From positions 1 through 34,339 of the forward strand of contig JAESSS010000006.1 in assembly GCA_016763975.1 (NCBI GenBank): a stretch of 34,339 nt of DNA, in the 5' to 3' direction. The first letter of the stretch is position 1; the number at the start of each line of letters is the position of its first letter. The DNA is from Candidatus Altimarinota bacterium. GTDB taxonomy: Bacteria > Patescibacteriota > Gracilibacteria > UBA1369 > LOWO2-01-FULL-3. Position numbers and translations under genes: made by a program. Below the pieces are notes generated by a model. That model was not told the origin of the DNA and searched no databases. It worked only from the letters and a program-made list of their open reading frames with translations. This document shows positions 1-34,339 of this stretch, in pieces.

Positions 1-2
1 CT

Positions 3-2408
3 ACCCAAAAGGCTCCTCCTGTGAAAACCGCTACCCAGAAAGCTCCTCCTAAAACTAAACCGAAAACCGCCAACCAAAAGGCTAAACCCAAAACTGCCAC
101 TCAGAAGGCTAAACCCAAAACCGCCACTCAGAAGGCTAAACCCAAAACTGCCACTCAGAAGGCTAAACCTAAAACTGCTACTCAGAAGGCTAAACCCAAA
201 ACTGCCACTCAGAAGGCTAAACCCAAAACCGCTACTCAGAAGGCTAAACCTAAAACTGCACCGGGAGAGATATACATAAAAGAATTTGGGGAAATGCATG
301 AGAAACTTAAGGGATTAGCGACAAGATTTGGTATTGATGAGATTTTTCTAGATGATCTTGATGATGTCGAGATTGATATAGCAGAAATACAACAGGGTGT
401 CATTGATCTTGAAAAAGCACTGAGTGGGCTTTCAAAAAAGGAGTTAGATTTTATTCCATTCCTTATACTGGGATATTCCACTGGGACATATGGGGAGCTA
501 GATGGAGATAATTTTGGTTTAGCTCTGAACATGAAAGGTGACATGGCCAAAGATTTATCGAATATGAAGGAGATGGTTGAGGAACTGTGGCTTGAGAAGA
601 TAAGACAATCTTTAAAGAAGCTAGCTGGGGAATTTAAATTAGAGCTTAAAATCGGTGAGTACCTTGATCTTGAATATATAAAAAGGGGGGCTAAGAATTT
701 AGAGGCAATTATTAGGGCAATCCCCGAGGAACAGTTAGTTGTATTGAGAGAGCATCATGTTGAAATATATCTCTCAGAGGACTCTCTCTATAGGAGAACA
801 CATGTCGTTTTGGACTGTCGTATGGATTACCATGAGATGGGTAGTGATTTGAAGAGGTATATTGCAAAGTTAGTGCCTTTCAAAGAATTCGGAGTGACAC
901 TGAAGAATAAGATGAAGGATAGCTTTGGTCTGGAACATATCGAGGTAAATGATTTGTTGATATCGGCAAATTTGGATAACATCAAAAAGGCAGGGGAGAA
1001 TCTCGAAAAGGCCTTGGCAAAATTGCCGAAAAACCAGTTCGATTTAGTGCAAAAGCATAATATTGCGATTAGTTTATCATTACGCGACCATGCAAATGGA
1101 CAATATGTTTATCTGAACTATGAGGGAGATGATGCCGAAATGCTTAGTGCTTTGCAGAAGTTAATTCCTGAAGCACTTGAATATGCGGCTCCGCAAAATA
1201 AGTTAAATGATTTACGCAAAGAATTCAACTTAGGGACGCTTTATATTGCTCGTAGTTTAGAAAAAGAGCATTGGAATAGTGCGGTTGATACTTTGGAATC
1301 GGTGTTAACTATACTTCCAGAAGAACAGTTAAGTGCCTTGAGAGAACATGACATAAATATTCATCTTTCAAGTAAGAATCATTATATGGGAGGGATGGCC
1401 CTTCAGCTGGACGGAACAAATTCATTTTGGGGAATGAGTAGGGATCTGCTTAATTTGATTCCTGATTCAAAAATAAAGGAAAATCCTGATGCCTCAACTA
1501 GGGAGAGAATCGAAGGGCTATCAAAGACGACCCTCATGTACAGTATTAGGTTTTTACCAAAAGATAAATATTACGAGGCTTTGTTGGAAAAGACTGAAGT
1601 AGAATTGAAAAAGGCTTTGTCTCCGAAGAATTTTACTAGGGAAGAAAGGGCAGTTCTTAGGGATAAGGAGCTTACTATCACTGGAAATAATCTAACAATA
1701 AATGTTCGTCACTATCTTATAGTGGGTTATCGCTCTGACGCAGAGCAAATGGTGAAAGATATCAAAGCTCGAATTTTGCAGCAGCAAATAAGGAAAAAGA
1801 TGGCGCCATTAAATAAAAACTATAGGAAAAAATATGCTCCTTTACGTATCTCTGTGTGGAGTGATGCTGATTATTCTACAAATATTGTGCAACAATTTAA
1901 AAATCTGGAGCCTATTCTAGATCAGCTGAAAAAAGAAGGTCTTTTTGTAGGAGCTTTACCACCACTTTTCATTAATAATACTGGTCCCTCGTGGAATTCA
2001 CTTTCAACTAATAAACAATTGATTATTTATCATGGAGACAGGCCGAGTGCTATTAGAAAAAGTATTATTGAGGGAATCACGCAATTCAGAATTATGAAGG
2101 AACTGGAGAAAATTGGAGAAGATTTTAATGGGAATAAGCATGGGATTTTCATGTGGAATAATGAGGCTTATGACTATAAGGCTGTAGAGAAACATCTACC
2201 AATGATCAAAGAAGCTCTCGGTAAAATAAAGGCCGATACTGAGCTATTTGAAAAAGTTAAAACATATCGAATCACTCTTCATGAAAAACCGGGGCGAAAA
2301 GTGAGCTGGGGCGAAACATCGGGCAAAAAAGAAAAGACTATATCAATCGACTATGCTGCAAGTGCAGATAAAATAGTTGAGGGCATACGTGCTTTGTTTG
2401 AGGGCTAG
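3..2408 (+). CDS. Repeat protein with Lys/Pro-rich tract and seven ~100-residue repeats, 5' partial
   Basis: I do not recognise this family. The frame stays open to the left edge: the first 20 bases read TQKAPP, the same repeat pattern, so the GTG at 21 is not a credible start and the gene is truncated by the window. Counting residues from that GTG, residues 1-80 are a basic low-complexity tract built on TATQKAKPK, resembling histone-H1-like or nucleic-acid-binding tails. Residues ~86-795 divide into seven tandem units of 95-105 residues (about 86-188, 190-288, 291-387, 393-488, 493-588, 592-690, 693-795). Each has a helical start, a central LP-(E/K)-(E/N)-Q-x3-L(R/V)(E/K)H-x-(I/V) motif (clearest in units 2, 3 and 4), a beta-like stretch and a closing helix. 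No membrane segment or signal is visible. It ends in TAG, overlapping the convergent mnmA stop. Binding to nucleic acid through the basic tract is inference. Confidence 0.8.
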   Translation, partial: TQKAPPVKTATQKAPPKTKPKTANQKAKPKTATQKAKPKTATQKAKPKTATQKAKPKTATQKAKPKTATQKAKPKTATQKAKPKTAPGEIYIKEFGEMHEKLKGLATRFGIDEIFLDDLDDVEIDIAEIQQGVIDLEKALSGLSKKELDFIPFLILGYSTGTYGELDGDNFGLALNMKGDMAKDLSNMKEMVEELWLEKIRQSLKKLAGEFKLELKIGEYLDLEYIKRGAKNLEAIIRAIPEEQLVVLREHHVEIYLSEDSLYRRTHVVLDCRMDYHEMGSDLKRYIAKLVPFKEFGVTLKNKMKDSFGLEHIEVNDLLISANLDNIKKAGENLEKALAKLPKNQFDLVQKHNIAISLSLRDHANGQYVYLNYEGDDAEMLSALQKLIPEALEYAAPQNKLNDLRKEFNLGTLYIARSLEKEHWNSAVDTLESVLTILPEEQLSALREHDINIHLSSKNHYMGGMALQLDGTNSFWGMSRDLLNLIPDSKIKENPDASTRERIEGLSKTTLMYSIRFLPKDKYYEALLEKTEVELKKALSPKNFTREERAVLRDKELTITGNNLTINVRHYLIVGYRSDAEQMVKDIKARILQQQIRKKMAPLNKNYRKKYAPLRISVWSDADYSTNIVQQFKNLEPILDQLKKEGLFVGALPPLFINNTGPSWNSLSTNKQLIIYHGDRPSAIRKSIIEGITQFRIMKELEKIGEDFNGNKHGIFMWNNEAYDYKAVEKHLPMIKEALGKIKADTELFEKVKTYRITLHEKPGRKVSWGETSGKKEKTISIDYAASADKIVEGIRALFEG
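66..254 (+). repeat. 27-bp in-frame tandem repeat (7 units)
   Basis: Seven consecutive 27-base units encode TANQKAKPK once and then TATQKAKPK six times, with only synonymous differences between units (for example act/acc and aaa/aac). Related degenerate units extend to the left edge. Such arrays usually vary in copy number between strains by slippage; that is inference here. Confidence 0.95.
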
Positions 2409-3445
2409 ACGATCATTCCTGATCCGAGGCAGATGTCTCCATCGTAGAAGACAGCGAATTGGCCGGAAGCGATTCCTTGGTCGGAGGCGGCGAGCTTGAT
2501 GGTGTTTGTGCTGAAGTCGCACTGGGCTTGGTGGAATTCTGGGCCGTGGCGGAGTTTTAGTTTTAGTTGTGATTTTTCTGGGGGGTGGCCGGCGAACCAA
2601 TTTAGATTTGTGACTTGGAGGGTGTCGCGGGTTTTTTCGTGGTAGTGGGTTGAGATGTATACGATGTTTTTGGCGCAGTCTTTTCGTACGACGTACCAAG
2701 GGCCGTGGGAGAGGTTTATGCCTTTGCGTTGGCCGACGGTGTGGAACCAGAAACCTTTGTGTTCTCCCCATTTTTTGCCGGTTCCTTCTTCGATCAAGTC
2801 CCCTTTTCGCTCTCCGAGGTAGTGTTCGAGGAATTCGTTGTATTTGAATTTGCCGAGGAAGCAGATTCCTTGTGAATCTTTGCGGGATTTGTTTGGGAGG
2901 TCGTATTGTTCAGCCAGTTTGCGTACTTCTTCTTTGGGGAGGTGGCCGATGGGAAAAATGATTTTGGCCAATTGTTTTTGTGAGAGGCGTGAAAGGAAGT
3001 AAGTTTGGTCTTTTACCGGATCTGGGGCTTGTTTGAGATAATGGATGCCGTCTTTTTCGTATGTTTGGGCGTAGTGGCCGGAGGCGATTTTGTCAAAATT
3101 GCCTTCGGATATTTTGTCGAAGAAGAGGCCGAATTTTACGTGATTGTTGCACATAATATCTGGATTTGGGGTTCTACCCTCCTTTACTTCTTGGATTGTG
3201 TATGCGACGACAGTGTCGAAGTATTCCTTTTGCATAGGGATAATCTCCAGTGGAATCTGACTAGTCGTACAAATTTCTTGCACGTACTTTAGGTCTTCTT
3301 CCCAAGGACATGATCCGAGAAAAGCGAGTTCGTCTTCCAGCCAAATTTTCAGATAAAAAGCGGTGACATCGTGGCCCTGATCTTGTAGAAGTTTAAGAGC
3401 CACTGAAGAATCTACTCCGCCTGAAAGTAATACTGCAATTTTCAT
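2405..3445 (-). CDS. mnmA: tRNA-specific 2-thiouridylase MnmA
   Basis: MnmA thiolates uridine 34 in the anticodons of tRNA-Lys, -Glu and -Gln, using ATP and persulfide sulfur delivered by a relay. The protein is 346 residues, a normal length. The PP-loop SGGVDSS is at residues 8-14. The two catalytic cysteines are visible as C99 (NPDIMCN) and C195 (GICFLG). SGHYAQ (~122-127) and the C-terminal FYDGDICLGSG are family signatures. Its ATG overlaps the upstream malic enzyme stop as ATGA, so it is the last gene of a purA-maeB-mnmA unit. Its TAG stop overlaps the convergent repeat-protein gene, leaving no room for a separate terminator. No sulfur donor (IscS) is seen in the window. Confidence 0.95.
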   Translation of the reverse strand: MKIAVLLSGGVDSSVALKLLQDQGHDVTAFYLKIWLEDELAFLGSCPWEEDLKYVQEICTTSQIPLEIIPMQKEYFDTVVAYTIQEVKEGRTPNPDIMCNNHVKFGLFFDKISEGNFDKIASGHYAQTYEKDGIHYLKQAPDPVKDQTYFLSRLSQKQLAKIIFPIGHLPKEEVRKLAEQYDLPNKSRKDSQGICFLGKFKYNEFLEHYLGERKGDLIEEGTGKKWGEHKGFWFHTVGQRKGINLSHGPWYVVRKDCAKNIVYISTHYHEKTRDTLQVTNLNWFAGHPPEKSQLKLKLRHGPEFHQAQCDFSTNTIKLAASDQGIASGQFAVFYDGDICLGSGMIV

Positions 3446-4740
3446 GAGTTCCAGTTTTGAATCACTGTTTGAAGGACTTCGTTTTCGTATTCGTCGAGGT
3501 CTGGGATTTGGATTTGGGCGACTCCTGACTTCATTGCGGCTTCGGCCACTCTGCGAGCGACGCGGGGCACAACTCTGAGGTCGAATTGTTTGGGGATGAT
3601 GTAGTTTTCTGAAAATGTGAATTCTTCTCCGGGATAAGCGTTTTGCAGGATCTCGAGGACTTTGTCGGTTGGTGCTTCGTGAGTGAGTGAGGCGAGGGCT
3701 TCGGAAGCGGCGCGTTTCATTTCGTCGTTTACTGTTGTGGCGCGAGTGTCGAGGGTTCCGCGGAAGATGCCGGGAAAGCCGAGAGAGTTGTTTACTTGAT
3801 TTGGAAAGTCGCTGCGTCCTGTGCCGACGACACGAGCGCCAGCGGCCAGTGCTATGTCAGGCATGATTTCTGGTACAGGATTGGCGACAGCGAGGATGAT
3901 GGCGTCTGAGTTCATTGATTTGACCATCTCTGGAGTGACAAGATTGGCCACTGAGATTCCGATGAAGACGTCTTTGTCTTTGATCACTTCTGCTAGAAGC
4001 ATTGTGTCCCCTGTTTGGGCGAATTGTGCTTTGTATGGATTTACGTTTTCGCGGTTTTCTGTGACGAGACCACGGCTATCACAAAGGAAGATGTTTTCTT
4101 TTGGTACTCCGAATGTGAGGAGCATTTTGGCTGTGGCGATTCCGGCAGCTCCTGCTCCGTTCATACAGATTGTTACTGTGCTGAAGTCTTTGTTGGTGAT
4201 TTTGAGGGCGTTTTTTATTCCTGCTGTGAGAATGACTGCTGTGCCGAATTGGTCGTCGTGAAATACTGGGATTGGCATTAGTGCGTCGAGTTTTTCTTGT
4301 AGTTCGAAACAACGAGGGGCTTTGATGTCTTCTAAATTGATGCCGCCAAATGTTGGGGCCAGTGGGGCGATGGCTTGGATGTAGGCTTCGATACTGTCTT
4401 GTTGTTCGATGCAGATTGGGAATGCGTCGATGTTGGCGAATTTTTTGAATAACACTGCTTTGCCTTCCATTACTGGGAGGGAGGCTGCGGGACCGATGTC
4501 GCCGAGACCCAAAACAGCTGAACCATCAGTGACGATGGCGACGTTGTTGGCTTTGCCGGTGTATTTGTAAACGTCTTCGGGGTTTTTGGCGATTGCCTCA
4601 CATGGCTTCCCTACTCCGGGGGTATAAGTGAGACTGAGTTCTTCTTGGGTGCTGACGGATTTGGAAGATTGTACGCTAAGTTTGCCGGCTGGAGCCGATG
4701 AGTGGTAATCCAATGCTTGCTGTGTGATATCTTCAGACAT
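3442..4740 (-). CDS. NAD(P)-dependent malic enzyme
   Basis: Oxidatively decarboxylates malate to pyruvate with reduction of NAD(P), in the cytoplasm. The 432-residue length matches the short bacterial form, without the phosphotransacetylase-like tail of MaeB. Visible motifs are YTPGV (39-43, with the catalytic Tyr), [13 protein letters not shown] (71-83), the MEGKAVLFK lysine (K94), [10 protein letters not shown] (137-146), the metal site HDDQ (161-164), the Rossmann glycines NGAGAAGIA (194-202) and NPVPEI. After HDDQ the usual His is replaced by Phe (DDQFGTA rather than DDQHGTA). The ATG follows the purA TAA with no gap, and the TGA overlaps the mnmA start, so the three genes are translationally coupled. 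Cofactor preference cannot be read with confidence. Confidence 0.93.
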
Positions 4741-6144
4741 TTATGGAAGTTTTACGTATTGTTCACGTTCTGGGCCGACACCGATGCCGATCATTTTGCA
4801 GCCACAAAATTCGCCGATACGATCTAGATATTTGATAAGAGATTCCGGTAATTCGCTGTGATCTTTCATTGCTGTGAGGTCTTCTGAAAAACTGTCGAGG
4901 TTTTCGCGCAGACATTTCACTCTGTAGTAAGGATCTACTGATCCGGGAACGTAATCGATTTCTGTGCCGTCGAGGTCGTAAGAGATCACGAGGGGTAGTT
5001 TGTTTAGTTTGGTTTCGGAATAATGTTGGAGGATGTCGCATTTTGTGATGAAAAGTTCGTCGACACCATTCATTCTGATAGCGTATTTCAATTGTACGAG
5101 GTCGAGAGATCCGATGCGGCGTGGACGAGTGGAAACTGTGCCGTATTCTCCTGAGTAAATGCGCATAGCTTTGCCCATTTCGAATTCGTCTTCGGAAACG
5201 ATTAGAGCTGCGATGTCGGATTCTTTTTCTACTTGGCGACCAAATTTTGGTGAGCCGTCTTCGTTTGATTCTAATGTGTATTCTTCGGATTGCATTCCAC
5301 CGTATTCAGAGGCGAATGGGCCGTGGCCGACGCGGGACATTACTGCTTTGGCGACGCCGATAGTTTTGCGGTGGTAATTTGGGGAGAGGTCTCCTCCGAA
5401 GTAGGCGGCGGCGGCCACAGTGTTGGACGAAGTTACAAAAGGAACGGATCCTTTGGCCACGTCGAGCATTACTGCTTGGGCGCCTTCGAAAAGAACGCTC
5501 TTTCCGCTTTCAACCTGTTTTTGGATATAAAGAGTGTCGAGTTCGACGAATTGTTTGAGGTATTCGAATGCTTCTTTGATGGCGTTCATATCTGCTTTTG
5601 GCTCTAGGTTGTAGAGTTTTGATGTTGCTGTGAGGTTTTTTTCGATGATTGCGAAGTACTTGTCAGCGTCATCCACGAGGTCCCCTATTCGTACGTTGAC
5701 TAGTCGGTCTTCGAGCATGCGATAAGCACGATCTGCGTAACATGGACCGATACCGTTTTTGGTTGTGCCAATGTTTTTGCCCATGGCCTCGTCCATCAAA
5801 ATATGGTGAGGTTGTACGACTGAAGCTTGAGATGAAATCTTCAAACGTCCTTTAAGAGTGATACCCATGGCTTCAATCTTTTTGATTTCGGCTGTGGTTT
5901 TTTCAATATTAATTACACATCCAGTTCCGATGTAGAGGATTTTGTCTGGATAAAAAATAGCTGAAGGGATTTGGTTCAAGGCAACTTTGCCCCCTTCTTT
6001 GGTCTCAACTGTGTGGCCAGCGTTTGCTCCACCATTAAAACGAGCGATAATGTCATATTGGTCAGCGATCATGTCCACGACACGCGCTTTGCCTTCATCA
6101 CCATATTGGAGCCCAACTAATACGTCTGCGTAACCACTATTCAT
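4741..6144 (-). CDS. purA: Adenylosuccinate synthetase PurA, divergent
   Basis: PurA joins IMP and aspartate, driven by GTP, to form adenylosuccinate, the first step from IMP to AMP. The 467-residue protein is longer than the usual ~430. It has the N-terminal loop GDEGKARVVD (D16 as catalytic Asp), NGGANAGHTV (catalytic His44), GIGPCYADRA, FVTSSNT and the C-terminal STRPRRIGSLD and ITKCDIL signatures. The loop normally reads GDEGKGK; here Ala-Arg replaces Gly-Lys. No purB or other purine gene is nearby, so a salvage role is plausible, as in reduced genomes. It is first in the purA-maeB-mnmA unit and diverges from a lipoprotein gene across 50 bases. No Shine-Dalgarno sequence is visible. Confidence 0.9.
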   Translation of the reverse strand: MNSGYADVLVGLQYGDEGKARVVDMIADQYDIIARFNGGANAGHTVETKEGGKVALNQIPSAIFYPDKILYIGTGCVINIEKTTAEIKKIEAMGITLKGRLKISSQASVVQPHHILMDEAMGKNIGTTKNGIGPCYADRAYRMLEDRLVNVRIGDLVDDADKYFAIIEKNLTATSKLYNLEPKADMNAIKEAFEYLKQFVELDTLYIQKQVESGKSVLFEGAQAVMLDVAKGSVPFVTSSNTVAAAAYFGGDLSPNYHRKTIGVAKAVMSRVGHGPFASEYGGMQSEEYTLESNEDGSPKFGRQVEKESDIAALIVSEDEFEMGKAMRIYSGEYGTVSTRPRRIGSLDLVQLKYAIRMNGVDELFITKCDILQHYSETKLNKLPLVISYDLDGTEIDYVPGSVDPYYRVKCLRENLDSFSEDLTAMKDHSELPESLIKYLDRIGEFCGCKMIGIGVGPEREQYVKLP

Positions 6145-6170
6145 GTGTGAAATTTATCCTATTTCTCAAT

Positions 6171-6188
6171 ATTGATCAATGCTAGAAT
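6171..6188 (+). promoter_or_regulatory. Extended -10 (TGCTAGAAT) and palindrome before the lipoprotein gene
   Basis: TGCTAGAAT at 6180-6188 fits an extended -10 element. With the usual 6-7 base spacing, transcription would start at or next to the ATG at 6195, predicting a leaderless mRNA; there is no ribosome binding site. The adjacent perfect palindrome ATTGATCAAT (6171-6180) lies between the divergent starts and could be an operator. No good -35 is seen. Confidence 0.45.
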
Positions 6189-6194
6189 TCCTTT

Positions 6195-6995
6195 ATGAAG
6201 AAAACTCTGACAATGCTGGCGATATTGCTTTTGGGCGCTTGCTCTAGCCCTGTTGATGACATGGCTGAGGTGAGACAGTTGGTTTATGCGGAATTCATTG
6301 CTGAGGATTTCAAAAATGGTGATGCGGTGGGAGGTAATGTTTTGGGGGTTTATGCTTTTGAAGAAGACTATATCGCTGAAGTGGTGATTTTTCATAAAGA
6401 TCAGTCGGCAACTTTTTATGAATATGAAATTGAGGTGCAAAATTTGGAAATTATGAAGAAAGAAGTTTTGTCTGAGCAGGTTTTGGAATTTGAAGAGACT
6501 GTTGTGGTAGATAGTATTAGCGGATTTGGGCATGAGGCTTTGGTTGAAAAAAGTGTGATCCCTGTGATTTTCACAAGTCCTGAAGGTTATGATATTCCCG
6601 CTTTTGTGGGGCGTTATGATTTGGTGGTGGATGGAGTTGTGGCGGATTTTTCATTCGATCCTTTTTCTACTAATTTACCTTTCGACCTGAAAGGATTTGC
6701 TGATGGTGGGCGTTATTTGGAATTTTTCAAACAAGACTTGGGACGACTTTATGATATTTATGATTTGCAAAATGGCTTAGCGGAAATTGAATTGGCTGGA
6801 ATATATGCGAAAAGTTCCTTTGAAGATGGAACAATATTTTATTGTTTGGAAAATGGAATAAGTTCAGTCTTTGAAGAGATTGGCTGGAAGTTAAAAGATC
6901 AGCTATTTTTGAATCCTATAGAGTTGAATAGCTTGGAAGGTGACGCTTTCTGGGCTTTGGCAGATAGCTATCGGGGAGACTGTGTTAAGCAATGA
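6195..6995 (+). CDS. Predicted lipoprotein of unknown function
   Basis: A 266-residue protein with a lipoprotein signal: MKK, a hydrophobic stretch, and lipobox LGAC with the lipid-anchored Cys at residue 16. The mature part is acidic with alternating beta-like and helical stretches and has no further membrane segment. I do not recognise a family. It should be tethered to the outer face of the cytoplasmic membrane. It is transcribed alone, divergent from purA, and its last 11 bases overlap the convergent ZIP-like gene. The TGA stop argues against UGA recoding in this organism. Confidence 0.8.
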   Translation: MKKTLTMLAILLLGACSSPVDDMAEVRQLVYAEFIAEDFKNGDAVGGNVLGVYAFEEDYIAEVVIFHKDQSATFYEYEIEVQNLEIMKKEVLSEQVLEFEETVVVDSISGFGHEALVEKSVIPVIFTSPEGYDIPAFVGRYDLVVDGVVADFSFDPFSTNLPFDLKGFADGGRYLEFFKQDLGRLYDIYDLQNGLAEIELAGIYAKSSFEDGTIFYCLENGISSVFEEIGWKLKDQLFLNPIELNSLEGDAFWALADSYRGDCVKQ

Positions 6996-7686
6996 AATTT
7001 ATAAGGAAGATCGAGGTCATTGATAAAAATCCAATTGAAAAGAATAGCGGTCTAATGCGTTGCTCCTGTGGAAGCACTATTTCTCGTACCATAAAATATG
7101 TCAGTGCCCCTCCAAAGATTGTGAGGATGGCAGCATTAATGACATCTGGGATGGGAAGATAAAAAGCTGCGGCAAAGCCGTAAAATGGAGAAAGTGATAA
7201 TAGTATGCGTTTAATTTGGGCTCTGTGTCCCCCTTCCTGAACGATGTGAAAAGATATTTCGCGAATAAAATCATAGGAACTAATAACTAAAAGGAAAATT
7301 ATTTCTTTAAAAAGAGTGGGCTGAGGATTGTTGATAGCGATCATTCCCACAACAAAACCGGAAAAAAATGAAATCCCTTTAAGCAAACGGGAAAGCTCCA
7401 TTTTCTTTTTGCCCTCTTTAATATGATTATGTACATGCTGCTCGATAAACATCAGTATCACGAAGGAAAGTGGCAATAGCAGCACGAGGAGGTTGTTGAT
7501 GCTGTGGATCTCGGTATAGATGTCGTTTAGTAGTTCAGCAAAAATTGTGACGATACTCGCTCCAACAATAAAAGAAATTAAATGGGTGCCGTATTTTGAG
7601 GAAGAAAGGCATATTTCGTGCTCAATATATTTCACAACAGCAACGATAATAATGAAGACTATGATGGCGATTAGAATGGGATCCAT
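6985..7686 (-). CDS. ZIP-like multi-spanning membrane protein lacking metal-ligand motifs
   Basis: A 233-residue protein with about eight hydrophobic segments. Its layout matches the neighbouring ZIP transporter segment by segment: FIVGASIVTIFAELL against FSAGALFGDAFFHLLPE, FIEQHVHNH against the His loop after segment 3, GGALTYFMVREIVLP against AGNFIYIAGADLIPE. Where the transporter has HNFLDG (segment 4) and HEIPQE (segment 5), this protein has SGFVVG and DFIREIS, so the metal-binding residues are gone. It is divergent from the ZIP gene across 45 bases. I infer a degenerate or repurposed ZIP paralogue, possibly a regulatory partner. The family call rests on pattern comparison only. Confidence 0.6.
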   Translation of the reverse strand: MDPILIAIIVFIIIVAVVKYIEHEICLSSSKYGTHLISFIVGASIVTIFAELLNDIYTEIHSINNLLVLLLPLSFVILMFIEQHVHNHIKEGKKKMELSRLLKGISFFSGFVVGMIAINNPQPTLFKEIIFLLVISSYDFIREISFHIVQEGGHRAQIKRILLSLSPFYGFAAAFYLPIPDVINAAILTIFGGALTYFMVREIVLPQEQRIRPLFFSIGFLSMTSIFLINFIA

Positions 7687-7731
7687 GAATTGCAGTTTGG
7701 AATTTCATTCAATCTATCATATATTCAGCTC

Positions 7732-8487
7732 ATGGAAAATATTTGGCTATATGCTTTAGGCTCGGTTGGATTGGTAAGTTTAGTCTCTTTTGTAGGAGTG
7801 CTGACACTTTCTATCAAATCTAAGAGTTTGGAGAGTGTGCTGATTTATATGATTAGCTTTTCGGCCGGTGCTTTGTTTGGTGATGCATTTTTTCATTTAT
7901 TGCCGGAGGTTGTGGAGCAAGTTGGTTTTAGCCAAGCTGTATCCTTTTATATACTGGCGGGAATAATGTTTTCTTTGATTGTGGAAAAAGTGATTCACTG
8001 GAGGCATTGTCACCACCCTACTACTGATTCTCATCAGCATCCTTTTGCACTGATGAATTTGGTCGGTGATGCTGTACATAATTTCCTAGACGGATTAATT
8101 ATCGGTGCAGCGTATTTGATTAGTATTCCTGTGGGGATAGCGACTACTGTTGCTGTTATTTTGCATGAAATTCCTCAGGAGATTGGTGATTTCGGGGTGT
8201 TGTTGCATGCGGGTTATTCGAAGAAAAAAGCTCTTTTCCTAAACTTTGTGATTTCTTTGTTTGCTTTGATGGGAGTGTTGATTGCCCTGTTGATTGGTTC
8301 AAATGTGGAGGGCTTGGTGGTGTTCTTAGTTCCGTTTGCTGCAGGAAACTTCATCTATATTGCGGGAGCTGATCTGATTCCAGAAATGCATGCTCAAACT
8401 GCAACCAGCAAAGCTTTCGTACAATTTATAACTTTCGCTCTCGGAGTGGGAGCGATGTATTTGCTACTCTTTGTGGAATTCGTTTAA
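7732..8487 (+). CDS. ZIP family divalent metal transporter
   Basis: ZIP proteins carry zinc or other divalent metals into the cytoplasm. The 251-residue protein has eight predicted membrane segments, the His-rich loop HWRHCHHPTTDSHQHP after segment 3, HNFLDGLIIG in segment 4 and HEIPQEIGDF in segment 5, which form the binuclear metal centre. I chose the ATG at 7732 over a TTG at 7690 because it places the first membrane segment at the N-terminus and leaves promoter space before the divergent gene. No Shine-Dalgarno sequence is evident. The last 4 bases overlap the convergent pilin gene. Metal preference (Zn, Fe, Mn) cannot be told. Confidence 0.9.
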   Translation: MENIWLYALGSVGLVSLVSFVGVLTLSIKSKSLESVLIYMISFSAGALFGDAFFHLLPEVVEQVGFSQAVSFYILAGIMFSLIVEKVIHWRHCHHPTTDSHQHPFALMNLVGDAVHNFLDGLIIGAAYLISIPVGIATTVAVILHEIPQEIGDFGVLLHAGYSKKKALFLNFVISLFALMGVLIALLIGSNVEGLVVFLVPFAAGNFIYIAGADLIPEMHAQTATSKAFVQFITFALGVGAMYLLLFVEFV

Positions 8488-8984
8488 CGTATCAATTCGA
8501 TTGTTGGTTCTGTTCCGGTTCCACCGGCACCTTCTCCTTCTGTGTCACATGCACCAACTGTGACTGCTCCGTTTGTATCAACTGAAAGATAGTAGTCAGT
8601 GTGTTCATCTGTGCCTGAGTTTGGATCTTTTGGTACTGTTCCAAGGTAGTTTGTTTCCATTCCTGATAGATCTACGCAGTTGTTGGATACTGTTTGTCCT
8701 ACGCAAACTGAATTTGCCCCGGCAGCGCAGGTTCCGATTTCGTATTTAGTTGTTGCTGTTAGGTTGTCGACGTTTGTGTAGTGCTCTCCTTCGTTGTCTG
8801 TTTGATATTTGACTACTGCATCCATAATTGTGTTTACATCGCTTGCTCGGCGAGCATTTCTGGATTCGTGAAGACGGCGAGCCGGGTCTAGCGCCACAAA
8901 AATTGCACCGGCCAATATTGCGATTATTGCTATAACAATAATCAGCTCAATTAAAGTGAATCCTTTGTGCTTACTATGTGCCAT
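8484..8984 (-). CDS. Type IV pilin, major-type (second of tandem pair)
   Basis: A 166-residue prepilin: leader MAHSKHKG cut before F, then FTLIELIIVIAIIAILAGAI with Glu at +5, the standard class III signal and N-terminal alpha helix. DPARRLHESRNARR follows, typical of small CPR pilins. The C-terminal half is Cys-containing (four cysteines, possibly two disulfides) and ends DYYLSVD, NGAVTVGACD and GEGAGGTG. It starts 3 bases after the stop of its paralogue and is last in the operon. It overlaps the convergent ZIP gene by 4 bases. The two pilins could be alternative or co-assembled fibre subunits. Confidence 0.92.
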   Translation of the reverse strand: MAHSKHKGFTLIELIIVIAIIAILAGAIFVALDPARRLHESRNARRASDVNTIMDAVVKYQTDNEGEHYTNVDNLTATTKYEIGTCAAGANSVCVGQTVSNNCVDLSGMETNYLGTVPKDPNSGTDEHTDYYLSVDTNGAVTVGACDTEGEGAGGTGTEPTIELIR

Positions 8985-8987
8985 CCA

Positions 8988-9485
8988 TTAGCGAGTTACG
9001 GAAATTGTTGGTGCTGATCCTGTACCTCCAGCGCCCTCTCCTTGAGGATCACATGAACCAACTGTGATTGCACCGTTGGCATCAACTGAAAGATAATAAT
9101 CTGTTTCTGCTGCTGTACCTGTAGCTGGGTCTATTGGTATGTCGGCGACGTAGTTTGAACCGATTGATGCGAGATTTACGCAGGCAGTTTGGGTTGTTTG
9201 GGCTGTACATCCAGAATCACAACCAGTACCAGCTGTTCCGATTTGTGAGAATTGACCAGCTGTTAGTGCTGCAACTGCAGAATAATGAGTTCCTCCGTTG
9301 TCTACTTGGAATTTTACTACTGCGTCGAGAACTTGTGTTACGTCGTTTTGTCTTACTGCGTTTCGTGATTCGTTGAGACGACGAGCGGGATCTATAGCAA
9401 CGAAGATTGCCGCAGCTAGAATACCAATAATCGCTATTACGATGATTAATTCGATGAGGGTGAAGCCTCTGTTATTTCTTTTCAT
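8988..9485 (-). CDS. Type IV pilin, major-type (first of tandem pair)
   Basis: A 165-residue prepilin with leader MKRNNRG, FTLIELIIVIAIIGILAAAI (Glu +5) and DPARRLNESRNAVR. Four cysteines are placed like those of the downstream paralogue, and the same C-terminal DYYLSVDANGAITVGSCD and GEGAGGTG motif is present. Sharing this C-terminus while the middle differs suggests tandem duplication with divergence of the exposed region. A good promoter lies just upstream, inside the end of pilM, so the pilins can be made in excess over the assembly machine, as expected for a fibre subunit. No Shine-Dalgarno is seen; the leader holds an odd C-rich stretch (CCCCTCACCCCTC). Confidence 0.92.
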   Translation of the reverse strand: MKRNNRGFTLIELIIVIAIIGILAAAIFVAIDPARRLNESRNAVRQNDVTQVLDAVVKFQVDNGGTHYSAVAALTAGQFSQIGTAGTGCDSGCTAQTTQTACVNLASIGSNYVADIPIDPATGTAAETDYYLSVDANGAITVGSCDPQGEGAGGTGSAPTISVTR

Positions 9486-9515
9486 AGTTTTGAGGGGTGA
9501 GGGGTCGTTTGGTAG

Positions 9516-9544
9516 ATTCTACAATATAAGAGTTACTTTTTCAA
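9516..9544 (-). promoter_or_regulatory. Sigma-70-type promoter for the two pilin genes
   Basis: On the minus strand TTGAAA (9539-9544) and TAGAAT (9516-9521) are separated by exactly 17 bases. Transcription would begin near 9509, giving a ~24-base leader to the ATG at 9485. The -35 overlaps the last codons of pilM. Confidence 0.65.
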
Positions 9545-10474
9545 AAGGTTTATGGTGGAATCGTTGTTAATTCCTTTTCCACGGAGGGCCAAACCAATCG
9601 CGACCTTGTAGTGGTTGCCATTTTCTGGCGGCTCAACTTTATATTTTTCGATGATGGAAATGGGAAGTTTTATTGTTTTTTGTAAATGTTTCTGAAGTCC
9701 TGCACTATTTTGTGGGCTTCCTGAAAGATGAATTTGTGTAATTTGGAGTTTGGTGATTTTGGCGAATTCTTGGCTAACCTTTTCGAGTTCTTTGTTAATT
9801 GCCGATGGATTGGTGTTGAAATCAGCTTTATCAAGAGTGTGCATGTCGAAAATATTTGCTCCCCAAATTGCATACCAAGTGATTTTTTCCTCATTAATAT
9901 CTATCAAAATTGTTCCTTGGTCTTTTGGGAATTGCTGTGCGATGTTGCGCATAATGCTGAAATATGTTGGTTCCAGGCTGAGAGTTTCGATCTTGGAAAA
10001 CTGGTGAAGTGTTTCATAATATTGTGCGATTATTTCTCTACGCGCAGCTACAACTGAAACAACTTGGATCTGGCCCAGATTCACAACTGAATAGTCATAT
10101 TTAATTGAGTGAAAGGAGAGTGGAATTGTTTCAGCAACTAACTTATCTAAGTAAGCGGCAAATTCATCTCCTTTAATTTTGGAAGGAATATAAAAGATGT
10201 GTTCGAAACTTTGTTTTTCGGGGATTGCCACAGCACATGTTTTTGAATCGACTTTCTGTTCCTGGAATAAGCTGTTTATTTGTTGTGACAGTTCTTTTTC
10301 TTTTAATATTTCCCCATCCACAACTATTCCCAATTCCAGTTTTCTTTCGGCACATTTAGTGAGAGTAAATGCTCCATCTTTCTCTGATACTTGAGCGATA
10401 CGAATAGCAGTGTCGGTAATTTGTAATCCGAAACTTGTGTTGCCGCTGAAGAAATTTTTAATTTTGTCTAACAT
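9533..10474 (-). CDS. pilM: Type IV pilus assembly protein PilM
   Basis: PilM is an actin-like cytoplasmic ATPase-fold protein of the T4P inner-membrane platform. This 313-residue copy shows the PilM layout: an N-terminal strand (FGLQITDTAIRIAQV), VDGEI, AIPEKQSFEHIF (~83-94), a central EPTYFSIMR helix, ILIDINEEK and C-terminal VAIGLALRG. It ends STINLLKK; an IN(L)LP-like motif is normally the N-terminus of PilN, the peptide that docks into PilM. No pilN or pilO gene follows; the next genes are pilins. The ATG lies 1 base after the pilX-like stop. Identity rests on fold-level motifs rather than a unique signature. Confidence 0.82.
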   Translation of the reverse strand: MLDKIKNFFSGNTSFGLQITDTAIRIAQVSEKDGAFTLTKCAERKLELGIVVDGEILKEKELSQQINSLFQEQKVDSKTCAVAIPEKQSFEHIFYIPSKIKGDEFAAYLDKLVAETIPLSFHSIKYDYSVVNLGQIQVVSVVAARREIIAQYYETLHQFSKIETLSLEPTYFSIMRNIAQQFPKDQGTILIDINEEKITWYAIWGANIFDMHTLDKADFNTNPSAINKELEKVSQEFAKITKLQITQIHLSGSPQNSAGLQKHLQKTIKLPISIIEKYKVEPPENGNHYKVAIGLALRGKGINNDSTINLLKK

Positions 10475-10475
10475 T

Positions 10476-10877
10476 TTATGTGTTTTCTAACCAAGAATTA
10501 ATAGTAAATGTCGGGAATATTGTAACAGTAATCTGAATAATTTTGCTGTAAATTCCATTTGTGCTAGTGGCAGTTATTGTTCTGCTTGTGCCTGTGCCAC
10601 TGATAGTGATCACACAAGAAGTGTTGTCGAGAGTGATTGTTTCGCCGGTGTATGAGCTGTTGCGATTCATGCGGGTGAGGGCTTCTTCGGCGCAGCCGTC
10701 AGTGTTGAGTAATACCCTAGAAGAGTAACTCTGCGCTAAGTTTATTTGGTTTTCGGTGATTGAATTAAGACCCATGCCAACAGCAATAACGGTTATTGCG
10801 GATGCAATAATAATCATTGAAATGAGCACTGCCATGCCTTTTGTATTCCGTACTATTTTTTTGATCAAGTTTTTCAT
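10476..10877 (-). CDS. PilX/GspK-like minor pilin
   Basis: A 133-residue protein with a basic leader ending NTKG and a hydrophobic segment MAVLISMIIIASAITVIAVG. Position +5 is Ile, not Glu; loss of Glu +5 is typical of GspK-type subunits that cap the fibre tip and of some PilX proteins. A short beta-rich domain with two cysteines follows. Its ATG overlaps the pilW-like TGA (ATGA) and pilM starts 1 base after its stop. In T2SS the H-I-J-K minor pseudopilins form the initiating tip; this gene holds the K position. It lacks the large insert domain of true GspK. Confidence 0.78.
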   Translation of the reverse strand: MKNLIKKIVRNTKGMAVLISMIIIASAITVIAVGMGLNSITENQINLAQSYSSRVLLNTDGCAEEALTRMNRNSSYTGETITLDNTSCVITISGTGTSRTITATSTNGIYSKIIQITVTIFPTFTINSWLENT

Positions 10878-11425
10878 TCTCTTGTTGATAAAGCAGTTTC
10901 TAATGAGATAGATGCGTTGTAGTTTGGATCCCCTCCTGGGTTTGCTCTGGAAAATGTAACTGCGAAGTGGATGTTTTTGTTTTCTGACCCTCGTGTGAGA
11001 TTTGTTAATGTGAAATTTGTGACGTCCGTATGTTTGTCAGTGAGATCAATGGCAGCTGCTGTGCCCTCTTTGATGCGTAGAGTGCGGATTGTAGGGGTTT
11101 GAGTACCGATTGTTACTATCTGTGTATAAGTATCAATTACAACGTCTGTGCCGGAGCCAGGGAAATCTAGAGTGAGTACTCCCGGGTGTGATCCAAAGGT
11201 TGATGATCCAGTAATAACGTCCTCTGCTTCTCTCATGTTGAGCTGAATTTGGTGCATTCCTAGACGGGCGTTGGCGTAGGTTTCCTGAGCGCCTTGAGCT
11301 TTGTCAGCTGATCTAATGAGATTAATTCCAATATTCACAGCAACAACCAAAGTAGTGGCAGCGATAGCTATGTAGACTATTAGCTCTACTAGAGTGAATC
11401 CTTTTTTGTTGGTTTTGTTTTTCAT
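10874..11425 (-). CDS. PilW/GspJ-like minor pilin
   Basis: A 183-residue prepilin starting MKNKTNKKG, then FTLVELIVYIAIAATTLVVAV with Glu +5; the Tyr in VELIVYIAI is frequent in PilW/GspJ subunits. The rest is a beta-rich domain (ANARLGMHQIQLNMREAEDV, then repeated strands). The frame is open further upstream, but the ATG at 11425 puts the leader in the right place, 1 base after the preceding stop (TAA-T-ATG). It ends in TGA overlapping the next ATG. It likely joins the tip complex with the two large FN3-bearing subunits. Confidence 0.85.
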   Translation of the reverse strand: MKNKTNKKGFTLVELIVYIAIAATTLVVAVNIGINLIRSADKAQGAQETYANARLGMHQIQLNMREAEDVITGSSTFGSHPGVLTLDFPGSGTDVVIDTYTQIVTIGTQTPTIRTLRIKEGTAAAIDLTDKHTDVTNFTLTNLTRGSENKNIHFAVTFSRANPGGDPNYNASISLETALSTRE

Positions 11426-11426
11426 A

Positions 11427-13355
11427 TTATGGTGAGAAACTTGGTGTTGTATATGTTGAGCCGTCACCCAATTCAAATTTGATGGTGAAAGTATCGCCGT
11501 CCATGTCTCCGTTGAATTTAAATTTGTCGAATTCGTCTGTATTACCCGAATCAAGATCGTAATCCTCTACGTCCAGTTCTGTGCCGGTATTCTGTCTACC
11601 ATCTGGAGAGCCCTCATTATTGTGTTTCCAAATTCTGTCCCCCTCGATTTTCACTTCCTCAATCTGCTGACCATTGGTCCAAGTGACTGTGATTTTGGCG
11701 ATTACTATGGTGTCACCGCTAGTGTTTTGAACTGTTATGCCTCTCAGCTCTTTGTCGCCTCCACCGGCAATATTTGCTCCTGATGTGTCGACTACAAAGT
11801 CGTCTGCTTCACTTGGAGAATCTGTCGTATCGTTTGGTACGTTTGAGATAGCTGATTCATTCGGTACTTCGTCTGAGGTCTTGATTGCGAAATAATATGT
11901 TGTTGAATTGGAAAGGCCTGTGACTGTCATACTTTCGGATGAGCCCGCCACTGCTGGTGTCGGTTCACCACTGGTCACTGCTGTAGCTGATCCCCAGTTT
12001 CCTGCTGTAATTTCCGATGTGGAATATCTGACATCGTATGTTGTGGCTGTTCCTGAGCTGCCGTCGTCTCCTGGTGCTGTCCAGCTGAGGCCGATTGTGT
12101 TTGAGCTTGGATTTTCTGTGTTGAGGTCGGAAATCGCTGCTGGGGCTGTTGTGTCTGGAGTGAGAGTGGTGGAGTTGGTGATGTTGGAAATACTTGATTC
12201 GTCTGCGGCTTCATCCGTTGTCTTGATCGCAAAGTAGTATGTTGTTGATGCTGTAAGACTGCTAACAGTCATCGATTCTGATGATCCTGCCACTGCTGGT
12301 GTCGGTTCACCAGTCACTGTTGTGGCAGAGCCCCAGTTTCCTGCAGTTATTGTGCTTGTTGAATATCTGACGTCGTAGCTGGTCGCTGTTCCCGTACTTC
12401 CATCGTCTCCTGGCGCTGTCCAATCCAAATCGATTGTTGTTGTAGTTGGGCTGGATGCTGCCAAATTACTCACTGCGGCAGGAGCTGTTGTATCTGCTGG
12501 TGCTGCACCTGGAGTTACCTCGACATAGCGAGTAGAACCGTCCGTCATGGTGAAAAGAAATGTAAAACTGGCCCCACTCATACTTCCATCAAAGTCGAAT
12601 TTATCAATATCTATAGCTCCTGAACCAGAAGTTAGAGTGACGTTGTCTAGATCCAGCTCCACTCCTGACGGTTGTTTCCCGCTTGGGGATCCGGCTGAGC
12701 CATCATGTTTCCATCTTTTTGTATTATCAATTTTTACCTCCTTAATGTCTTCGACAATTGACCATGTTGGCAATATTTTGTCGATTATAATGCTAGAAGA
12801 GCCGAGATTCTCGACGGTTATGTCTTCCAAGCGTTTATTACCTCCAGCAAGGGAGGCACTACTAACATTAACACTCAAATAGCCAGACATTTCGCATCCC
12901 TGCGAGCTTGTCCAATTATTTAAGTATTCTGTGGCAGAAATTGATGTGTTGTTGCCAGCTTCAAGGTCCCAACTCACTGTGACTTTGACCTCTTTGCTAT
13001 TAGCGTCTGTTGTTCCACTTGGAGTGATGTTGCAGCTGGCGTTACGCTGAGCTGAACTGACTACTACTGTACGGGTGTAGTCCCCTGTTGTGTCGGATGA
13101 TCCACTAAATTCCCAATAACCACTGCCGTCAGTCAATCCGTGGGTGCCGTTTGATAAATTTGAAAAACTGAAATCTCTGATTGATCGACTAGCCTCAAGT
13201 CCTTGTTGCAACAACATGTCCGCCTGAAAAAACTCGGTATCTCTCAGGTTACTAGAAAATGCTCCCAAATAAAGTGTGACCACACTTGCTGAGATGATTG
13301 TAAAGATGCCGACGGCAACTATTACTTCTACTACTGAGATTCCTTTTTTATTCAT
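11427..13355 (-). CDS. Giant PilV/GspI-like minor pilin with two FN3 domains and two copies of a novel domain
   Basis: A 642-residue prepilin, against the ~120-200 usual for GspI/PilV. Leader MNKKG, then ISVVEVIVAVGIF (Glu +5; Ile replaces Phe at +1). Residues ~15-155 form the pilin domain. Residues ~160-282 and ~518-642 are two copies of an unrecognised beta-rich domain X with the order GG-(N/D)K-L--ITV-N, I--KI---W, E-VKI----WKH, GSP-G-Q--G-EL, DKF-F-G-M-G--F---F---DGS. Between them are two fibronectin type III domains (~290-398, ~401-510) with DWTAPGDDG, YDVRYST and TTYYFAIKT-DE signatures. It sits in the GspI position of a gspH-I-J-K-like order. An adhesive or ligand-binding role at the pilus tip is inference. 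Confidence 0.88.
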   Translation of the reverse strand: MNKKGISVVEVIVAVGIFTIISASVVTLYLGAFSSNLRDTEFFQADMLLQQGLEASRSIRDFSFSNLSNGTHGLTDGSGYWEFSGSSDTTGDYTRTVVVSSAQRNASCNITPSGTTDANSKEVKVTVSWDLEAGNNTSISATEYLNNWTSSQGCEMSGYLSVNVSSASLAGGNKRLEDITVENLGSSSIIIDKILPTWSIVEDIKEVKIDNTKRWKHDGSAGSPSGKQPSGVELDLDNVTLTSGSGAIDIDKFDFDGSMSGASFTFLFTMTDGSTRYVEVTPGAAPADTTAPAAVSNLAASSPTTTTIDLDWTAPGDDGSTGTATSYDVRYSTSTITAGNWGSATTVTGEPTPAVAGSSESMTVSSLTASTTYYFAIKTTDEAADESSISNITNSTTLTPDTTAPAAISDLNTENPSSNTIGLSWTAPGDDGSSGTATTYDVRYSTSEITAGNWGSATAVTSGEPTPAVAGSSESMTVTGLSNSTTYYFAIKTSDEVPNESAISNVPNDTTDSPSEADDFVVDTSGANIAGGGDKELRGITVQNTSGDTIVIAKITVTWTNGQQIEEVKIEGDRIWKHNNEGSPDGRQNTGTELDVEDYDLDSGNTDEFDKFKFNGDMDGDTFTIKFELGDGSTYTTPSFSP

Positions 13356-13357
13356 TT

Positions 13358-15238
13358 TTATGGTGAGAAACTTGATATGGTAACTGTTGAGCCATCCCCC
13401 AATTCGAATTTGATGGTGAATGTGTCGCCAGTCATATTTCCGTTGAATTTAAATTTGTCGATATTGACGGTGCTACTTGCTGCAAGATCGTAATCCTCGT
13501 TATCTATTTCGGTACCTGTATTCTGTCTACCATCTGGTGAACCTTCGTTGTTGTGCTTCCAAATTCTGTCTCCATCAATCTTTATTTCCTGGATTTTCTG
13601 GCCATTAGTCCAGGTAACAGTGATCTTGGCGATTACGATTGTACTACCGCTAGTGTTTTGTAAGGTGATACCTTTCAACTCCTTGTTGCCTCCTCCGCCA
13701 ATATTCGCTCCGGAAGTACTAACCACTAAACTGTCTACTTGGCTTGGAGCATCGGTTGTATCGTTTGGTACGTTGGAGATCGCGGATTCGTTTGGCACTT
13801 CGTCTGAGGTCTTGATTGCGAAATAATATGTTGTTGAATTTGAGAGCCCAGTGACCGTCATCGATTCGGATGAGCCTGCAACTGCCGGTGTCGGTTCTCC
13901 ACTGGTCACTGCTGTGGCTGATCCCCAGTTTCCGGCTGTAATTGTAGATGTGGAGTATCTGACATCGTATGTTGTGGCTGTCCCGCTGCTACCGTCGTCT
14001 CCCGGTGCTGTCCATGTGAGGTCGATTGTATTTGAGCTTGGATTGTCTGTGTTGAGGTCTGAGATAGCTGCTGGGGCTGTTGTGTCGGGAGTGAGAGTAG
14101 TGGAGTTTGAAACGTTGGAAATTGTGGAAGTATTTGCTGCTTCGTCCGTAGCCTTGATCGCAAAGTAATATGTTGTCGAATTTGAGAGGCTTGTGACAGT
14201 CATTGATTCTGATGAGCCGGCCACTGAAGGTGTTGGCTCTCCTGTCACTGCTGTAGCTGCGGCAAAGTTTCCGGCTGTAATTGTCGATGTTGAGTATCTA
14301 ATGTCGTATGTTGTCGCTGTTCCTGTACTTCCATCGTCTCCTGGTGCTGTCCAATCCAAGTCGATTGTTGTTAGAGTTGGGCTGGATGCTGCCAAATCAC
14401 TCACTGCGGCCGGTGCTGTTGTATCTGGGGCAAGAGTGGTGGAGTTGGGTACATTAGAAATTGCAGAAATGTTTGGAATTTCATCCGAAGTTTTCATCGC
14501 GAAATAGTATGTTGTCGAAGCTGTGAGGCCTGTGACTGTCATACTTTCTGATGATCCGGCAACTGAAGGCGTTGGTTCGCCAGTCACTGCTGTAGCTGCG
14601 GCAAAATTACCGTCGTTGATTGTGCTGGTTGAATATCTGACATCGTATGTTGTGGCCGTTCCTGTGCTGCCGTCGTCTCCTGGCGCTGACCATGTCAGTC
14701 CGATGCTTGTAGATGTGGGACTGGTGGTTGCTAGATTACTTATTGCATCTGGGGCAATGCTGTCTGGTGCGGCTGTTGCAGTACCCAGCAGTCCTTTGGC
14801 GTTGATGGAAATAGTTGTGGTAGTGCCAAAAATATCTCCAATGTCAAAAGTGCCGTTGTTGCTGGTTTCACCACTGCCTTTGTCAAAAACTATGTAATCT
14901 GTAGCTCCGCCGAGACTGAGATTTGAAAGAGAAATTGCGCTTGGTAAGGTTGTAGTTATGTCGAATGAGCTGTCGCGTCCAGCGTATGTTGAGCCTTTAA
15001 AAAGCACAAACTTGTCGTTGCTAGCATCGATATGTACTCCCCATTGAGAGTTGTTGAGAGCAGCAATTGAGCGTGTGTGGGCTAGGCGAATGGTGTTTTC
15101 CAACTGTTCAGTATTGCTTTTTAGTTCAGCTCGAACCACTGTTCCCCCACTAATACTAAAAACTGCGCCGACCAGAATTGCGAAAACGGCGATGACCAGA
15201 ATGAGCTCCACTAATGTAAATGCTTTTCTTTTTATCAT
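13358..15238 (-). CDS. Giant FimT/GspH-like minor pilin with three FN3 domains and a novel C-terminal domain
   Basis: A 626-residue prepilin starting MIKRKA then FTLVELILVIAVFAILVG, Glu +5. The residue before the cut site is Ala instead of the near-universal Gly. Residues ~40-155 match a GspH/FimT fold (ENTIRLAHTRSIAALNNSQWGVHID). Three FN3 domains follow (~160-268, ~270-384, ~387-494), then domain X (~504-626), the same as the C-terminal domain of the downstream gene. The last FN3 plus domain X is nearly identical between the two proteins, pointing to recent duplication or gene conversion. Its ATG overlaps the pilC stop (TAATG). Known GspH/FimT proteins lack such an extension. Confidence 0.88.
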   Translation of the reverse strand: MIKRKAFTLVELILVIAVFAILVGAVFSISGGTVVRAELKSNTEQLENTIRLAHTRSIAALNNSQWGVHIDASNDKFVLFKGSTYAGRDSSFDITTTLPSAISLSNLSLGGATDYIVFDKGSGETSNNGTFDIGDIFGTTTTISINAKGLLGTATAAPDSIAPDAISNLATTSPTSTSIGLTWSAPGDDGSTGTATTYDVRYSTSTINDGNFAAATAVTGEPTPSVAGSSESMTVTGLTASTTYYFAMKTSDEIPNISAISNVPNSTTLAPDTTAPAAVSDLAASSPTLTTIDLDWTAPGDDGSTGTATTYDIRYSTSTITAGNFAAATAVTGEPTPSVAGSSESMTVTSLSNSTTYYFAIKATDEAANTSTISNVSNSTTLTPDTTAPAAISDLNTDNPSSNTIDLTWTAPGDDGSSGTATTYDVRYSTSTITAGNWGSATAVTSGEPTPAVAGSSESMTVTGLSNSTTYYFAIKTSDEVPNESAISNVPNDTTDAPSQVDSLVVSTSGANIGGGGNKELKGITLQNTSGSTIVIAKITVTWTNGQKIQEIKIDGDRIWKHNNEGSPDGRQNTGTEIDNEDYDLAASSTVNIDKFKFNGNMTGDTFTIKFELGDGSTVTISSFSP

Positions 15239-16314
15239 TATCCGAGGTTACCGCTAATTTCATAAATTGGTCCGAGAATGGAAATTGCCACTGTTCCTAC
15301 AACAATACCAATTACCATCAAAAGTATTGGTTCGATTACCGTGGAAAGATTCTTAGTTGCTTCGTCTACTTCCTCCTCGTAAAAAGTTGCAAGGTATTGA
15401 AGAGTGTTGTCGAGGTTACCGGTTTTTTCTCCCACGCCGACCATACGAGTTGTGATTGTTGGGAAAATATCTGGATATTTTTCGAGGGCTGACTGGAGAC
15501 TGTTTCCTGATTCTATCTCCGGAATCGTAGCCTGTATCGCTTTGCGATAAACTCTGTTGTCTGTGGCCTCTGCAGTAATTTTGAGACTTTGGTCTACAGT
15601 TAATCCACTTTCCAAAAGCCCACCAAAAGTATAGTTGAATCTCTCTAGATTGATGTTTTTGATAATATTTTTGACCACGGGTATTTTAAGGTAAACACTG
15701 TGGGTGAATGGTTTCACGAAGTCTCTTCTGATTAGCCACATGAAAAGACTAAAGCCAATAACCATTGAAAGGAAAATACTTGTGCCACTGTTTTCGAATT
15801 TTTCTGCAACCCAGAGCAGCCCCTTAGTTGTTGCTGGTAAGTCGATATCTAAAGTACGAAATAGTGGGAGAATTTTTGGTAGTACAAAAATTGCTACTGA
15901 CATTCCCAATCCGAATACTGCTAAGAATACAAATGAAGGATAAATAAGTGCAGAACGAATCTTCTTTTTGAGGTCTAATGTTTTTTTCAACTCTTTAGAT
16001 ATCTTCTGAAGATTCTCTTCAAGGTTTCCAGAAGTTTCTCCGGAACGAACCATGTTGATATATATTTCTGTGAAATGTTTTTTCTGTTTTGTAAGAGCTC
16101 CATGAAAAGATTCACCAGCTTTGATATCATCGTGGATAGTTGTGACAACTGATTTGAATTTGCCATTGGCCCTATCTGACAATATCTCCAAACCTTCAAC
16201 AAGCGTCAGTCCACTCTTCAAAATTACAGCGAGATGCTTAGTAAAAAGCATGATGTCAATATCGGTGACTGAACCGAACTGAATATTCCAAATTGATTTT
16301 TTTTCTTCTGGCAT
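15238..16314 (-). CDS. pilC: Type IV pilus platform protein PilC
   Basis: PilC is the polytopic inner-membrane protein on which PilB acts to extrude pilins. The 358 residues contain two T2SF domains: residues ~18-140 (FTKHLAVILKSGLTLVEGLE, VRSGETSGNLEENL) and ~220-345 (FGGLLESGLTVDQSLKI, VGVGEKTGNLDNTL). Three hydrophobic segments are visible (~143-170, ~192-215, ~330-352), the usual topology. It starts 1 base after the pilB stop and overlaps the next start. The length is close to, slightly under, the ~400 typical of proteobacterial PilC. Confidence 0.93.
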   Translation of the reverse strand: MPEEKKSIWNIQFGSVTDIDIMLFTKHLAVILKSGLTLVEGLEILSDRANGKFKSVVTTIHDDIKAGESFHGALTKQKKHFTEIYINMVRSGETSGNLEENLQKISKELKKTLDLKKKIRSALIYPSFVFLAVFGLGMSVAIFVLPKILPLFRTLDIDLPATTKGLLWVAEKFENSGTSIFLSMVIGFSLFMWLIRRDFVKPFTHSVYLKIPVVKNIIKNINLERFNYTFGGLLESGLTVDQSLKITAEATDNRVYRKAIQATIPEIESGNSLQSALEKYPDIFPTITTRMVGVGEKTGNLDNTLQYLATFYEEEVDEATKNLSTVIEPILLMVIGIVVGTVAISILGPIYEISGNLG

Positions 16315-16315
16315 T

Positions 16316-17995
16316 TTATGATCTTATTACGCGCATCATTTCTTCAATAGTTGTTTGTCCGTTTAATACTTTTTCACGAGCATCATCAAACATTGTGGTC
16401 ATTCCACCTTCCACAGCTTTGGCTTTGATTTGATCAGCGTCGGCCTCGTCCATAATTAGTTTTCTCACTTCATCATCTACTTCCATTACCTCAAATACTC
16501 CGATACGTCCGCTATATCCTGTGTCATTACAAACTGCACAACCCGCACCTTTGTAGAGAGTAATTTTGTCTTTGCCACGTGCAAGTTTTTCTAGTGCAGA
16601 AATTGGCATTTTGCCTTGGAGATCCAAAAGATCGGTTTCATAACTCTGAATACATTTGGAACAAATTTTACGTACAAGACGTTGGGCAATCACCACGTTG
16701 ATAGTTGAAGCGATCAAGAAAGGCTCAACTCCCATATCCTTGATACGAGGAATTGTTGTGGCTGCGTCGTTGGTATGAAGTGTAGATAGTACCAAATGAC
16801 CGGTCATCGCTGCGTTGATAGAAATGTTAGCGGTTTCTTCATCACGAATTTCCCCGACCATTATGATATCCGGATCCTGACGTACGATTGATCTCAATCC
16901 AGAAGCAAAAGTTAGTTCGGCCTTTGGATTAACTTGAATCTGAGTAATGCTGCTGACGTTGTATTCTACCGGATCTTCGATAGTGGCGATATTTACTTCA
17001 CGTCTATTGAGGATTTTCATCACCGAATAAAGAGAAGTTGTTTTGCCGGAACCTGTAGGTCCAGTAACGAGGATCATGCCCCATGGCTTCTTGATTGCCT
17101 CACTAAGTTTGGCGTGATCTTTTGCGCCCAGACCAATGTCTTCGAGAGTAAATTCGCGAGACTGATCTGAGAGCAACCTCATCACTACATTTTCACCTTT
17201 TGTAGTGGGCACAACGGAGACACGAACGTCGAGCTTGTGATTGTCGATGTTGTATTCTATCTTGCCGTCCTGTGGAACTTGATGTTCATCAGTACGGAGA
17301 TGTGACATTACTTTGATTCTGGAAATAACAACGTCGTGAATTTTGGCGGGGATAGAAATAACGTCATGCATCACTCCGTCGATACGGAAACGCACTTGAG
17401 TTTCATTTTCACCCGGCTCAATATGAATATCTGAAGCTTTGTTTTGGAAACCACGTTGGAGCAGCATATCTACAATTTGAATGGTAGAGCTTTCTTTGCT
17501 TTCCCCAATCACTGCATGTGCCGCCTCTGCCTTGATAATCTTTTCGAATTCTTCGCGAATGTCGGTTTTGTATACGTCGAGATGTGTATGGATGTCTTTT
17601 AATGTCGCAAAGTATGGAATGAGCTTTTCCCCAAGTTTTTTCTCTAAGAGATGAAGAAAATTCGTATCATCCGGATTGTTCATCGCTATTTTTATACCAT
17701 CATCTGTGCGAGCAAAAGCTAAAGTTTTCTGTTTTTTGGCTACTCTCTCAGGAATAAGGTGGGCAATGCTCTCATCGATGCCCTCTTTGCTGAGATTAAC
17801 AAATTGCCAAGCCATAATTTGGCAAACAAGTTGCCCCATTTCGTCATCTTTGACAAAATCTTTGCTAATCAAAGCTTCCTCCAAGCTAGTAGCATTCTTT
17901 TTAGCGTAAGTAACCGCTTCCTGCAGCTGTTTCTGGCTGATGAATTCACCCTGAATCAACATTATTTCTAGTTTTTGTTGTGTCTCCTGATCCAT
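16316..17995 (-). CDS. pilB: Type IV pilus extension ATPase PilB
   Basis: A GspE-family hexameric ATPase that powers pilus extension. Of 559 residues, ~1-150 are an MshEN-like N-terminal domain. SDIHIEP (188-194) begins the ATPase part. Walker A is GPTGSGKT (312-319), the Asp box is ATIEDPVEYN, the Walker B region is DPDIIMVGEIRD (374-385), and the His box is TGHLVLSTLHTNDA. The zinc tetracysteine is C445-x2-C448 and C486-x2-C489, seen in extension (PilB/GspE) but not retraction (PilT) ATPases. It is the first gene of the pilus operon, with AAGGA 6 bases before the ATG and an extended -10 promoter upstream. No pilT or prepilin peptidase is in the window. Confidence 0.96.
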   Translation of the reverse strand: MDQETQQKLEIMLIQGEFISQKQLQEAVTYAKKNATSLEEALISKDFVKDDEMGQLVCQIMAWQFVNLSKEGIDESIAHLIPERVAKKQKTLAFARTDDGIKIAMNNPDDTNFLHLLEKKLGEKLIPYFATLKDIHTHLDVYKTDIREEFEKIIKAEAAHAVIGESKESSTIQIVDMLLQRGFQNKASDIHIEPGENETQVRFRIDGVMHDVISIPAKIHDVVISRIKVMSHLRTDEHQVPQDGKIEYNIDNHKLDVRVSVVPTTKGENVVMRLLSDQSREFTLEDIGLGAKDHAKLSEAIKKPWGMILVTGPTGSGKTTSLYSVMKILNRREVNIATIEDPVEYNVSSITQIQVNPKAELTFASGLRSIVRQDPDIIMVGEIRDEETANISINAAMTGHLVLSTLHTNDAATTIPRIKDMGVEPFLIASTINVVIAQRLVRKICSKCIQSYETDLLDLQGKMPISALEKLARGKDKITLYKGAGCAVCNDTGYSGRIGVFEVMEVDDEVRKLIMDEADADQIKAKAVEGGMTTMFDDAREKVLNGQTTIEEMMRVIRS

Positions 17996-18020
17996 GATTT
18001 CCTTAGCTAAATATCCCTAT

Positions 18021-18029
18021 ATTATAGCA
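18021..18029 (-). promoter_or_regulatory. Extended -10 promoter for the pilus operon
   Basis: TGCTATAAT on the minus strand, 26 bases upstream of the pilB ATG. There is no convincing -35 at 16-18 bases, consistent with dependence on the TG extension. The predicted start of transcription is near 18014. Confidence 0.6.
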
Positions 18030-18048
18030 TGAATAAGCCGAAAAGACG

Positions 18049-18061
18049 ACCCTGTCAGGGT
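18049..18061. promoter_or_regulatory. Perfect inverted repeat ACCCTG-T-CAGGGT upstream of pilB promoter
   Basis: Two 6-base arms around one base, lying 20 bases upstream of the pilB extended -10, where the -35 region and upstream contacts would be. It could be a binding site for a dimeric regulator of the pilus operon. Alternatively, folded with a GAC loop and followed by TCTTTT, it could be a weak terminator for the receiver genes upstream. The sequence cannot decide between these. Confidence 0.35.
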
Positions 18062-18092
18062 ATATACGTGGAATATGGCAAGAGTAGAAAAA

Positions 18093-18467
18093 CTACTGTT
18101 GCGGAAGGTTTTTTTGCACTTTTTCGACGATAATATCCATGGTGCTATCAGATTTGGACATATAATCGACTGCCCCTAGATCCATGCCTTTTTTGATATC
18201 AGCCTCTTGTCCAAGACCAGAAGTGATGATGACAGGAATATTCGCTAATTGTGGATTAGCTTTCAGTTCCTGCAACACTGTGAAACCATCTTTTTTGGGG
18301 ATGATTAAGTCGAGGAGGATAATATTTGGCAGCTCAGAAGCGGCTAGTGCAAGCCCTATTTCACCGTCATCTGCTATTACGACGGTCCATCCGGATTGGC
18401 TTTGGAGTTGCTGTGTGTATACTTTTTGGAGGAATTTGTCATCCTCGATCAATAATATTTTTGCCAT
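18093..18467 (-). CDS. Stand-alone receiver domain protein (CheY-like)
   Basis: A 124-residue receiver with no output domain. Acidic pair EDD (8-10), phospho-acceptor D53 (NIILLDLII), Ser in IITSGLG and K105 are all present, so it should take phosphate. The residue after the Lys is Ser, not the common Pro. It is the last of four receivers in tandem (cheD side to pilB side), starting inside the stop of the previous one (TAATG). Likely partners are CheA or the membrane kinases further upstream, and the likely output is the pilus motor encoded next; both are inference from position. Confidence 0.9.
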   Translation of the reverse strand: MAKILLIEDDKFLQKVYTQQLQSQSGWTVVIADDGEIGLALAASELPNIILLDLIIPKKDGFTVLQELKANPQLANIPVIITSGLGQEADIKKGMDLGAVDYMSKSDSTMDIIVEKVQKNLPQQ

Positions 18468-18841
18468 TAAATGTGGGATTTAATTTTTTCAAGTACAGAC
18501 TCTATAGAAACATTTGCTTTTACAAGATAATCGATTGCGCCAGCGCTCATTGCTTTTTCTACGTCCAATTCCTGTCCAAGATTTGAAAGCACAATTACAG
18601 GAATGTGTTTGATTGCAGGGTCAGCTTTCATTGCTAGAAGGACTTCAAAACCATTTTTCTTCGGTAAAAGAATGTCCAAGATGAGAAGATTTGGGAGTTC
18701 GGTCTTTAGCTTTTCGAGTGCTGTGTCTCCATCTTCCGCGGAGACAATGACATAACCAGCTGCTTCTAACTTGGTGAGATAGATTTTTAGAAGAAATTTA
18801 TCGTCTTCTGCGATTAGAATTTTTTTTGCTTCTTCGGCCAT
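18467..18841 (-). CDS. Stand-alone receiver domain protein
   Basis: 124 residues, receiver only. EDD at 12-14, phospho-acceptor D56 (LLILDILLPKK), Ser in VIVLSNLGQ and K108 followed by AN instead of Pro. It is close in sequence to its neighbours (PKKNGFEVL, DYLVKANVSIE), so the four receivers look like tandem duplicates that have diverged on the surface. It begins 7 bases after the preceding gene and overlaps the next start by one base. Confidence 0.9.
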   Translation of the reverse strand: MAEEAKKILIAEDDKFLLKIYLTKLEAAGYVIVSAEDGDTALEKLKTELPNLLILDILLPKKNGFEVLLAMKADPAIKHIPVIVLSNLGQELDVEKAMSAGAIDYLVKANVSIESVLEKIKSHI

Positions 18842-18848
18842 AGGTAGT

Positions 18849-19214
18849 TTAGTTTAAGTAATTTCCGACTAGACCCATTATCTTTTCAAGAGAGATGTTG
18901 CCCTTAATTAAATAGTTATTTGCTCCTAAATCCATAGCTTTTTGAATGTCTTCTTTGCTAGGAAGTGCAGACTGTATGATGATTGGTATTTCTTTCGTTT
19001 TATCATTAGCTTTGACCATAACCAGAAACTCAAAACCGCTTACTTCAGGCATTATAAGGTCCAAAAGAATAAGGTCGGGATTTTCTGATAGTGCTTTTTC
19101 CATGCCTTCTCTGCCATTTTCAGCTGTAACTACCTCATACTTAGATGAGAGTTTTAATGTTAAGACTTTCTGTAATAGATGATCGTCCTCAATCAGTAAG
19201 ATTTTTTTCATCAT
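18849..19214 (-). CDS. Stand-alone receiver domain protein
   Basis: 121 residues, receiver only. Acidic residues EDD (9-11), phospho-acceptor D52 (LILLDLIMPE), Ser in IIIQSALPS and K104 followed by GN. It is the most diverged of the four tandem receivers around the switch (QSALPSKEDI rather than SNLGQE). It starts at ATG 19214 (an alternative ATG lies one codon downstream), 6 bases after the stop of the tailed receiver. A phosphate sink or a specific output to a pilus ATPase are both possible. Confidence 0.9.
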   Translation of the reverse strand: MMKKILLIEDDHLLQKVLTLKLSSKYEVVTAENGREGMEKALSENPDLILLDLIMPEVSGFEFLVMVKANDKTKEIPIIIQSALPSKEDIQKAMDLGANNYLIKGNISLEKIMGLVGNYLN

Positions 19215-19220
19215 TGGTGC

Positions 19221-19790
19221 TTAAGCTGAGGGTGTAGGTGGAAGTGGGGGTGTTACTGCAGGTGTTGCTGCGGGTGTTACTGCAAGTGTTACTGCAGGTG
19301 TTGCTGCAGGTGTTGCTGCGGGTGTTACTGCAGGTGTTACTGCAGGTGTTACTGCAGGTGCTGCGGGTGCTTCTGCAGGTGCTGCGGGTGCTGCTGCGGG
19401 TGCTGCTGGGAGTGGAGCATCAAGCCACTTTTGTATTTTGAGCATTACGTCTTCGATAGAGATATTTGCTTTGATAATGTAATCGTTTGCGCCTGCATCC
19501 ATTCCTTTTTTGATATCTTCTTCCTGCCCCAAATTAGTAAGAATAATAACCGGTATTGTATTAAGATTTGGGTTTTTCTTTATCTCAGTCAAAACATCAA
19601 ATCCACTCTTTTTGGGCATTATTAAGTCCAAAAGAATGATATCTGGCTTTGGTCCAGCTTCTAATTTTTGGAGAGCGTCTTCTCCATCACAAGCAATAAT
19701 AACTGTGAATTTTTCTTTTGTGAGCTTAGTTTCGTAGATTTTTGCTAGAAACTTATCGTCCTCTGCTACCATGATAATTTTTGGATCCAT
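19221..19790 (-). CDS. Receiver domain with Ala/Pro/Thr/Val-rich C-terminal repeat tail
   Basis: 189 residues: a complete receiver (~1-124; EDD 10-12, phospho-acceptor D55, Thr in ILTNLGQE, K107 followed by AN) and then a ~63-residue low-complexity tail of PAAPA and PAVT/PAAT repeats. The tail is flexible and uncharged except for one Glu, unlike any output domain. It could act as a spacer or tether, or bind a partner as Pro-rich linkers do. CheW and the MCP of this operon also end in Pro-rich tails, though more charged. It starts 9 bases after cheD and is first of the four tandem receivers. Confidence 0.88.
   Translation of the reverse strand: MDPKIIMVAEDDKFLAKIYETKLTKEKFTVIIACDGEDALQKLEAGPKPDIILLDLIMPKKSGFDVLTEIKKNPNLNTIPVIILTNLGQEEDIKKGMDAGANDYIIKANISIEDVMLKIQKWLDAPLPAAPAAAPAAPAEAPAAPAVTPAVTPAVTPAATPAATPAVTLAVTPAATPAVTPPLPPTPSA
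19224..19412 (-). repeat. 12-bp-unit coding repeat in the receiver tail
   Basis: The tail-coding DNA repeats a 12-base unit (on the plus strand GGTGTTACTGCA or GGTGTTGCTGCA) many times, encoding PAVT/PAAT, with near-identical neighbouring units. This is a likely site of slippage and length variation. Confidence 0.85.
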
Positions 19791-19799
19791 GTTGATACA

Positions 19800-20279
19800 T
19801 TACATTACAGATGAGACCTGAACAACTCCTGATGCTAAATTAATAACTACTGACTTACCTGCAGTGCCACCGGTATCTTCTTTGTCTATTGGAATAGCCA
19901 GTTCTGTTAGCCGTTTACGTGCAGCTTCGACATTTCGGTTGCCAATACTCTGGGTGCCGCCGGCAATTTTGCTAAACATAGATGCGCCACCAATTAGTTT
20001 GGCGGAAAGATTTTCTTTGATACCACCTTGGCGTTGTATTTCTAGGATTAGGTTGTCGACACCTTCATCCGCAAATTTGGCAGGCTGATCAGCCTCGTTT
20101 GGCCCAGCTTTATGATGTTCGTCGCGATATGGCAGCATGGAATGGGCTAATCCACCAATTTTTGATACAGCGTCGTAGAGCACTATGACAATACAAGAAC
20201 CAATACTTCCTGTTCTCACAGAGTCATCATTGTGGCTAACTGCCAATTCTGCAGTCCTGACTGTGATTATATTGCCCAT
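19800..20279 (-). CDS. cheD: Chemoreceptor glutamine deamidase CheD
   Basis: CheD deamidates Gln in MCPs and binds CheC, raising its phosphatase activity. The 159-residue protein has the catalytic set T23, C29 and H46 (RTGSIGSCIVIVLYD and GGLAHSMLP), with the same internal spacing as the T21-C27-H44 triad of Thermotoga CheD, and KLIGGASMF (~93-101). Its start overlaps the cheC stop by one base (TAATG), matching the known physical CheC-CheD partnership. It is followed by the four receivers. Confidence 0.94.
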   Translation of the reverse strand: MGNIITVRTAELAVSHNDDSVRTGSIGSCIVIVLYDAVSKIGGLAHSMLPYRDEHHKAGPNEADQPAKFADEGVDNLILEIQRQGGIKENLSAKLIGGASMFSKIAGGTQSIGNRNVEAARKRLTELAIPIDKEDTGGTAGKSVVINLASGVVQVSSVM

Positions 20280-20905
20280 TATTCCTGTACATTTAGTTTT
20301 ATTTTTATTTTCTCCAAAATTTTATCTGTAGATTTCGGATCGAATAGGAAAAAAAGATCTCCTCCTATTTTCTCCCCTTCAATTTTGAGATTAATCTTGA
20401 AGGCTATGACGTGATCGGATTCAGCACCCATTTCTAGAAAAACTGTATCCATAACTGCCCCTAACATATCCGTGGATATATCTGGGATTGAGTGTGTAGT
20501 GTTGAGCTTTAAAAACTTGGAAATAGCTGTTAGGGATGATCCTAACAAAATATTACTAACTTCGAGAAGTGTAGATTTATCTTCTTCGTTGAGGGTAGAG
20601 ATCTCTTTTTTTTCTTTTTTTGAAAGCAAATTAACAAAACTAAGTGCACTTTCCGGAGTAAAAAGGTTGAGCATTGCACCGTTGATGTCTCCTTGTACTT
20701 TGAGGAATACTGCTACGACTGCGTCCTTGGATTCTACGAACTGTCTCTCCATAGAAACTAATTCTCCAATAAAGGGAACCGGGACATCGATCTCAATTTT
20801 TTTATTGAGCATATGAGATAATGCTGTAGCTGCATTGCCGGCACCGATATTGGCCATTTCAGCAAGAGCGTCCATCTGCATATTTTTTGCTTCCTCTAGG
20901 TTCAT
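20279..20905 (-). CDS. cheC: CheY-P phosphatase CheC (two active sites)
   Basis: CheC removes phosphate from CheY-P and is boosted by CheD. Both halves carry the full signature (D/S)x3Ex2Nx22P: D12-E16-N19-P42 and S111-E115-N118-P141. Length 208 residues is normal for CheC. An extended -10 promoter precedes it, so cheC, cheD and the receivers may be expressed partly apart from cheA. A second, diverged CheC-like protein is encoded at 24065-24646. Confidence 0.94.
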   Translation of the reverse strand: MNLEEAKNMQMDALAEMANIGAGNAATALSHMLNKKIEIDVPVPFIGELVSMERQFVESKDAVVAVFLKVQGDINGAMLNLFTPESALSFVNLLSKKEKKEISTLNEEDKSTLLEVSNILLGSSLTAISKFLKLNTTHSIPDISTDMLGAVMDTVFLEMGAESDHVIAFKINLKIEGEKIGGDLFFLFDPKSTDKILEKIKIKLNVQE

Positions 20906-20926
20906 GTTCAGGTAATTAATCTTGTT

Positions 20927-20935
20927 ATTATAACA
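20927..20935 (-). promoter_or_regulatory. Extended -10 (TGTTATAAT) before cheC
   Basis: TGTTATAAT lies in the 34-base gap between cheA and cheC, 22 bases upstream of the cheC ATG; transcription would start near 20920. No -35 of quality is seen because cheA coding sequence occupies that position. It is a probable internal promoter. Confidence 0.5.
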
Positions 20936-20939
20936 TTTT

Positions 20940-22610
20940 TTAGTGTCCTGATATATAGCTGAGCAGGCTCACGAGGTCCAAAATCAGTACGGTTCTGCCA
21001 TCTCCCAGAATAGTAGATCCAGCGAATCCTTTGATAGTGGATAAAGTTTGGGGAAGTGGTTTGATAATAATTTCCTGCTGCGCTAACAACTCATCAACTA
21101 CGATTCCAGCAACTTCTTTGCCGCGTTTGACGAGTACCACAGTGATTGGTCCATCTTTTTGTTCCTTTTCATCTTCTTTGGCGAAAGTGTCTTTAAATAC
21201 TTGCTCCAATCTGATCAATGGCACGTCTGTGCCGGCCACAATTGCGGTTTCGTGATCTGCGATTGTTTTGATGTCTTTTTGCTCAACATGAACAGTTCTT
21301 TCTATGCTTGAAAATGGTATGGCCATTGTTTGATCCTTTACCCTAACAAGTAGTGCGTCGATTATGGCTAAGGTAAGCGGCAATTCAAGTGTAAACCTTG
21401 TGCCGCTGCCCTCTTCTAATGGAGATTTAATAATTATTCTTCCAGAAATTTCCTCTACAAATTGTTGAACAGCGCTCAGTCCAACTCCTCGTCCAGATAT
21501 TTCGGTTACTTCTCCTTTAGTGGAAAGTCGAGGATCAAAAAGAAGTTTCTCCATACCTTTCTGATTTTTGCTTGTCTTTAATTTGGTACCTTCTTCACTG
21601 CTAATTATGTTGGACTCAATTGCGGAAGTTATAACTTTGTCCCAATCTATACCTCTGCCGTCGTCTTCGATAACAAGAGTGATATAATCTTTCTGATGTT
21701 TTGCCGTAATAGATATTGTTCCTTTTTGCTCTATGCCATGGTCGATAGCGTTACGTAAAAGATGAATAATCGGACCACCTAATTTGTCCACGATGGTTCT
21801 GTCTAATTCAATTTCACTACCATTAATCTTGAGCTCGATCTCTTTATTTTGCTTCTGGGCAAGATCACGTACCATCCTGGGGAAACGTGAGAAAATCTGT
21901 TCTAGAGGCACGAGGCGCGCCTGTAAGACGTTGAATTGTAGATCCATAACCAGTCGACTAAGTTGCTCAACAGCTGGTTTGAGTTCGATCAGTGCGGACT
22001 TGGCTGTTTTTGGATCAATAAGTCCAGCGCTGAGGGACTCGATACGCATTTTGTTGACCAATAGCTCTTCTGTGATGTCCATGAGGTCGTCCAAACGGTG
22101 AATCGGTACTTTGACACGAGAAATCTCATCGATTGTCTGGTCTTTGTTTAAAAATGCTTCGTTAAAATCATCTGTTTCTTTAGTTGGAGCTGTGGGGGTT
22201 TTGGCTGCTACTTTACTGACAACTTTTTTTGTAGAGTCAGTGCATAGAACCTTAATTTTTTCTGACAGTTCAGTGCTATCTAATTCCACTCCGGTATCTT
22301 TGATGGCGCTGAGTGATTTTTCTAAAGCGTCGAAACCGTTGAATAATTCGTTCATAATGCCTTTGCTGAGGGCAAGGGTACCTTTGCGGGCGTTGTCAAA
22401 AATATCTTCGAGAACATGGCTTAGTGTAGCCATATGATTGTAGCTCATTGTTGCGGATGATCCTTTGATCGTGTGTGAAGAACGCATCAAATCGTTGAGA
22501 ATTGATTTTTCTTCTGGTGTTTTCTCAAGAGCCAATAAATTATCATTGAGTTTTTGGATTTGAGTTTCCACTTCTGAGATGTAAAGTTCTTTGAACTTTG
22601 AAAGATCCAT
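20940..22610 (-). CDS. cheA: Chemotaxis histidine kinase CheA lacking P2
   Basis: CheA autophosphorylates in response to MCP signals and passes phosphate to CheY and CheB. In 556 residues: P1 (~1-120) with phospho-acceptor H46 in SSHTIKGSS; a linker (~125-155, VSKVAAKTPTAPTKETDD); P3 dimerisation helices (~160-225); P4 kinase (~226-412) with N box HLLRNAIDHG, DDGRGID and GRGVGLSAV; P5 CheW-like (~415-556). The P2 domain that docks CheY/CheB is absent, replaced by a short linker, so phosphotransfer would rely on P1 alone. It starts 9 bases after cheB. Confidence 0.95.
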   Translation of the reverse strand: MDLSKFKELYISEVETQIQKLNDNLLALEKTPEEKSILNDLMRSSHTIKGSSATMSYNHMATLSHVLEDIFDNARKGTLALSKGIMNELFNGFDALEKSLSAIKDTGVELDSTELSEKIKVLCTDSTKKVVSKVAAKTPTAPTKETDDFNEAFLNKDQTIDEISRVKVPIHRLDDLMDITEELLVNKMRIESLSAGLIDPKTAKSALIELKPAVEQLSRLVMDLQFNVLQARLVPLEQIFSRFPRMVRDLAQKQNKEIELKINGSEIELDRTIVDKLGGPIIHLLRNAIDHGIEQKGTISITAKHQKDYITLVIEDDGRGIDWDKVITSAIESNIISSEEGTKLKTSKNQKGMEKLLFDPRLSTKGEVTEISGRGVGLSAVQQFVEEISGRIIIKSPLEEGSGTRFTLELPLTLAIIDALLVRVKDQTMAIPFSSIERTVHVEQKDIKTIADHETAIVAGTDVPLIRLEQVFKDTFAKEDEKEQKDGPITVVLVKRGKEVAGIVVDELLAQQEIIIKPLPQTLSTIKGFAGSTILGDGRTVLILDLVSLLSYISGH

Positions 22611-22619
22611 TTTATTAAT

Positions 22620-23672
22620 TTAGACGCACAATTCTAAAATGCGTTTTGATATTTTGTTTATGTCTAAAACTTCATCTACAACACCTTCTTTGATCGCGGA
22701 CGCAGGCATGGAACTGACCACGGCCGTTTCAGGGTCTTGGGCAATTGTGTGGCCACCGGCTGCCTTGATACAAGACATGCCAATTTTGCCATCTTCTCCC
22801 ATTCCTGTGAGCTCGATTCCGATCACTGATTTTCCAAATATTTGGGCTGCCGATCTCATGATAATGTCGATGCAAGGATGAGCACCGCGAGGATTTTCTT
22901 CTTTTTTCACTCTGAGGATAGTTTTTTCATTTTGTGAAATAAGCTCAGAATTTTTACCTCCCGGCAAAACTAAGACAACGCCACATTTGATCTGATCCCC
23001 TTCCTGAGCTTCTTTGACTATCACTGCGGATAATTTGTTTATACGCTTAGCGAAACTGCTAGTGAATACTTTTGGCATGTGCTGAGCGACAATCACCCCG
23101 GCGCTTAAAGTCGAAGGTAATTGAGAGATAATTTGTTCGAGAACCGGAGGTCCACCGGTAGAAGCACCTATTACGACTATCTTGTTGGCAACAATGTCAG
23201 GTATGTCTGTTTTCTTTTCATGACTATGTTTAACTACTTCGAAATATCTCACTTTGGCCAGAGATGCCATGTGTATTTTGCTCAAAATTTCTTCTGCTAC
23301 CAACCCCAAATCAAAACTAATTTCGCCTGAAGGTTTGGATATAATGTCTATCGCTCCCCTATTCAAGCATTCCAAATGTTCGTCAGAGCCTTCCTTGGTG
23401 TAGGCCGAGATTATGAGAATTGAGGGTTGGTATTGGGGGTCTTTGGCAAGAATACGGCTAATTACCTCAGCACCATTAATATCACCTAAATTGTAATCCA
23501 GAGTGATGACATCAGGTTTGAGGGCGGCTGCTTTTTCGCAAGCTTCTATACCATTTTTGGCTTCACCAATCAATTCAATTGTTGTGTCCTTAGATAGGAT
23601 TTCCTTTAGTATTTTTCTAGTGAAGAAAGAATCGTCGGCAATAAGAACCGATATTTTTTTGTTTTTGTTCAT
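22620..23672 (-). CDS. cheB: Protein-glutamate methylesterase CheB
   Basis: CheB removes methyl groups from (and can deamidate) MCP glutamates when phosphorylated. From the ATG at 23672 (350 residues; a TTG at 23684 is the less likely alternative) it has a receiver with D59 (DVITLDYNLG) and a methylesterase domain with the Ser171 (GASTGG), His198 (AQHMP), Asp294 (TGMGEDG) triad. No CheR methyltransferase is found in this window, so its counterpart must lie elsewhere or CheB works mainly as a deamidase; this is unresolved. It lies between cheY and cheA in one unit. Confidence 0.95.
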   Translation of the reverse strand: MNKNKKISVLIADDSFFTRKILKEILSKDTTIELIGEAKNGIEACEKAAALKPDVITLDYNLGDINGAEVISRILAKDPQYQPSILIISAYTKEGSDEHLECLNRGAIDIISKPSGEISFDLGLVAEEILSKIHMASLAKVRYFEVVKHSHEKKTDIPDIVANKIVVIGASTGGPPVLEQIISQLPSTLSAGVIVAQHMPKVFTSSFAKRINKLSAVIVKEAQEGDQIKCGVVLVLPGGKNSELISQNEKTILRVKKEENPRGAHPCIDIIMRSAAQIFGKSVIGIELTGMGEDGKIGMSCIKAAGGHTIAQDPETAVVSSMPASAIKEGVVDEVLDINKISKRILELCV

Positions 23673-23694
23673 TTTTTTGATCAAATTTCTCTTT

Positions 23695-24054
23695 CTATAA
23701 ACCTAGAACTTTGTTGATTGTGTTTACCACTTGGTCGTTTTCGAAAGGTTTTACGATGTAGTCAGATGCCCCGTTGGCCTTGGCTTCATTTACACTTTCA
23801 TCCTGTCCTACAGCGCTAATTACGATCACTTTTGCTTTTTGACTGAGCTCAGCGATAATTCCCATTCCACCAGTCTCCGGCATAATTAAGTCCAGCAAAA
23901 TGAGTGCTGGAGCTTCTGAGTCTGTTTTTGTTCTAGCATCGTTGCCGTTTTCACCTTCAACAAAATTACTGTATCCGGCTCCTTCAAGAATATTTTTGAG
24001 AACTGATCTCATGAATGCTGAGTCGTCGACTATTAGTATTTTTGTATCAGCCAT
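23695..24054 (-). CDS. cheY: Chemotaxis response regulator CheY
   Basis: A 119-residue single-domain receiver: VDDS (9-12), phospho-acceptor D55 (LILLDLIMPE), Ser80 (VIVISAVGQ) and K102 in VKPFEND. It keeps the Lys-Pro pair that the other six single-domain receivers of the window lack, and SAFMRSVL is typical of chemotaxis CheY. I start it at ATG 24054 (MADTKIL); a longer open frame upstream overlaps the preceding gene and encodes nothing receiver-like. The flagellar switch target is absent here, so its output is probably pilus-related. Confidence 0.93.
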   Translation of the reverse strand: MADTKILIVDDSAFMRSVLKNILEGAGYSNFVEGENGNDARTKTDSEAPALILLDLIMPETGGMGIIAELSQKAKVIVISAVGQDESVNEAKANGASDYIVKPFENDQVVNTINKVLGL

Positions 24055-24064
24055 ATGGTTTTGG

Positions 24065-24646
24065 TTAGTTAGTGGCAGCTTCAACTGCTTCTTTATTAAA
24101 TACGAGAAATAGATCTGCGGATATATCGTGACCAGCAATCGATAATGTCGTAGAAAAAATGACAGAATCATCTCCTGGAATTTTCTGAGCTTCTTTAATT
24201 TTTGAGAGAACGAGTTTCAGATTATTTAGAGGCATCATGTAAGGCACTCCTAATCCGAGATTCTCATCAGCCATCTTGGAGAGAGCTGTTAATTGAGTGT
24301 TAGAAAGGATGTTTAGAGTTTCTTTAATTGCTGAACGATCAATTTCCATTAGCACTCCTGTAGTCCCGACCTCACGTTGATTGAGGATGTCTACCAAAGT
24401 TAGGGCGTCTTCTCTAGTCAGCATCAAAAGAGCTAAACCATTGATGTCGCTCATAAGCTGAGAATAGGCAATGACTGAGCTAGCTTCTCTAGATAAAATC
24501 TTTTCAAGTAGAGCGTCTTTGTCTTCTACTACAACCTCTGCGGAAGTAACTTTGACCTCACCTTTTGCCAACATGGCGAAGGCTTCGCTTACTTTAACCC
24601 CGCTCGCACGTAAAGCTGTTTCCAGTACTTCTTTTTTAAAAATCAT
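24065..24646 (-). CDS. CheC-like phosphatase homologue with one active site
   Basis: 193 residues aligning with CheC over its whole length. The second site is intact (SAIKETLN, then 22 residues, then P: the Sx3Ex2Nx22P pattern). The first site is lost: where CheC has ANIGAGNAATALSHML, this protein has ASGVKVSEAFAMLAKG. One-site members of the CheC/CheX group are known. It lies between cheW and cheY with 2- and 10-base gaps, so it may set the CheY-P lifetime while the two-site CheC pairs with CheD. Confidence 0.82.
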   Translation of the reverse strand: MIFKKEVLETALRASGVKVSEAFAMLAKGEVKVTSAEVVVEDKDALLEKILSREASSVIAYSQLMSDINGLALLMLTREDALTLVDILNQREVGTTGVLMEIDRSAIKETLNILSNTQLTALSKMADENLGLGVPYMMPLNNLKLVLSKIKEAQKIPGDDSVIFSTTLSIAGHDISADLFLVFNKEAVEAATN

Positions 24647-24648
24647 AG

Positions 24649-25356
24649 TTAGGTTGTTGCTTGTTGATTAGTTTTTGGTGGGGCTTCGGTTGTTGGTTTT
24701 GCTGGAGTTTCTGGAGTGGCTGCTTTGACTGGAGTTTCAAGGGGTTTTTCTGTAGGTTTTGAACTTTTTTTAATGGTATTTCCCAGTTCGGTAAGCTCAT
24801 CACTTTTCAACAATTTTTGCAGATCAAGAAGGATTAGTAAACGCGATTCCTTTGCCTTATCTGTTTCTTCTTCCTTAGTTTTCTCTTTTTTTTCATCACT
24901 TTTGTTTATAACGATTACTCCTTTCAGGTAATCTGCCTTTATCTTAGATGAAATTAGCTCAGGAGATTTTTGGATTGCAGTGTTTGCCACCCTGATAACT
25001 TCGTCGACTTGATCGACAATAATACCAAAACTTGTGCCATCGATTTCGGTAATTACTATGTGATTTTTTTGTGCATTTTCTTTTTTCTGAAGATTAAATT
25101 TCTTTTCCAAATCGATAACCACAACCACACTTCCTCTAAGATTGAGGATCCCGCTGATATATTCAGGGGAATTGGGTACAGGTGTGATTTCGGTTTGAAC
25201 AATAATTTCTCTGAGATCTTTGATATCTGCAGCGTATTCTTCATTGCCAAGTTTAAATACCAAAACTTGGATGTAATCGACATTGTCTGTCTTTTCTTGC
25301 TGTTGGCCTTTGACGGCTACTTGTGAAACTACTTGTTGTATAGTATCTGTTTCCAT
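24649..25356 (-). CDS. cheW: Chemotaxis adaptor CheW with Pro-rich tail
   Basis: CheW couples MCPs to CheA. In 235 residues the CheW fold covers ~28-190, with LNLRGSVVVVIDLEKKF (71-87) and VDQVDEVIRV as signatures. A charged insert (~152-171, KSDEKKEKTKEEETDK) lies between the last strands, and a Pro/Thr/Lys tail (~198-235) follows. Usual CheW proteins are ~150-170 residues, so both additions are unusual. It follows the MCP after 4 bases. Confidence 0.93.
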   Translation of the reverse strand: METDTIQQVVSQVAVKGQQQEKTDNVDYIQVLVFKLGNEEYAADIKDLREIIVQTEITPVPNSPEYISGILNLRGSVVVVIDLEKKFNLQKKENAQKNHIVITEIDGTSFGIIVDQVDEVIRVANTAIQKSPELISSKIKADYLKGVIVINKSDEKKEKTKEEETDKAKESRLLILLDLQKLLKSDELTELGNTIKKSSKPTEKPLETPVKAATPETPAKPTTEAPPKTNQQATT

Positions 25357-25360
25357 TTTT

Positions 25361-26983
25361 TTATTTGTTAGTTTCTTGTTTCTCTACCTTAGCTTTTTCC
25401 AATGGGATTTTCTTTACTATAGGTGCCATTTTTGGTTGAACCTTAGCTGGAGCTGGAGCTGGGGCTTGAAGTTGAGGTTTTACTTGAATTTTTACTTCTG
25501 GCTTTTTCTCAAGCTGTGGAGTTGGAGTTACTAGCGAAGGTTTCTTCGCAACTACTGTTGGGGCTACAACGTTTGCTGTGTTCATGCTGCCTGCACCACC
25601 TGCTAGGCTTCTCAAGCTCTCTGCCAATAATTCAAGCTGACTAGCGGCTGCTCCAACCTGAACTGTTGAGTCAGATTGTTGCTGAGTAATTGCTGCTAAT
25701 TGCTGCGCACCTGAAGCATTCTCTTCTGCAAGTTGTGCCAGGGAATCAAGTGTTCTGGCAACCTGCTGAATTGAAGCTGATTGTTGTTGTACGGTTGAGG
25801 CAACGCCTTGGATTTTGACTGATACGTCTTGAATAGATTTGACACTTTTTTCTATATTTGAACCTGATTCTGTCACAATTACTTTGATTTCTTCGGCAGA
25901 TTTACCAGAGTTTTCAGCTAACTTTCTTACTTCGTCAGCTACAACTGCAAAACCTCTTCCTGCTTCACCGGCTCTAGCAGCTTCGATCGCTGCATTGAGG
26001 GCAAGGAGGTTGGTTCTTTCTGCGAAATTTGTAATTGCTTCTACCATTTTAGAAATTTTCTCTGCACTCTCACCGGATCGCTGAGTAGAATTTGAAGATT
26101 CGATTGATGATGTGGATGCTTCTTGAGAACTGGCAGACATCTGTTCCATTGCTGCAGCAAGCTGTGCAATAACCTTTGAAAGTTCCTCAACTTGTTTTGA
26201 CTGCTGGGTTGAACAGGCAGCAATTTGTTGGGAAATTGAAGAGTTTTGCTGTGAAGCAGCTGAAGCTTGTTGGATATTTGCTGATAGTTGAGACGAAGCA
26301 GCAACAAGGTTGTCTACGGCTGTTCTCAATACTGAGTTAACTGATCTAGTAATAACCCAAATCACTGCAAATGCGAGCATGATTGCAAAGATTGATCCGT
26401 AGAGAATAATATTTTTGGTAGCTGATTGAGCTTCGACAGCTACGTTGGCTCTTTCCTCTAGAAGAACTTGTTCCTCAGCGACCATATCATCGAGGATCGC
26501 TCTGATGGCGTCGGCGTCTTTTTTACCAGCATCGGTCAATACTAATGCCTGTGCGGCTTCAAAACCCTCATCACGTCTTAGTTGGATTGTCTCTTCTAGC
26601 TCTGCTAATTTTGAAGTTAGAATTGGTCTCAGTTGTGAGATTCGAGCCTGTTGATTGGGATTGTCTGAAGTTAGGTCAGCGATAATATCAAGTTGCGTTA
26701 CAACAGAGATAATCCCAATATCGTAGGGTTCTAGATATCTTTCTTCACCTGTAACTAGGAATCCTCTCTGCCCAGTCTCCGCATTCAGTAGACTTACCGT
26801 TATTTTTTCAAGTTCTTCGAGTACCTCATGAGTGTGGTCTACTAGTTTTGTCTCACTAATCACAGCGTTCACATTACGATAAGAGGCAAATGAAATTGTC
26901 AGGAAGATGACGAGGATGAAGGACAGCCCCAGCATCAGTCGACGTCCAATTGTAAAACTGGAGAAGAGTGATTGTTTTGTCAT
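25361..26983 (-). CDS. Methyl-accepting chemotaxis protein with CHASE3 sensor
   Basis: A transmembrane chemoreceptor of 540 residues from ATG 26983. TM1 is ~15-35. The external part (~37-188) resembles CHASE3 ([21 protein letters not shown]). TM2 is ~192-212. The cytoplasmic signalling domain follows, with the invariant hairpin tip around 321-356 ([20 protein letters not shown]), ending in a Pro/Lys tail (~470-540). After TM2 I see no clear HAMP domain. I reject the longer open frame from 27037 because a TTGCCA/TATAAT promoter sits inside it. It is the first gene of the chemosensory unit and the only MCP in the window. Confidence 0.94.
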
Positions 26984-27008
26984 TTTTATTTTTGTTAAAC
27001 TTTTCATT

Positions 27009-27037
27009 ATTATACCATCTTTTATTGCCTGTGGCAA
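27009..27037 (-). promoter_or_regulatory. Promoter of the chemosensory operon
   Basis: TTGCCA (27032-27037) and TATAAT (27009-27014) are spaced by 17 bases, with TG one base before the -10 (TGGTATAAT). This fixes the MCP start at 26983. The inverted repeat TTGCC-TGT-GGCAA (27025-27037) overlaps the -35 and could be an operator. Confidence 0.72.
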
Positions 27038-27045
27038 GGCTCGAC

Positions 27046-28671
27046 TTACTCTAATTTCTTACTTCCCTTTTTTTCAGCCATTCCGGAAAGTGGGATTTGT
27101 ACGAAGAATGTTGTTCCTTTGCCTTCTTGGGATTCGAACCAGATCTTGCCTTTGGCGTTTTCGATTACTGATTTGATAATATATAAGCCAAGTCCTGTAC
27201 CTTCGGTTTCAATTTTTTTTGCATTGTCGGCACGGAAAAGTTTTTTGAACATCTGCGGATAGTCTTTTGTAGGGATTCCGCAACCAGTGTCCTGGACTGT
27301 TATAAAAAGATCCTCATCCTTCTGCCTAATACTAAGTTTTACAGAGCCCTTTTCGGGGGTGTATTTGCAGGCATTTGAGGTTAAATTCAGTAAAATCATG
27401 CCCATAAGTTTTGGATCTGAGAGCATTTTTCTGAGCTTTGGATCAAAATCCTTTTCTACGTTTAGCTGCTTTCTTTTGATCATTGGATCAAGCTCTTTGA
27501 GGGTTTCTTCTGCTAATTGCACCACATCTACTAATTCCGGATCAACACTAAAAGTACCCAGCTCGATACGTGAGATATTTAGTAATGAGTCGATTAGTGT
27601 CCTCATTTTGTTGATTGCGGCCATGGCATCTTTTAACACTTTGAATTGTTCATCATTAACTTTGCCCATATCTCCGTTGATTAACATTTCCATATTCCAA
27701 TTAATAGAAGTGATCGGTGATCGGAGCTGATGGGATGCGAGTGAGACAAACTCAGTTTTGGCTTTGTCGATGTTTTTTTCGAGGGTAATATCACGAAAAG
27801 CGATTATGGTACCGATGATTTTGTCCTGCAAAATGAATGGAGTAACGGTAATGCCTGCGGCAAATTTTTTGCCATCACTTTTGGCGTAAAAATATGTCTG
27901 ACCGTTTGGCACGGAGCTTCTCTTTCCTGATGCGAGTGCGAGCACTTCTAACCTTTTGTATACTGGTATTTCTGCGCCTTTTTCATCAAAAACTTTGACG
28001 ATGTCTACTACTGGTTTTCCGATACATTCTGACATTTTGATAAGAAGCATGTTCTCAGCGGCAGCATTGATTTTGGTAATCATTCCGTCCTGATCGGTGG
28101 CGATAATTCCATCCCCTATTCCTGAAAGAAGGGCTCTGTCTCTAACTTTTTCTTTGGCGAGTGCTTTGACCTCTTCTGTCTCCATTTCTGCCTGAAGTTT
28201 GAGACTATCCATGGATGAGGCTAATTTTTCATTCATTTGGGCAAAAGAAATAGAAAACTCCTCGATTTCGTCACCAGATTTTATGAGTGGAGTTTCTTTT
28301 GATTTGCCCTGAGCAATATCAGAAAGTGCTTGGGTCAATTTGCCGAGCGGTTTTGTGATAATTTTTGCCGTTAGGATCGAAATCAAAATTCCAAAAATAA
28401 CTATAATTATCAAACTGATAGGTACGATATTGGTAAGGAAATTAACCCTATCGATATTGTCGTTGTTCATTTCTGTAATCAAAGAAAGCTGATTGGCTAC
28501 CAGCTCGCCACCACCTCCATTAATGATTCTTTCCAGTGCAATAACCTGTTTGTCCAGTTCCGCGAATGTTGGGTTGATGGAATTCATCACAAACATAAAT
28601 ACCAAAATCGGTATCGAAAGAATGACTACAAGCACTAGATTGCTGAGCACCAATTTTCTGGCTATTTTCAT
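27046..28671 (-). CDS. Membrane histidine kinase (HAMP-PAS-HisKA-HATPase)
   Basis: 541 residues. Two membrane segments (~7-28 and ~80-101) enclose a short external loop (~50 residues). A HAMP domain (~102-155, [20 protein letters not shown]), a PAS domain (~178-300, [17 protein letters not shown]), HisKA with H314 ([10 protein letters not shown]) and an HATPase domain ([27 protein letters not shown]) follow. There is no attached receiver. It has its own promoter after the receiver at 28741, and the chemosensory unit begins 62 bases past its stop. Likely partners are the nearby orphan receivers; the signal sensed is not evident. Confidence 0.94.
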
Positions 28672-28697
28672 TTATATTTTTATTTTCGTTTCCGCTT

Positions 28698-28726
28698 ATT
28701 ATAGCATGAAAAAGCCCATTTGTTAA
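28698..28726 (-). promoter_or_regulatory. Promoter of the HAMP-PAS histidine kinase gene
   Basis: TTAACA (28721-28726), a 17-base spacer, and TATAAT (28698-28703) with the TG extension (TGCTATAAT). Transcription would begin near 28691, a ~20-base leader. No Shine-Dalgarno is visible in it. Confidence 0.68.
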
Positions 28727-28740
28727 GCTATTGGAGCGCT

Positions 28741-29118
28741 TTAATTGAGGTATGAAGCTATCTTTTCTAGAATCTGTTCGAGGCTCGACTTACTCTTTAC
28801 CAAATACTCATTTGCGCCCTTGCTTAAGCCTTTTTGTAGGTCTTCTTCGCTTCTGTTAGCTTCGGTGAGTACTATAACCGGAATTTCTTTGGTCTGCTCG
28901 TTGGCCCTTATACTGTCCAAAACCTCAAATCCGCTTTTGGAAGGCATCAAAATGTCCAAAATTATTAGATCTGGCATTTCGGAAAGGATCAGTGAAAGAG
29001 CCTGATCTCCATCTTCAGCGGTAATCACCTCATAACCTTTGGATTCAAGTTTTATTTTGTAAATTTTGCTAACCAATCTGTCATCCTCTACAACCATTAT
29101 TTTTTTACTGTCTGCCAT
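28741..29118 (-). CDS. Stand-alone receiver domain protein
   Basis: 125 residues: EDD (11-13), phospho-acceptor D55 (LIILDILMPSKSGFEVL), Thr in VIVLTEANRS and K108 followed by SK. Its nearest look-alikes are the four tandem receivers near pilB (GDxAL, PxxSGFEVL, GANxYLxK), suggesting shared ancestry or function. It follows another receiver by 11 bases and lies between two histidine kinase genes, either of which may phosphorylate it. Confidence 0.9.
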   Translation of the reverse strand: MADSKKIMVVEDDRLVSKIYKIKLESKGYEVITAEDGDQALSLILSEMPDLIILDILMPSKSGFEVLDSIRANEQTKEIPVIVLTEANRSEEDLQKGLSKGANEYLVKSKSSLEQILEKIASYLN

Positions 29119-29129
29119 AGAACTGTGGA

Positions 29130-29525
29130 TTATTCAGTTTCTGCAATTATATCTGTAAGTTGTTCGACAATTTCGTCCAGACGATGCTCCGCCTTAAGGA
29201 CATATTTGGATGCACCCAGAGCAAGCATGCTTTTGACCTTGTCGTCGCTTGCGGTGTTACTGACAATGATTATCTTGATATTGGCCCACGCTTCGTTAGC
29301 TTTGAGTTTAGTGAGAAATTCAAGTCCGTCCATTCCCCCTTTAAGATAAAAATCTAACCAAATTACATCTGGCTTCTCTGAGATACTCTCAAGGTAATCC
29401 AAGGCTTGTTCGGCAGTAGTGCAGGAAATGGTTGTCATCCCAGACTTAATCAGTTTTTTGCTGATTGCCTCAAGGAGTAGGGCTTCATCTTCCAGAACTA
29501 GTACGCATGGGTTTTCTTTGCTCAT
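29130..29525 (-). CDS. Stand-alone receiver domain protein, diverged
   Basis: 131 residues: LEDE (11-14), phospho-acceptor D58 in the unusual context VIWLDFYLKGG, Ser89 in IIIVSN and K111 followed by AE. The WLDFYLKGGMDG loop differs from the DxxMPxxxG of the other receivers. It follows the MASE3 kinase by 31 bases and precedes a second receiver, as in a relay or a branched pathway. Confidence 0.88.
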   Translation of the reverse strand: MSKENPCVLVLEDEALLLEAISKKLIKSGMTTISCTTAEQALDYLESISEKPDVIWLDFYLKGGMDGLEFLTKLKANEAWANIKIIIVSNTASDDKVKSMLALGASKYVLKAEHRLDEIVEQLTDIIAETE

Positions 29526-29556
29526 GTTGTTACTTTATTACTTGTTGGAGTTATTT

Positions 29557-31635
29557 TCAAGAATTTATTCTTACTTCCCCTTTTTTACTCTTTGTTCCTT
29601 TGAGTGGAAGGGTAAACCAGAAGGTAGTGCCTTCGTTTTCTTTGCTTTCAAATCTGATTTTTCCGCCAGAAGATTCTATAATGGTTTTGGCAAGGTAAAG
29701 TCCCAGTCCGCTGCCGTCTGTTTCAGTTTGTCTAGCATTATTGGCCCTGAAAAACTTGGTAAATACTTTGCTTTGTTCTTCGTCGGGGATGCCGATACCG
29801 TTGTCAGATATTTGAGTAATCATCTCTTCATCTTTCTTTGAAATCATCACAATGATTTCACTTTCAGCTGGGCTATATTTAATAGCATTCGTAATTACAT
29901 TTTTATAAACTTCCTTAATAAGTTTGGGATCAATACAGATTTTTGGAGCATTTTCCGTAATGCTGGCTATGATTTTTATATTTTTCTTTGCTGTTTCACT
30001 TTCTATCTCCTTGATCACTTCGTTCACAATGTCAAAGAGGTTTGTTGGAGTACTGTCCACTACGATACGTCCCGACTCGATGCGAGAGATGTTTAGTAGG
30101 GCGTTTACGAGGCTTACCATGCGTTCATTGGAATCACTGATGTTTTGTACGTATTCTTGTTGTTCTTTGTTGAGAGGGCCGGCGTCGCCGGCGATTAACA
30201 TTTCTGAAAACCATTTTGTAGCGGAAAGTGGTGTGCGAAGCTGGTGAGATGCCAAAGAAATAAACTCGGTTTTCATACGATCAACGTTTTTTTCCTTGGT
30301 GATATCAGTTTCAATACCAACGAAAAATTGTACTTCACCATTTTTATCCAGGATTGGAGAAATTCTAGATTTGGCAGTGTACTCTGTGCCATTTTTACGT
30401 TTATTATTAAATTCTCCCACAAAAGGCTTTTTGTCTGTTTTAATTGTCTTCCACAAATGTTCGTAAACTTCTTTATCCATTTGACCTCCCCACAATTCCT
30501 TGGTCCCGGCTTTTTTGCCAAGAACTTCTTTCTCAGTAAAACCTGTGATTAGCTCAGCGGCTTTGTTGGCATATAATATTAAACCATCGGCATCTGTAAT
30601 AATAATATGATCTGATGCATTTTCTACCGCTTGCTGAAACTTTCGGAGATCTTGAGCATGCATTTCAGTGATTTTTTTCTCATGTGCAATATCTTCTAAT
30701 ACGTTCAAAATAGCATGTTGCTGTTCTTCGAGACTGCGTTTCTTTTCATCAGCGGCCTTAGAAAATTCTTCTGCACTTTGTTTGGCCTGGGACAAATCTT
30801 GATTTTGTTTAGCTAAAATTTCTTTAGCACAATCAGCTTCAGTGAAGAGTTGATACATGGCAATCAAAAGTCCGCTAAGAACTGCAAGGTAACTGGCCTT
30901 TTTGAGAAGGTGGGCCATATCAAACATTGAGTCAAATAATTGGTGAGAGCTGGACATAAAGAGCAGCTGCCCCATCAATCCAATTATCAGTGAATAAACA
31001 ATCCAATGTTCAAACTTGTCCGTCTTCCATAAACCTTTTCTGAGATAGCCAATTAGTGCGGCAAGAAAGAGTGCTGCAGCACCGAATTCTTCGGGACGAC
31101 CAAAGAATAGTTCGGGATAATATGCCTGAGGAAGGGGGTAGAAAATAAAGAATAAAAAGGCCGTGACAGTAAATACGCCTGTGATTGTATAAGCTGATTT
31201 TGCGGAAATTGCCCCCAATTCTGAGCCAAATTTTTTCTCACGTCTCCATGCCAACCAACTTATTAACATCATCACTCCGAGAAAGTATCGAGAGGCATTC
31301 CAACTCCAAGGAATCAGTGATTCCGGAGGGTTTTGCCAGAACTGATCAAAAAATGTGGATGTAACAATTGCGTGATAAAGATCGAGGAATGCTGTGCCCA
31401 AAAATCCAGTTCCGATAAAAAGAAAAGTGTTGCTCTTCTTGGTGTAATACCTAACCAGGGCCAAAGTACCAACAAAGGCGGCGAGGGCCGTAGCCATCAC
31501 TTCCATTATGGTGTGGATCTGTTTGCCACCAATCCAGTCAGAGTTGCGCAGAAAAATATAGATAATCACTAGAGATAGCGACAGTGCGATATAACTGATG
31601 ATTTGTTTTCTTCCTGTAATCACTTGTGATTCCAC
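29557..31635 (-). CDS. MASE3-PAS hybrid-free sensor histidine kinase
   Basis: 692 residues from a GTG start at 31635. Residues ~10-265 are a multi-spanning MASE3-type sensor: HTIMEVMATALAAFVGTLA (~41-59), FLDLYHAI (83-90) and the closing HLLKKASYLAVLSGLL (~242-257). A coiled coil (~268-330), a PAS domain (~330-450, SDHIIITDADGLILYANKAA), HisKA with H464 (LASHQLRTPL) and an HATPase domain (NAIKYSP, DNGIGIPDEEQ, GSGLGLYLAKT) follow. It begins 2 bases past the TAA that ends the frame running through the TAG-interrupted PAS gene upstream, so the two were packed as one operon. Confidence 0.93.
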   Translation of the reverse strand: MESQVITGRKQIISYIALSLSLVIIYIFLRNSDWIGGKQIHTIMEVMATALAAFVGTLALVRYYTKKSNTFLFIGTGFLGTAFLDLYHAIVTSTFFDQFWQNPPESLIPWSWNASRYFLGVMMLISWLAWRREKKFGSELGAISAKSAYTITGVFTVTAFLFFIFYPLPQAYYPELFFGRPEEFGAAALFLAALIGYLRKGLWKTDKFEHWIVYSLIIGLMGQLLFMSSSHQLFDSMFDMAHLLKKASYLAVLSGLLIAMYQLFTEADCAKEILAKQNQDLSQAKQSAEEFSKAADEKKRSLEEQQHAILNVLEDIAHEKKITEMHAQDLRKFQQAVENASDHIIITDADGLILYANKAAELITGFTEKEVLGKKAGTKELWGGQMDKEVYEHLWKTIKTDKKPFVGEFNNKRKNGTEYTAKSRISPILDKNGEVQFFVGIETDITKEKNVDRMKTEFISLASHQLRTPLSATKWFSEMLIAGDAGPLNKEQQEYVQNISDSNERMVSLVNALLNISRIESGRIVVDSTPTNLFDIVNEVIKEIESETAKKNIKIIASITENAPKICIDPKLIKEVYKNVITNAIKYSPAESEIIVMISKKDEEMITQISDNGIGIPDEEQSKVFTKFFRANNARQTETDGSGLGLYLAKTIIESSGGKIRFESKENEGTTFWFTLPLKGTKSKKGEVRINS

Positions 31636-31637
31636 GT

Positions 31638-31763
31638 TTATTGAGTTTTTAATGATTCAATTTCTTTCTTTGGTTCCACCATCTTGAGTTCACGTCCGGT
31701 CATAGCTTTGTTGAGATCTTCAAGTTCTTCCATCTTGCTGTTGAGTTTTTCCTGGGTAAGGCT
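31638..31763 (-). other. Conserved-looking coiled-coil extension beyond an in-frame TAG
   Basis: Immediately after the TAG of the PAS protein the same frame continues for 41 sense codons to TAA at 31638-31640. It encodes SLTQEKLNSKMEELEDLNK and then MTGRELKMVEPKKEIESLK, the post-PAS coiled coil usual in signalling proteins (DITE...KL...LE.LN.LMVGRELKM.ELKKEI..LK). It is therefore the natural C-terminus of the upstream gene, separated by one stop codon. One C-to-T change (CAG to TAG) would explain it; readthrough is the alternative. Confidence 0.75.
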
Positions 31764-32465
31764 CTAGTCTGTAATGTCTATGGACATGCCAAAAATCCCT
31801 AACACTTTGCTATCGTCTTCAGATTTGATGGGGAATTTTTCTGTTAAAAAAATGCGTTTTCCGCCTGTTGTGTCGAGATGTTCTTCTTCACTGACACTTT
31901 CTCCTGACAACACTGCATCATCATTTGTGTTAAATATTGCAGCGACTTCTGGTGAAAAAAGCTCATTGTTGTTTTGGCCCATGGCTTTTTCCGCTGAAAT
32001 CCCTGTGACTTCTTCAAACTTTTTATTTACCACAATATGTTTTTTGTCTTTGTCCTTGATGTAAAGCACATAGGGAGATGATTCGAGAATTGAATGTAGT
32101 ACCTCATTGGCCGTGATATCGCTGTTTTGATATTTTAATTTGGAATTTAATTTTGCGATGGAAGCCATATTTGGTATCCAGCGAACTAAACCTATCGCCA
32201 GCAATATGAATCCTCCAAGTGATCCCACCATCTTCTCGATAAAAGCCTCTGCAGGCGTGTCTCCGATAATTATATATTTGTTCAAGGATTCAAAATTATC
32301 AGTAATATCAAATGCAGAACCGATGAAGAGCAGTATGAAGCCCATAACCATCATTCCCCAACCTTTGTAGGCGATATCTTTGTGCTGTCTGCCGAAATGA
32401 AGAATAAAAAGAATTATCACAAACAGAACTCCTGTGCGTAAAGATTCTAAGATAATATCATTCAT
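31764..32465 (-). CDS. Membrane PAS-domain protein, interrupted by TAG before its coiled coil
   Basis: 233 residues to the TAG. Three hydrophobic segments (~10-27, ~33-53, ~84-103) are followed by a PAS domain (~120-233: ILESSPYVLYIKDKDKKHIV, NKKFEEVTGISAEKAMGQ, FGMSIDITD). The frame continues past the stop for 41 more codons into a GRELKM-type coiled coil, so the intact protein would be ~275 residues. It has no kinase or other output, so it probably acts as a sensor partner, perhaps for the adjacent MASE3-PAS kinase. Its own extended -10 promoter lies at 32495. Whether it is a fresh pseudogene or still functional cannot be told. Confidence 0.85.
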   Translation of the reverse strand: MNDIILESLRTGVLFVIILFILHFGRQHKDIAYKGWGMMVMGFILLFIGSAFDITDNFESLNKYIIIGDTPAEAFIEKMVGSLGGFILLAIGLVRWIPNMASIAKLNSKLKYQNSDITANEVLHSILESSPYVLYIKDKDKKHIVVNKKFEEVTGISAEKAMGQNNNELFSPEVAAIFNTNDDAVLSGESVSEEEHLDTTGGKRIFLTEKFPIKSEDDSKVLGIFGMSIDITD

Positions 32466-32494
32466 GAGCTTGGTTTAGGTGAAAACTTCCAGGT

Positions 32495-32503
32495 ATTATA
32501 GCA
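32495..32503 (-). promoter_or_regulatory. Extended -10 (TGCTATAAT) before the PAS gene
   Basis: TGCTATAAT, 30 bases upstream of the ATG at 32465, in the 73-base gap after the 75-residue gene. No -35 at suitable spacing. It is the same 9-mer as in the pilB and HAMP-PAS kinase promoters. Confidence 0.55.
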
Positions 32504-32538
32504 TATTTAAGCTCAATATCCTAGCAAAGTCTTCCCTA

Positions 32539-32766
32539 TTACCTCATTGTACGCACCCTATCAGCCATTGCCTTTCCTGTCTCCACATTAATGAGCATTC
32601 CTGCTGATAGTTCAATCCATTTTGCTAATTCTGGGAGGTCAGCGACCGTTAGATCGGCAGGGTCTTTTTTAAGATGAGATCTGATCTGTCTCAGCACTAA
32701 CCTCTCAGCTGCAGGACCGAGATCTTCTATGGTAATGGCAATAACTTTTTTTGTAAGTTCGTTCAT
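32539..32766 (-). CDS. Small helical protein of unknown function (75 residues)
   Basis: I do not recognise this protein. It is predicted all-helical, soluble and basic: EDLGPAAERLVLRQIRSHL (~14-32), then PADLTVADLPELAKWIELS (~36-54) and a final helix ending MADRVRTMR. The GPAAERLV and DLPELAKWI patterns look like a conserved small domain rather than a chance frame. It starts 3 bases after the MASE3/HAMP gene, so the two are translationally linked. It could serve as the missing cytoplasmic partner of that output-less membrane protein. Confidence 0.72.
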   Translation of the reverse strand: MNELTKKVIAITIEDLGPAAERLVLRQIRSHLKKDPADLTVADLPELAKWIELSAGMLINVETGKAMADRVRTMR

Positions 32767-32769
32767 AGA

Positions 32770-33963
32770 CTATTTTTTTGGTTTTTTGGTGTGAGGATTA
32801 GGATCAGAGTCCATCATAATTTTGAGACTGGAGTTCATGCGGCCAAAGGACTTAGCAAGATCGCCTATTTCATTCTCCTCAGATGTACCAGGTATCTCGA
32901 CATTCGTCTTGCCCTTAGAAATTTCTTCAGCTGCGCTACTCATGTTCTTGAGAGTCGAAGTAAGCCAACCCACTAACTTCATTGGATAGAGTACTCCGAA
33001 AAGAAGTGTGACTACAGCCAGAAATCCGATGTAACGAACGATTTCGAATTGGGAATATCCTTTGTGAATTGCAAATGCTGTAATTACCAAAGTAAGAGCC
33101 ACTAGAGTCAGTGCTCCGAAGCCAAAGAAGAGCTTTTTGCCAATTGAGAAACGGAATTTTTTATCTAAGTTTTCTCTGTAAGGATCCTCAGTAAATAGAG
33201 CCATCGCGAATAGGATGTAAGAAACGTCCTTTAGACTGTGTGACCAGTTGAAGTAGATGTCAAAAAGCTTCACGGAATTCATCATAATAATACCAACAAA
33301 TATCCCGGCTACCAGTGACATCATCAAAAGTGTCCCCGTCATACCACGTTTTTTCGTAGCCTTAAAATAGAGTGGAAGGGCTATAATCAGCGGTATAATA
33401 GCTACTAATTCGTAAGGTCGGCGCAAGAATGCTGGGAAGTCTGGAAGAATAAATGCTGGGATTGGGAAAAGGAGAATAATAGTCGTGAAAGAGAGAATAA
33501 CCATCACAATTGGAGCCAGATAATTGGCTGTGACACTAGGAATTCTCTTAGCAATAAGCTCCTCTGGCTTGGACCAGATACCGACTAAGAAGAGGACGGA
33601 AAGAATCATGCGCCCTACTGTCCAAGATGCGGGGATGAATACAGATTGATCTCCTGTCGGCACCCCGAAAACATTAATCGCAGCGAATCCATGGATGATG
33701 TCTTGGAATCCATTGGCAAAAAAGGCCAATGCCACAAACAAGTAGAGTGATGATTTCGTGATTTTCAGCTGTTTAAGCGCGGCGAAACCGGCCAATGTTG
33801 CTGTGGTAAATCCAACCATTTCTAACCAGAAATGTGCAGATTTGTTTTCGAGTCCTGCGATACGCAGACTTTCAATGTAAAATAGGCCTAGGGCGAGTAC
33901 GGCGCCTAGGAGGACTAAAACGGCTATGTTGAGGCCGGATCGTCCAGTGTTTGGTTTACTCAT
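32770..33963 (-). CDS. MASE3-like membrane sensor with HAMP but no output domain
   Basis: 397 residues. The N-terminal ~265 form a seven- or eight-segment sensor resembling MASE3: HFWLEMVGFTTATLAGFAAL (~44-63), FQDIIHGF and the closing WSHSLKDVSYILFAMALF. Two further membrane segments and a HAMP domain (~335-385, EEISKGKTNVEIPGTSEENE) follow, then a short Lys/Pro tail (HTKKPKK). No kinase, cyclase or MCP domain is attached. HAMP domains normally pass a signal to a fused output, so here it must act on a separate protein. It is first in the sensory operon, behind a TTGCGA/TATGAT promoter. Confidence 0.85.
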   Translation of the reverse strand: MSKPNTGRSGLNIAVLVLLGAVLALGLFYIESLRIAGLENKSAHFWLEMVGFTTATLAGFAALKQLKITKSSLYLFVALAFFANGFQDIIHGFAAINVFGVPTGDQSVFIPASWTVGRMILSVLFLVGIWSKPEELIAKRIPSVTANYLAPIVMVILSFTTIILLFPIPAFILPDFPAFLRRPYELVAIIPLIIALPLYFKATKKRGMTGTLLMMSLVAGIFVGIIMMNSVKLFDIYFNWSHSLKDVSYILFAMALFTEDPYRENLDKKFRFSIGKKLFFGFGALTLVALTLVITAFAIHKGYSQFEIVRYIGFLAVVTLLFGVLYPMKLVGWLTSTLKNMSSAAEEISKGKTNVEIPGTSEENEIGDLAKSFGRMNSSLKIMMDSDPNPHTKKPKK

Positions 33964-33994
33964 AGGGAGGAGTTAATGAGGATAACTTTTTCCC

Positions 33995-34023
33995 ATCATA
34001 TTGCATGGGGGGAATTGTCGCAA
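33995..34023 (-). promoter_or_regulatory. Sigma-70-type promoter of the sensory operon
   Basis: TTGCGA (34018-34023), a 17-base spacer and TATGAT (33995-34000) on the minus strand. Transcription would start near 33988, ~25 bases before the ATG at 33963. No Shine-Dalgarno is present. Confidence 0.55.
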
Positions 34024-34262
34024 GCCTCATATCCCTGCTAAACAAAAAGTGCCAGCTGGGAACTGTGGAGCGGGTACACTCCGTCGTACTATTTCTTCCT
34101 GCTCAATCGCTCACCCTGTTCGCTCTTCACAGCAAGCTCTAGCACCGGGAATTTGCGCTTCGTAAGTCCTCTTGATCACCCGTTTCGTTCTTCGCTATAT
34201 TAGCTTGAACTCATCGCGTGCTCAAGGGAAACCCTCCGGGTGCAATTTCTAGTAACGTACAT
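34024..34262. other. Non-coding stretch with tRNA-Gly 3'-end fragments and a degenerate 20-base repeat
   Basis: No credible gene. The 12-mer TGGAGCGGGTAC (34066-34077) and the 10-mer ACCGGGAATT (34144-34153) both also occur, in the same order and strand but adjoining, in the tRNA-Gly 3' end at 34309-34328. Thus a copy of the tRNA end appears here split by 66 bases. In addition TCACCCTGTTCGCTCTTCAC (34111-34130) and TCACCCGTTTCGTTCTTCGC (34176-34195) match at 16 of 20 bases. Confidence 0.6.
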
Positions 34263-34309
34263 ATGAAAAAGCTCCTCCACTCACTTTGTGAGCAGGGGAG
34301 CTTTTTCAT
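34263..34309 (-). terminator. Strong intrinsic terminator after tRNA-Gly
   Basis: Arms ATGAAAAAGCTCC (34263-34275) and GGAGCTTTTTCAT (34297-34309) pair perfectly over 13 bases, with an inner CTCAC-TTT-GTGAG stem. On the minus strand it begins at the CCA of the tRNA and includes a U5 run in its 3' arm. It is symmetrical and could stop transcription in both directions. Confidence 0.85.
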
Positions 34310-34339
34310 GGAGCGGGTACCGGGAATTGAACCCGGATC
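34309..34339 (-). tRNA. tRNA-Gly, 3' part only (cut by window edge)
   Basis: On the minus strand the T stem CCGGG/CCCGG encloses the loop TTCAATT (canonical TTCRANY). It is followed by the 7-base acceptor strand TACCCGC, discriminator T and an encoded CCA. The implied 5' acceptor GCGGGTA together with U73 fits tRNA-Gly best; tRNA-Cys also has U73 but not this acceptor. The anticodon lies outside the window. Confidence 0.8.

Follow-up and report, generated by a model that had tools for sequence, protein, structure and literature searches.

Two long minor pilins of a patescibacterial pilus operon carry FN3 repeats and share an uncatalogued domain with a predicted Ig-like fold

Modular pilins, FN3-bearing ones included, have been described previously, and in the published model of their function tip pilins display binding modules (PMC8179133, PMC9934059). 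FN3 (IPR003961) ranks with the 15 extra domains found most often in the surveyed modular pilins, and Streptococcus sanguinis PilB (vWA) and PilC (lectin), in which a pilin N-terminal module is joined to bulky modules, bind host ligands via these modules (PMC8179133, PMC9934059). In the PilC/PilY1 tip adhesin, a beta-propeller binding module sits at the tip of the H-I-J-K complex as part of a separate, non-pilin protein (PMC8179133, PMC9934059). Among Patescibacteria, an 860-aa Falkowbacteria pilin with 12 IPR013211 motifs has been mentioned (PMC8179133), and a host-binding propeller pilin is already published for Saccharibacteria: deletion of the beta-propeller pilin PilX2 of Nanosynbacter lyticus TM7x lowers host binding (PMC12206443). 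TM7x PilX1 and PilX2 are minor pilins extended at the C-terminus by a jelly roll and an RCC1 propeller; according to the authors, no PilD signal is predicted for them (PMC12206443).

Here we analysed a stretch of 34,339 nucleotides from a Candidatus Altimarinota bacterium (the window), whose pilus operon encodes two adjacent long minor pilins, P0001 (H-type) and P0002 (I-type). As in S. sanguinis, the minor pilins are grouped in an operon, bulky modules follow a pilin N-terminal module and display at the tip is proposed, but here both the H- and the I-type subunit are modular, and they have an uncatalogued domain, X, in common. The modules are fused to pilins, unlike that of PilY1, and consist of X and FN3 rather than the jelly roll and propeller of TM7x.

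All genes of the operon lie on the minus strand, in the order PilB-PilC-H-I-J-K-PilM-pilin. The first gene as shown encodes a PilB/GspE-type assembly ATPase (16316..17995; Pfam T2SSE, 444.6 bits, the best match in the genome), followed by a PilC/GspF-type platform protein (15238..16314; T2SSF, 201 bits), P0001 (13358..15238) and P0002 (11427..13355). Downstream are a J-type minor pilin of 183 aa (10874..11425; N_methyl over the cut-off, KKG/FTLVELIV), a K/PilX-type minor pilin of 133 aa (10476..10877; KG/MAVLISMI), PilM (9533..10474; PilM_2, 72.7 bits), a GspG/PilA-type pilin that is probably the major pilin (8988..9485; N_methyl, 45.1 bits) and a second GspG/PilA-type pilin (8484..8984; N_methyl, 42.3 bits). 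The K-type subunit has Ile instead of Glu at mature residue 5, and the absence of Glu5 is known for K subunits (PMC9934059); the H-I-J-K order is kept in a relative of the same family (G019) and in a Buchananbacteria relative (L036). Profile searches of the genome placed a prepilin peptidase (G000:C60, 55.3 bits) and a PilT-like ATPase (C30) outside the operon. Within the window no RNA families were found, promoter-like matches were no more frequent than in shuffled sequences and terminator-like matches were only slightly commoner.

The two long proteins have the N-termini of type IV prepilins, with a basic leader ending in G or A, a hydrophobic stretch and Glu at +5 (KRKA/FTLVELI in P0001, KKG/ISVVEVI in P0002). 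In P0001, the N_methyl profile PF07963 scored 29.8 and 24.9 bits in two tests, both over the cut-off of 21.2 bits; P0002 is borderline, with 21.5 bits in one test and 14.9 in the other, but a conserved family of pilin heads (profile A4) matches its head. Both proteins are type IV prepilins by these sequence features, with leader cleavage predicted. P0001 remained under the curated equivalog scores for GspH (TIGR01708, 33.2 versus 80 bits) and ComGD (NF040982, 37.1 versus 70 bits), and for P0002 no match to GspI (TIGR01707, curated score 44.35 bits) was listed at E values up to 1; the H and I designations therefore rely on where the genes lie in the operon and on the similarity of the heads. 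With the H-I-J-K order beside pilB and pilC, and a peptidase and a PilT-like ATPase encoded in the genome, the original prediction of GspH- and GspI-like minor pilins is upheld. As the P0001 head resembles ComGD as well as GspH, the operon could encode a DNA-uptake (competence) pilus whose modules serve DNA capture or passage through the wall. We consider this very unlikely: besides the missed ComGD cut-off, a ComEC-type channel (PF03772) is absent from this 92% complete genome in a search that was positive in 10 of 14 control genomes.

The minus-strand reading frames and their translations confirmed two prepilins of 626 and 642 aa, with the layouts that had been proposed. In P0001, the prepilin N-terminus and pilin head (residues 1-158; 14765..15238) are followed by three FN3 domains (159-271, 272-384 and 385-495; 13754..14764) and one X (496-626; 13361..13753). 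In P0002, the N-terminus and head (residues 1-153; 12897..13355) are followed by a first X (154-287; 12495..12896), two FN3 domains (288-400 and 401-511; 11823..12494) and a second X (512-642; 11430..11822). Pfam fn3 (PF00041, gathering score 25) matched P0001 in three stretches with 88.9 bits and P0002 in two stretches with 58.8 bits.

The second and third FN3 domains and X of P0001 are colinear with the two FN3 domains and C-terminal X of P0002, with 84, 96 and 78% amino acid identity, respectively. Nearly all loci examined with the H-type head profile have, upstream of the I gene, a plain H-type gene of about 125-240 aa. Together, these observations suggest that the tail was copied from I to H; the H-type subunit thus probably gained a copy of the FN3-FN3-X tail of the I gene, in a direction that we infer from sequence comparison. 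Repeats this similar, up to 88% identical at the DNA level, in a draft genome of 103 contigs might also point to long genes that are assembly chimaeras, a reading that we regard as hardly credible, given that the longest exact stretch is 44 bases between the two genes and 24 within a gene, that both frames are open throughout and that the X-FN3-FN3-X order also occurs in the independent genome L036. The dN/dS values of the repeat pairs (0.09-0.18) indicate purifying selection, so both genes look like working genes. In a scan of public genomes, in which N-termini were judged by eye, most of the similar FN3 domains belonged to secreted surface proteins from many phyla and only the Buchananbacteria protein was a pilin; FN3 similarity alone therefore cannot trace pilins.

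The X copies are related far above chance, as the most divergent one, the first X of P0002, matches the P0001 copy at an E value of 2.5e-27; the two C-terminal copies are 78% identical and identity is otherwise about 42%. The window copies gave no match in Pfam, and single-sequence and profile searches of the PDB gave nothing significant; X had not been recognised as a member of a familiar family in the original prediction either. An AlphaFold2 model of X reached a pLDDT of 85 and shows an Ig-like fold (a model of P0002 residues 1-290, built from two sequences, was poor, with a pLDDT of 49). By this model X is a genuine Ig-like domain that has not been catalogued. The structural search proposed earlier gave many Ig-like folds: the best Foldseek E value was 1.3e-3, with FlaG at rank 5 (8e-3), and in VIA-align FlaG reached a Z score of 7.3, tied with unrelated Ig-like folds. 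The ties with ApaG, copper chaperones, integrin, adaptin and toxin receptor-domain sandwiches were set aside as reflecting a common arrangement rather than function.

Among the structural matches to X are FlaG, FlaF and an archaeal pilin. In hhalign, X and FlaG aligned with 58% probability over 42 columns (p about 1e-4), whereas shuffled and reversed controls gave 0.1-1.3%. Against Arch_flagellin (PF01917), the best natural X member scored 18.9 bits (E 0.002), short of the gathering score of 29.5, and an E value of 0.001 obtained with an artificial X consensus was discounted because that sequence is not natural. As is predicted for X, archaellum FlaG/FlaF and archaellin heads are Ig-like beta-sandwiches on type IV filament proteins, but X lies below the Pfam cut-off and is appended behind a complete bacterial pilin head. 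The similarities are suggestive of a kinship between X and archaellum FlaG/archaellin heads, which is as yet unproven. Every strong bacterial match to X lies on a pilin of the H, I, J or K type, and the matches include minor pilins of other Patescibacteria, so the search for X on prepilins elsewhere, also proposed earlier, returned a positive result. Weak matches in four further cases (L011, L100, L111, L112) were dropped as non-pilin proteins with marginal scores.

That H- and I-type subunits are normally small holds for model organisms but not for the I-type pilins of this phylum. The I-type head profile A4 has matches in 197 of 380 phylum genomes; among the 127 matches read off that span the full head, 80 belong to frames of at least 400 aa (median 498). 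I-type giants are thus widespread, and with modular pilins, FN3 ones among them, already in print, the arrangement is less unusual than the original prediction held. Pfam searches of 72 I-type giants gave LVIVD in 47, Beta_propel in 24, the lectin-like Laminin_G_3 (LamG) in five and fn3 in two (P0002 and the Buchananbacteria relative), with single cases of CBM_2, Lectin_like, a Sialidase N-domain and LRR; judged by these sequence matches, the modules would mostly be binding or display folds. The LVIVD-propeller pilins share pilin head and operon slot with P0002 and are of similar length (460-700 aa) but have a propeller in place of its X/FN3 rod. The Buchananbacteria pilin has the same X-FN3-FN3-X order as P0002 and stands beside a plain H-type subunit of 158 aa, and G019 has one X on its I-type pilin and a plain H-type subunit of 160 aa. 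The rows of adhesion-type domains on these two putative tip subunits are one lineage's version of a mode of display that is common among relatives, and not a new kind of machine.

FN3 and Ig-like domains often serve merely as spacers, and arrays of them commonly do so. FN3 and X could then act as stalks or bulky caps, stabilising the tip or keeping it at a distance from the envelope, with the pilus binding by other means; X ends both proteins and brackets the FN3 domains in P0002, and a single X suffices in G019. We nevertheless find this reading unlikely, as relatives fill the same slot with propellers, LamG, CBM_2 and lectin-like domains, modules that have the appearance of binding devices and not of spacers. 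No RGD motif was found in P0001 or P0002.

We favour, with a probability of roughly 0.6 for the explanation as a whole, that P0001 and P0002 are H- and I-type tip subunits turned modular pilins whose modules bind a surface. The prepilin peptidase would cut the leaders of both proteins, and PilB and PilC would assemble the H-I-J-K cap that starts the filament, a tip placement that we infer from homology of position. The extra Ig-like and FN3 domains would then form flexible rods that extend outwards from the tip and could bind a partner cell, a particle or a polymer, so that the putative adhesins would attach the cell to a host or particle. Modules in the I-type slot differ between relatives, and the slot would serve in this phylum as an exchangeable display cassette, holding a beta-propeller in most relatives and an X-FN3-FN3-X rod in this lineage. 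More tentatively, the I-type minor pilin of Patescibacteria may be a dedicated cassette for recognising hosts or surfaces that does the job of PilY1, with swaps between propeller, lectin and X/FN3 rod tracking attachment targets and with X as a filament-specific Ig-like family shared with the FlaG/archaellin head, although we hold this broader proposal to be somewhat doubtful.

This comparison bears on how uncultured ultrasmall bacteria recognise their partners. One gene, whose pilin head can be recognised in roughly half of the Patescibacteria genomes sampled, has a C-terminal module that varies by lineage, and its I-type products make up a defined set of candidates for recognition proteins, available for expression and testing. 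The comparison also defines the uncatalogued domain X and ties it to type IV filament proteins of bacteria and at least one archaeon.

The adjoining pilin genes, both on the minus strand, were located within 11427-15238, where the original prediction had placed two proteins of 626 and 642 aa. P0001, an H-type prepilin of 626 aa (13358-15238), consists of a pilin head (residues 1-158), three FN3 domains (159-495) and one copy of the uncatalogued domain X (496-626). P0002, an I-type prepilin of 642 aa (11427-13355), comprises a head (1-153), X (154-287), two FN3 domains (288-511) and a second X (512-642), and these boundaries, with FN3 above the Pfam cut-off in both proteins, bear out the layouts proposed earlier. 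The operon runs pilB, pilC, P0001, P0002, then J-type and K/PilX-type pilins (the latter without Glu5), followed by pilM and a pair of GspG/PilA-type pilins. Genes for a prepilin peptidase and for a PilT-like ATPase are present in the genome (1.45 Mb, 92% complete), and P0001 and P0002 are presumably cleaved as prepilins. Further pilin clusters and PilB-type ATPases lie on contigs C30, C57, C77 and C86 of the same genome; the PilB reading frame on C86 contains one internal TAG.

We then turned to the size of I-type pilins across the phylum. The heads of twelve I-type pilins bearing X were combined into a profile, which had matches in 197 of 380 genomes (E up to 1e-8), although some weaker matches span the N-terminal helix region alone and may be other pilins. 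Among the matches listed with most of the head, the open frame reached 400 aa or more in 80 of 127 and 600 aa or more in 48, with a median of 498, lengths that are slight overestimates as they were measured stop to stop. A giant I-type pilin is thus usual in this phylum rather than odd, and the supposed norm of under about 200 residues does not hold for this type there. In 72 giants picked by head score, a sample to which the proportions apply, Pfam detected LVIVD repeats (presumably IPR013211) in 47, Beta_propel in 24 and Laminin_G_3 in 5; cellulose-binding, lectin-like, sialidase N-terminal, leucine-rich and other repeats were each seen once. Two of the giants contain FN3, P0002 and a Buchananbacteria pilin (L036). 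Three genomes (loci L108, L187 and L195) carry a tandem pair of I-type pilins.

The Buchananbacteria protein has exactly the X-FN3-FN3-X arrangement, beside a plain H-type neighbour of 158 aa. In the window's own family, one genome (G019) encodes a 284-aa I-type pilin with a single X and a plain 160-aa H-type pilin, and the I slot of other members holds a propeller protein of ~620 aa. H-type pilins adjoining I genes measure ~125-240 aa, except for one overlapping frame (L123) and three proteins of ~970-990 aa elsewhere in the class (L199:5449-8415, L205:5493-8411, L209:3-2924), which have Ser/Gly-rich linkers and a different repeated module without a Pfam match. The last three domains of P0001 align in order with those of P0002 at 84, 96 and 78% amino acid identity. 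The simplest reading of these alignments is that a plain H pilin acquired a copy of the FN3-FN3-X tail of the I gene and that FN3 then changed further; we infer this direction because the H genes of relatives are plain. The dN/dS between domain copies is 0.09-0.18, which argues that both are maintained.

Profiles of 6, then 17 sequences detected X in 10 of the 380 genomes from the phylum and in 7 of the 353 from the class, counts that include the window genome and three weak non-pilin matches. It occurs on I-type (L010, L094, L095, L097, L098, L102 with three copies, L108 twice, L109, L110), H-type (L092), J-type (L096, L099) and K/PilX-type (L093) pilins; the suggested search for such fusions in other CPR genomes thus recovered four pilin types. 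All strong matches within the phylum are pilin fusions. Outside CPR, a Thermoplasmata archaeon carries two X behind a type IV pilin-like N-terminal stretch (L117:925-2604, E 4e-14), the only case when 116 genomes of its phylum were examined, and weak copies (E 7.7e-5) are present in a PilX-like protein from Omnitrophota. This distribution indicates that X is uncommon and scattered, and that it is linked to type IV filament proteins. One I-type pilin (L109:502-2358) joins X to an LVIVD-type propeller, and one genome (G182; L093/L102) carries X on both its I-type (three copies) and K-type pilins. In two J-type pilins from different families (L096:1288-2238, L099:736-2106), X precedes a cysteine-rich tail that is similar in both and ends the protein with CCC[IK]. 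The window's X contains an insertion (KHNNEGSPDG region) missing from most others.

AF2 predicted an all-beta sandwich for X (pLDDT 85, pTM 0.80), in line with an Ig-like fold; its structural neighbours are Ig-like folds generally, including FlaG and FlaF of the archaellum and a subunit of an archaeal pilus. No Pfam family was matched above its cut-off; three of 17 members matched Arch_flagellin weakly, below cut-off (best E 0.002). Profile comparison gave p ~1e-4 with FlaG (probability 58%, 42 columns) and p 0.012 with archaellin, versus p 0.04 or worse for shuffled and reversed controls. These values are suggestive, though not proof, of common ancestry between X and archaellin-type Ig domains.

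In established models, the H-I-J-K complex, whose assembly is begun by I, sits at the filament tip, where modular pilins display effectors (PMC9934059; PMC8179133). By analogy, the X/FN3 rods of P0001 and P0002 would project from the pilus tip and might bind a surface. In the Saccharibacterium TM7x, loss of the minor pilin PilX2 reduces host binding (PMC12206443); PilX2 bears a beta-propeller, whereas P0001 and P0002 bear X/FN3 rods. Modular pilins have been surveyed: FN3 (IPR003961) is one of the 15 commonest extra domains, candidate phyla contributed several of the representative proteins, and a Falkowbacteria pilin carrying 12 IPR013211 motifs is mentioned (PMC8179133). Our literature searches, which most subscription papers fell outside and which therefore say little, found nothing joining LVIVD with pilins, or FN3 with pilins and the candidate phyla radiation. 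As far as we have seen, the X family, the paired expansion of H and I pilins, and the count that identifies the I slot as the place where large modules usually sit in the phylum are new.

Elsewhere in the window, a plus-strand frame of 795 aa (21-2408), for which a Pfam match was not found, begins with several lysine-rich KAKPKTATQ repeats. Directly adjoining the pilus operon is a minus-strand chemosensory cluster (18093-27037), unexpected in so small a genome, which encodes CheD (19800-20279), a CheC/CheX-like protein (20279-20905), CheA (20940-22610), CheB (22620-23684), CheW (24649-25356), a CHASE3-containing MCP (25361-27037) and several CheY-type receivers, and which may steer the pili.
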